Positions 1 through 46,358 of a stretch of DNA of 46,358 bases are shown here, in pieces (positions within the stretch are counted from its first letter, which is position 1; every line of letters starts with the position of its first letter). Made by a program: the position numbers and the translations under genes. Origin of the DNA: Candidatus Omnitrophota bacterium (lineage in GTDB: Bacteria > Omnitrophota > Gorgyraeia > Duberdicusellales > 4484-171); contig CP070684.1 in NCBI GenBank assembly GCA_020352775.1, positions 916,424-962,781 of the forward strand, written 5' to 3'. The notes beneath the pieces were generated by a model, which was not told the origin of the DNA, ran no database searches, and worked only from the letters and a program-made list of their open reading frames with translations.

Positions 1-2
1 AT

Positions 3-758
3 GATGCCGATACGCCAATTATCATGATTCCTTATGATGGAAAATATAAAAAAGTACTTACAATTCTAGAAAAACAACACAAAGTACAAGTATATGAGAA
101 TTTGCAGTTTATAGAGAAGTTGTCAAATGAACTATATGAGATATTTGGCAAAAAGCTTTTTGCGCGCCCTAATCAATTTCGCAAACAAGCTTGTTGGTTC
201 GGCCCATTTGATGAATTTTTATATCTCGATACAGATATTATTGTTTTCGAAAAAATTATAAACAACCTGAAATACCTTGCAAAGTGTGATTTTATTTGTT
301 GTGATTATCAGTATTTAAATGGAATGAAATTTCTATTTACAACAAAAATTTTGGAAGAAAGTGTCTTTAGCGAAAAAGAACTTAAGGATGTTTTTAATAC
401 CGGTTTTTGGGGTTCCAAAAAAGGTGTCATTTCTGAACAAGATTTATATAAACTTTTTGAAGAGTGCGCAAGGCATCCTGAATATTTTGATTTTTCTCAA
501 AAGGTTTCCGACATGCCCATCATTAACTATCTGGTTCTAAAATGTATTAAAAGAAGATTTAATATTGTCCGGGATGCCGGAGAAAAAGGGCCAGGCAGCT
601 GGGCAGGGATGCCGCATTTTAAGCGCGAGGGCAATATTCTTATCGACTCCAACGTTAATAAAACCCTTAAATATCTGCATTGGGCGGGAATAAAAGTTAA
701 ACCGGGCTGTCCTTATTGGGATATCTGGAAGTATTATCGTAGTCTTAATATTTCCTAG
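3..758 (+). CDS. DxD glycosyltransferase, 5'-truncated by the window edge
   Basis: The reading frame is open from base 3, so the N-terminus lies outside the window; the first internal ATG is at 24. The protein continues as a GT-A-like sugar transferase with a clear DxD metal/nucleotide-sugar motif in the segment FLYLDTDIIVF. It shares its order of motifs (IPYD near the N-terminus, a CW/CAFDGPF-like stretch before DxD, a closing HW/HYxG segment) with the protein at 3654-4685, so the two are paralogues. About 30 N-terminal residues appear to be missing by that comparison. The family resembles the cyanobacterial Npun_R2821/Npun_R2822 group from memory; sugar specificity is unknown. It lies directly upstream of a GT2 gene whose open frame overlaps its 3' end. 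Confidence 0.75.
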   Translation, partial: DADTPIIMIPYDGKYKKVLTILEKQHKVQVYENLQFIEKLSNELYEIFGKKLFARPNQFRKQACWFGPFDEFLYLDTDIIVFEKIINNLKYLAKCDFICCDYQYLNGMKFLFTTKILEESVFSEKELKDVFNTGFWGSKKGVISEQDLYKLFEECARHPEYFDFSQKVSDMPIINYLVLKCIKRRFNIVRDAGEKGPGSWAGMPHFKREGNILIDSNVNKTLKYLHWAGIKVKPGCPYWDIWKYYRSLNIS

Positions 759-762
759 CAGT

Positions 763-1683
763 ATAACCAAAATCAAAGATAGCAATTTACCTTTTATTTC
801 AGTCATAGTTCCTGTTTATAACGGAGAAAGAACGATAGAAGAGTGCATAAACTCTCTTTTAAATCAAGATTACCCCAAAGATAAATATGAAATCATTATT
901 GTGGACAATGGGTCTAAAGATAAAACAGCAGAAATAGTTATAAAATATCCAGTGAACTATTTATTAGAAAATAAGATTCAAAGCTCCTATACCGCAAGAA
1001 ACGCAGGGGTTAAGAGCTCCAAAGGAGAAATCTTGGCTTTTACAGATGCTGATTGTGTAGCGGATAAAGAATGGCTCATGAAAGGCTCTCAAGGCTTTAG
1101 CACAGATGAAACAGGTTGTGTTGTGGGTGAGATTAAAGGAAGTAAACCCACTAATTATGTTGAGGAATATCTGATTAATAAAAAGGAATTGTCGCAAAAT
1201 CAAACATTAAGGGGGGCATTTTTACCTTATCCGAAAACTGCCAATGTATTCTATCGAAAAGAAACTTTTGAAAAAATAGGGTTTTTTGAAGAAAAATGGG
1301 AATCTGGCGGCGATGCAGATTTTGCCTGGAGAATGCAGTTAGAGACTGATTATAAAATCAAATTTGTTCCGAAAGCAATAATTTATCATAAACATAGATC
1401 AACAATAGGAGCAATGTTTAAGCAATGCATTAAATGGGGGGTAGGACACACTTTATTATACAAAAAATATAAAAAAATATTGCCTAAAAGGACTTTAAAA
1501 CAAGTAGTTTGGATTTTTCAGCGAATGATTTATGCATCAATAAAAGGAGCCATATTTTTATTTTTAGAAAAAGGAGATATGGACAAAAAAAAGAGAGACA
1601 AATATTTTGATTTTATTTCATTTACCGGATGGGAAGTGGGCAGAATCATAGGTTCAATTAGGAATAAAGTGTTTTATATATGA
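763..1683 (+). CDS. GT2 family glycosyltransferase with no canonical start codon
   Basis: The conserved GT2 N-terminus (ISVIVPVYNGERTIEECI, then IIIVDNGSKDKT and the metal-binding AFTDADC) is encoded in one frame that is open from 694. That frame has no ATG, GTG or TTG before the GTG at 901, and starting at 901 would delete the first nucleotide-binding strand. The start given here is the ATA at 763, which would read M/I-TKIKDSNLPF and fits normal family length; it has no Shine-Dalgarno sequence. Alternatives are a mutated or miscalled ATG, or translation coming out of the preceding gene through a frameshift. The C-terminal third (KHRSTIGAMFKQCIKWGVGH) is typical of processive-type GT2 proteins. 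The stop overlaps the next gene's ATG (ATGA). Confidence 0.75.
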   Translation: MTKIKDSNLPFISVIVPVYNGERTIEECINSLLNQDYPKDKYEIIIVDNGSKDKTAEIVIKYPVNYLLENKIQSSYTARNAGVKSSKGEILAFTDADCVADKEWLMKGSQGFSTDETGCVVGEIKGSKPTNYVEEYLINKKELSQNQTLRGAFLPYPKTANVFYRKETFEKIGFFEEKWESGGDADFAWRMQLETDYKIKFVPKAIIYHKHRSTIGAMFKQCIKWGVGHTLLYKKYKKILPKRTLKQVVWIFQRMIYASIKGAIFLFLEKGDMDKKKRDKYFDFISFTGWEVGRIIGSIRNKVFYI

Positions 1684-2606
1684 GTATCAGAGTATCAGCT
1701 ATTATTTGTACATATAATCGAGCAGAGTATTTACGTAAAGCCATACAAAGCCTTACCAATCAAACTTTGCATAAAGATCAATATGAAATTTTAATTGTTG
1801 ACAATGGCGGCACAGACAATACGCAACAAGTCGTAAAAAAATTTTCTAATGTAGGGAACATTCGGTATATTTACGAACCCATTTCGGGGCTTTCGCAAGC
1901 ACGCAATGCAGGGTGGTTAAATGCAAAAGGAGAATACGTGGCATATCTGGATGATGATGCGATTGCTTCACCGCAGTGGTTTGAGAAGATTTTAGAGGCT
2001 TTTGAAACAGTAAAACCAAAGCCTGGATGCGTGGGTGGGAAAATAGAACCTATTTGGGAAGCACCGAAGCCTATTTGGCTATCAGACAAAACGTTCTTAC
2101 AGTTGACAGTTTTGGATTGGTCCCCAATTCCTATATTTCTAAATGATAAACAGTGGCTTGCTGGTGCAAATATTGCTTACCCCCAAAAACTTCTTAAAGA
2201 CGTAGGGGGTTTTAAGACAACTCTTGGGAGAAGAGGGAATAGACTTTTTTCTATGGAAGAGAATTTAGTGAGGATACAGCTTGAAAAAATGGGATACCGG
2301 TGTTATTACCATCCTGAAATTGTCGTAAGACACCACATTCTACCGCAGCGCCTCACTAAGAAATGGTTTCTTAGAAAATCATATTTAAATGGAGTTTCTA
2401 GTGCCCTAATTAAAATATATCTGGAGGCACCGTCATTATTGAATCGTTTACAAAAAGGATTCACAACGATTATAAGGATATTATTTTCGCCAAGAGAGCT
2501 CATTAGTTTGATAGCAGAGACAAGCGATCCAGAAATGTTTGCTTTGAAGTGCTCAGTGCTGGCACGGCTTGGCAATATCATGAAATTGTGGGGATTGGCA
2601 AGGTGA
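1680..2606 (+). CDS. GT2 family glycosyltransferase
   Basis: This is a cytoplasmic inverting transferase of the GT-A fold that would add one sugar to the lipid-linked chain. It shows SAIICTYNRAEYL at the start, DNGGTDNT at residues 41-48 and the metal-binding DDD at 91-93. A later WLAGANIAY...GGF segment and an acidic EE near residue 199 fit the acceptor/catalytic region. At 308 residues it is the usual length. Its ATG overlaps the upstream stop in an ATGA and its own stop overlaps the next start in a GTGA, so it is translationally coupled on both sides. Confidence 0.9.
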   Translation: MSIRVSAIICTYNRAEYLRKAIQSLTNQTLHKDQYEILIVDNGGTDNTQQVVKKFSNVGNIRYIYEPISGLSQARNAGWLNAKGEYVAYLDDDAIASPQWFEKILEAFETVKPKPGCVGGKIEPIWEAPKPIWLSDKTFLQLTVLDWSPIPIFLNDKQWLAGANIAYPQKLLKDVGGFKTTLGRRGNRLFSMEENLVRIQLEKMGYRCYYHPEIVVRHHILPQRLTKKWFLRKSYLNGVSSALIKIYLEAPSLLNRLQKGFTTIIRILFSPRELISLIAETSDPEMFALKCSVLARLGNIMKLWGLAR

Positions 2607-3652
2607 AGGTATATTTTCTATCTGATCACTTTCCCTGGTTTGGCGAACACCAATGCTATGATCGGTTACCTTTTTTCATCCAAAAATCAGGGTCGGAAAT
2701 TCATATTGTTGACACTCAAGATAGATTCTCGCAGCGGCTTATAGGTAAATTTTATTCTATAGCTCAAGGATGGCAGTGGCGTAAAGATTCAATACGCGCA
2801 GCAAGCGAATTAAGGTTCTCTCGCCTTTTCAAGGAAAAAAATAGTATTTATCATATTTTATTTTTTGATTTACACTATTATTTACTACAAAAATGGGAAA
2901 AGGCGCCCACTAATATTATCGGCACAATTCATCATCCGATTGGCAGAAAATTTCCTCCTTTGATGGAAGAGAATCTAAAGCGTCTTTCTTCGGCTATTGT
3001 TTTGTATCAAGATGGCGTTGAGTTTTTCGAAAAATATATCGGCCGAAACCGAATAAAATTTATTCCATATGGGGTCGACATTGACTTCTTTTATCCTGCC
3101 TATCAGGAAAGCTGCATGTCAAAGCGTATATTGTTTGCTGGACACAATGGCCGTAATACATCAATGCTTTATCGCGTTGTTAGGCGCTTGGCAAAAATTT
3201 ATCCAGAATGGACTTTTGATTTACTAGTTCCTGAACAGCATAGGGGTCTTGATGGCTTACACCAGCTGTTAAATCACCCATCTGTTAGATGGCACCAGAG
3301 AATTCCCGAAGAAACAGTGCGCGATCTTTATCAAAAAAATTACCTTCTGCTGATGCCAATGGATGATAGTGGAGTTAATACAGCCATAGTAGAAGCGTTG
3401 GCGTGTGGACTCCCGATTGTGACTACCGATGTTGGAGGAATAAGAGATTATGGCGGCGGTGCTATATATCCTGTGGTTGCGAATAATGATGATGGTGCAA
3501 TGGTTGAGGTGGTTGAAAAATATCTTGCCAAACCTGATTGGCGCGATGAGATTGCAAGGAAATGCCGAGAATTCGCTGAACAGAACTTAGCATGGCCCCT
3601 TATTGCACAGAAACATATTGGCGCATATAAGGAATTGGTGGAGCAGATATAA
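2603..3652 (+). CDS. GT4-like (GT-B fold) glycosyltransferase
   Basis: The start is taken as the GTG at 2603 in a GTGA overlap with the previous stop. An in-frame ATG at 2549 would add 18 residues that do not look like a GT-B N-terminus, whereas VKVYFLSDHFPWFGEHQ does. The C-terminal half carries the nucleotide-sugar binding pattern: RILFAGHNGRN, then LLLMPMDDSGVNTAIVEALACG followed by LPIVTTDVGG. This is the EX7E region of GT4 enzymes with the first Glu replaced by Asp. It is 349 residues long. Sugar and acceptor cannot be read from sequence. Confidence 0.85.
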   Translation: MKVYFLSDHFPWFGEHQCYDRLPFFIQKSGSEIHIVDTQDRFSQRLIGKFYSIAQGWQWRKDSIRAASELRFSRLFKEKNSIYHILFFDLHYYLLQKWEKAPTNIIGTIHHPIGRKFPPLMEENLKRLSSAIVLYQDGVEFFEKYIGRNRIKFIPYGVDIDFFYPAYQESCMSKRILFAGHNGRNTSMLYRVVRRLAKIYPEWTFDLLVPEQHRGLDGLHQLLNHPSVRWHQRIPEETVRDLYQKNYLLLMPMDDSGVNTAIVEALACGLPIVTTDVGGIRDYGGGAIYPVVANNDDGAMVEVVEKYLAKPDWRDEIARKCREFAEQNLAWPLIAQKHIGAYKELVEQI

Positions 3653-3653
3653 A

Positions 3654-4685
3654 ATGGAAAGTAGAGATATGGCATGTGGCATTTATACTCTTGCAAACGA
3701 TGCGTTTTATGATCAGCTAGTTGCCTTGCTTAATAGCATAGAGGTTAATGTAAACAAAAATATTCCGATTTGCGTTATCCCTTACGATGATCGGGTGAAG
3801 AAGGTGAAACAGGAAATAGATTCCAGAGGTAACGTTTTTCTTTTTGATGACAACGATTCAATACAACGGTGGGAAGATTTTGCCAACAAAGTCTGGTCAG
3901 CCCATCCAGAAGCTAAACGGTCAAGGCTATCACGTAATCGGTTCTATAAAAGCAACACAATAAGAAAATGGTGTGCTTTTGATGGGCCTTTTAACAAATT
4001 TGTATTTTATGATGTTGATAGTTTAGCGATGAAACCAATAGATGATGTATTTGAAAAGCTCGAAATATACGATTTTGTTTTTGATGATTGGGAGCATAGA
4101 AAACCAGACGCAATATCATTTTTAGATTTTTTACTCATCGAGAAGGCAAGCCCATTCAAGAAGGAAGAAATAAGAGCTAGACAGCATGGGGTCGATTTCT
4201 TCGGATCAAGGTCTGGGTTATTCCCTAAAGAAGAAGTTTTAAAGATAAAAAAACAGCTGGTCAAAAATGACGAAGTTAAATGGCTTAAGGGACTAGGAAT
4301 TTGGGATGAAGGGACTATTTTTAACTATATGACGTTACGTTCCGGCAGGTCGTTATTCAATTTTACACAAAGCCTTAATGGCAGGGATAGAACAGGAAAC
4401 TGTGCAAATGCCGATCCTTTTGTAAACATTGATAACATCCTCTACAGCCAGGAAGGGTTAAAACCGATCCATAGGATTCACTATATGGGCTATCTTCCAA
4501 TAGATTTTGCTCTTTTATGTCGAGGTGTAGACGTAAATATTCGTTATAAAGATGTTTTTCTATACTATCGTTTTCTCAAGAATCCAAAACAAAGGCCTGA
4601 GCGGTTAAAACAACTCAATGTGTTATCAGAGACGATTCGTGAAGCAAAAAAAGCTATTGAAAAATTGAAAATGATACTCAAGTAA
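3654..4685 (+). CDS. DxD glycosyltransferase, paralogue of the gene at the window start
   Basis: The ATG at 3654 is chosen because it lies 1 base after the preceding stop and has GGTGGAG upstream; a longer version from 3603 would overlap the previous gene by 50 bases, and ATG 3669 is also possible. The N-terminus (CGIYTLANDAFYDQLVALLN, ICVIPYDDR) resembles the Npun_R2821/Npun_R2822-type family. CAFDGPFNKFVFYDVDSLAM holds the DxD motif (DVD). A later GIWDEGTIFNYM segment resembles the catalytic region of GT8-like retaining enzymes. It is 344 residues long and is the only complete member of this family in the window. Confidence 0.8.
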   Translation: MESRDMACGIYTLANDAFYDQLVALLNSIEVNVNKNIPICVIPYDDRVKKVKQEIDSRGNVFLFDDNDSIQRWEDFANKVWSAHPEAKRSRLSRNRFYKSNTIRKWCAFDGPFNKFVFYDVDSLAMKPIDDVFEKLEIYDFVFDDWEHRKPDAISFLDFLLIEKASPFKKEEIRARQHGVDFFGSRSGLFPKEEVLKIKKQLVKNDEVKWLKGLGIWDEGTIFNYMTLRSGRSLFNFTQSLNGRDRTGNCANADPFVNIDNILYSQEGLKPIHRIHYMGYLPIDFALLCRGVDVNIRYKDVFLYYRFLKNPKQRPERLKQLNVLSETIREAKKAIEKLKMILK

Positions 4686-4696
4686 AGTATTTAGAT

Positions 4697-5785
4697 ATGA
4701 GGGACGATTTCATTATACAAAGGATAAAAAGAATCATGCACACCGCTTTGGGGAAACTTGGAAATGATAAGCAATGCGCGCTGCTTAACTATCCTTTTCA
4801 TTTTAACTTTGGCGATCATTTCATATGGTTGGGCGAAATATTTTATTTAACTGATATTATTAACATGAAAATTAATTACACTGCGAGCTATAAAGATTTT
4901 TCTGCTGAAGAAATGGAAAAAATGATTGGAAAGGCTCCAATTTTATTGAATGGAGGAGGTAATTTAGGAGATCTTTGGTCTCGAGAGGGTAAATTTATCA
5001 CTCAAATCATTTCTAAGTACCACGATCGTCAAATTATTGTCTTGCCACAAAGCATTTATTACACCAACCAAGAAAATTTAGAAAAGGATGCCAATCTTTT
5101 CAATGCCCATCCCGATTTAACTTTATGTGTTCGCGAAAAGCATAGCTACGATCTCGCTCTTAAACATTTCAGTAGGTGCAATGTAATTATGGCGCCAGAC
5201 ATGGCTTTTCAATTGGTAAACACGCCTGGGCTGTCCCTTATTCCAAAGCGAAAACAATTTATTTTATATCTTAATAGGAATGACAAGGAGGCAGATAAAC
5301 GTTTCTCACCACATTCTTTAGATTTGGATAATTTAGCGGTACAGGATTGGGTTTCATTTAAATGGATATGTAAAAATCCTATACCTGTAAGAGGGGCAGC
5401 TCGTTTTATCCGGGAATTTTGGCAAAGAGGGCTTTCAGGCCCTATGCAGTGGATATCTAGAAAAAGGTGGGAATATTTCCATTCCTACACTTCCAAGTTC
5501 AATACGCTTTATGGCTCTTCAATGCATCGACGTTCATGGGGATTTTTGCACGATGCGATTTGTCAACTCAATGGTTATCGCCTTGTTATTACTGATCGCC
5601 TGCACGGTCATATTCTTTGCATTCTTTTAGGTATACCGCATATATTTTTGCCTAATACTTATTATAAAAATGAGTCATTTTACAAGACGTGGACCCACCA
5701 AATCTCATTCTGCAGATTTGTAAAAGATCCTTCACAAGTTAAACTAGCTGCCCAAGAACTTTTGGAATTATCTCGAAGCAGATGA
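4697..5785 (+). CDS. Polysaccharide pyruvyl transferase family protein
   Basis: Family members transfer pyruvate from phosphoenolpyruvate as a ketal onto a sugar of the growing polysaccharide, which adds negative charge. The evidence is the N-terminal LNYPFHFNFGDHFIW, the glycine-rich ILLNGGGNLGDLW near residue 90, IIVLPQSIYY, and the C-terminal ITDRLHGHILCILLGIPHIFL, all hallmarks of PF04230. At 362 residues it is family-typical. It sits 11 bases after the preceding transferase and 6 bases before the next, inside the operon. A few members of this fold have other roles, such as cell-wall colitose or S-layer-related pyruvylation, so the substrate stays open. Confidence 0.9.
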   Translation: MRDDFIIQRIKRIMHTALGKLGNDKQCALLNYPFHFNFGDHFIWLGEIFYLTDIINMKINYTASYKDFSAEEMEKMIGKAPILLNGGGNLGDLWSREGKFITQIISKYHDRQIIVLPQSIYYTNQENLEKDANLFNAHPDLTLCVREKHSYDLALKHFSRCNVIMAPDMAFQLVNTPGLSLIPKRKQFILYLNRNDKEADKRFSPHSLDLDNLAVQDWVSFKWICKNPIPVRGAARFIREFWQRGLSGPMQWISRKRWEYFHSYTSKFNTLYGSSMHRRSWGFLHDAICQLNGYRLVITDRLHGHILCILLGIPHIFLPNTYYKNESFYKTWTHQISFCRFVKDPSQVKLAAQELLELSRSR

Positions 5786-5791
5786 ATAAAA

Positions 5792-6766
5792 ATGCAAAAC
5801 GATAAGCCGTTAGTTAGTGTAGTAATACCAACTTATAACTATGGAAGGTTTATGCCCGATGCAATAGATAGCATTCTAAATCAAGATTTTCCTCAGGGGG
5901 AGATTGAAATTATTGTAGTTGATGATGGCTCAATAGATGGCACCGGGGAGATTATCGAAGAGAAATATAGAGATAGGGTAAAGTATATTTATCAGGAAAA
6001 TTCAGGCAAAGCAGTAGCAATAAGAAATGGCATAGAGGCTGCGCATGGTAAATATATATTTACCTTAGATGCTGATGATATATTTCTTCCGGGAAAGATT
6101 GAAAAGGCTGTAAATATATTCGAAAATGACAATTCTATAGTTTATGTAAGCCACCCTGTAATATACTGGTATGCTGATAAAAATATGAAAAAGCAAGAAA
6201 AGCTTCCCGCTAAAATATGTGGCAAAAAAATCTGCGGTAAAGATTTGGTAAAATTCTATTATAAAAGAAATAAGTTTTTCGGATTGGGATCAACAATTTC
6301 AGCTAGGGCCGAAGCAATAAAAAGAATACCAATCAATGGAAAAGATATAGGATATACAATTGATGAGTATCTTGCTATGTTTTTGATGGAAAAAGGAGAT
6401 GCTTTTTTTATAGAGGAGCTTTTATCTCTTTATAGAGTCCACAGCAAAAGCTACTCCATTAAAAAATTAAAGGAAAGGGCAAGGTTAGATGCTTTAGCTA
6501 GAAAATTTATGTTGTCTTTAATTTTAGCCAGTTCCTTTGATGAGGAGATAAAAGCCTTAGCAATCCTGAAGGCAAAAATAGCAGAGCTTAAGCTTAAAGA
6601 GATTAAGGGGATAAAAAGCTTTTTTGATATTAAAGATTTATGGCTACACATTTTAAGCAATCGAAGATTATTTGGGAAAGACATTTTCAAGATAATAAAA
6701 GATTACCGCATTTTGCAAAGAAGCATGCCTGTGCTTGCAATTAACTTATTACGAAAATCAAGATGA
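5792..6766 (+). CDS. GT2 family glycosyltransferase
   Basis: The protein has VSVVIPTYNYGRFMPDAI, IIVVDDGSIDGT (DDGS at residues 44-47) and FTLDADDIF (DADD at 93-96), the standard GT2 nucleotide-sugar and metal sites. The C-terminal part (residues 220-324) is Lys-rich and amphipathic, with no clear membrane helix. At 324 residues it is normal. It starts 6 bases after the pyruvyl transferase and ends in an ATGA overlap with the next GT2 gene. Sugar specificity is unknown. Confidence 0.9.
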   Translation: MQNDKPLVSVVIPTYNYGRFMPDAIDSILNQDFPQGEIEIIVVDDGSIDGTGEIIEEKYRDRVKYIYQENSGKAVAIRNGIEAAHGKYIFTLDADDIFLPGKIEKAVNIFENDNSIVYVSHPVIYWYADKNMKKQEKLPAKICGKKICGKDLVKFYYKRNKFFGLGSTISARAEAIKRIPINGKDIGYTIDEYLAMFLMEKGDAFFIEELLSLYRVHSKSYSIKKLKERARLDALARKFMLSLILASSFDEEIKALAILKAKIAELKLKEIKGIKSFFDIKDLWLHILSNRRLFGKDIFKIIKDYRILQRSMPVLAINLLRKSR

Positions 6767-7692
6767 CCGTCACCGTTATCATCCCTACCCATAAACGTCC
6801 AGAAGAATTATCGCGGTGTCTCGATGCGTTGAGAAAACAAACACGCCCTGCTGATGAGATACTTATAATTGTGCGAGATAATGATAAAGAAACAGAAACT
6901 TTTTCAAGTAAACTGGCCCAGGACACTCTAAAAATAAAAAAAATTAATGTAAAAACACCGGGACAAGTGGCAGCCTTGAATGTGGGTTTAGATGAAGCCC
7001 GAGGAGATATCATTGCTTTTACTGATGACGATGCTGTTCCACGTCAAGATTGGCTTGAACGCATTGAAAAACATTTTTTGGCTGAGTCGAATGCAGGAGG
7101 TGTTGGAGGTCGAGATTTGGTATATATAAGTGGGCAGCTAGTAAAGGGAGAAAGAAGAGGTGTGGGTAAAATTACATGGTATGGAAGAATATCAGGGAAT
7201 CATCATTTAGGCACCGGTGGGCCAAGAGAGGTTGATCACCTAAAGGGTGCGAATATGTGTTTTTTGAAGAAGGCGCTAAGCGGGATACGCTTTGATGAAC
7301 AACTTCGCGGCAGCGGGGCACAATATCGAAATGATTTAGCTCTGTGTTTGGCAGTAAAACAAGCAGGATGGAAGCTTATATACGATCCATCTATAGCAGC
7401 AGACCATTACTATTCGAAACGATTCGATGAAGATCAGCGTGGTAAGTTTGACCCAATTGCAATTAGAGATTTAGCTCACAATGATATATATATTTTTTTA
7501 AAATATTTGACCGGTCTTAAGCGTTTCATGTACATTATGTATGCGTTGCTTATAGGAACAATCGCGACTCCTGGGATTATACAGTTTTTCAGGTTGTTGC
7601 CTAAAAAAAGAAAAGAAGCTTTCTTTCGTTTTTTTTGTTCAATGCGGGGTCAATGGGAAGGCTATAAAACATGGCGAAAAAATATAAAATAG
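6763..7692 (+). CDS. GT2 family glycosyltransferase (paralogue of 32205-33143)
   Basis: The start overlaps the previous stop (ATGA). It has VTVIIPTHKRPEEL, the metal site AFTDDDAVP at residues 86-94, and a family-specific GGVGGRD / GNHHLGTGGPREVD / GTGAQ-like block. The protein at 32205-33143 has the same motifs at the same positions; counting by eye gives about 60 percent identity over the first 90 aligned residues without a gap. A hydrophobic stretch near residue 255 (YIMYALLIGTIATPGIIQFF) suggests membrane contact. The next gene starts 22 bases before its end. Confidence 0.9.
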   Translation: MTVTVIIPTHKRPEELSRCLDALRKQTRPADEILIIVRDNDKETETFSSKLAQDTLKIKKINVKTPGQVAALNVGLDEARGDIIAFTDDDAVPRQDWLERIEKHFLAESNAGGVGGRDLVYISGQLVKGERRGVGKITWYGRISGNHHLGTGGPREVDHLKGANMCFLKKALSGIRFDEQLRGSGAQYRNDLALCLAVKQAGWKLIYDPSIAADHYYSKRFDEDQRGKFDPIAIRDLAHNDIYIFLKYLTGLKRFMYIMYALLIGTIATPGIIQFFRLLPKKRKEAFFRFFCSMRGQWEGYKTWRKNIK

Positions 7693-8864
7693 CATTCTTA
7701 ATCAGCCATCCAATTCAATACAATTCACCTTTATTCGCACAAATGGCAAGGCATCCCCAAATAAACCTTACAGTATTATATTGTTCGGATGAAAGCATAA
7801 AGGGGATGCAAGATGTAGGCTTTGGAGAGGAAATTAAGTGGGATATTCCGCTGTTGGAAAGACATAAATATAAGTTTTTCAAGAACTACTCCCCCTTTCC
7901 GACAATATTTAAACCTCCCCTTGGGTTGATCAATTTAAATATCGTAAATGAGATACGCAATAGCAGTTATGATGTGCTAATAATTCATGGATTACACTAT
8001 ATAACGCATCTTTTAGCATTTATTGTAGCATCATTTCAAAGGACACAGATCTTTTTAAGGATGGAACACCCCTTAAGTCAGGAACTTTTAAAGCTTAAAT
8101 GGAAGACATTAATTAAGAAGATAATTTTTGGTCAGTTATTTAAGCGCATATCTGGTTTTTTTGCCATAGGCACTGAAAACAGGGAATTTTATGAGTTTTA
8201 TGGAGTAAGGCCGGAAAAGATATTTTTAACGCCATATGCTGTTGATAATAATAGGTTATTTAAGGATTACGAAGATTTTAAAGGGAAAAAGAACGAATTT
8301 AAAAAAGAAATAGGCATTTCGCCCGATAAGAGCGTTATATTATTCGTGGGTAAATTGACGGAAAAGAAAAAGCCAATGGATTTGTTAAGAGCATATGAGA
8401 AAATAAGCTCGACAAATAAGGCACTTGTTTTTGTTGGGGAAGGAAGTTTAAAAGAGAAACTCGCTAATCATACAATACATAATAATGTAAGAGATGTTTA
8501 CTTTACTGGCTTTAAAAATCAAACAGAAATATCTAAATATTACGCTATGGCGGATATATTTGTGTTACCGTCGGGCATAGGTGAAACCTGGGGATTGGTG
8601 GTTAACGAAGCAATGTGTTTTCATCTGCCAGTCGTTGTTTCAGATGTTGTTGGTTGTGGGAAAGATTTAATAAGGCAGGGCGATAATGGGTTTATCTTTA
8701 AAACCGGTGACAGTGATGAGTTGGCTAAATATCTGGAAAATTTGATTACAAGCCCGCAGCAGGGTAAAATTATGGGTGAAAACTCTTTTAAAATTATACA
8801 ACAATGGAATTACAAAGCTGATGTTGATGGAGTAATTAAAGGATTGGAATCTAGCAATGCATAG
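7671..8864 (+). CDS. GT4 family glycosyltransferase
   Basis: This is a GT-B fold retaining transferase of 397 residues. The N-terminal domain starts KIAFLISHPIQYNSPLF. The C-terminal domain has VILFVGKLTEKKKPMDLLRA and the EX7E motif in FVLPSGIGETWGLVVNEAM, followed by PVVVSDVVG. The ATG at 7671 lies inside the upstream gene's end and has GGGAAGG about 12 bases before it. The overlap of 22 bases points to one transcript with coupled translation. Confidence 0.9.
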   Translation: MAKKYKIAFLISHPIQYNSPLFAQMARHPQINLTVLYCSDESIKGMQDVGFGEEIKWDIPLLERHKYKFFKNYSPFPTIFKPPLGLINLNIVNEIRNSSYDVLIIHGLHYITHLLAFIVASFQRTQIFLRMEHPLSQELLKLKWKTLIKKIIFGQLFKRISGFFAIGTENREFYEFYGVRPEKIFLTPYAVDNNRLFKDYEDFKGKKNEFKKEIGISPDKSVILFVGKLTEKKKPMDLLRAYEKISSTNKALVFVGEGSLKEKLANHTIHNNVRDVYFTGFKNQTEISKYYAMADIFVLPSGIGETWGLVVNEAMCFHLPVVVSDVVGCGKDLIRQGDNGFIFKTGDSDELAKYLENLITSPQQGKIMGENSFKIIQQWNYKADVDGVIKGLESSNA

Positions 8865-10230
8865 AACATCTGAAAATGAGGCGATGATTATGGATGTAGA
8901 TAATGGCAGAGAAGGGACGCGCAAGAAAATCGTAAAGCTTATTTTTATAATATATTTTTTCTTAATCTTCGAGGGCGCTTTGCGAAAATGGTTTTTTCCC
9001 GGACTTAGCAAAATAATATTTTTTATCAGAGACCCCTTTGTGCTTATGGTATATTGGTATGCCTTTAGAAGTAATATATTGCTAACAAGAAAAGGAAAGT
9101 TCATCCATCCCCTGCTAACATTTGGAATGTTGTTATCGCTCGGCCTTGCTGTTCTTGCATTTTTGCAAATGGCCTTCTCTCAGTTAAAACCACTAATTAT
9201 TCTTTACGGCTGGCGCAATTATTGCTTTTATTTGCCGCTGGTTTTTATTATCGGAGATCAGTTTCGGGGAGAAGATTTAAAGCGGCTGCTAAGATACACG
9301 CTTATCTTTTCAATACCGATTGCTATGCTTGTATATAAGCAATTTTATTCACCGCCCAGCGCTCTTATAAACAAATCAGTTGCCGATGTAGTATATACTG
9401 ATACCGGAAGGGCTGGAGGAACCATTGTTCGGGCTGTGGGAACATTTACTTTTTTCCACGGACACCAGTTATTCATAGGAAGTGTAATTGCCTTTGTTTT
9501 GACTGTATGGGTTTTACCCAAGAAAGAGCGTCCTTTGGGGAACTACCTTTTGTATGCTGCAACGGCTGCAGCTTTGCTAATTTTTGCTTTAGATTTTACC
9601 CGCATGCCCATTTTTATGGCGGCATTTACTGTTACGGCAGTTTTTTACGGCGGGTTTGTAATGCGTGATAAAAAATTAAGCATTCGCACGATGAAATTGG
9701 TATCTACTTTAGTAATCGCGGCACTGATAGTATCTTCATTATTTTTTGCTAAAACGCATAAGATGAAGAAGGATCGATTGGCATATAGCGACACCAAATC
9801 AAGAATGGCAGGTATGCCGAAAACATTCTATGGTGTTTTAGGTGTACCCTTTTTCGGTTATGGACTTGGTCTTTCTACCCGTGCCACGGCTGTGATGGGG
9901 GTTGAGGGTAAGAATATTTTTCGATGGACAGGAGAAGATGAATGGCGGCGTATTATCGTTGAGGCAGGGCCATTTTTTGGCCTAATCTATATCTTATATC
10001 GCACAATGCTGGTTATTTATCTTTTACGAGGCGCAATCAAGGCAACAAGGCGATCAAATAATCCCCTTCCGCTGGCATTGATAGGTTATATAGGAGTCAT
10101 TTTGTTGATCTGGTATATAACCCGTATTGGAAGTGTGCATGGTTATGGTTGGTTATTCGCAGGGTTTTGTATGGCGGCAAATCGGCTGGGAGAGAGGGTC
10201 TCTGAGGGTGAGCGCAGCGTGTGGGGTTGA
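8857..10230 (+). CDS. O-antigen ligase/polymerase-like (Wzy/WaaL) membrane protein
   Basis: This is a polytopic inner-membrane protein of 457 residues with roughly ten hydrophobic segments. It has the ligase/polymerase-type periplasmic region containing FFGYGLGLSTRATAV and a late EDEWRRIIVEAGPFFGLIYIL, as seen in WaaL/Wzy relatives. EGALRKWFFPGL near residue 40 is common in one subfamily of these proteins. It likely polymerises or ligates lipid-linked repeats in the periplasm. The ATG at 8857 overlaps the upstream stop by 8 bases; internal ATGs at 8884 and 8890 are possible. The last dozen residues (RVSEGERSVWG) are encoded by a dispersed GTGAGCGCAGCG-type element, so the tail may be accidental. 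Confidence 0.85.
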   Translation: MHRTSENEAMIMDVDNGREGTRKKIVKLIFIIYFFLIFEGALRKWFFPGLSKIIFFIRDPFVLMVYWYAFRSNILLTRKGKFIHPLLTFGMLLSLGLAVLAFLQMAFSQLKPLIILYGWRNYCFYLPLVFIIGDQFRGEDLKRLLRYTLIFSIPIAMLVYKQFYSPPSALINKSVADVVYTDTGRAGGTIVRAVGTFTFFHGHQLFIGSVIAFVLTVWVLPKKERPLGNYLLYAATAAALLIFALDFTRMPIFMAAFTVTAVFYGGFVMRDKKLSIRTMKLVSTLVIAALIVSSLFFAKTHKMKKDRLAYSDTKSRMAGMPKTFYGVLGVPFFGYGLGLSTRATAVMGVEGKNIFRWTGEDEWRRIIVEAGPFFGLIYILYRTMLVIYLLRGAIKATRRSNNPLPLALIGYIGVILLIWYITRIGSVHGYGWLFAGFCMAANRLGERVSEGERSVWG

Positions 10231-10232
10231 AG

Positions 10233-12317
10233 ATGAACTTTAGTGTAGTTATAACAACTTATAATCGCCTGAATTTATTAAGGCGAGCAATTGAATCAGC
10301 ATCAAATCAAACTTTACCTTGTGAAGTAGTGGTGGTCGATGATTGTTCAACGGATAAAACTGAGAGTTATTGCCGTGGTTTGGGAGATAAAATTGTTTAT
10401 ATTCGTAATCCCGTTAACCTGGGGCATTCATTTTCAGTAAATATTGGAGTGCTGTCAGCAACTGGGAATTGGATTAAGCTCTTAGATGACGATGATTATC
10501 TTGTGCCAAATTGCAATGAGGAAATAAGCAAAGCGCTTGCGGGGCGCCCTAAGGCTGTTATTTGCTCTTGCCAGGCTATTCAGATAGATGCCAGAGGTAG
10601 AGAGATCCGTCGTACTAGAACAATTGGTTGCAGTAGCGCGATTTATGTTAAGCAAAGTGATATACATTACGCTATGGCGATGGAGATGTTGCCATTTGGC
10701 ACAGCAAGCCAGGTAGCTTTTAACAAAGGTGCTTTTTTGAAAACAAAGGGTTGGAACAAATCTTTGAAAGGCCCGTTTGATGAAATATATTATTGGGTAG
10801 AAGCTGCTGAACAGGGGGATGCTCTATTTGTAAATCAACCTCTTGTTTATAAAGTAATGTGGGGGGGAAGCGGTACATTTCTTCATTCAATACAAAAGCA
10901 TTTAGAAAGAAACATTTGCATAAAAGAAAAAATTCGTTCAGTAATTAGTGAAAAACATAAAAAGAAATTACCTTCAGCCAAAACGATACAGAATTATCTT
11001 AAGCTGCATTGGGGCATTGTGGCCCTTAAACGATTGAAAGTTTTAGCATTTTTTAGAATTGTGTTTTCAGCAATATTATCTCCCGCTGCATGGAAAATCT
11101 TCTTAAAAATACAACGAGAAAAGAAATATCGAAAACTAGATATCTTTCACAGAGTTTCTTTAGATAAATTAAAAGTATCAATTTTAGCTGATTATTTGCC
11201 AGACGGCTCTCAAAGCATGCTGCATTTTGCAAATATAATTGAGCAGGGGCTGAAAGATAAAGGGCATCGCGTGCATGTAATTCGGCCCGAACCTATTTTT
11301 GGATTGATAAAGCAAACTGGCACAGGACTTGGGAAATGGCTAGGGTATGTAGACAAATTTATAATTTTTCCAAAACTTTTGCGCAAGGCAACCCGTTGTA
11401 CAGATATCATACATATTTTAGATCATTCAAATGCAGTGTATGTGAAATATTTAGATGGCATGCCGCATATAGCTACTTGTGAGGATTTGCTCGCAATACG
11501 GTCTGCTTTGGGAGAATTTAAGGAAAATATTACAAAATGGTCTGGCAGAAAACTTCAAAAGATGATACTGGCTGGCCTCAATCAAACACAACATGTTGTG
11601 TGCATATCGGAATCAACGAGAAAAGACCTGTTGAGGGTTAGTAAATTAAATCCAGAAAGTGTTTCGCGTATTTATATGGGACTTAATTATAATTATTCCC
11701 CCATGGGCGAATCAGAAGCTAAACTTCATCTGGAGCGTTTGGGAATCAACTTCAGCAACCCCTTTCTGCTTAATGTAAGCAAAAATAACTGGTATAAAAA
11801 CCGCCATGGACTTCTTGATATTTTTAGATTTTTAGATGAGCATACAAATAAAAAACAGTTTAATTTAATTATAGCCGGAAGCCCTTTGTCTCTACGGTTA
11901 CGCAAGTTAGTGCGACGATATGGCCTCAGAGAAAAAATTTATGAGGTTATTTTTCCCGAAAACGAAGATCTTCGCGCGCTCTATTCAATGGCAAAAGCAT
12001 TAATATATCCTTCAATTGCAGAAGGGTTTGGGTGGCCGATTATTGAGGCCCAAGCATGTGGGTGTCCGGTTTTTACTACCGGTAAGCCTCCAATGACTGA
12101 AGCAGGAGGAGGGGCCGCAGTTTATTTTGACCCAAATAAGCCACAGGAGGCGGCTCAAATTATCGCAGAAACTTTAAGTGATAACGCTAAGGTAGCCAAG
12201 ATGAAAGAAGAAGGCCTTGAGAACGTTAAGAGGTTTTCAGTAGAGAGGATGATCGAGGAATATATAAAGGTATATAGAACGGCCATAGAGGAAAATCAGG
12301 GTAAAAACAACCCCTGA
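10233..12317 (+). CDS. Two-domain glycosyltransferase, GT2 fused to GT4
   Basis: The N-terminal half (about residues 1-300) is a GT2 domain: FSVVITTYNRLNLL, VVVVDDCSTDKT and LLDDDDYLVP. The C-terminal half (about 310-694) is a GT4 domain starting KVSILADYLPDGSQ, with FLLNVSKNNWYKNRHGLLD and the EX7E segment IAEGFGWPIIEAQACG. No stop or frameshift separates them, so one protein could add two successive sugars. The ATG at 10233 is preferred over an in-frame GTG at 10221 because it follows the upstream stop by 2 bases. It is the longest protein of the first block. Confidence 0.88.
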   Translation: MNFSVVITTYNRLNLLRRAIESASNQTLPCEVVVVDDCSTDKTESYCRGLGDKIVYIRNPVNLGHSFSVNIGVLSATGNWIKLLDDDDYLVPNCNEEISKALAGRPKAVICSCQAIQIDARGREIRRTRTIGCSSAIYVKQSDIHYAMAMEMLPFGTASQVAFNKGAFLKTKGWNKSLKGPFDEIYYWVEAAEQGDALFVNQPLVYKVMWGGSGTFLHSIQKHLERNICIKEKIRSVISEKHKKKLPSAKTIQNYLKLHWGIVALKRLKVLAFFRIVFSAILSPAAWKIFLKIQREKKYRKLDIFHRVSLDKLKVSILADYLPDGSQSMLHFANIIEQGLKDKGHRVHVIRPEPIFGLIKQTGTGLGKWLGYVDKFIIFPKLLRKATRCTDIIHILDHSNAVYVKYLDGMPHIATCEDLLAIRSALGEFKENITKWSGRKLQKMILAGLNQTQHVVCISESTRKDLLRVSKLNPESVSRIYMGLNYNYSPMGESEAKLHLERLGINFSNPFLLNVSKNNWYKNRHGLLDIFRFLDEHTNKKQFNLIIAGSPLSLRLRKLVRRYGLREKIYEVIFPENEDLRALYSMAKALIYPSIAEGFGWPIIEAQACGCPVFTTGKPPMTEAGGGAAVYFDPNKPQEAAQIIAETLSDNAKVAKMKEEGLENVKRFSVERMIEEYIKVYRTAIEENQGKNNP

Positions 12318-12322
12318 GTTAA

Positions 12323-13474
12323 ATGAAAATATTACAAGTCATCCATTCAGCCAATCCAGCCGGTGGCGGGCCAATCGAATCAGCGCAACAGATAGGAATG
12401 ATTCTTCAGGGGCTAGGCCATATGGTAGAAGTAGCATCTCTTGATTCACCAGGAGCGCCGTGGGTTTCGAAGTTTCCTTTAAAGCTAAATATGTTAGGGC
12501 CTTCTTATTCAAAATATGGTTATTCTCCGCGGTTTGTGCCTTGGCTTATTGCGAACTCTAAAAAATACGATGCAGTAGTTGTGCGGGGAGTATGGCAGTA
12601 TTCCAGTTTTGGAGTATGGCGCGCATTGCATAAAACAGGCACCCCTTACTTTGTGTATCCCCATGGCATGCTTGACCCCTGGTTTAAATATAAATACCCT
12701 TTAAAACATCTAAGAAAAATCCTTTACTGGTTTTGGGGAGAGTATCGGGTATTGCGTGATGCCAAAGCAGTATTATTTACATCAGAACAAGAGCGCATTT
12801 TAGCGAATAAGTCCTTTAGGCCTTATAAATGTAATGAAGTGGTTGTTAAATATGGCACAGCCCTGCCACCGCAGGATCAAGATGCTAAGCGAGCTATATT
12901 TTTCAAAGAATTTCCAGATTTAGCGGATAAGCGTATATTCTTATTTCTTGGTCGCATTCATCCCAAAAAGGGGTGTGATTTACTTATTAAGGCTTTTGCT
13001 CAGATAGCAAGAGAAGATTCCTCTTTGCATTTGGTTATTGCCGGGCCTGATCAAATCGGCTGGCAGAAGAAATTACAGAGATTGTGTGAGAAATTAGGGG
13101 TTAGTGATAAGGTGAGCTGGCCGGCTATGCTTTCGGGAGATTTAAAGTGGGGTGCGTTTTATGCCGCAGAAGCATTTATTTTGCCTTCACATCAGGAAAA
13201 TTTTGGTATTGCTGTGGCTGAAGCATTGGGGTGCGGAGTTCCGGTATTGATTACGAATAAAGTAAATATTTGGCGTGAAATCGAGGCTGATGGGGCGGGA
13301 TTGGTTGCGAATGATAATTTAGAGGGTATAATAATATTGCTTAAGGGCTGGCTGGCCTTACAGCAAAGTAAACGCCAGGATATGCAAAAAAAATCCAAAA
13401 GTTGTTTTATAGAGAGGTTTGAGATTCATAAAACCGCACAGAGCTTGGTTGAAATGCTACGTGCAATGGGATGA
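12323..13474 (+). CDS. GT4 family glycosyltransferase
   Basis: This 383-residue protein is a standard GT-B enzyme. The N-terminus MKILQVIHSANPAGGGPIES contains the glycine-rich loop of GT4 proteins. Later come IFLFLGRIHPKKGCDLLI, LVIAGPD and the EX7E motif in FILPSHQENFGIAVAEALG, then VPVLITNKVNIW. It starts 5 bases after the fusion gene. The general build is that of transferases working on colanic-acid-like repeats, and the next gene is a WcaF-type acetyltransferase, but the sugar is not known. Confidence 0.9.
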   Translation: MKILQVIHSANPAGGGPIESAQQIGMILQGLGHMVEVASLDSPGAPWVSKFPLKLNMLGPSYSKYGYSPRFVPWLIANSKKYDAVVVRGVWQYSSFGVWRALHKTGTPYFVYPHGMLDPWFKYKYPLKHLRKILYWFWGEYRVLRDAKAVLFTSEQERILANKSFRPYKCNEVVVKYGTALPPQDQDAKRAIFFKEFPDLADKRIFLFLGRIHPKKGCDLLIKAFAQIAREDSSLHLVIAGPDQIGWQKKLQRLCEKLGVSDKVSWPAMLSGDLKWGAFYAAEAFILPSHQENFGIAVAEALGCGVPVLITNKVNIWREIEADGAGLVANDNLEGIIILLKGWLALQQSKRQDMQKKSKSCFIERFEIHKTAQSLVEMLRAMG

Positions 13475-13484
13475 AGGGATAGTT

Positions 13485-14045
13485 ATGGCAGATATTTTAC
13501 AAAACACAGATGCCTATACGCAAGCCAGTTTTTCTTTGAAAAATCGCTTACTTAGATTGATATGGAATATAGTTTATGTTGTATTATTTAAATTTTCACC
13601 ACCACCATTGCGCATATGGCGTTCATTTTTGCTGAGATGTTTTGGGGCCAAAATAGGAAAGAGGTGTCATGTATATCCCAAGGCAAAAATCTGGGCCCCC
13701 TGGAATTTAGCGATGGATGATTATGCGTGTATCGCCGATGATGTAATATGTTACTCTATGGCAAAAATTACGCTGGGCAAAAAAGTAGTGATTTCGCAGG
13801 GCACATTCTTGTGCGCTGGATCTCACGATTACCAGGATCCCCACTTTCGGCTTTTTGCGAAACCAATAAAGATTGAGGCTAATGTCTGGGTAGCCGCCCA
13901 AGCATTTGTAACGCCAGGAGTAACTATTGGCGAAGGCGCAGTGATTGGCGCTCGTTCAGTAGTAACAGAGGATATGCCGGCATGGATGGTATGTGTCGGA
14001 AATCCCTGTAAGCCTATAAAGACTAGAGAATTAAGAAAAGATTGA
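13485..14045 (+). CDS. WcaF-like left-handed beta-helix acetyltransferase
   Basis: This 186-residue hexapeptide-repeat protein would O-acetylate a sugar of the repeat from acetyl-CoA. The N-terminal helix region (SFSLKNRLLRLIWNIVYVVL) and CFGAKIGKRCHVYPKAKIWAPWNL match putative colanic-acid acetyltransferases. The helix turns follow (ITLGKKVVISQGTFLCAGSHDY, with a His that fits the catalytic position), ending in VTIGEGAVIGARSVVTEDMP and VGNPCKPIKTR. The ATG at 13485 is chosen over 13419 because it has AAGGG 6 bases upstream and avoids a 56-base overlap. Confidence 0.88.
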   Translation: MADILQNTDAYTQASFSLKNRLLRLIWNIVYVVLFKFSPPPLRIWRSFLLRCFGAKIGKRCHVYPKAKIWAPWNLAMDDYACIADDVICYSMAKITLGKKVVISQGTFLCAGSHDYQDPHFRLFAKPIKIEANVWVAAQAFVTPGVTIGEGAVIGARSVVTEDMPAWMVCVGNPCKPIKTRELRKD

Positions 14046-14057
14046 GATTATATTTTT

Positions 14058-14924
14058 ATGAAAGTTCCGGTATCAGCGATCATACCTATTGTCAATGAGG
14101 CAAAGAATTTACCCCGTTGTCTAGAATCCATATCCTGGGCTGATGAGGTTTTTGTGGTTGATTCCACAAGCATTGATGGTTCACAGGAAATTGCAGAAAG
14201 GCATGGCGCGAAGGTTGTGCAGTTTAAGTTCAGTGGTGTATGGCCCAAGAAGAAAAATTGGGCATTAGAAAATCTTCCATTTTCTCATGAATGGGTTTTT
14301 ATTCTTGATGCAGATGAAGCGTTGCCTCCCGAAGCAGAGGAAGAAATCAGAGAAATATGTACTACAAACAAGCAGGGCCTTGATGGATATTTTATGAACC
14401 GACATTTTATGTTCATGGGTAAATGGTTAAAACACGCCTATTACCCTAACTGGACAATGAGACTTTTTAAACATCATCTTGGCCGTTATGAAAAATTGAC
14501 CGATGCGCCTACGGCATCCGGCGATAATGAGGTGCATGAACATATTCAATTAAATGGCAAAACTGGCTATCTTCGCAGCGAGATAGATCACTATGCTTTC
14601 CCTACAGTTGAAACATTTGTTGAGAAGCACAACCGTTATTCCAATTGGGAGGCTCGTGTAGCACTGGACCGTTATTTAAAACTCGATTCTGCGAGGTGTC
14701 TTCAATCAAAAAAAATTGGCTGGCGCCGTAGATTAAAAGTTATGAGCAGACAATTGCCTTTTCGCCCACTTTTACGTTTTTTATATATTTACATCTTTCA
14801 GCGGGGTTTTCTCGATGGGCGGGAAGGGTATTATTTTGCACGCTTGCATGCTTTTTATGAATTTCTTTGTACCTGTAAAACCTATGAATTAAAACAAACT
14901 CTTGTCAAAAAGCAAAAAGCTTAA
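14058..14924 (+). CDS. GT2 family glycosyltransferase, WaaE/KdtX type
   Basis: The protein has VSAIIPIVNEAKNLPRCLES, the shortened EVFVVDSTSIDGSQEIA, and FILDADEALPPE, the pattern of the lipopolysaccharide-core-like beta-glycosyltransferase subgroup (WaaE/KdtX). GYFMNRHFMFMGKWLKHAYY and the HxxF/AFP segment (IDHYAFPTVETFVEKHNRYS) are also typical. It has 288 residues. It follows the acetyltransferase by 12 bases, and the next gene's most likely start is 7 bases after its stop. In such loci this type often adds an early sugar, which is inference here. Confidence 0.9.
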   Translation: MKVPVSAIIPIVNEAKNLPRCLESISWADEVFVVDSTSIDGSQEIAERHGAKVVQFKFSGVWPKKKNWALENLPFSHEWVFILDADEALPPEAEEEIREICTTNKQGLDGYFMNRHFMFMGKWLKHAYYPNWTMRLFKHHLGRYEKLTDAPTASGDNEVHEHIQLNGKTGYLRSEIDHYAFPTVETFVEKHNRYSNWEARVALDRYLKLDSARCLQSKKIGWRRRLKVMSRQLPFRPLLRFLYIYIFQRGFLDGREGYYFARLHAFYEFLCTCKTYELKQTLVKKQKA

Positions 14925-14931
14925 ACCTTTA

Positions 14932-16218
14932 ATGGAAAGTAGAACAGATTTAAGCAGGCAGAGAAAAAATATACTTTTTGTAACTCAATTTTTCTATCCG
15001 GATTTACAGGCAACAAGCCAGTTGTTTCTGGAGCTGTGCGAAGATTTGGCTAAAGAATTCAAAATAAGGGTAATATGCGGCAAGCCTTTAATTAGACTAG
15101 AAGGAGAAGGGCAGAAAGTAGCGGTTAAAAGGAGAGAAATATGTAATGGGGTCGATATCACACGAATTTTTTATATATGCAAGCCCGACAGAAGGACAAA
15201 TTTCTGTAGAGGTGTTAACCATGTCACTTTTACTGTTTCTGCATTTTTGCATCTTTTGTTTGTCCGTAAGCCCGATATATTTATTTTCACAACAGACAAC
15301 CCCTTAAATTTTATTTATGCGATTTTGTTTCGCAAAACTCCGAAAATTTATCTATGTCAGGATTTATATTTAGAGCAGGGTTTAAGGGTTGGTGTTTTTA
15401 CTAAGGGAAAACTCCTGACAAGACTAATAGGATTTTTTCAAAGAGCACCCCTTCGCTACGCTGATAAAATTATTGTTATAGGGGTAAAAATGAAAAAATA
15501 CCTGGAAGAAATAATAAAGGTGCCCTCTTCCAAAATAGAAGTCATTTACAATTGGGCCGATACAGATAAAATTATCCCTGGCGATCAAAATAATCCCTTT
15601 TCCCGTAAATATGGTTTAGTTGATAAATTTGTGGTGATGCATAGCGGTAGAATCGGTGTCACACAGGATTTAGGGTTGCTTCTGGAGGCCGCGCAATATT
15701 TTAGCGATGTGCCGGATATTAAATTCGTTATTATCGGCGAAGGAGCAAAAAAAGATGAGCTTTTGGATCTGGCAAAAGAAAAAAAGGTAGAAAATGTATT
15801 ATTTTTACCTTTTCAGCCTCAAGAAATATTTAAACATGCGTTGGTTTCTGCTTCTCTTCAAGTTATCTTACTTAAGCGCGATTTACTTCATTGCCTTGTT
15901 CCAAGTAGATTATATACTGCCATGGCAAGCGCAAGGCCGCTGGCAATAAGTACGCAAGAGGGAAGCGAGGTTTATGACATTGTGACGCGAGCGCATTGTG
16001 GCATCCCACTTGAGCTCGGAGATCTTGAAGAATTAAAAAGCACAATATATAAATTATATAACGAAAGGGACCAAATTAGAGTTTTGGGAAATAAAGGTAG
16101 AGAGTGTGTAACAAAACATTTTTCACGTCCATTAATGACTGACAAATACAAGCGTATAATAAGAGAGATGCTAAACAGTAAAAATAATTCCAGAGAGAGG
16201 AGCATAAAAGATGCATAA
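14932..16218 (+). CDS. GT4 family glycosyltransferase, WcaI/WbuB type
   Basis: The GT-B enzyme has an N-terminus NILFVTQFFYPDLQATSQLF and C-terminal VVMHSGRIGVTQDLGLLLEA, FVIIGEGAKKDEL and LVPSRLYTAMASARPLAIST. This last segment replaces the EX7E motif in the WcaI/WbuB-like GT4 subgroup. The ATG at 14932 (428 residues) is preferred to a TTG at 14902 that would overlap the upstream gene. The last residues overlap the start of the initiating transferase gene by 8 bases. Confidence 0.88.
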   Translation: MESRTDLSRQRKNILFVTQFFYPDLQATSQLFLELCEDLAKEFKIRVICGKPLIRLEGEGQKVAVKRREICNGVDITRIFYICKPDRRTNFCRGVNHVTFTVSAFLHLLFVRKPDIFIFTTDNPLNFIYAILFRKTPKIYLCQDLYLEQGLRVGVFTKGKLLTRLIGFFQRAPLRYADKIIVIGVKMKKYLEEIIKVPSSKIEVIYNWADTDKIIPGDQNNPFSRKYGLVDKFVVMHSGRIGVTQDLGLLLEAAQYFSDVPDIKFVIIGEGAKKDELLDLAKEKKVENVLFLPFQPQEIFKHALVSASLQVILLKRDLLHCLVPSRLYTAMASARPLAISTQEGSEVYDIVTRAHCGIPLELGDLEELKSTIYKLYNERDQIRVLGNKGRECVTKHFSRPLMTDKYKRIIREMLNSKNNSRERSIKDA

Positions 16219-17632
16219 GGAGATAAGATATTTTTATCGAAAAATTAATATTCTGGGAGATGCTTTAATTGCTGCAGTGGCGTTTCTTGCAGCGATGTAT
16301 TTGAAAGCATATTTTGACACAGGCTTCTGGATTCTTCCTGAGCACTTTTTGCAGTATTTCTGGCTCTTCTATGTGGTGGTCGCATTATGGCCGTTGCTTC
16401 TTAATTTAAACGGCCTTTATCCCACCAATAGATTAAGGACCATAAGGAGCGCAGTTAAAATCATTATCCAGAGCAGTTTCCAGGGCGCGCTGATTATTTT
16501 CGCCATTCTTTTTGCGCTTAAAATGCACCATGTTAGCCGCGCAATAATAGCGGGCTTTGTTGTAATTGCGACTTTATTGCTTATTGTAAAAGAAAGCGCA
16601 GTCATTATTTCTCTTTATGTTACAAGAAAAAAAGGTGCAGGGCTTAAAAACGTTCTTGTGGTAGGGACTTTAGAGAGTGGGCGTGAGATTGCGAAAAAGA
16701 TAGAAGCGCATCCTTTCCTAGGCCTTAATGTAGCTGGTATTTTGATTACTCAAAAAGAGATTCAGGAAGGGGTAAAGCTTGATAAAGAAATAAAAGGCGC
16801 GCTAGAAGACATTGAAATGGTCCTTCACTATAATCCCATTGATATCGCCCTTATCACTATTGACAGAAAGGATTATCAAGAGGTCGATGAAGTTATATTT
16901 CGCTGTATAGAAGAGGGTGTAGAGATATGGCTTAGGCCGACCCCCTTTACAAGCACTGCAATAGCACTTGACGCTGATGAGATTTTAGGTATACCGCTTT
17001 TTATCTTTCGAATGGGACCTAAATTTTCCTGGGGACTTTTTACCAAGACCGTTATAGACAAAGTAGGGGCTTTTATTTTAAGTATGCTGACTTTACCCGT
17101 TATCGGATTATCAGCTGTTGCGATAAAGATTACATCAAGTGGGCCAGCGCTTTTTAAGCAGAGACGCTGCACTCTTCAAGGAAGAATTTTTGCTCTCTAT
17201 AAACTAAGGACAATGTATGAGGGCGCAGAGAAGATGTTGGAAGAGCTACGGGAGAATAATGTTATGAGGGGACCGGTGTTTAAGATGGAAAATGATCCCC
17301 GCATAACTCCTGTGGGCCGTTTCTTGCGAAAACTTAGCATAGATGAAATTCCGCAGTTTTGGAATGTTTTTAAAGGGGATATGAGTTTGATCGGGCCCCG
17401 GCCGCCTATCCCTAAAGAGGTTGAGGGATATAAAGGATGGCAGCGCCGGCGCCTAAGTATGCGACCCGGTATAACTGGGTTATGGCAGGTTTCGGGCAGA
17501 AGTGATATTACTGATTTTGAGAAATTGGCTGTGTTAGACTTAAAATACATAGACAACTGGAGTCCGTGGCTTGACATAAAAATATTTTTCAAGACGATCT
17601 GGGTGGTATTATCATGTCAAGGAGCTAAATAG
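16211..17632 (+). CDS. Polyprenyl-phosphate glycosylphosphotransferase (WbaP/WcaJ type)
   Basis: This inner-membrane enzyme starts the glycan by moving a sugar-1-phosphate from a nucleotide sugar to undecaprenyl-type phosphate. There are about four N-terminal membrane helices (to about residue 135), a soluble Rossmann-like CoA-binding-type domain (NVLVVGTLESGREIAKKI), a fifth hydrophobic segment near 275-300, and the Bac_transf catalytic domain. That domain has RTMYEGAEKML, DEIPQFWNVFKGDMSLIGPR and GITGLWQVSGR. Length 473 is normal for the large form. GAGAGGAG lies about 10 bases before the ATG. It is the last gene of the first block and the only intact initiating transferase in the window. 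Confidence 0.93.
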   Translation: MHKEIRYFYRKINILGDALIAAVAFLAAMYLKAYFDTGFWILPEHFLQYFWLFYVVVALWPLLLNLNGLYPTNRLRTIRSAVKIIIQSSFQGALIIFAILFALKMHHVSRAIIAGFVVIATLLLIVKESAVIISLYVTRKKGAGLKNVLVVGTLESGREIAKKIEAHPFLGLNVAGILITQKEIQEGVKLDKEIKGALEDIEMVLHYNPIDIALITIDRKDYQEVDEVIFRCIEEGVEIWLRPTPFTSTAIALDADEILGIPLFIFRMGPKFSWGLFTKTVIDKVGAFILSMLTLPVIGLSAVAIKITSSGPALFKQRRCTLQGRIFALYKLRTMYEGAEKMLEELRENNVMRGPVFKMENDPRITPVGRFLRKLSIDEIPQFWNVFKGDMSLIGPRPPIPKEVEGYKGWQRRRLSMRPGITGLWQVSGRSDITDFEKLAVLDLKYIDNWSPWLDIKIFFKTIWVVLSCQGAK

Positions 17633-17652
17633 CTTTATCTCTTGATTAAACC

Positions 17653-18957
17653 ATGAAAGCAATTACTCTTAAAAGCAGAATTATCGTTCTCCTCACTATA
17701 TTTACCATCATTGTTATTGGAATATTCATCACAGTGCAGCTTGCCCACGAATTGAAGATGGTAAACAAATACAATGAGAACCAGGCGCAGATTGTTTCTC
17801 TTGCTCTGGGAAATACCTGGGATAGAATCGCTGGGCTCAATGTCTCCAGAGATAGAAAGATTGATCTTTTTCAGACAAAAATATATTCCCTCAAAAAAGC
17901 AAAGTCAATCACAAAAGCCTACATTTTTAATAATTTAGGAAGGGTTGTTTTTTCTACCGAAGGCCTAATGCCTGAGGCGCGGGGAGACTATGATGATTTT
18001 AATATTATGAATAAATTGGATAAAGGAGAAACTATAAGGGGCGAAACAGTGGTTGATGAGCAACAGAAGTTGTTTTCTATCTATATTCCCTTGCGGGAGG
18101 CAGACGCCAGCCCTTTTATTTTGCGTGTATTTTTTTCTTTGGGTGATATCTGGGCCGCGTTCAACCAGGTGTATAATCCGGCGCTGACCATGGGAATATT
18201 GCTTGTTCTTGTCAGTATCGTTCTAGGATTTTTACTGGCACGCTTAGTAATCGGCCCCATAAGGGTGTTTAATGAGGCAGCAAAAACAGTGGCATCAGGA
18301 CGTCTGGATTTACGGGTGGATGTGCCTACAGGGGATGAATTAGAGGAGCTCTCAGATACATTTAATTACATGACCAAGGAATTAATAAAAATGAAGGAGC
18401 GGGCAGAAAACGCAAACCCCTTAACCAAACTCCCAGGAAACGTAATGATTCAGGAAGAGGCAGAGCGGCGCATAAAGGTAGGCGAAAAATTCACGGTGAT
18501 TTACTGTGATTTAGATAATTTCAAGGCGTTCAATGATAAGTATGGAATTCATAAGGGCGATGACGCGATAAAACTGACAGGGAAAATCTTTAGGGAGGCC
18601 GTAGAGGCAAAGGGCGGTGCCGATGATTTTGTTGGTCATGAAGGCGGTGATGACTTTCTGCTTGTCACCAAGCCTGAACGCACCGAGGCAATCACGCAGT
18701 ATATTACTTCAGAATTTGATAAACGGGTACGTGCCTTTTATGATAAAGAAGACCTCCAGCAGGGCTACATTGTGGCCCACGCCCGCGATGGTGCGGTAAA
18801 AGAATTTCCGATTATGACAATCTCTTTAGCAGGCGTATCGAACCAATTCAGGCACATAGAGAGTTATGCGGAGATCACAAATATTGCAGCAGAGATAAAG
18901 AAAGTGGCCAAGAAAAAAGAAGGAAGTTGTTTTGTTTTGGATAAGCGAAAGGACTAA
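17653..18957 (+). CDS. Membrane HAMP-GGDEF protein, probable diguanylate cyclase
   Basis: There is a membrane helix at about residues 8-28, a periplasmic sensor region to about 172, a second helix (MGILLVLVSIVLGFLLARLV), HAMP at about 197-250, and a GGDEF domain from about 258. The domain opens NPLTKLPGNVMIQEE and has YCDLDNFKAFNDKYG and KGDD. The active-site loop reads GHEGGDDF, so the catalytic Glu of GGDEF is Asp. There is no RxxD inhibitory site just upstream, so product inhibition is not expected. Activity needs testing because of the GGDDF variant. It starts 20 bases after the first glycan operon, with a PilZ gene two genes later. Confidence 0.85.
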   Translation: MKAITLKSRIIVLLTIFTIIVIGIFITVQLAHELKMVNKYNENQAQIVSLALGNTWDRIAGLNVSRDRKIDLFQTKIYSLKKAKSITKAYIFNNLGRVVFSTEGLMPEARGDYDDFNIMNKLDKGETIRGETVVDEQQKLFSIYIPLREADASPFILRVFFSLGDIWAAFNQVYNPALTMGILLVLVSIVLGFLLARLVIGPIRVFNEAAKTVASGRLDLRVDVPTGDELEELSDTFNYMTKELIKMKERAENANPLTKLPGNVMIQEEAERRIKVGEKFTVIYCDLDNFKAFNDKYGIHKGDDAIKLTGKIFREAVEAKGGADDFVGHEGGDDFLLVTKPERTEAITQYITSEFDKRVRAFYDKEDLQQGYIVAHARDGAVKEFPIMTISLAGVSNQFRHIESYAEITNIAAEIKKVAKKKEGSCFVLDKRKD

Positions 18958-18965
18958 GAAAGGTC

Positions 18966-19418
18966 TTGTCAAATAAAGATCAGTCGATGAAAGTAAAAGA
19001 TTTAGGAATAAGGATCCTTGCGAAATTCTATATTTTTTTGATATTTCTTCATATCTTGCCCCTGTTTGTGTTTGCCACTCAACTAAATATTTGTGGAAAA
19101 GTATTATCTGCAACCAACACTTTCATTATCAACATTTTATTTATTGGGTTATTGTGGTTTCTTTATGTGGAGATAAAAAATATAAAAAGAGCGGGGTTTT
19201 GGGTGGCACTTGTTTTTCATTCTCTTTTCACGGTTAATAGCACTTTTGTGACGATTGGATTGCAGCCCATTTTAATGATCGAGGGTGTAAGGCCTGTAAC
19301 CTCTATATGGCTAAGGCCGATTTCATTTGCGAGTATAATTATCAATCTCGGTGTTATCGCGTATCTTTTACGCCGCAAACAGCTCTTTTTCTACAGAAAA
19401 AGATCGGCTACTGATTGA
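18966..19418 (+). CDS. Small four-helix membrane protein, unknown function
   Basis: I do not recognise a family. The protein of up to 150 residues has four hydrophobic segments (around IFLIFLHILPLFVF, FIINILFIGLLWFLY, FWVALVFHSLFTV and FASIIINLGVIAYLL), so it should be an inner-membrane protein. The start is uncertain: TTG at 18966 has AGAAAGG too close (2 bases), and ATG at 18987 has no clear ribosome site. It lies 8 bases after the GGDEF gene and the stop overlaps a TTGACA in front of the PilZ gene, so a role in the same signalling unit is possible but not shown. Confidence 0.6.
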   Translation: MSNKDQSMKVKDLGIRILAKFYIFLIFLHILPLFVFATQLNICGKVLSATNTFIINILFIGLLWFLYVEIKNIKRAGFWVALVFHSLFTVNSTFVTIGLQPILMIEGVRPVTSIWLRPISFASIIINLGVIAYLLRRKQLFFYRKRSATD

Positions 19419-19442
19419 CAAAAAGTCATTATTTGATAAACT
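19415..19442 (+). promoter_or_regulatory. Possible sigma-70 promoter for the PilZ gene
   Basis: A perfect TTGACA at 19415-19420 overlaps the previous stop codon. With a 16-base gap it faces TAAACT (4 of 6 matches). The start codon is only 6 bases after the -10 box, so transcription would begin at or inside the codon; this makes the call weak. Confidence 0.3.
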
Positions 19443-19448
19443 AAAACT

Positions 19449-19997
19449 ATGCGAAAAAAATTCGGAAAAGAACGCAGAAAATTTATCCGTCTCAAAGCAC
19501 ATCACCTTTTAAAGTATAGAGTTGTCGATAGAGAAGAGGTGCCAAACCTCCTTTCTTTTGCCCGTAATGTCAGTGCCGGAGGAGTTCTTTTTTACGCCGA
19601 CAAAGAGATTTCTCCCGGGAATCTAGTGGAATTAGAGATTAATTTTCCCGAGTATCCCAAACCGATTAAAACTGTCGCCCGAGTGGTAAGAGCTGTTCCA
19701 CTAAAAGAAATAGGGGGATTTGAGATGGGTGCTGAATTTATCAATATAGCAGAATCTGACCGTAAGTTCATAGATGAAAAGATAAAATTAGCTTATGAGC
19801 AAAAAGAAAAAGGGGGAGGTGGCGCAATGAAAGCATTGGCGATCACCGCACTTATATGTGGGGCAATCAGCGCGCTTGCCGCTGTCATTTCAAGGTTTTT
19901 CGTCGCTTTGCCAATAGCACCCATGAGCTGGATTGGTTTGACGCAAACATGCTTATTGTTTTCCATCGCGTTTGGCATATTAGCAATAAAAAAGTAA
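19449..19997 (+). CDS. PilZ-domain protein with C-terminal membrane helices
   Basis: The N-terminal domain binds c-di-GMP in this family. Both binding motifs are visible: RKFIR (RxxxR) at about residues 10-14 and NVSAGG (D/NxSxxG), followed by the beta-barrel strands (VELEINFPEYPKPIKTVARV, FEMGAEFINI). After a Gly-rich linker (EKGGGGAM) there are two hydrophobic segments (ALAITALICGAISALAAVIS and LLFSIAFGILAI), so the domain is probably tethered to the inner membrane. It is 182 residues long. Located between two glycan blocks and two genes after a GGDEF gene, it may pass a c-di-GMP signal to polysaccharide machinery. Confidence 0.88.
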   Translation: MRKKFGKERRKFIRLKAHHLLKYRVVDREEVPNLLSFARNVSAGGVLFYADKEISPGNLVELEINFPEYPKPIKTVARVVRAVPLKEIGGFEMGAEFINIAESDRKFIDEKIKLAYEQKEKGGGGAMKALAITALICGAISALAAVISRFFVALPIAPMSWIGLTQTCLLFSIAFGILAIKK

Positions 19998-20195
19998 TTA
20001 AAAAATAAGCTCCCAAAACTCACCAGATCAAAAGTAAGATTTTTGAGTCGATTGTTTAATCCTTCATTCAAAATACAAACATTCCTATCGCGTACATATC
20101 CTTTTTAAAATCAGGGCCCCATAAAGATTCTGATCTGAAAAATAATATTTCCATATCTAAACAGCCAAGTATCTTTATAAACATAGGCATACAGA

Positions 20196-22061
20196 TTGAA
20201 GGCGGTTGTATTAAATAATTTAAAAATGCCTAAATTTGGAATAAAAAACACAAGAGTTTATAAGCGGTTCCTTAAACTACGAAGACTCTTTAATAAGGTA
20301 GGGTTAAATATTTGGTTTTTTGTTATCCCTGGAATTTTATCTTTTGTTTCGGCTTCTTTTCATGGGTTAGGCATGGGGCTTTTAATCCCGATACTAAAAG
20401 GCATTATTGACAAGGATTTCGGTTTTGTAAAACAGACCCTTATTTTAAAAGACATCGCAGCGTTACTTCCTCAATCTTTCACCTATAATAACACCCGTAT
20501 CTTTATTTTTCTTGTTACATTGACCACCATAGTAGCGATTTTACAGCAAAGTACACGGTATATTGCTGCGGTAAGCATTGCTTATCAAATGAGAAAAGCC
20601 GTAAATGGCCTGCGAAAGCTAATTTTCAATCGCTATCTTAGTTTTGGGAAACTGTTTTTTGACAGAACCGGTTTTGGATATCTTAGCAATATACTCCTAA
20701 ATTTCACTAACATTGTAGCAGGAGAAATCAGGCGCCTACAAGGCATAATTACAGGTATATTCACGCTTTTTGTCTATTTAGCTTTGATGTTTGCGATTTC
20801 ATGGCAGCTATCGGTCATTATCTTGTTCATTTTTCCAATTTTATATTATGGACTTCAAAAGCTTATTGAAAAAATCAAGAGAATATCAAAAAATATGGCT
20901 TTTTATCGAGGTCAATTGAGTAAAAAAGCCTTTAATGTACTGACCTGCTTTTCTCTCGTTAAAGCGTACGCCAGAGAAGATGAAGAAAAGAAGGAATTTG
21001 GGCGCGTAAGTGATTTAACATCAGATTTAGAATTCAGTCTCGACAAAAAAGAGCTTCTTATAACACCCATCCAAGAGATTCTTATGATAATGGCAATGCT
21101 GTTTCTGATGGCGATTGTTGCCCTCATTGTTGTAAAACATAAAGCAGCCGATATGTCGGGATTTTTAGTGTATTTCTATATTTTGAAGAGAAGCGCGAGC
21201 TCTATAGGGGTTTTTGGTGCATTTCGAGGTACCTTGGCAAGAATAGAAGGACCGATGGGAGAGATATTGAAAGTTTTTGATGATAAAGATAAATATTTTG
21301 ATATCGGGGGCAAAAAGGAGCTCGGCAGTTTACAGAAAGAAATCCGAATTAATAATCTCAGCTTTTCTTACGGCAGAGGAATCGAAGCATTAGAAGACAT
21401 AAGCTTCTCAATACCAAAAGGAAAAGTAACTGCGATAGTGGGGCCAACTGGATCAGGAAAAACCACAATTATTCATCTGCTTTTACGTTTTTACGATTGT
21501 CCGGCGAAATCAATTTTTATTGATGGTGTCGATATAAGAGAGTTTACTCTAAAATCCCTCCGTCAACACATTGCTATTGTAAGCCAGGAAACTTTGCTTT
21601 TCAATGATACGTTACGGGCAAATATTACATATGGATTGGGTGAAGTTTCTGAGAAACAACTTATAGATGCAGTAAAGAAAGTGCGATTATATGATTTTAT
21701 TACGAAATTACCTCAAGGATTAGATACTATTATAGGTGATAGGGGCGTTCAATTATCTGGTGGAGAAAAACAAAGAGTGTCAATCGCGCGCGCCATGCTT
21801 AAAGGTTCCGAAATATTAATTTTAGATGAAGCCACAAGCTCTCTTGACACAAGGACCGAGAAGCTTATTCAGGAAGCAATAGAGAAAGCAGTGGAAAACA
21901 AGACCGTGATTGCAATTGCCCACCGGCTTTCCACCATAAAAAATGCGGATAAAATTGTGGTCATCGAGGACGGTAGGCTGACAGAAGAAGGATCGATGCA
22001 GAATTTACTTGATAGAAAAGGCAAGTTTTACAATTACTGGCAAGAGCAGAAGTTTTATTAA
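20196..22061 (+). CDS. ABC exporter, MsbA/PglK type (fused membrane and ATPase domains)
   Basis: The membrane half (about residues 35-340) has six hydrophobic segments; the ATPase half has Walker A GPTGSGKTT, signature LSGGEKQR, Walker B ILILDEATSSLD and the switch His in IAHRLST. Length 621 fits homodimeric type IV exporters, which flip lipids (MsbA) or lipid-linked oligosaccharides (PglK, WlaB). It heads a glycosyltransferase block and no Wzx-type flippase gene is present, so flipping of the lipid-linked glycan is the likely job. The start could be TTG 20196 or ATG 20226; neither has a convincing ribosome site. A drug or lipid exporter role cannot be excluded. Confidence 0.88.
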   Translation: MKAVVLNNLKMPKFGIKNTRVYKRFLKLRRLFNKVGLNIWFFVIPGILSFVSASFHGLGMGLLIPILKGIIDKDFGFVKQTLILKDIAALLPQSFTYNNTRIFIFLVTLTTIVAILQQSTRYIAAVSIAYQMRKAVNGLRKLIFNRYLSFGKLFFDRTGFGYLSNILLNFTNIVAGEIRRLQGIITGIFTLFVYLALMFAISWQLSVIILFIFPILYYGLQKLIEKIKRISKNMAFYRGQLSKKAFNVLTCFSLVKAYAREDEEKKEFGRVSDLTSDLEFSLDKKELLITPIQEILMIMAMLFLMAIVALIVVKHKAADMSGFLVYFYILKRSASSIGVFGAFRGTLARIEGPMGEILKVFDDKDKYFDIGGKKELGSLQKEIRINNLSFSYGRGIEALEDISFSIPKGKVTAIVGPTGSGKTTIIHLLLRFYDCPAKSIFIDGVDIREFTLKSLRQHIAIVSQETLLFNDTLRANITYGLGEVSEKQLIDAVKKVRLYDFITKLPQGLDTIIGDRGVQLSGGEKQRVSIARAMLKGSEILILDEATSSLDTRTEKLIQEAIEKAVENKTVIAIAHRLSTIKNADKIVVIEDGRLTEEGSMQNLLDRKGKFYNYWQEQKFY

Positions 22062-22257
22062 ATGCGAAGCGTATTTATTTTTTAAGAGAGGATTATGCCA
22101 GCCCGAGAAAGAATAGAGATTAAATATAAATAAATTTTTGCTCCGAAGGAATCTTTAAAAGACGGCGTTTTCGTTATTGCGCCTTGATATTGAAATTATA
22201 GCAGAGGCATAAAATAGAAATTCGAAAAAAAGGACTTTAATATCACAATTCCTTAGA

Positions 22258-22675
22258 ATGCAGCAGGCATATAAACAAATTTTTTATAAAAGATGGTTTG
22301 ATTTGTCAGTGTTTATCACCAGCCATTTGTTGCTCCCCCCTTTACTGGTAATTCCTTGGGTATTAATTCCGTTTTTTTATTTGGCTTCAGGATAAAGACT
22401 CTGTTTTTTATCGTCAGAAACGCTGTGGTAAAGACAGAAAAGTATTTACGGTTCTAAAGTTTCGCACCATGACCCTTGATGCTGAAAGATTAGGACCAGC
22501 TTGGCAGAGGTATATGATTCAGCTGACGAGCCACTCAGTACCTTAAATTACGACTTCGCCAATCTTAAAAAAAATGGGGTCGTGGATAGATACCAAGCTT
22601 CTTTTTCTTTCATTGTTTAGCACCTTCCTCGGCCGTTGGGATCAGAGAGGCGGCAAGCAATTTCATAAAAACTAA
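22258..22675 (+). pseudogene. Decayed polyprenyl-phosphate sugar transferase (Bac_transf)
   Basis: An ATG at 22258 opens MQQAYKQIFYKRWFDLSV plus a membrane helix, then stops at 22393. The next piece continues one frame over from about 22388 (DKDSVFYRQKRCGKDRKVF, then TVLKFRTMTLDAERLG) and stops at 22544. A third piece (SWIDTKLLFLSLFSTFLG, ending at 22673) looks like the C-terminus of the family. The catalytic middle (DELP..NVLKGDMSLVGPRP, GITG..Q) is missing. The order of motifs matches the Bac_transf domain of initiating transferases, so this is a gene broken by at least one frameshift and a deletion. The stretch 22062-22257 in front of it holds nothing I recognise. Confidence 0.8.
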
Positions 22676-22719
22676 GAGTATAAATAGAAGCCATTCGAAG
22701 GTAACAGCATTAAACGAGA

Positions 22720-23763
22720 ATGAAAGTAGTTTTGTTTAAAAATGTTATTGGAGAAGGGCGGCCCGCTATGGATTTATATCCAGACGAGCTCTTAAAGCAT
22801 ATGCCTCTTAATGTAGAAGGATTTACCATAAAGGCAAAAAGGCTCCCTTTTGTCGCACATTATTTTCATAAAGAATTAGTATACCCTAAAGTTGCCACCA
22901 ATAATCAAGGGGACGTAAATCATATATCCGATCACAGCTATGCTGGTTTAATAAAGTATTTAGATCCACAAAAAACTATAATTACTTGCCACGATTTGAT
23001 TCCATTAGACAATCCTGGCGAGACCTCATTCTTGGGAAGACAAAGGTATTGGTTTAATGTTAAATGGTTGCCGCGCGCGGCAAATATAATTGCTGTCTCG
23101 GGATGGACAAAAAAATGCATTTTAAAGCATTTTGATTATCCTGAGGAAAAGATCCATGTTATATATGAGGGCGTTTCTGAAAAAATTAAACCCTTGAATA
23201 ATAAAATTGAATTAAAAAATAAATACAATATTAAATTAAACACAATTCTTCATGTGGGAACATCATTCCCGCGGAAAAATATCGATATTATTTTGAATCT
23301 CCTTGTTAAAAGACCCGATTTAATGCTGCTAAAAGTGGGAGAATTTGCTAAAAGACACAAAAGCTACATAAAAGAAAATAAACTAGAAAGCAGGATAAGA
23401 CAATTTGTTGGACTTCACAATGATCGGCTTCTTGAAATATATAATTTAGCAGATGCTCTCGTAATGCCATCATTTGCTGAAGGATTTGGGTGGCCAGTAC
23501 TGGAAGCAATGGGCTGTGGGTGTCCGGTTATTTGTTCTGATATTGAGGTATTCCGCGAACTGCATGATGGAGTAGCGGTTTTTGTTAACCCAAACGATGT
23601 TGATGATTTAGGTTCTAAATTAGATTTGGTTTTAAATAGACCATTCTTTAAGGATGACTTGATTAAAAAAGGTTTAGGAAGGATAAAGTCGTTTAGCTGG
23701 GAAACATGCGCGCAGCAGACATATAAGATTTATGAAGAGGTTTATAATGAAAGAACAAATTAA
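22720..23763 (+). CDS. GT4 family glycosyltransferase
   Basis: The 347-residue GT-B enzyme starts MKVVLFKNVIGEGRPAMDLY. It has IIAVSGWTKKCILKHF at the domain hinge, ILHVGTSFPRKNIDIILNLL at the start of the second domain, and the EX7E motif in PSFAEGFGWPVLEAMGCGCP. It resembles the mannosyl- or rhamnosyltransferase-like GT4 proteins of O-antigen loci, but the sugar is not determinable. The first intact gene after the broken initiating transferase, its end overlaps the next gene. Confidence 0.9.
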   Translation: MKVVLFKNVIGEGRPAMDLYPDELLKHMPLNVEGFTIKAKRLPFVAHYFHKELVYPKVATNNQGDVNHISDHSYAGLIKYLDPQKTIITCHDLIPLDNPGETSFLGRQRYWFNVKWLPRAANIIAVSGWTKKCILKHFDYPEEKIHVIYEGVSEKIKPLNNKIELKNKYNIKLNTILHVGTSFPRKNIDIILNLLVKRPDLMLLKVGEFAKRHKSYIKENKLESRIRQFVGLHNDRLLEIYNLADALVMPSFAEGFGWPVLEAMGCGCPVICSDIEVFRELHDGVAVFVNPNDVDDLGSKLDLVLNRPFFKDDLIKKGLGRIKSFSWETCAQQTYKIYEEVYNERTN

Positions 23764-24940
23764 CATCCTTTTCTTAGATCACCAGGCGCAGATGGGGGGT
23801 GGAGAATTTTCTTTGATGGAAACCATTAAAATATTGAATAAAAATATATTCAATCCAATTGTAATGTTAGGTACCAAAGGGCCTTTTAGAAATGAACTGG
23901 ATAAAATTGGCATAAATACAGAGATAATAAATGTGCCAGAATATTTCCGAACTTACAAAAGAGATCCTTCCAGGGGAAACGCCTTTAGTTCATTAATAAA
24001 ATCGATATTCATATTGCCTGATTTGATAAAAAAAACAGAAGAAACTATAAAGCGAAATAAAGCTGATATAGTGGCTATAAATACGATTAAAAGTGCTTTT
24101 TTTGGTATCCCTGCTGCCCAAAAAACAAAAGTAAAGTCTGTCTGGATAATCCGTGATTGCCTTACGAAAGACTTTTACAGGGCTATTTTTTTAAGAGAAA
24201 TCAAGCGCTTGGCCGAGAAAGTAGATAAGATTATTTGCACCTCAGAAGAAGTAAAAAGACATTTTTTAAATCTAGCCGGTAGAAACTCAAGCAATAAAGT
24301 CACAATTGTTTATAACGGGGTGGACTTAGACAGGTTCAACCCAGCTTTAAATGGAGAGAAAATCAGGGAGGAATTGCTATTGCGGGATAAGTACGTTATT
24401 ACTTTAATAGGAAGACTTGAGCCATGGAAAGGACAGAAAGTATTTATAAGAGCTGCTAAAACCGCCTTAGAAAAGAGAGACAATCTTAGATTTTTCATTG
24501 TAGGTGGCGCGCTTTTTGGCAGGGAAGCCTATGAGAATGAGTGCCTTATGTTAGTGAAGAAGTTAGGAGTGGAAGGCAAGGTTTTATTTTTAGGCTTTCG
24601 CAATGATGTCCCGAATGTAATTGTTGCTTCAGATGTTATCGTACATACTTCGATTCTGCCTGAACCTTTTGGGAGGGGTATCATTGAGGCTATGGCTTGC
24701 GCTAAGCCTGTGATATCAACTAATATCGGGGGTCCTCGAGAAATTCTTACTCCCGAGACTGGCATTTTCATTGAACCCAACAGGCCAGATTTTCTAGCAG
24801 ATGAAATTATAAAATTAATAGATGAGACAGATAGAAGATTACTATTGGGTAGCAATGCCAGGGAAAGAGTAGAAAGAATGTTTGATATCAGAAAAACAAC
24901 ACAAAAGCTAGAGAATATTATTAAAGAAATAGCACAATAA
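23747..24940 (+). CDS. GT4 family glycosyltransferase
   Basis: The ATG at 23747 is chosen because GAAGAGG lies 6 bases upstream; a longer start at 23732 would add five residues. The protein (397 residues) has INILFLDHQAQMGGGEFSLM with the glycine-rich loop, VTIVYNGVDLDRFNP at the hinge, ITLIGRLEPWKGQKVFI, and the EX7E motif in LPEPFGRGIIEAMACAKP. It overlaps the upstream gene by 17 bases and is followed after 8 bases by another GT4 gene. Confidence 0.9.
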   Translation: MKEQINILFLDHQAQMGGGEFSLMETIKILNKNIFNPIVMLGTKGPFRNELDKIGINTEIINVPEYFRTYKRDPSRGNAFSSLIKSIFILPDLIKKTEETIKRNKADIVAINTIKSAFFGIPAAQKTKVKSVWIIRDCLTKDFYRAIFLREIKRLAEKVDKIICTSEEVKRHFLNLAGRNSSNKVTIVYNGVDLDRFNPALNGEKIREELLLRDKYVITLIGRLEPWKGQKVFIRAAKTALEKRDNLRFFIVGGALFGREAYENECLMLVKKLGVEGKVLFLGFRNDVPNVIVASDVIVHTSILPEPFGRGIIEAMACAKPVISTNIGGPREILTPETGIFIEPNRPDFLADEIIKLIDETDRRLLLGSNARERVERMFDIRKTTQKLENIIKEIAQ

Positions 24941-24948
24941 AAAATAAT

Positions 24949-26055
24949 ATGAAAGTAGCGATTGTACATGATTATTTGATAGCAGAAGGGGGAGCAGAGA
25001 AAGTTCTAAGAGCATTCTTAGATATTTTTCCTGATGCACCTATATATACCCTTTTTTATAATAGGAAAAAATTCAAAGAATTAAGGCGGCATGATATAAA
25101 AGTAAGCTTTCTTAATAAGATACCTTTTTTAAAAAAAATGCATCAGCTATTTATACCAGTTTATCCTTTAGGTATTGGATCGCTAAAATTAAAAGATTAT
25201 GATTTGATTTTAAGCACTAGTTGGGGGTGGTCCAAAGGAATCAAAAAGAATAAAGGCATATGCCATATTTGCTATTGTTGCACTCCAATGCGTTTTGCCT
25301 ATAACATGCAGGAAGCTCATTTAAGACATAAGGGAAAAATAGTCAAAACAGTAACAAGACGAATATTTGATCGGCTTAGAAAATGGGATTTAAGTACTAC
25401 AGAGAGGGTGGATTTTTTCATTTCTATTTCACGTACTGCGCGAGATAGAATACTGCAATTTTACAACAGAGATTCAATCACGATCCCTCCGCCAGTAGAT
25501 ACAAGAGCATTTAAGCCAAATATACAAGCAAAAAGAGGAGATTATTTTTTAATCGCTTCCCGACTAGTTCCCTATAAGCATATAGATATAGCTATCAAAG
25601 CATTTAATGAATTAGGCTCACCATTAAAAATTACAGGAGCTGGATCTGAATTTAAGCGGCTAAAAAGAATGGCGGGCCGAAATATAGAATTATTAGGTTT
25701 TGTCTCTCAAGAGGCTTTAATAGAATTGTACCAGGATTGCCGGGCTTTTATATTGCCTCAGGAAGAAGATTGGGGAATTGCGGCAATAGAGGCGTTAGCC
25801 TGCGGTAAACCAATTATAGCTTATGCTAAAGGAGGTGCCTTGGAGTATATTCTTGAGGGCAGGACAGGACATTTCTTTTATGAGCAGAGCCCAGAAGCAA
25901 TGATTAAAGCAGTGAAAGAATTTCAGGATATGAACTTTGATTCCATCCAGCTGAGGCAAGTCGCCTTGCTGTTTGACAAAGATGTTTTTAAAAAGAGAAT
26001 TGAAATCTTTGTAAAAGAAAAGTATGAAGAATTCTGCAGTAATTGCAGAAAATAA
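24949..26055 (+). CDS. GT4 family glycosyltransferase, WbaZ-like
   Basis: The N-terminus KVAIVHDYLIAEGGAEKVLR and the segment CHICYCCTPMRFAYNMQEAH are characteristic of the WbaZ-like mannosyltransferase subgroup. The C-terminal domain has FLIASRLVPYKHIDIAIKAF and the EX7E motif within LPQEEDWGIAAIEALACGKP. It has 368 residues. A 7-base-pair hairpin covers the last codons just before the stop and the next gene's start. Mannose as donor is suggested only by the subgroup. Confidence 0.88.
   Translation: MKVAIVHDYLIAEGGAEKVLRAFLDIFPDAPIYTLFYNRKKFKELRRHDIKVSFLNKIPFLKKMHQLFIPVYPLGIGSLKLKDYDLILSTSWGWSKGIKKNKGICHICYCCTPMRFAYNMQEAHLRHKGKIVKTVTRRIFDRLRKWDLSTTERVDFFISISRTARDRILQFYNRDSITIPPPVDTRAFKPNIQAKRGDYFLIASRLVPYKHIDIAIKAFNELGSPLKITGAGSEFKRLKRMAGRNIELLGFVSQEALIELYQDCRAFILPQEEDWGIAAIEALACGKPIIAYAKGGALEYILEGRTGHFFYEQSPEAMIKAVKEFQDMNFDSIQLRQVALLFDKDVFKKRIEIFVKEKYEEFCSNCRK
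26032..26050 (+). repeat. Inverted repeat at a gene junction
   Basis: TTCTGCA and TGCAGAA face each other across five bases, followed by an A/T-rich stretch with TTTT just before the next ATG. It could form a short RNA hairpin covering the last codons of the upstream gene. The downstream T-run is too short for a convincing terminator. Confidence 0.35.
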
Positions 26056-26063
26056 TTAATTTT

Positions 26064-27206
26064 ATGCACATTATTAATTTAGAATACCAGCCTGGTTCTT
26101 TCCGTGGGGGATTGGAACTTACTAATTTTGATATCTGTCGAGGCCTATACAGGCGCGGACATAGCATCACACTAGTTTATTTTAAAAAGGGAAATCTGTT
26201 AAGGCAATATGAGGAATTTTGCAATAATACAATAAGAATCAATGGTTATGGGATTTATTGGGATAAACCTGTTTCATCTATGTATAATTTTTTTAATGAT
26301 ATCCGAAGAATCCCCATCAGTAAAGACAGTGTTGTTTATGGCACCCGGTGCCATAATAGTTTGTTTGGTTCTATGATAACTTGGTTGCGCGGCGCCCCCT
26401 TTGTTCTTCACTTACGCATGCCTGTATCAAAAACATATGGACCACAGTGGGCAATCGGCTTTAAAGGCGTACGCCGCTTTATTGTAGTTTCTAATCACAT
26501 AAGGCTTGGTTGGATTAAGAAAGGGTTTGAAAAGGAAAAAATAATTGTTGTGCATAATGGTATTGACACAAATACCTTCAAGCCTCCTAGGGAGTTATCT
26601 TTAGTGAGAAAAAAATGGAATATTCCTGAAGGCACTGCCGTAATCACCTATGTTGGCAGATTAGAAGAAATGAAGGGCATAGAAACATTAATTAAAGGGT
26701 TTTCCTTGTTTCTCAAAAATGGTGTTAAAGTTAGGTTATTGATTGCGGGAAAACATTTGGCCTCAGGTGAAGAATATAAAATGTCTTTGAAACGGTTAAC
26801 CGTAAATTTAGGTATAGAAAAATATGTAGATTTTTTAGGCCACATAGCTAATCCTGCTGAAGTTTACCAGCTTAGCGATGTTAATGTAGTACCATCTATT
26901 TGGCAAGAGCCATTCAGCCGGGTAATCATAGAGTCAATGTCCTGCGGAGTGCCCGTAATAGCAAGCCTAACTGGTGGGATACCTGAAGCATTAACAGGTG
27001 AATTTCAGAATTTTTTATTTGAGCCAGGCAATGAGCAAGAATTAGCAGACAAGCTTAATTATTTTATAAGGTGGCGAGAAAATGATCCTAAGCTTGGCAA
27101 GAGATGCCGTGAACACATTGTGCGTAATTTTAGTCAGGAGAAGATGATTGATGGTGTGGAAAGAGTATTATTGACAGTCACAAATAGGAAAAGGAGTGCA
27201 TCATAA
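26064..27206 (+). CDS. GT4 family glycosyltransferase
   Basis: The start is the ATG at 26064, 8 bases after the upstream stop; a TTG at 26043 would add seven unconvincing residues inside the previous gene. The N-terminus reads MHIINLEYQPGSFRGGLELT. The C-terminal domain has AVITYVGRLEEMKGIETLIK, LLIAGKH and the EX7E motif in VPSIWQEPFSRVIIESMSCG. It has 380 residues. A 40-base gap follows before the next gene. Confidence 0.9.
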   Translation: MHIINLEYQPGSFRGGLELTNFDICRGLYRRGHSITLVYFKKGNLLRQYEEFCNNTIRINGYGIYWDKPVSSMYNFFNDIRRIPISKDSVVYGTRCHNSLFGSMITWLRGAPFVLHLRMPVSKTYGPQWAIGFKGVRRFIVVSNHIRLGWIKKGFEKEKIIVVHNGIDTNTFKPPRELSLVRKKWNIPEGTAVITYVGRLEEMKGIETLIKGFSLFLKNGVKVRLLIAGKHLASGEEYKMSLKRLTVNLGIEKYVDFLGHIANPAEVYQLSDVNVVPSIWQEPFSRVIIESMSCGVPVIASLTGGIPEALTGEFQNFLFEPGNEQELADKLNYFIRWRENDPKLGKRCREHIVRNFSQEKMIDGVERVLLTVTNRKRSAS

Positions 27207-27246
27207 TATTTTAATTAGAGCTTTTCAGTGAAGAGGTAACAAATTT

Positions 27247-28440
27247 ATGAGAATAGCCTATGTTACGACGGGCGATGTTTTAAGTACACAGACTAACAGA
27301 AAATGCTGGTGGCCTAAATCACGCCGAGACATAAGGAGCGTAGCTTTTAAAGGAGTAGAGTATCACATCGCAAAAAATTTAGAAAAACATTCTTTATTTC
27401 TTGATTACATTGTTATTAAAAGTAGATTTTCGTTGCGTGCCGCGCTAAAGCGTCGCTTTTATCACTATATTTTTAAACAAAAATATTGTGGTTGGGCCGA
27501 GCCATTTATAATAAAAAATCGGTCACATCAAGTTTCTCGAGGTTTATCAGACGTGAATTCAGATATAGTATTTGTGCCAGAATCTGTAAACACGATAGCT
27601 TATTTAGAATGTAGGCAGCCAATAGTTACATGGTCAGACACACCTTTTGCAGGATTGATAAATTATTATCCTTATCTTACCAATCTTTGTCGGGAGACTG
27701 CTAAAAAAATCTACGCTTTTGAAAAATTAGGATTCCACAAATGCAAACTAATAATATTTTCTTCTGACTGGGCTGCGGATACCGCAATTAAGACTTACGG
27801 ACTCGCGCAATCTAAAGTAAAGATAGTTCCTTTCGGAGCAAATATAAGTTCAGAGATAGATAAAGATAATATCCTTTCCATAATTGAATCCAGAACAACA
27901 GATTCATTAAAGTTACTATTCTTTGGCGTTGATTGGGAAAGAAAAGGCGGAGACTTTACTATTGAAGTGACCAAGGAATTGAATAAAAGCGGCTTACCCA
28001 CAGAGCTTGTTATTGTGGGCGGTCAGCCGGTTACTAGCGATCAATTACCGCCCTTTGTGAAAGTGATAGGCTTTCTTAACAAAGCCATCAAAGAAGATAA
28101 AGAGAAACTAGATACCTTATTAAAAGAATCCCATTTTTTGATTCTACCTACCAGGGCAGAAGCTTATGGTCATGTATTTTGTGAAGCCAATGCTTACGGA
28201 ATACCTTGTCTGGCAACAAACACCGGAGGCATACCCACTATCATTAAGGATGGCGTAAACGGCAAGCTTTTTTCAACGGATGCCAGCGTGTCTGAATACT
28301 GCCATTACATTTATGATTTATTTTCTGATTTTTCTAAATATAAGGAATTAGCATTATCTTCATTTAACGAATACAGAACACGCCTCAATTGGTCAGTTGC
28401 GGTAAGAGCTGTTAAAAAGCTGTTAATGGAAGTGCTATAG
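27247..28440 (+). CDS. GT4 family glycosyltransferase
   Basis: AGAGG lies about 10 bases before the ATG. The N-terminal domain (MRIAYVTTGDVLSTQTNRKC) is less conserved than in its neighbours. The C-terminal domain is clear: KLLFFGVDWERKGGDFTIEV, ELVIVGG and the EX7E motif in FLILPTRAEAYGHVFCEANA, then GIPCLATNTGGIPTII. It has 397 residues. The TAG stop shares its G with the GTG start of the next gene. Confidence 0.9.
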   Translation: MRIAYVTTGDVLSTQTNRKCWWPKSRRDIRSVAFKGVEYHIAKNLEKHSLFLDYIVIKSRFSLRAALKRRFYHYIFKQKYCGWAEPFIIKNRSHQVSRGLSDVNSDIVFVPESVNTIAYLECRQPIVTWSDTPFAGLINYYPYLTNLCRETAKKIYAFEKLGFHKCKLIIFSSDWAADTAIKTYGLAQSKVKIVPFGANISSEIDKDNILSIIESRTTDSLKLLFFGVDWERKGGDFTIEVTKELNKSGLPTELVIVGGQPVTSDQLPPFVKVIGFLNKAIKEDKEKLDTLLKESHFLILPTRAEAYGHVFCEANAYGIPCLATNTGGIPTIIKDGVNGKLFSTDASVSEYCHYIYDLFSDFSKYKELALSSFNEYRTRLNWSVAVRAVKKLLMEVL

Positions 28441-29315
28441 TGAATCTAGATAAAAATAATATGAGAATTTCACTGTTAATTCCTACAAGGAATCGCCTTG
28501 AAGAAATCGAAAGAAATCTTCGGGCTGTTTTCTTTGGTAGTATACAACCTTTTGAAGTTATTGTGTCGGATGATAGCGATGATGAAATTGCTCCCGAGAT
28601 CGAAAGAGTAGCGAAAAAGTTTTCTGAAGTAAAATATGTTAGGGGTCCAAGAAATGGTTTATCTGCCAACAGAAATTGGCTTACAGCCCGTTCTTCAGGT
28701 GATTTTATTGTCTTTGTCGATGATGATGCTCAGGTAGATAAAAATTACTTTAAGAATATTACTGATTGCTATAATAAATATTCTCAACTATATGGAGAAA
28801 AAATAATTATAACCGGCAAAGAGATTCGAAATGGCACGGAGGTAACTCCTTGCGAACTTACCTTCTTAGGTCACCAGAAAAAAATTCCTCAAGATCTAAA
28901 GCATCCCAAAACAATTGTCATAAATAGCACTCTTTTCCCGCGTGATTTGTTTAAGCAGGCTCAGTTTGATGAGAACTTGCATTATGGCTATGATGAAGTT
29001 GATATTATGTGTCAAGCGCAGATTTTAGGCTACAACACAGTATTTTGTCCTGAAGCTGTAAATAAGCATAACAGTTCTTTTGTGAACAGAGAGTTATATG
29101 CGGAGATACTAGAAAGAAACAGAATATATGAGATGCTAAAAATATATGGGATTTATGAAAGAAAGCATTTAAAATGTTTGGTATATTTTATAATCGCTTC
29201 GCTTCATTTATTTATTCATAATATAAAATTTAAGAAGTTTTATTTTTTAAGAGAAATAGCACAAGCCCTTAAGATGTTTTTTGATTTTAAAAAGAAATAT
29301 TATAAAGCTTACTAG
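28440..29315 (+). CDS. GT2 family glycosyltransferase
   Basis: The protein has ISLLIPTRNRLEEIERNL, IVSDDSDDE and IVFVDDDAQVDKNYF, the GT2 nucleotide-sugar and DxD metal sites, and an EVD acidic segment in YGYDEVDIMCQAQ. The GTG at 28440 overlaps the upstream TAG by one base; the ATG at 28461 is an alternative that removes seven residues. It has 291 residues, with a Lys/aromatic-rich C-terminus that may touch the membrane. It is followed by a decayed region. Confidence 0.88.
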   Translation: MNLDKNNMRISLLIPTRNRLEEIERNLRAVFFGSIQPFEVIVSDDSDDEIAPEIERVAKKFSEVKYVRGPRNGLSANRNWLTARSSGDFIVFVDDDAQVDKNYFKNITDCYNKYSQLYGEKIIITGKEIRNGTEVTPCELTFLGHQKKIPQDLKHPKTIVINSTLFPRDLFKQAQFDENLHYGYDEVDIMCQAQILGYNTVFCPEAVNKHNSSFVNRELYAEILERNRIYEMLKIYGIYERKHLKCLVYFIIASLHLFIHNIKFKKFYFLREIAQALKMFFDFKKKYYKAY

Positions 29316-29348
29316 AGTATTAAGAATTTTCGATATTAATAATTTAAT

Positions 29349-29618
29349 ATGAGTAAAATTATTGTTGGTGTGGTAATTCCTGCCTATAACGAAGAACAGG
29401 AAATAGCTGATTTAATTCATAAATTACCAGTTGCGTTATTTACAGGTGACGATTCTTGCGGAATGCGGTCTTGGCCATTTTTTAGATCCTGTTCTTGTAT
29501 TTGGTAACTATGTGGGTGTTTATAGGGAGGTTCAGTCGACGCTCAAAGATTAAAATGCATGCAAAAAGAAAACTGCTTGAGACTCGCTAGAAAAGAGATT
29601 TTAGAAAATACAAATTAA
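29349..29618 (+). pseudogene. Fragments of a decayed GT2 gene and possibly another gene
   Basis: The ATG at 29349 opens IIVGVVIPAYNEEQEIADLI, a textbook GT2 N-terminus, but the frame leaves the family after about 33 residues and stops at 29505. Two further short frames follow (GLGHFLDPVLVFGNYVGVYR ending at 29551, and MQKENCLRLARKEILENTN ending at 29616); I cannot assign them. The whole gap between the flanking genes (29316-29625) looks like the scar of one or two deleted genes. Confidence 0.65.
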
Positions 29619-29625
29619 AATTATT

Positions 29626-31047
29626 GTGTCAGGAGTAGCGCAAAAAAAGATCATTTTTTATTTAGAGCACCCTATTGTTTGCTGGGTTATTTCGCTATTT
29701 ATCGTTTTTGTTGCCTTTGTAATTTTAATTCATGCCACTGCAATATCTAAAATAATTTATCCTGCAATAGCGTTAGCTGTAGGATTGGTGCTTTACTTGC
29801 GTAGTCCTTCACTTTATATAGAATTTACCTGGTGGTTATGGTTTTTAAATCCTTTTATCCGCCGTGTAGTAGATTATCAAGTAGGCTGGGATTATCTCAA
29901 TCCAATTGCGGTGACGCCCCTTTTGGTGACAATGCTTACAATTTTTACCTTAGTACGCCATTCACAAACATTATTTAGACGGGCTTTATTCCCCTTTATA
30001 ATGATACTGGTTGGTATATTGTATTGTTATTTTGTGGGGGTTATTAAGAATGGATTTCTTAGGGCTAGTTATGGTTTTGGTAATTGGGGTGCGCCAGTAC
30101 TTTTTGCTATCCACTTAGTTTTAAATTGGCAAGATTATCCTTATTATCGCAATGCCATTCAAAGAGTCTTTGTGTGGGGAGTTATAGTCATGGGCTTATA
30201 TGGTATTGCTCAATTTATTTCGCCATTAGGCTGGGATAAGTATTGGGTGTCCAACGCCCCAATGGGTTCCATAGGTCTGCCGGAGCCTTTTAGAGTGAGA
30301 ATCTTTAGCACTTTGAATTCACCGGGGCCTTTTGCTGTAGTAATGATGGCAGGGTTAATTTCACTTTTTAGCAGCAAGGGTTTACTGCGCATACTCGCAG
30401 CCATACCAGGTTATGTAAGTTTTTTGCTTTCGTTAGTTCGTTCTGCATGGGGTGGTTGGGTGGTAGCCATACTAGCTATTGCATTAAAAGTAAGTGGCCG
30501 TGTGCGATTCCGTTTTTTAGTACTTGCACTTGTGATAGGTTTGGGTGTTTTACCTTTGGTAAGTTTTGGGCCAATAGCTGAAAGGATTGATAAGCGCTTT
30601 CAAACATTTAGCTATTTTCAGGAGGACGGAAGTTTTAATATCCGGCTAGGGCTATATAGAAAATATTTAGGGTATGCTTTCTTTAATGTTTCAGGGGCAG
30701 GGCTAGGCCATACAGGGGTTTCTACTAAGTTAGGTAGCGAGTCGGGCGAGATGAGCGGAATTAGTCTTGAAAGTGGTGTAATGATAATCCCTTTTACTCT
30801 TGGATGGATTGGGACATTTTTTTATTTATTTGGTTTGGCTTTGTTAATCTCAGCCGTTTTCAGTGGTAAGTATTTTCGGTCTGATCTTTTTGTAATAACA
30901 ACACAAGCAATTATCTTAGCTAGTTTAAGTCAGCTTATTTTCGATAATATTTTAATTAAAGTATCTGGTATGATATTCTGGTCATTTCTTGGCTTAGCAC
31001 TGTCAGCATCTAAGTACAGTGAGTCAAATATTTCGACCATACAGTAA
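29626..31047 (+). CDS. O-antigen polymerase/ligase-like (Wzy/WaaL) membrane protein
   Basis: This 473-residue polytopic protein has about eleven hydrophobic segments. The periplasmic-loop region holds RIFSTLNSPGPFAVVMMAGL, LSLVRSAWGGW and SGAGLGHTGVSTKLG, the arrangement seen in O-antigen ligase/polymerase proteins. It is the second such protein in the window and is not obviously close to the one at 8857-10230. The start is a GTG at 29626 without a clear ribosome site; no other start is available in the first part of the frame. It most likely polymerises the second block's repeat unit. Confidence 0.82.
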   Translation: MSGVAQKKIIFYLEHPIVCWVISLFIVFVAFVILIHATAISKIIYPAIALAVGLVLYLRSPSLYIEFTWWLWFLNPFIRRVVDYQVGWDYLNPIAVTPLLVTMLTIFTLVRHSQTLFRRALFPFIMILVGILYCYFVGVIKNGFLRASYGFGNWGAPVLFAIHLVLNWQDYPYYRNAIQRVFVWGVIVMGLYGIAQFISPLGWDKYWVSNAPMGSIGLPEPFRVRIFSTLNSPGPFAVVMMAGLISLFSSKGLLRILAAIPGYVSFLLSLVRSAWGGWVVAILAIALKVSGRVRFRFLVLALVIGLGVLPLVSFGPIAERIDKRFQTFSYFQEDGSFNIRLGLYRKYLGYAFFNVSGAGLGHTGVSTKLGSESGEMSGISLESGVMIIPFTLGWIGTFFYLFGLALLISAVFSGKYFRSDLFVITTQAIILASLSQLIFDNILIKVSGMIFWSFLGLALSASKYSESNISTIQ

Positions 31048-31078
31048 CTATCCCATTTTTAAAATTATAGGAATAAAA

Positions 31079-32170
31079 ATGGCAGTATTATTTATTGTAA
31101 ATCAATCAGTGAATAGCACATGTGGCAGAAGAATCAGAAACTTTACAAAATATTTTCATAACACAATAGACTATAAAATTTTATATAGAGATAATAAAAA
31201 TAAAATCAAGAGCACTTTTTGCTTTATTTATGAAATTATAAAATACAAACCCAAGATAGTTTATGTAGAACAAATAGCATATTCAGGTTGCATTGCTGCA
31301 ATATTGGCAAAACTTTTTTTACGGGTTAAATATATTTTTTGCGTGAGCGACGCCTATGCAGAGCTTATAAAGACACACCACAACATGCTAATTGTATTTT
31401 TTGCAAAGATAGTTGAAAAGTGGTGGCTTAATTCGGCTGATTTTCTTTTGACCTGCAATCCTTTGCACGCCTCGTTGCTTAAAAGAAAAGAAAAAAAATA
31501 TATCGTTGATTATATAGAACATGGAGTTGATATTAACGCTTTTAAGTCATCGAAAGAGAAAAATTTGTGCTACCAACTAGGGCTAAAAGATTGTTTAGTT
31601 GTTGGTGTTGTAGGGTCCTTGAAATGGAGTAAGCGGTATAGATTTTGCTATGGATGGGACATAGTTGAAGCACTGAGATATCTCAAAGATTTAAATATAA
31701 AAGCATTAATTATAGGCAGCGGTTCTGGATCACCGCATTTAAAGGAGGTAGTAAAAGAATATGATTTACAAGAGAAGGTGATTTTTACAGGTGCTGTGCC
31801 TTATGAACAGATTGCTAAATACATAAATTGTATGGACGTTTGTGTTTCTACCCAATCAAATGATTTAGTAGGCTATGTAAGATGTCCGACAAAGCTTTCT
31901 GAATATATGGCATGTGGTAAATACATTATATCAACAAATGTTGGGTATGCGACGTTGTATGGTGATAAAGTAGGGACATTATTGCCCTATAAGGATGTTA
32001 AAGATAATTCTTATCCACGACGATTGGCAGAACATATACGACATTTGTATTTTAACAGGGGCTTGCTCCAGAAAGGACAAAATGGGCGAGAAATTGCAGA
32101 AGAAAAACTTGATAACAGAGTTCTTTCGAAAAAATTAGAGACGATACTTCTGGATATGATTAACCATTAG
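31079..32170 (+). CDS. GT4 family glycosyltransferase
   Basis: The ATG at 31079 has TAGGA about 7 bases upstream and is preferred to an in-frame GTG at 31019 that lies within the polymerase gene. The protein begins AVLFIVNQSVNSTCGRRIRN. VVGVVGSLKWSKRYRF and FTGAVPYEQIAKYINCMDVC mark the second GT-B domain, and CPTKLSEYMACGKYIISTNV replaces the classical EX7E region, as in WbuB-like GT4 proteins. It has 363 residues. Confidence 0.85.
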   Translation: MAVLFIVNQSVNSTCGRRIRNFTKYFHNTIDYKILYRDNKNKIKSTFCFIYEIIKYKPKIVYVEQIAYSGCIAAILAKLFLRVKYIFCVSDAYAELIKTHHNMLIVFFAKIVEKWWLNSADFLLTCNPLHASLLKRKEKKYIVDYIEHGVDINAFKSSKEKNLCYQLGLKDCLVVGVVGSLKWSKRYRFCYGWDIVEALRYLKDLNIKALIIGSGSGSPHLKEVVKEYDLQEKVIFTGAVPYEQIAKYINCMDVCVSTQSNDLVGYVRCPTKLSEYMACGKYIISTNVGYATLYGDKVGTLLPYKDVKDNSYPRRLAEHIRHLYFNRGLLQKGQNGREIAEEKLDNRVLSKKLETILLDMINH

Positions 32171-32204
32171 CAAATTATATGAGTAAGTCATCATTGATAA
32201 AAAC

Positions 32205-33143
32205 ATGATAATTTCAGTAATTGTACCAACCTATCGCCGCCCTAAAAGTCTGGCGCGATGCCTTGAAGCGTTGCACAAACAAACTCGATCTGCTGATGAA
32301 ATTTTATTAATTGTACGTAATAATGATAGTGAAACCCTAGATTTTTTAAGATCAATTGATTCTGAGAGGTTAAACATACGTATATGTACAGTCACAGCTC
32401 CAGGACAAATTGCTGCCTTGAATGTTGGTTTGGATGCGGCTCGCGGGGAAATCATTGCTTTTACCGACGATGATGCTACTCCTTATCCTGATTGGCTTGA
32501 GCGGATTGAAGAACATTTCTTGGCAGATCAACAAATAGGAGGCGTAGGTGGACGCGATATAGTGCAGCTTGATGAAGAGAGAGTTAAAGAAACAAAAAAG
32601 GTTGTAGGTAAAGTCCAATGGTTTGGAGGTTATATTGGTAATCATCATTTGGGTTTTGGTGGGCCAAGGGAAGTTGACATACTCAAAGGCACCAATATGA
32701 GCTATCGGTGGAAAGCCTTAGGTGGCATTCGTTTCGATGAGCGTTTGCATGGAACAGGCGCCCAGGTGCATAATGATATGGCTTTTAGTTTGACGGTTAA
32801 GCGCGCGGGGTGGAGACTTATTTATGACCCCGCTGTAAGCGTGGATCATTACCCGGATCCACGTTTCGGTAGAGATCAAAGAACAGGATTTAACAACATT
32901 GCGATAAAGGACAGAGTGCACAATGAAACTTTTATATTGTTAGGATATTTGTCGACTGCTCAGCGTTTCACATTCATTCTATGGGCATTTTTTATTGGAT
33001 CAAGATCTTCACCCGGTTTTGTTCAGTTGCTGCGGTTTTTTCCAAAAAAAGGTTTATTGGCTCTGCGGAAATGGTTTGCCACAATGTGTGGACGTTGGGA
33101 AGGGCGGAAGACATGGCTGGAATCTTCAAAAGCAAAGAAATAG
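32205..33143 (+). CDS. GT2 family glycosyltransferase (paralogue of 6763-7692)
   Basis: The protein has ISVIVPTYRRPKSLARCLEA, AFTDDDATPYPDWLERIEEH with DDD at residues 88-90, and the shared GGVGGRD, GNHHLGFGGPREVD and GTGAQ blocks. It aligns with the protein at 6763-7692 without gaps through the first 90 residues. A hydrophobic stretch (FILWAFFIGSRSSPGF) matches the paralogue's. It has 312 residues. The two likely use the same donor or make the same linkage type in the two glycan blocks (inference). Confidence 0.9.
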   Translation: MIISVIVPTYRRPKSLARCLEALHKQTRSADEILLIVRNNDSETLDFLRSIDSERLNIRICTVTAPGQIAALNVGLDAARGEIIAFTDDDATPYPDWLERIEEHFLADQQIGGVGGRDIVQLDEERVKETKKVVGKVQWFGGYIGNHHLGFGGPREVDILKGTNMSYRWKALGGIRFDERLHGTGAQVHNDMAFSLTVKRAGWRLIYDPAVSVDHYPDPRFGRDQRTGFNNIAIKDRVHNETFILLGYLSTAQRFTFILWAFFIGSRSSPGFVQLLRFFPKKGLLALRKWFATMCGRWEGRKTWLESSKAKK

Positions 33144-33161
33144 ACTTTATGAATTTAAGTA

Positions 33162-34298
33162 ATGAAGATAGCGATTGTTACGCATAATTTAGACAGAAAA
33201 GGAGGCCAGGGTCAAGTAAATTATGAGATTGCCCAAGAGGTTCTGCGACAAGGTCATCAGCTAATTATGATTGCGAGCAATATTGATTCTGACCTGAGAC
33301 AGCACCCTTTAGCTATATGCGTGTTTATTCCGGTTCATGGCTGGCCGACACAACTCCTGCGTAACTTAATTTTTGCTTGGCGCAGTAGCTATTGGCTACA
33401 TAAGCACCTTCAATCGTTTGATTTAGCTGTAGCCACGGGGTTTACTACTTGGGCTTCAGCAGATGTAAATATAGTGCAATTTGTACACAGCGCTTGGTTG
33501 CGATTAGTATTTTGTGGGGCGGGTTTAGAGAAAGGTTTTTATGGAATATACCAGAGATTATATACAGCCATAAATGCTTGGCTAGAAAAAAAATCTTTTC
33601 GTAAATCAAAAGTAATTGTGGCGGTATCGGAAAAGATTCGACAGGAGCTTATGGATATCATTGCTTTTAAAGAAAGGATTTATGTTATTCATAATGGCGT
33701 GGATTTAGATGAATTTTTTTCTGGCTCGGGTGATAGAGTAAAGTTTGGTCTTCCTGAAGGGGTTGCGCTTGCGGTTTTTGTGGGAGACATAAAAACTCAT
33801 CGTAAAAATCTAGACACAGTGCTTATGGCATTAGCTGAGGTATCTGAATTGCATTTAGCAGTAGTGGGCAATACGAAAAGGAGTAAATATCCTAAGTTAG
33901 CAGAGAAACTTGGTTTAAGCGGTAGAGCGCATTTTATGGGCTACAGGAAAGATGTTGCTGAAATCATGCGTGCCTCGGATTTTTTTGTTTTTCCTTCGCG
34001 TTATGATCCATGGGGAATTGTTGTTTCTGAAGCAATGGCTTCGGGTTTGCCCATTATTACTGCTAAAACAGTTGGAGCATCTGAAATCGTTACTCCGCAA
34101 TGCGGAGTAGTTTTGGATGATCCAAATGATGTGGAAGGTTTGGTAAAGGCATTGAGAATGCTTGTCGACAACTCAGATTTACGAAAACAAATGGGACAGG
34201 CTGCGAGGGTTATAGCTGAACAACATAGCTGGGTTAACAAAGCTAAAGAATATGTAGATTTATTTGAAGAGATTTGCAAAAGCAAAGTTAACAAATAG
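33162..34298 (+). CDS. GT4 family glycosyltransferase
   Basis: The N-terminus KIAIVTHNLDRKGGQGQVNY has the GT4 glycine-rich loop. VYVIHNGVDLDEFF-like hinge, LAVFVGDIKTHRKNLDTVLM, and FPSRYDPWGIVVSEAMASGL follow; the first Glu of EX7E is Asp here. It has 378 residues. It starts 18 bases after the GT2 gene and is the last gene of the second block, followed by an intrinsic terminator. Confidence 0.9.
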   Translation: MKIAIVTHNLDRKGGQGQVNYEIAQEVLRQGHQLIMIASNIDSDLRQHPLAICVFIPVHGWPTQLLRNLIFAWRSSYWLHKHLQSFDLAVATGFTTWASADVNIVQFVHSAWLRLVFCGAGLEKGFYGIYQRLYTAINAWLEKKSFRKSKVIVAVSEKIRQELMDIIAFKERIYVIHNGVDLDEFFSGSGDRVKFGLPEGVALAVFVGDIKTHRKNLDTVLMALAEVSELHLAVVGNTKRSKYPKLAEKLGLSGRAHFMGYRKDVAEIMRASDFFVFPSRYDPWGIVVSEAMASGLPIITAKTVGASEIVTPQCGVVLDDPNDVEGLVKALRMLVDNSDLRKQMGQAARVIAEQHSWVNKAKEYVDLFEEICKSKVNK

Positions 34299-34307
34299 AA
34301 AATTAGG

Positions 34308-34360
34308 ATAGGGCAGTTTGCTATTTTGATAAAAGTTAGGCACTGCCCTATTTTTATTTT
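34308..34360 (+). terminator. Intrinsic terminator closing the second glycan block
   Basis: ATAGGGCAGT at 34308-34317 pairs perfectly with ACTGCCCTAT at 34342-34351 across a 24-base loop, and TTTTATTTT follows at once. It lies 10 bases after the stop of the last transferase. The minus-strand side lacks a strong T-run, so it mainly serves the plus strand. Confidence 0.8.
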
Positions 34361-34413
34361 AATTTCTATTCAGCAAGATTTATCCATGTCAGTAAGGGGG
34401 GTCGTAGCTAGCT

Positions 34414-36063
34414 TTAGCGCAATTTAAAAATGCGGATTTTTGAAATCGGCTCGCTATAAACTTCTGTAAAATATCTTCTATTTTCAAATTTTTTCAAGTC
34501 TACATCCACCCCAAAACCATCCTTATATTCTGAAGCGAATCCCCCTCCTGTTATTAACCCCGGGCTGATAAATATGTGGCTACATCCGTAAGTCTGCATC
34601 AGCTCAGCTGCTTCTTTTGGATCGGGAGTAGCATAAATGCTATAGATATCATTATGCACAACTGCCGGTACAGTTACAAAAGGTATATTTACATTGCGTA
34701 AAGGAAATAATGCCCCCAAGAGTGCCCTGCCAGCGCATACGCCTGCAAGCACCTGCGAACGGTAATAGTCTGCGATTATCCTATCGTTTTGGGTGCTATT
34801 GTTTCTAAACCACACCGCTGCCTCATATTCTTTTGTATTTATTCCTGCATTTTGAAAACGCCCTGATATTTTGAACAAACCGTTGAGGTCAACCGTCAGT
34901 ATCCCGGCTAAAAATATAACCACAATAACACAGGCGGTTTTCATTTGTTTTATTTCTAAAGCAATAAAGCGTGCGATTAATGCCCCAACGATTAAAGCAA
35001 GGGGTTGGGCAAAGAAGCAAAAAAAACGAAATCCTTCTAAAGGCTTAAAGAGGGTGGACCAGCTAAGGTCGAGACGGTTAAACATTTTAAGGATAATTTC
35101 ATTTTGTGTTTCCAAAAAAGGAAGGAACATCCATACTAACGCAAGCCAATTGTGGCGATTAGCTGAATTATTTTTTCGTAAGACCCAAAATATATAGATA
35201 ACTAAAAATTCTATTTTTAAAATAGCTGTGATTACTCCGTAATCCTTCAGCTGTGATAGATGCGATTGTAAGCCCGAAGAAGTTGTAAGAGCGAATATCC
35301 ACCACCAATACAGATTTTTTGGGGCCCACCAGAAAGCAGTAATTATTTGCGAAAATAACACTGCCAAGAAAAAGTCCGAGATTTTTTTAGCTTGATTCTT
35401 AGTTTTGATAAAAAGCAGAAGCGAAATAAATAAAAGGATGATTAGCGCAAGAAAATAAGTAAGATGCGTTAAAAAGTTTATGGCCAAAAGGCTGCCCAGC
35501 CCTAAAATCCAGAATAAGCGATTTTTATTTGGGAGATTATCATTTTTAGACCTTAGCAGTAGTAAAATTATATAAATTGGGAGTAAAAATAAGGTCAATG
35601 AAGCAGGCGTTGCGATGCCTGTCCAATAAATGAATGCCGGCGTAAGCGTTAAAATTATCATGCTTATATATCCTGTGCACCTGCCATACAGCCAGCGCGC
35701 CAAGAAAGAGAAGGGAAGCGGAGCAAGGGATTCAATAAAGGGAATGATCCTGGAGCAAACAGTTGGTAAGTCTAATGCTGAAATCTTTGATAGCATAGCC
35801 AGGGCGATTGGACCAAAGGGAGGATACCAGAAAGGGACTTTGCCGTAGGCGATATAGCGCAGGCAATATTCAGGAAGCCTGCCATGGTCTAGCATATACT
35901 GCGCCATGGCAAGGCGCTCCCATATATCTGCATTCATGGTCAGAAGATGTGGGTCTATCGCAAGTCTTGGCTGCAATCTAAAATAAAGGCCAAAAAGATA
36001 GGCGATTAATAAGAATAAAAATTCAATCCAGTTTATGCGAAATGTTTTTATCGGTTTATCCAT
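34414..36063 (-). CDS. STT3-like GT-C membrane glycosyltransferase
   Basis: This 549-residue protein has about 11 hydrophobic segments and a C-terminal soluble domain (from about 405). The first periplasmic loop has the acidic IDPHLLTMNADIWERLAMAQ and HGRLPE, then YPPFGPIALAMLSKI, the layout of STT3/PglB and related GT-C enzymes that use polyprenyl-linked sugars. The soluble part has AAVWFRNNSTQNDRIIADYY followed by ATPDPKEAAELMQTYGCSHI, as in STT3-type proteins. The WWDYG peptide-binding motif is not there: DYY at about 432-434 is in its place. It may transfer glycan or single sugars to lipid, glycan or protein. It lies alone on the minus strand, convergent with the second block. Confidence 0.72.
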   Translation of the reverse strand: MDKPIKTFRINWIEFLFLLIAYLFGLYFRLQPRLAIDPHLLTMNADIWERLAMAQYMLDHGRLPEYCLRYIAYGKVPFWYPPFGPIALAMLSKISALDLPTVCSRIIPFIESLAPLPFSFLARWLYGRCTGYISMIILTLTPAFIYWTGIATPASLTLFLLPIYIILLLLRSKNDNLPNKNRLFWILGLGSLLAINFLTHLTYFLALIILLFISLLLFIKTKNQAKKISDFFLAVLFSQIITAFWWAPKNLYWWWIFALTTSSGLQSHLSQLKDYGVITAILKIEFLVIYIFWVLRKNNSANRHNWLALVWMFLPFLETQNEIILKMFNRLDLSWSTLFKPLEGFRFFCFFAQPLALIVGALIARFIALEIKQMKTACVIVVIFLAGILTVDLNGLFKISGRFQNAGINTKEYEAAVWFRNNSTQNDRIIADYYRSQVLAGVCAGRALLGALFPLRNVNIPFVTVPAVVHNDIYSIYATPDPKEAAELMQTYGCSHIFISPGLITGGGFASEYKDGFGVDVDLKKFENRRYFTEVYSEPISKIRIFKLR

Positions 36064-36116
36064 GCTCGTTAGATTAAAAACTTATTTTGATACAAATAAT
36101 TATTGTAACATAATAA

Positions 36117-36145
36117 ATTATACAATAAGAAAAAGAATATGTTAA
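36117..36145 (-). promoter_or_regulatory. Sigma-70-like promoter for the STT3-like gene
   Basis: On the minus strand TTAACA (36140-36145) and TATAAT (36117-36122) are separated by exactly 17 bases. The start codon is about 53 bases after the -10 box, leaving a normal leader. Confidence 0.65.
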
Positions 36146-36212
36146 GGGTTGTCTTTATCGAAGTGAGCGCAGCGTCTATAATCTTAAGAATATTTATATC
36201 AGTTTACAATGA

Positions 36213-36240
36213 TTGCATTATGGGGATTTCGGTATATAAT
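36213..36240 (+). promoter_or_regulatory. Sigma-70-like promoter for the flavoprotein gene
   Basis: A perfect TATAAT at 36235-36240 has TTGCAT 16 bases upstream at 36213-36218. The start codon is 18 bases after the -10 box, with GAAGAG in between as ribosome site. Confidence 0.6.
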
Positions 36241-36258
36241 TTTTGAAGAGCATAGAAT

Positions 36259-37374
36259 ATGGTAAGGAAAAAACCTAAAATTGTTATTGTGGGCGCCGGG
36301 CCAATTGGCTGCTACCTTGCCCAACTTCTGAAAGAGCGGGGATTTAGCCCTTTATTGATTGAGGAGCATGAGGAGTTGGGCAGGCCTGTGCATTGTGCGG
36401 GGTTGGTTGGTAAAAAAGTAATTGATGAGATACAAATTCCCTTTCCACGGAACTGTATCATCAATATCATTAATGGAGGGGTAGTACATCTAGGCAAAAA
36501 TAGCATTACCCTTAGAAGAGAAGGAGTCGCCTATGTGATTGACCGGGAAAAATTTGATAAAGCAATGGGAAAGAATTTAAATATTATATTTGGGACTAAA
36601 TATTTAGGGATTGAGGAGAAAGAAAAATATATCATTGAAACTGACAAAGGAGAACTAGAGGCAGATATCGTTATTGGTGCTGATGGCGCCAGTTCTTCGG
36701 TGCGAAATTTTGTTATCCCTGATAAACAGATAAGCTTTTTAAAGGGAGTCCAGTTTAGAATAAAAAACGATGTTTTTCAAAAAGACATGGCTGAAGTATT
36801 TGTAAGGAAGCCTTATTTTTATTGGGTAATTCCCGAAAAGGATCATACCGTGCGTTTAGGTGTGCTTTCGCAAGCCCCCTATCATGACCTCTTGGAATTT
36901 ATTAAGGAAAGAAAATTAAAGGGAGAGATTTTGGAAAAGTTTGGTGGCCTTGTCACCTTGACCCATTTCTCACCATTAAATAGAAAAAAGGCATTTTTGG
37001 TGGGGGATAGCGCCGCACAAATAAAACCTCTTTCTTACGGCGGAATATATATGGGCATGAAAGCAGCCGAAATCCTCGCAGACTGTATATCTAAGGAGAA
37101 ATACAGTGATTATTCGTATTTGTGGGCAAAAAAGTTTGGTCGGGAAATAGACCTTTCTTTAAGGGCGAGGGATATCTTTCAGAAAATGACTGATGAAGAG
37201 CTAAAAGAAATATTCTCTTTTGCCAAAAGAAAAGCTTTATTTATAGAACAGAAAGGTAATTTTGAGAATCACTCCTCGCTATTTAGGGAATTTTTAAAGA
37301 ACCCTTCTACCTCAAAAGAAATGGCAGGTATTCTTTTAAAGATTATTAAAGCGGATTTCAGAGAAAGTATCTAG
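36259..37374 (+). CDS. Geranylgeranyl-reductase family FAD-dependent oxidoreductase
   Basis: Members use FAD to reduce double bonds of isoprenoid chains (archaeal lipids, dolichol-type carriers, chlorophyll or menaquinone side chains). The protein shows the FAD-binding GAGPIG at residues 12-17, the acidic LLIEEHEELGRPVHCAGLVG that is typical of the GGR group, GADGASSSVR near 140, and LVGDSAAQIKPLSYGGIYMG near 247. It has 371 residues. It is divergent from the STT3-like gene with promoters in the shared 195-base gap. A role in saturating the polyprenyl carrier of the glycans is an attractive guess; a housekeeping quinone or lipid role is as likely. Confidence 0.85.
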   Translation: MVRKKPKIVIVGAGPIGCYLAQLLKERGFSPLLIEEHEELGRPVHCAGLVGKKVIDEIQIPFPRNCIINIINGGVVHLGKNSITLRREGVAYVIDREKFDKAMGKNLNIIFGTKYLGIEEKEKYIIETDKGELEADIVIGADGASSSVRNFVIPDKQISFLKGVQFRIKNDVFQKDMAEVFVRKPYFYWVIPEKDHTVRLGVLSQAPYHDLLEFIKERKLKGEILEKFGGLVTLTHFSPLNRKKAFLVGDSAAQIKPLSYGGIYMGMKAAEILADCISKEKYSDYSYLWAKKFGREIDLSLRARDIFQKMTDEELKEIFSFAKRKALFIEQKGNFENHSSLFREFLKNPSTSKEMAGILLKIIKADFRESI

Positions 37375-37406
37375 ATTGTTGCTTCAGGATAAGATAATAG
37401 CGAGAA

Positions 37407-37760
37407 TCAATAGCGTCTTCGGTCTTCTTCGGCAGGTAATTCGGGTTCTTCAAGCACAATATCTTTTATTTCCTTTCTAATTTCTTCAAGAATAAAGAGG
37501 CTAGAGTAGGCTAAGTCAGTCACTGCCGGTATAAAACTCTCTTCAAAGTAATCTCCTAGTTCCTCTTCTTCGTATGGTCGAGTAGGAGGAGGAGTATCAG
37601 TGGAAGTAGTAGTAGGTGGAGGTGGTGGTGGAGGAGGTGGTGGTGGAGTTGTACTTATAGGTGTAGTTTTAGGCAAATTAATAGCATATAAGAAAATAGG
37701 ATTAAGTACTAACCCTATGATTAATAATACCCCTGTTACTACCCACACTACCTTTTTCAT
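37407..37760 (-). CDS. Small membrane-anchored protein with a run of 11 prolines
   Basis: I recognise no family. The 117-residue protein has one N-terminal membrane helix (VVWVVTGVLLIIGLVLN), then a Thr/Ser/Pro linker with eleven consecutive prolines and a second PPP, then an acidic, helix-prone C-terminus (EEEELGDYFEESF; ILEEIRKEIKDIVLEEPELP) ending RRRY. The layout suggests a periplasmic spacer protein anchored in the inner membrane. The proline run comes from repeated GGW codons on the opposite strand. It has its own promoter and is convergent with the flavoprotein gene. Confidence 0.7.
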   Translation of the reverse strand: MKKVVWVVTGVLLIIGLVLNPIFLYAINLPKTTPISTTPPPPPPPPPPPTTTSTDTPPPTRPYEEEELGDYFEESFIPAVTDLAYSSLFILEEIRKEIKDIVLEEPELPAEEDRRRY

Positions 37761-37775
37761 TTTGCCACCACATTA

Positions 37776-37804
37776 AAAATACCATAAAAACCCTTTCTTG
37801 TCAA
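37776..37804 (-). promoter_or_regulatory. Sigma-70-like promoter for the proline-run protein
   Basis: On the minus strand a perfect TTGACA (37799-37804) is followed after 17 bases by TATTTT (37776-37781). Only 15 bases separate the -10 box from the ATG, with GGTGG as possible ribosome site. Confidence 0.6.
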
Positions 37805-37839
37805 TCTACCATAAGATCTTGATAATTAAATAGTTATGC

Positions 37840-37873
37840 ATAAAATAAAAAGCGCCTTTAAAATCAAGGCGCT
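37840..37873 (-). terminator. Intrinsic terminator behind the secreted-protein gene
   Basis: AGCGCCTT (37851-37858) and AAGGCGCT (37866-37873) form a perfect 8-base-pair stem with a 7-base loop. Reading on the minus strand, TTTTTATTTTA follows directly. It lies about 85 bases after the stop at 37959. Confidence 0.85.
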
Positions 37874-37958
37874 AAATTTTATAGAGCTCTCTTTTTGTTT
37901 TCCCTGACTTGAACTTTTTCTTGTAGTTGAAAAATTGCTTTGGCCAGCGCCCTTTAAA

Positions 37959-38504
37959 TCAAGGGCTTGCTAACACCTGGTTGGGAATGCAATCACTATC
38001 TTCTTCCAGCAAAACCGTGTCCCGCGTGATTGGGTTTTTTTTACGAAATTCGTTAAATGCATCATCTAATTGCGCACATACCAGCGCATAGCCTGAGTCT
38101 AAATTGGTTATTATATCGCTCCATCCGCTCCAGTCGTAGGTTATATAATAATATGGATCGTCAGTAGACACCACAAAAGTTCCGCTCATTTGATATGGTT
38201 GGCTGAAGCAATCTTTAGGTGGTTTACCCCCATCAATCAAAAGAACTACCCAGGGCCCAAATGCAATACCGCCTTCAGCTACATCTTCGTCTATGCGCAG
38301 AATAAAATGCGCTATTCCCGATGCATCGCATCCACTCTCTTCTTCGATAAAGCGAATGCTTACCCCCGGTGCTGCGGTTGAAGTTGGAGGTGTCACTTCA
38401 TTTGTAATTATTACCAAATCTTCTGTCCTTGATTGCACGGCAAAGACTCCTAACGCCCAAATAACCCCTACAAATATCACCAATAGATAATTCCTTTTCT
38501 TCAT
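37959..38504 (-). CDS. Secreted or periplasmic protein of unknown function, four Cys
   Basis: I recognise no family. The N-terminus MKKRNYLLVIFVGVIWALGV is a signal peptide, probably cleaved near FAVQS. The mature part of about 155 residues has four cysteines (in SGCDA, KDCFS, LVCAQ and SDCIP), enough for two disulfides, and an aromatic/acidic strand-rich region (DDPYYYITYDWSGWSDIITN). A normal ribosome site (GAGAAGG) lies upstream. It is flanked by its own promoter and terminator, so it forms a single-gene unit divergent from the export operon. Confidence 0.72.
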   Translation of the reverse strand: MKKRNYLLVIFVGVIWALGVFAVQSRTEDLVIITNEVTPPTSTAAPGVSIRFIEEESGCDASGIAHFILRIDEDVAEGGIAFGPWVVLLIDGGKPPKDCFSQPYQMSGTFVVSTDDPYYYITYDWSGWSDIITNLDSGYALVCAQLDDAFNEFRKKNPITRDTVLLEEDSDCIPNQVLASP

Positions 38505-38563
38505 AGCATAACACCTTCTCTCTCATCTATTAGAGGAATCTATTTTTACCCCTGTTTATTTTA

Positions 38564-38592
38564 AACATAACACAGCATTTTTTTACCATCAA
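38564..38592 (-). promoter_or_regulatory. Sigma-70-like promoter for the secreted-protein gene
   Basis: On the minus strand TTGATG (38587-38592) and TATGTT (38564-38569) are 17 bases apart. The leader to the ATG at 38504 is about 50 bases and ends with GAGAAGG. Confidence 0.5.
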
Positions 38593-38852
38593 CATTGGCA
38601 GAAATTAAGGTTTAATTATAACGTCTTGATGTATGGGTGGTTATGAAAAAACTCATATTTAGCGCAAAACTTTTTTTGTAACCGTTTTCAAATTTGATTA
38701 CCGTTGTATTTATTGATTTTTTCTGATGAAAGAATTCGATTATGGAAAATAAACATTTGTGATACACATATTTGGCTTAAAAACCATCACCTTATTGTTT
38801 GTACTGTTTAGCGCATTTACAAAAACTTACATGATTAAAAACAGCTATCCTA

Positions 38853-38881
38853 TTGACAATTGGTAAATAAACAAGTATATT
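38853..38881 (+). promoter_or_regulatory. Strong sigma-70-like promoter of the export operon
   Basis: A perfect TTGACA at 38853-38858 and TATATT at 38876-38881 are separated by exactly 17 bases. The start codon of the first gene is only 17 bases after the -10 box, so the leader would be about ten bases and has no ribosome site. Confidence 0.75.
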
Positions 38882-38898
38882 AAAATAAATAATAATCG

Positions 38899-39204
38899 AT
38901 GATAGATAAAAAAAAGATATTCCTAAAAAATATCCTTCCTTTAATTATCACCTGTGTTGCTGCCCTCATCTTTTTCTTAAGTTACAACCATTATCTTCTC
39001 GATAAAACCCTGGCTAACCTCAAAATCTCCCTTAAAGAATTAGAAGCAGCTGATAATTTGGAATTGGCAAGAGCAGTCAAGGGTATATTGGACGATACCT
39101 TTATTATGGAGGTTGCAAAAGAAGAACTCGATGTTGCATCCTTAGCAAAAATGGAATTTTCCGGTCAGATAGTAGGAACTATGACTGATATGGTGCAGCT
39201 TTAA
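38899..39204 (+). CDS. N-terminal part of the TPR protein, ended by an in-frame TAA
   Basis: A membrane anchor (NILPLIITCVAALIFFLSYN) is followed by a helical segment (LANLKISLKELEAADNLELA) to residue 101. The same frame continues after the TAA at 39202-39204 without another stop straight into the TPR protein (DETHFVRDTIQK, then RKRIEKAKRQAERLEYIELQ). So this piece and 39424-40620 look like one 573-residue gene with a nonsense codon at position 102. It is either a disrupted gene, an assembly error, a read-through case, or a true short protein. Confidence 0.6.
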   Translation: MIDKKKIFLKNILPLIITCVAALIFFLSYNHYLLDKTLANLKISLKELEAADNLELARAVKGILDDTFIMEVAKEELDVASLAKMEFSGQIVGTMTDMVQL

Positions 39205-39423
39205 GATGAAACGCATTTTGTCCGGGACACAATCCAAAAGAAAGAAAAAAAACGCCCCGCTTTTCTTAATGCCTTTGATAATATAGTAATCCATATCTTT
39301 GGCGGCCGCAGGGAAGATAATCCGGATCAGATAAGAAAGAGAATAGAGAAGGCTAAGCGCCAAGCAGAGCGTCTGGAGTATATAGAGCTTCAAGAAAAAT
39401 ACCTGGAAATCGCCCGTTTATAC

Positions 39424-40620
39424 ATGAAGCTTAAAGAATGGAATCAGGCTCTTGCTTACTTAAACGAAGTACCTGGTATCGACCCGCGCACTAAATTTGC
39501 TCGGAAAGCAAGCCTGTATCGAGGAGTAGTTTATAAGCTAAAAGGAGATTATGAGGAGGCAAGACGCATTTTTAATGAGATTAAAGACGAACTGGGAGGA
39601 GAGCTGGGTGCTTTTTCTTACTATGAGGAGGGTGCTACTCTTTATCGAATGGGAAAGTTTGATGAGGCAGCAAAGGTATTTGAAGAAGCTTTTCAAAAAG
39701 ACCCTACATTGCAAGTCAATCAAATTTCTCAGTTTCGCGCCGGCTACATCAAAATGTATGATTTAAGGCGCGTGGAGAAATTTGAAGAAATTCCCCCTAT
39801 TGAAATAAGAGAGATTCCTGAGGTCGTCCCCCCCAAAGTAGAAGAAGAGGAGATCGTGGAGGCTGTTAAGGAAATCGTTCGTATAGCCCCCGAGACTGAT
39901 TTGGCGGCACAAATGGCGCGCATTTATATGCTGCGAGGATTTGAGCTAGCAAGACAAGGGCATCAGCTCCTAAAGCGGCAAGATGTTAGAAGGGGCAGGG
40001 AACGGTTTCGTTTAGCGCGGGAACAATTTGATTTGGCCATTGATCTTGATCCCAAAAGCGGGCTTTCTCGCAGCGGAAGGGCAATATCACTTTATTTTCT
40101 GAAAGATTTCGATGAGGCATTACAGGAAGCAAAGAGAGCAAAGGAAATATCTCCCGATGATGCTGAGGTTTTGGCAAATTTAGGATATATTTATGCCCAG
40201 CGTGCTATGATTGATAGGGCAATAGAGGAATACCGCGATGCGGTTAAACTCGCACCTGATTCCTATGTCTTTAATTACAACTTAGGTACTTTATATGCTA
40301 TGAAAGAAAACTATTCCAAAGCAACCGTACATCTTGCGAAAGCAAAGCAAATCAATCCCACCCTTCCTGAGATATATAATAATCTGGGGTGCGTTTACTG
40401 GGAGGATAAAAAATATAACCGGGCCAAGCAAGAATTTGAAAAGGGACTGAGCATGGAAAAAAGCTACCTGGAGTCCCATTATAATTTAGGGGTGGTGCTT
40501 TATAATCTCGAACAATACGAAAAAGCAAAAAAAGAGTTTGATTGGGTTAAGAAGGTGAGGCCGGCATACAGAAAAACAAAGTGGTACTTAGACCATATCA
40601 AGAAGAAATTGAGCGATTAG
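39424..40620 (+). CDS. TPR-repeat protein of the polysaccharide export module
   Basis: The protein of 398 residues from the ATG at 39424 has at least two TPR units in its first 100 residues (for example ALAYLNEVPGI and YRMGKFDEAAKVFEEAF). A Glu/Pro-rich linker follows (EEIPPIEIREIPEVVPPKVE), then about six TPR units to the end (GYIYAQRAMIDRAIEEYRDA, YNLGTLYAMKENYSKA, YNLGVVLYNLEQYEKAKKEF). Family members act as periplasmic scaffolds in export complexes. Coding sequence clearly extends upstream of this ATG to the TAA at 39202, and there is no ribosome site, so the true product probably includes the N-terminal anchor at 38899. Confidence 0.8.
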   Translation: MKLKEWNQALAYLNEVPGIDPRTKFARKASLYRGVVYKLKGDYEEARRIFNEIKDELGGELGAFSYYEEGATLYRMGKFDEAAKVFEEAFQKDPTLQVNQISQFRAGYIKMYDLRRVEKFEEIPPIEIREIPEVVPPKVEEEEIVEAVKEIVRIAPETDLAAQMARIYMLRGFELARQGHQLLKRQDVRRGRERFRLAREQFDLAIDLDPKSGLSRSGRAISLYFLKDFDEALQEAKRAKEISPDDAEVLANLGYIYAQRAMIDRAIEEYRDAVKLAPDSYVFNYNLGTLYAMKENYSKATVHLAKAKQINPTLPEIYNNLGCVYWEDKKYNRAKQEFEKGLSMEKSYLESHYNLGVVLYNLEQYEKAKKEFDWVKKVRPAYRKTKWYLDHIKKKLSD

Positions 40621-40621
40621 A

Positions 40622-40649
40622 TTGACAGGGTTATTCGCTTTGTTATACT
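40622..40649 (+). promoter_or_regulatory. Sigma-70-like promoter in front of the barrel gene
   Basis: A perfect TTGACA at 40622-40627 and TATACT at 40644-40649 are 16 bases apart, in the 41-base gap between two genes. The ATG is 12 bases after the -10 box, so the transcript would be nearly leaderless, although AGAGG lies close to the ATG. Confidence 0.65.
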
Positions 40650-40661
40650 AATAAAGAGGTT

Positions 40662-41972
40662 ATGAAATTAAAAAAAGTATTGATTATTCTTATCATAAGT
40701 TGTATAGGATTTAGCTGTTATGCCCAGGTAAGCCGCCGGGATGTAATTTCTCTTACTTTAGATTATTATGAGCTAAAGCAAAAAGCTGCCACGAAAAAGG
40801 AAAAATTAGAAGAAAAGAGAGAAAGAATAGAAAAAGAGAAAAGAGAGGTTGTGGGAGGAGAGAAGTGGGAGCGGATGAAAGCGCTGTTTAAAAAATATTT
40901 TAGGGAAAACCTGAAGCTTTTTGCCGAACTCAGCTTAGAATATAATGACAACATTTATAGAACTCATACTGATGAGACCAGCGATTTTATCACGCGGTTT
41001 AGTGCCGGAGCCAATTTTATACCAAAAGTAACAGAAGAAGTAGCTAAGACCGGCATATTTTTTTCACTGCGGGGAGATGCCTTAGGGTATAGCAGTGAAT
41101 CAAGCGAAAGTACAGGGAATTTATATTCCAAAGTCGGTTTAACCCACAGATTTACAAAGATACACGGCATCACTTTTGATTTTGGAGCTGATAAAATCCT
41201 TGCTACCGCAAGCGAGATTACCGGGACCGGCGTTGTGGGAGAATTGGTAGATCACTGGAGAATTAGTTATGGAGCAAAACTGGATAGTGCGGTGGGTCGG
41301 TTTCCCTGGGACGCGAGTTATCGTCTTGAAGAAAACAGGTTCGAAGGAAAATTTGATTATTCAGATTACGATAAGGAAGTTGTTTCTTTTACGGGGTATA
41401 TACCATTGCGAGGAAAGCGGAATCTTTTTGCAGAGTATGAAATGGGAGATGTGGAGTACCCTAATAGGTTAAATGCTGGTTGGGATTATGATAAGTTTTG
41501 GCTAGGAGCTAGAGGAAAAATATTTCGTAAATTTGATGGATTAATAAAATTTGGATGGGGTAATTATGAGTTTGCAAATGGGAGAGAGAAAGATACAGAG
41601 GATTGGAGAGCCGAATTAGGCTATACCCCACGCAAAAATTTTATTTTGCGCTTTGCCGGAGGCCAATCCATCGAGCCAACTACATATACCGGAGACGATC
41701 ATTCAAAACAAACTGATTTAGAATTTAGTTGCAGGTATCTACCCCCCAAACTAAAGAAAGTTATTTTAGGGGCCGGTATTTCCTGGACTAATTATGATTT
41801 TGATACCGGAAGGGAAGATGATTTATGGCAGTATTATGCGCGCGGCGATTACAAGATGAATAAATGGTTTAGGATTGCATTACGTTATGAGCACAACAGT
41901 AGAGATTCCAACATTCCAATCAGGGAATATGAGCAAAATATTGTATCGTTGATACTGAGGGGGGATTTCTGA
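40662..41972 (+). CDS. Outer-membrane beta-barrel protein (BBP2-like)
   Basis: The signal peptide is MKLKKVLIILIISCIGFSCY with cleavage near AQ. A charged coiled-coil segment (residues about 35-62, Lys/Glu-rich) comes next, followed by alternating amphipathic strands: FAELSLEYNDNIYRTHTDET, ITRFSAGANFIP, then regular repeats of aromatic strands. The final strand ends NIVSLILRGDF with the C-terminal Phe that the BAM complex recognises. This fits the outer-membrane beta-barrel family found in polysaccharide loci (putative BBP2_2). Its 436 residues suggest 16-18 strands. The TGA shares its A with the ATG of the export-protein gene. Confidence 0.8.
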   Translation: MKLKKVLIILIISCIGFSCYAQVSRRDVISLTLDYYELKQKAATKKEKLEEKRERIEKEKREVVGGEKWERMKALFKKYFRENLKLFAELSLEYNDNIYRTHTDETSDFITRFSAGANFIPKVTEEVAKTGIFFSLRGDALGYSSESSESTGNLYSKVGLTHRFTKIHGITFDFGADKILATASEITGTGVVGELVDHWRISYGAKLDSAVGRFPWDASYRLEENRFEGKFDYSDYDKEVVSFTGYIPLRGKRNLFAEYEMGDVEYPNRLNAGWDYDKFWLGARGKIFRKFDGLIKFGWGNYEFANGREKDTEDWRAELGYTPRKNFILRFAGGQSIEPTTYTGDDHSKQTDLEFSCRYLPPKLKKVILGAGISWTNYDFDTGREDDLWQYYARGDYKMNKWFRIALRYEHNSRDSNIPIREYEQNIVSLILRGDF

Positions 41973-43417
41973 TGAGAAAATGTTTATTATTTTTATTCGT
42001 TGTTTTTGTTATGGCTACGTTTTCATATGCTTATGCCCAGTCTCCTTCAATAATAAGAATTGGGGATGTGGTAGATATTAATGTCTATGGAGAGCCCCAT
42101 CTAAACGCAAAACTTAAAGTTTCCCAATACGGCACTATTCATTATCTGCGTGTAGGAAAAATTGAGGTAGCAGGGCTTGGTTCAGAAGAGCTAGCTCGAA
42201 AAATTGAGTCATTATTAAGAAAGCACTACCTCTATCTGAGAGCCCCTCAGGTAACAGTGCTGGTCAGTCGCGAAGAACCCTATTATCCAGAAGAGCCACG
42301 CTATGAGCTGCCGCGCTATGAAGAGCCAGCTCGTTATTATGAAGATATGCCTCGCTACGAAGAAAAGCCTTATTATCCTAAGGTAAGCCGGCCAGGATAC
42401 AGAGTGAGTGATGTTTCTAGCCGGAGAGAATATACATTTGCCAGAGACGTAAGGCCAACTTATCAGATAGCTCCCGGCGATAGGCTAGCAGTTTCTGTGT
42501 ACGGTGAACCTGGATTTGATAGAGAAGTGCGGGTTTCCGAGAGAGGTACGATCCTGTACCCACCTTTAGGAGAAGTTTATGTAGAGGGCCTTGCGGTCGA
42601 AGAGGCAACGAGAAAATTAGAAGGGTTGCTCGGAAAAGATTATTTTGTAGATCCTAAAGTAAGCGTTGATATCGTAGAATATGGAAAATTTTATGTCCAA
42701 GGAGAAGTGGATGCGCCGGGAAGCTTTGAGCTAAGAGGCTCTCTTTCTTTAGTTGACGCCCTTGTGTATGCCGGCGGCCCTACTGAAAAAGCTGAATTAT
42801 CTCACGTAAAAGTGTTTAGAACCTACGGTGAAGCAGGTGAAAAAGAGTTTAGTGTAGATTTGTCACGAGAGGGGGCGAATTTCTTTTTAAAGCCGATGGA
42901 TAGAATAATGGTTGAGCCCAGAGGTAAAATTTACATAATCGGTGCGGTGGCTAGCCCTGGAAATTACCACATCACCAGAGAAACCAAGACTCTTCAGGAT
43001 GCATTGAGCTTTTTGGCCGGGGGGCCAAAAGAAAGCGCAAACGTTTCTGCCATAGAAGTCGTAAGAAAAGAAGCTGGCAGAGATAAAACCTATACCTTGG
43101 ATTTAGCGATTCATAGTGATTTTCCCTTAAAAGAGCTTGATAGAATTACTGTAAAAGAACTGGGAACTATTTCTGTTTTTGGTGAAGTAAGAAGCCCGGG
43201 ACGCTATCATTTAAAAGAAGAGCTTACGGTGGTTGAATTGATTGCTTTGGCAGGAGGATTTACTGAAGATGCTGCCCAGAATGCAGTGAAAGTGATCAGA
43301 AGAGAAGGTAAGACTTTTAGGGTTCCGGTAGCATCTATTTTATCAAGTGGAGATATGTCACGGGATGTTAAACTTAAGGACGGAGATACTGTCATAATTC
43401 CGGAGTCATGGTTCTGA
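41972..43417 (+). CDS. Wza-like polysaccharide export protein with duplicated Poly_export domain
   Basis: A signal peptide (MRKCLLFLFVVFVMATFSYA) is present but no lipobox Cys follows, so it may not be a lipoprotein. The first Poly_export domain is at about 25-105 (IIRIGDVVDINVYGEPHLNA) and a Tyr/Pro/Glu-rich linker at about 106-150. A second Poly_export domain follows at about 165-238 (YQIAPGDRLAVSVYGEPGFD). Three SLBB domains begin near 239 (KFYVQGEVDAPGSF), 317 (KIYIIGAVASPGNYH) and 397 (TISVFGEVRSPGRYH). GGGG lies before the ATG. The protein would form the periplasm-spanning export channel for the polymer made by the transferases. A second Poly_export domain is unusual; typical Wza has one. 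Confidence 0.9.
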   Translation: MRKCLLFLFVVFVMATFSYAYAQSPSIIRIGDVVDINVYGEPHLNAKLKVSQYGTIHYLRVGKIEVAGLGSEELARKIESLLRKHYLYLRAPQVTVLVSREEPYYPEEPRYELPRYEEPARYYEDMPRYEEKPYYPKVSRPGYRVSDVSSRREYTFARDVRPTYQIAPGDRLAVSVYGEPGFDREVRVSERGTILYPPLGEVYVEGLAVEEATRKLEGLLGKDYFVDPKVSVDIVEYGKFYVQGEVDAPGSFELRGSLSLVDALVYAGGPTEKAELSHVKVFRTYGEAGEKEFSVDLSREGANFFLKPMDRIMVEPRGKIYIIGAVASPGNYHITRETKTLQDALSFLAGGPKESANVSAIEVVRKEAGRDKTYTLDLAIHSDFPLKELDRITVKELGTISVFGEVRSPGRYHLKEELTVVELIALAGGFTEDAAQNAVKVIRREGKTFRVPVASILSSGDMSRDVKLKDGDTVIIPESWF

Positions 43418-43516
43418 TAAGTTTTTAATGGATAGCATATTTAGCATAGCGAGGAGATAGAAAAAATAAAAAGTCTTCCCATTCCCCTAATAGTTTTAGA
43501 ATAAAAGAATAATATA

Positions 43517-45349
43517 ATGATACCACCGCCAGAAGTAAAAGAACTTACAATAATCGATTATCTTGAGATAGTTTTAAAGCGTCTCTGGCTGGTCATTGCC
43601 TGTGTAGGTATTATTGGAGGTTTTGTAGCTTACTATGATTTCTCTTCCGTTAAAATTTATCAAACCAGGGCTACTCTTTACATCAAATCTCAAATGACAA
43701 AAGTTACAGGTGAGGAGGAAAAGATTTATGACGTAGGCATTCCCGATAGGCAGACACAAATGATTCTTCTTACATCTCAGTCTTTATCAGATAGAGTGAT
43801 TAAAAGTCTAGATCTTTTAAAAGATCCTGGGTTTAGGAATGCGAAGTACCCTAGCCGTAAGCTGCGCAATATGGTAAAGATTAGAGGGGTGGGAAAGACC
43901 GACATTGTAGAAGTCAAAGTGCAGGGTCGTGACCCTTTAAAAATAACACGCATAGCAAATACTTGGGTAGAAGAGGCTATTGCCGAGGACCTTCAAAGAA
44001 AATTCGGAGTCACCAAAGAAGGGATAAAGTGGTTGCAAAAACAGATGGATGAGGCTTTAGTAAAGTTGAAGCGAGCCGAAGAGAAGCTGAATGAATTTAT
44101 TAAAAAGAATAGGCTTATTACCATTCCTGATATAGGAATAAAAACAGAGTCTTTGATAGAGGGCCTAAAGCTACAAAAATCAAATCTTGAAAGAGAAATC
44201 ATGGAAGCTTCCCGTATTTATAAAGGAAAACACGCAAAGATAATGACTCTCCTACGTCAATTAGACGCGGTTAATGAAAAACTAGAAGAGGAAACAGATA
44301 AAATGTATGCTCTCCAGGAAAAAGGAGTAGAGTATAAGCTCCTTAGGCAGGAAGCAGAAAATTACGAGGCTGCCTATGAAAGCTTTAGAGACCGCATTCA
44401 GGAGCTTGATATTTCACAAGAACTCCTGACTTCTAATATTCAACTTGTTGATGAGGCCATAATTCCTACCAAACCCATAAAACCTAACCCCAAAAAAGAT
44501 ATCCTTATGGGGCTAATGGCTGGTTTTGTCCTGGGCGTCGGCTTAAGTTACTTTTTAGAATATATGGATTCGACTCTTAAAACTTCAGAGGATGTGGAGT
44601 TTTATACCAAGATGCCCTTTTTGGGATATGTGCCCGTGATCCTAAAAGAGGTGGATAAAAAGGATGTGGGACTGGTAACTCATCTTAAGCCGTATTCCCA
44701 GGTAGCGGAATCATTTCGAAACTTAAGAGTATCACTTGTATTTTCTTCATCGGAGGAGAAAGCATTAAGAAATATTGTGGTCACCAGCACCACTCCCCAG
44801 GAAGGAAAGAGTTTTGTCGCCGCCAACCTTGCTATTTCCTGTGCTGCTGCCAAAGAACCTACCTTATTAATTGATGCCGACATGAGAAAGGGCATACTTA
44901 ACGAATTATTTAAAATTAAAACCAAGAAGGGTCTTACCGGTGTATTGGCGGGAATGTATTCCTGGGATGAAGCAGTGGTTGATACCCCTGTTTCCAGCCT
45001 ACAGCTATTACCTTGTGGCGCTTTTTCACCTAATCCTACTGCCCTGTTAAATACAGAGAAGCTCAAAGGTATGTTTAAGCAAATGGAAGAAAAATATAAA
45101 AGAATAATCATTGATTCCCCTCCTATTTTAAGTGTCGCTGATTCGGTGATTTTGGGTGGTGAATCTTCCGGTGTAGTTTTCGTGATTAAAGCAAAAGAAG
45201 CCCCTCTTAATCGTATCCTAGAAGCAAAGAAGATATTGGGGAAAAAGGTAAATATTGTCGGTGCAATATTAAACGGCGCCGAAATCAAAAAGGACAGCTA
45301 TTATTACTACCATTACTACCACACTTCCCCTGAGAAAAAATCTGGATGA
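43517..45349 (+). CDS. Wzc-like chain-length regulator with tyrosine autokinase domain
   Basis: The Wzz part has a first membrane helix at about 22-43 (LWLVIACVGIIGGFVAYY), a long periplasmic coiled-coil region (about 165-300), the Pro-rich PTKPIKPNPKKDILMG, and a second helix near 335-350. The cytoplasmic BY-kinase domain has the Walker A loop STTPQEGKS near 426, Walker A' LLIDADMR near 450 and Walker B IIIDSPP near 530. It ends with the autophosphorylated cluster SYYYYHYYH near 593-600. At 610 residues it lacks the longer C-terminus of Wzc but has all parts. It controls polymer length with a Wzy partner and pairs with the Wza-like protein. The stop overlaps the next ATG (ATGA). Confidence 0.93.
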   Translation: MIPPPEVKELTIIDYLEIVLKRLWLVIACVGIIGGFVAYYDFSSVKIYQTRATLYIKSQMTKVTGEEEKIYDVGIPDRQTQMILLTSQSLSDRVIKSLDLLKDPGFRNAKYPSRKLRNMVKIRGVGKTDIVEVKVQGRDPLKITRIANTWVEEAIAEDLQRKFGVTKEGIKWLQKQMDEALVKLKRAEEKLNEFIKKNRLITIPDIGIKTESLIEGLKLQKSNLEREIMEASRIYKGKHAKIMTLLRQLDAVNEKLEEETDKMYALQEKGVEYKLLRQEAENYEAAYESFRDRIQELDISQELLTSNIQLVDEAIIPTKPIKPNPKKDILMGLMAGFVLGVGLSYFLEYMDSTLKTSEDVEFYTKMPFLGYVPVILKEVDKKDVGLVTHLKPYSQVAESFRNLRVSLVFSSSEEKALRNIVVTSTTPQEGKSFVAANLAISCAAAKEPTLLIDADMRKGILNELFKIKTKKGLTGVLAGMYSWDEAVVDTPVSSLQLLPCGAFSPNPTALLNTEKLKGMFKQMEEKYKRIIIDSPPILSVADSVILGGESSGVVFVIKAKEAPLNRILEAKKILGKKVNIVGAILNGAEIKKDSYYYYHYYHTSPEKKSG

Positions 45350-46358
45350 TACGAAAAGTTTCTTTTTTCTCCTTTTTCTCTGAACTCATTCTGGTTTTCC
45401 TTATTATTTTTGCACCACTTAATCACGGATCTTATGCCCCTCTTAGTCGAACAATTTTACAGCTTACCTCATTTTTTCTTCTTTTCATATTCCTTATAAG
45501 ACTGACAGTAATTTCTAAACAGAAAGTCGTATATCCGCCTTCTATATTTTTTATGCTTTTATTTTTTGTTGTAATCTTATTTCAATTAATACCCCTGCCT
45601 AAAAATATATTAAACATATTGTCTCCCAACACCCTAAAATTATATCAACAATATCTTCCCTCTAGTGGGCTAAAAAGCTCATTCACTTTAAGCCTATATC
45701 CTTTTGCCACAAAAGAAATGGCAGTATTGCTTTTTGCCTCCTTTTGTTTATTTTTTAATGTTATAAATATAATTGATAAAAAAAGCAGATTTGAAAGGTT
45801 GCTAGTGATAATTATTCTTTGGGCGGTAGGGTTATCGTTCTATGGGATAATGAAGAAATTCTTTGTTTCAGGGGGCTGGGTTCATGCGGATCCAAGTTTT
45901 GGTACTTTTCATAGCAGAAATCTCTATGCCGCTTATATGGTAATGATTGCCCCTTTGACTATAGGTTATGCCCTTTCCTGCAAGGACAGATACAAAAGCA
46001 TCCTTTTTGGTTTTTTAGGAGCAATAATTTCTGTAAGTATTTTTGTTTCTACCTCGCGCGGTGGCGTACTAAGCTTAATCTTTGCATTACTGCTTTTGTC
46101 TTTTTTTTCCTTTAAAGGGGGGGTTGTAAAAGAAAATTTGTGGGTAATCATTGTTTTTATTATCATTCTTGTAATATTAGCAATGGCAGTTGACCTTGGG
46201 CCTTTAAAGGGAAAGCTTTTTGATTTGTTTGGCCGATCTGGAATTATCACCAGATGGATAATATTAAAGGATGCAGTGGGAATGGTAAAAGATTTTCCTT
46301 TATTCGGAATAGGTTTGGGAAATGCCCAACAAATTTATACTCAATATAAAACCCATTC
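45346..46358 (+). CDS. O-antigen ligase family membrane protein, 3'-truncated by the window edge
   Basis: The frame from the ATG at 45346 stays open to the end of the window (337 codons). Many hydrophobic segments are seen, with the family hallmarks in the right order: FGTFHSRNLYAAYMVMIAPL, VSTSRGGVLSL, and near the truncation DFPLFGIGLGNAQQIYTQYK. These match the Wzy_C/O-antigen ligase family (PF04932). It is coupled to the Wzc-like gene by an ATGA overlap. It is the third polymerase/ligase-like protein in the window, and its place next to Wza and Wzc suggests that it is the dedicated polymerase of the export system. Confidence 0.85.
   Translation, partial: MIRKVSFFSFFSELILVFLIIFAPLNHGSYAPLSRTILQLTSFFLLFIFLIRLTVISKQKVVYPPSIFFMLLFFVVILFQLIPLPKNILNILSPNTLKLYQQYLPSSGLKSSFTLSLYPFATKEMAVLLFASFCLFFNVINIIDKKSRFERLLVIIILWAVGLSFYGIMKKFFVSGGWVHADPSFGTFHSRNLYAAYMVMIAPLTIGYALSCKDRYKSILFGFLGAIISVSIFVSTSRGGVLSLIFALLLLSFFSFKGGVVKENLWVIIVFIIILVILAMAVDLGPLKGKLFDLFGRSGIITRWIILKDAVGMVKDFPLFGIGLGNAQQIYTQYKTH

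Follow-up and report, generated by a model that had tools for sequence, protein, structure and literature searches.

A geranylgeranyl-reductase-family protein is a regular member of a c-di-GMP-linked exopolysaccharide module in Omnitrophota

Enzymes of the geranylgeranyl reductase (GGR) family have a range of substrates that includes archaeal lipids, chlorophyll, menaquinone, sterol and the polyprenyl carriers of glycans, and for this reason membership of the family does not fix the substrate. A catalytic cysteine is conserved in all active GGRs that have been studied, and a YxWxFP motif guides the substrate (PMC6309074, PMC12004948). Two activities bear directly on this work, both described in a passage of PMC10821996: the GGR of Haloferax saturates dolichol phosphate, and HepR of Mycolicibacterium reduces heptaprenyl diphosphate. 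HepR is a bacterial member of the family and, going by its reported activity, reduces a Z,E-mixed polyprenyl diphosphate, much as we propose here, although that passage describes no linkage to a polysaccharide operon (PMC10821996). Another bacterial member of the superfamily, CbrA of E. coli (NF008519), belongs to a different clade, and its gene adjoins the dgo genes rather than a polysaccharide operon.

On the polysaccharide side, the nearest described systems are the XrtA/EpsE-like exopolysaccharide clusters of the Wzx/Wzy type. They have in common with the genes discussed below a PF02397 phosphoglycosyl transferase (PGT), Wza, a Wzz/BY-kinase and an EpsL-like barrel, and differ in that here a GGR-family reductase, a HAMP-GGDEF protein, a TPR protein and a PilZ protein are co-located core members.

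The stretch of DNA analysed (the window, 46,358 nucleotides) covers positions 916424-962781 of a 1,275,236-bp single-contig Omnitrophota genome (G000). An earlier note on it had described an STT3-like ORF divergent from a GGR ORF, lying next to two glycan blocks. Both ORFs were found with exactly the reported ends, the STT3-like gene at 34414-36063 on the minus strand and the GGR gene at 36259-37374 on the plus strand, with 195 bp between them, and the flanking glycan blocks were confirmed.

All other genes of the window named here lie on the plus strand. The first group, at 16211-19997, comprises a polyprenyl-phosphate hexose-1-phosphate transferase (16211-17632; PF02397, and above the TIGR03025 cut-off), a HAMP-GGDEF protein (17653-18957), a small membrane protein (18966-19418) and a PilZ-domain protein of the c-di-GMP receptor type (19449-19997). 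It is followed by an MsbA/HepA-like ABC exporter (20196-22061), which is a candidate flippase for lipid-linked glycans, and by a block of GT4/GT2 glycosyltransferase genes (22720-34298) that includes a Wzy/ligase-like protein (29626-31047). The STT3-like gene and GGR come next. The last group, at 38899-46356, starts with a TPR gene (38899-40620), which is present here as two ORFs split by one in-frame TAA (39202-39204), and continues with an outer-membrane beta-barrel (40662-41972; BBP2_2, PEP-CTERM/EpsL-like), a Wza-like export protein with Poly_export and SLBB domains (41972-43417), a Wzz/BY-kinase chain-length protein (43517-45349) and an O-antigen-ligase/polymerase-like protein (45346-46356; Wzy_C), which is incomplete at the end of the window.

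The reductase homologue

The 371-residue product of the plus-strand ORF is a predicted flavoprotein of the geranylgeranyl reductase family, as the earlier note had proposed. It scores 157.4 bits against the family model TIGR02032 (158.2 in the genome search), where the cut-off is 158.8, and far lower against the specific equivalogs: 65 bits for BchP/ChlP, 62.5 for CbrA (cut-off 303) and 52-58 for the archaeal DGGGPL reductases. TIGR02032 was matched by all 29 of the aligned Omnitrophota homologues, the best at 4.3e-64. A search of structures using the profile of these 29 sequences found Thermoplasma TaGGR (3OZ2) at 9.9e-43, followed by a halogenase at 4.9e-17. A structure model built from five sequences (pLDDT 67, pTM 0.71) was submitted to Foldseek, and the six best matches were all GGRs, with 3OZ2 at 1e-23. 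A plasmid search found distant GGR-family proteins only.

The best structural and profile matches are thus the archaeal GGRs, represented by 3OZ2 from T. acidophilum and 3ATQ from Sulfolobus acidocaldarius, with which the protein shares the FAD fold, the catalytic cysteine, the region of the aromatic motif, and the RxxFD and LxGD motifs. The FAD motif GxGxxG is present as GAGPIG. Cys46, in the sequence PVHCAGLV, is invariant in 29 of 29 sequences and aligns with the catalytic cysteine of TaGGR (Cys45 in the Thermoplasma enzyme, Cys47 in that of Sulfolobus). The arginine and the FD of RxxFD (residues 96-100) are likewise invariant across the 29 sequences, and LxGD occupies residues 247-250.

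The protein differs from the archaeal enzymes in being shorter, with 22% identity, in its linkage to polysaccharide genes, and in coming from a genome with no convincing GGGPS. The YxWxFP region reads FYWVIP (187-192): the motif is relaxed to FxWxxP, with tyrosine replaced by phenylalanine and the last phenylalanine by isoleucine or valine, while F187, W189 and P192 do not vary among the 29 homologues. The GGG motif (298-300 in the Sulfolobus enzyme) is YGG, of which the GG is invariant in the Omnitrophota set; distant members have GGG or QGG. ScGGR carries REG at this position and is nevertheless active (PMC6309074). The loop ahead of FxWxxP is shortened in the Omnitrophota family. In a tree made with six outside references, among which MenJ and HepR were not included, the close Omnitrophota GGRs separate from the references on a long branch with 100% support.

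A conserved exopolysaccharide module

Orthologues of the window GGR, at 56-64% identity, are found in 10 of the 34 other genomes of its family, and the close form (E below 1e-90) occurs in 19 of the 384 genomes in our sample of the phylum. In the relatives the genes recur in the order PF02397 PGT, GGR, HAMP-GGDEF, small transmembrane protein, TPR, PilZ, outer-membrane barrel, Wza, Wzz/BY-kinase and ligase/polymerase. The PGT gene is usually immediately upstream of GGR and the HAMP-GGDEF gene immediately downstream, and at one locus (L026) these three ORFs overlap by a few bases. The small membrane protein and the TPR protein of the window are the counterparts of those in the module. The window therefore contains the parts of the module in reshuffled form, with GGR displaced from the PGT and GGDEF genes, unlike in the relatives.

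Linkage was surveyed over Omnitrophota loci using eight module markers. At least two of them were found at 21 of 24 close-GGR loci and at none of nine control loci, which were drawn from the same genomes or from STT3-like loci. Three loci depart from this pattern: a 4.4-kb contig on which glycosyltransferase genes adjoin GGR (L081), an 8-kb contig on which the GGDEF gene is present (L075), and a locus in genome G006 (L028) where the GGDEF module is on the same contig as GGR, 25 kb away, and where an orthologue (52%) of the window ABC exporter comes after GGR. The genes of eight more distantly related GGR-like proteins, with about 25% identity, lie in settings that resemble the close-GGR module but differ from it: at least two markers were present at three of the eight loci, and one marker at four more.

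Co-occurrence was counted in 35 genomes of the family, 11 with GGR and 24 without. An orthologue of the HAMP-GGDEF protein is present in all 11 genomes with GGR and in 2 of the 24 others (Fisher's exact p of 1.9e-7, although the genomes with GGR are related, so that this test overstates their independence and the p-values given here serve as guides only). In G018, which has the GGDEF protein and no GGR, the GGDEF copy stops at the end of a contig, exactly where GGR would be expected. In G004 (L104), PGT-PglF leads directly into GGDEF and GGR is truly absent; since the module is present there, GGR is not indispensable to it. It is concluded that GGR is a regular member of a c-di-GMP-linked, PGT-initiated exopolysaccharide module in Omnitrophota, which at its GGR locus contains PF02397, Wza, Wzz/BY-kinase, outer-membrane barrel, GGDEF and PilZ genes. 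Our search of the literature on GGR together with exopolysaccharide, Omnitrophota or undecaprenyl found no description of GGR in exopolysaccharide clusters of this kind, and the association appears to be new, although enzymes of this class are already known.

The same surveys bear on a different explanation, namely that GGR is a MenJ-like menaquinone reductase or a prenyl reductase of membrane lipids, which belongs to the polysaccharide locus by location only. The window genome does encode MenA, since its UbiA homologue passes the cut-off of TIGR00751 (135.9 bits against 102) and the gene adjoins a polyprenyl synthase. Against this, UbiA/MenA is found in 8 of the 11 genomes with GGR and in 13 of the 24 others, which is no association (p = 0.46), and GGR is present in three genomes with no UbiA match (G006, G010 and G025). 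MqnA and MqnD of the futalosine pathway were found in no genome of the family; the co-occurrence comparison with menaquinone genes covers these and UbiA/MenA. PcrB/GGGPS gave short C-terminal matches only, which reach the cut-off in 5 of 58 genomes, the window genome not among them. The MenJ equivalog NF045655 did not match the window GGR at E<=1e-10 and matched only 2 of the 29 members, at best with 3.9e-14. The association with the module is moreover too regular for chance placement, and we regard a role in quinone or lipid metabolism as improbable. The suggestion in the earlier note that GGR is tied to glycan assembly, rather than to quinones or membrane lipids, is thus upheld by co-occurrence and by synteny with the PGT-initiated module.

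The STT3-like neighbour

The 549-residue protein encoded next to GGR has about 10 predicted transmembrane segments. As a single sequence it had no significant match in Pfam, NCBIfam or PDB; PF02516 matched neither this protein nor any other in the genome, and a PDB search with a four-sequence profile found no match. Its relatives match PMT_2 and STT3 weakly. When the profile was compared by hhalign with one made from 28 Omnitrophota STT3s, the result was 96.8% with an E value of 2.9e-10 over 441 columns, while controls (reversed, block-shuffled, or unrelated membrane proteins) reached at most 2.5%. This match is clear, and the assignment as an STT3-related GT-C protein is therefore correct at the level of the fold family.

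The likeness to STT3, PglB and AglB (PF02516) extends to the D-x-W-x-x-R of the first loop, where D46 is invariant and NADIWER (DIWxR) aligns with the DCWHWxR of STT3s, and to KPLEGFR346, whose arginine is kept and aligns with that of the GFRF/GVRF stretch. The protein is much shorter, however (549 against about 850 residues), and has no C-terminal domain. The second acidic motif (of the GWFDxD type) and SVxE were looked for in the four members of the family and found in none. WWDxG is missing from all four too (in one of them a truncated ORF ends before the site), and its position is occupied by ADYYxSQ. Most Omnitrophota STT3s keep all three motifs, and WWDxG is present at 27 of the 30 STT3 loci examined. 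By these criteria the protein is not an oligosaccharyltransferase. An AlphaFold model of the protein alone had a pLDDT of 40.

The earlier note had proposed that the two genes could form a bacterial system in which the STT3-like enzyme would move a glycan from a carrier reduced by GGR to an acceptor such as protein. The genes are indeed adjacent here, the relationship to STT3 is real, and one other genome (G322) encodes both, on separate short contigs. Nevertheless, the STT3-like gene is present in none of the 57 nearest relatives and in only 4 of 384 Omnitrophota genomes, namely that of the window and three others at 41-53% identity. It is missing from all 10 of the family relatives that have GGR and from 17 of the 19 close-GGR genomes of the phylum sample, the window genome being one of the two that have it. 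The neighbourhoods of the three relatives are unrelated and contain T2SS/T4P genes, tRNA synthetases and a transposase, with no GGR on the parts of the contigs that were read. With the oligosaccharyltransferase motifs missing from the family, transfer of a glycan to protein is not indicated, and we consider such a glycosylation system very unlikely. The earlier note had itself named two outcomes as speaking against its proposal: the lack of a conserved pairing, which is what was found, and a grouping of GGR with menaquinone- or lipid-specific reductases, which was not. Rather than the partner of GGR, the STT3-like protein is a GT-C enzyme in its own right, specific to its lineage. It most likely belongs to the glycan block, as an enzyme that transfers sugars or glycans.

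Proposed role of the reductase

The most constant neighbour of GGR is the enzyme that attaches the first sugar to polyprenyl phosphate, and for this reason we infer that a polyprenyl chain, that of the glycan carrier, best explains what GGR acts on. GGR would then be an accessory enzyme of the exopolysaccharide system, saturating part of the polyprenyl-phosphate carrier or of its glycan-linked form, and we give this reading a probability of about one half. Using FAD, it would add hydrogen to at least one isoprene unit of a long-chain polyprenyl phosphate or polyprenyl-PP-glycan, either before or after the sugar is loaded, and the resulting carrier would be saturated in part and resemble dolichol. 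The chain would then be flipped, polymerised and exported by the Wzz, Wza and outer-membrane-barrel machinery. The GGDEF and PilZ proteins suggest that the pathway is controlled by c-di-GMP. What stands of the earlier proposal is therefore the reduction of a carrier, which is plausible and better supported than before, in a context of polysaccharide export; protein glycosylation does not stand.

Two features of the sequence, F-x-W-x-[IV]-P in place of YxWxFP and YGG in place of GGG, count against reduction of a carrier, as do the module without GGR in G004 and the displacement of GGR in the window. A third explanation is that GGR does belong to the module, with the ancestral prenyl-reductase fold repurposed for another molecule: an isoprenoid anchor, or a substituent of the polysaccharide that is itself a sugar or lipid. 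This explanation draws on the same synteny as does carrier reduction. It also fits a divergent family that forms a fully supported long-branch clade away from all references, with a shortened loop, an altered GGG motif and a score just below the TIGR02032 cut-off. Furthermore, the GGR-family protein CbrA is annotated by NCBI as a colicin M resistance protein, so that the family does include envelope functions unconnected with quinones. However, the catalytic cysteine, the tryptophan of the substrate-guiding motif and the FAD motifs are all retained, which is what conservation of prenyl reduction would predict, and no sugar-active enzyme of the GGR subfamily was found. We regard repurposing of this kind as less likely than reduction of the carrier.

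Returning to reduction of the carrier, we suggest tentatively that the dolichol-like polyprenyl phosphate may be dedicated to the c-di-GMP-controlled exopolysaccharide, either marking the lipid for this one pathway or matching it to the flippase and polymerase. Saturation is the distinguishing feature of dolichol, the glycan carrier of eukaryotes and archaea, and to our knowledge the glycan carriers of bacteria are generally unsaturated, with mycobacteria as the exception. If the proposal is true, an operon-encoded prenyl reductase would allow the purpose of carrier reduction to be studied genetically, one possible reason being to separate the carriers of polysaccharide from those of peptidoglycan. 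For annotation, GGR-family proteins that adjoin phosphoglycosyl transferases should not be named as chlorophyll or lipid reductases.

Module genes and their neighbours

In the window, the TPR gene of the conserved exopolysaccharide module is broken by a single interruption, an in-frame TAA at 39202-39204. The reading frame is open on either side of it, and the TAA could be either a true nonsense change or a sequence error. Between this gene and that of the geranylgeranyl-reductase-family protein (GGR) are two small ORFs on the minus strand (37407-38504) with signal-like N-terminal segments, one of which contains a long proline run. Pfam gave no family for either, and no relatives of them were found in the family loci read. 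The signature of the GGDEF protein at 17653-18957 is GGDDF, not GGDEF or GGEEF. In G004, a family genome that has the module without GGR, a fused phosphoglycosyl transferase–PglF-like epimerase/dehydratase gene (910-3363 of module locus L104) lies directly upstream of GGDEF.

Polyprenyl synthase and MenA

In G000, the genome of the window, a long-chain polyprenyl synthase gene (L097:7236-9241) adjoins MenA. Judged by coordinates, the adjacency is similar in many relatives; despite this, the futalosine-pathway genes MqnA/D were not found anywhere in the family.

STT3 proteins across Omnitrophota

STT3 (PF02516) proteins above the family cut-off are carried by 128 of the 384 Omnitrophota genomes sampled; G000 has none. 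Thirty of the STT3 loci were read (L108-L137), of which 27 have WWDxG and most encode a product of about 850 aa. A literature search found no paper linking STT3 or oligosaccharyltransferase to Omnitrophota/Omnitrophica. It is possible that the Omnitrophota PF02516 proteins are widespread bacterial oligosaccharyltransferases.
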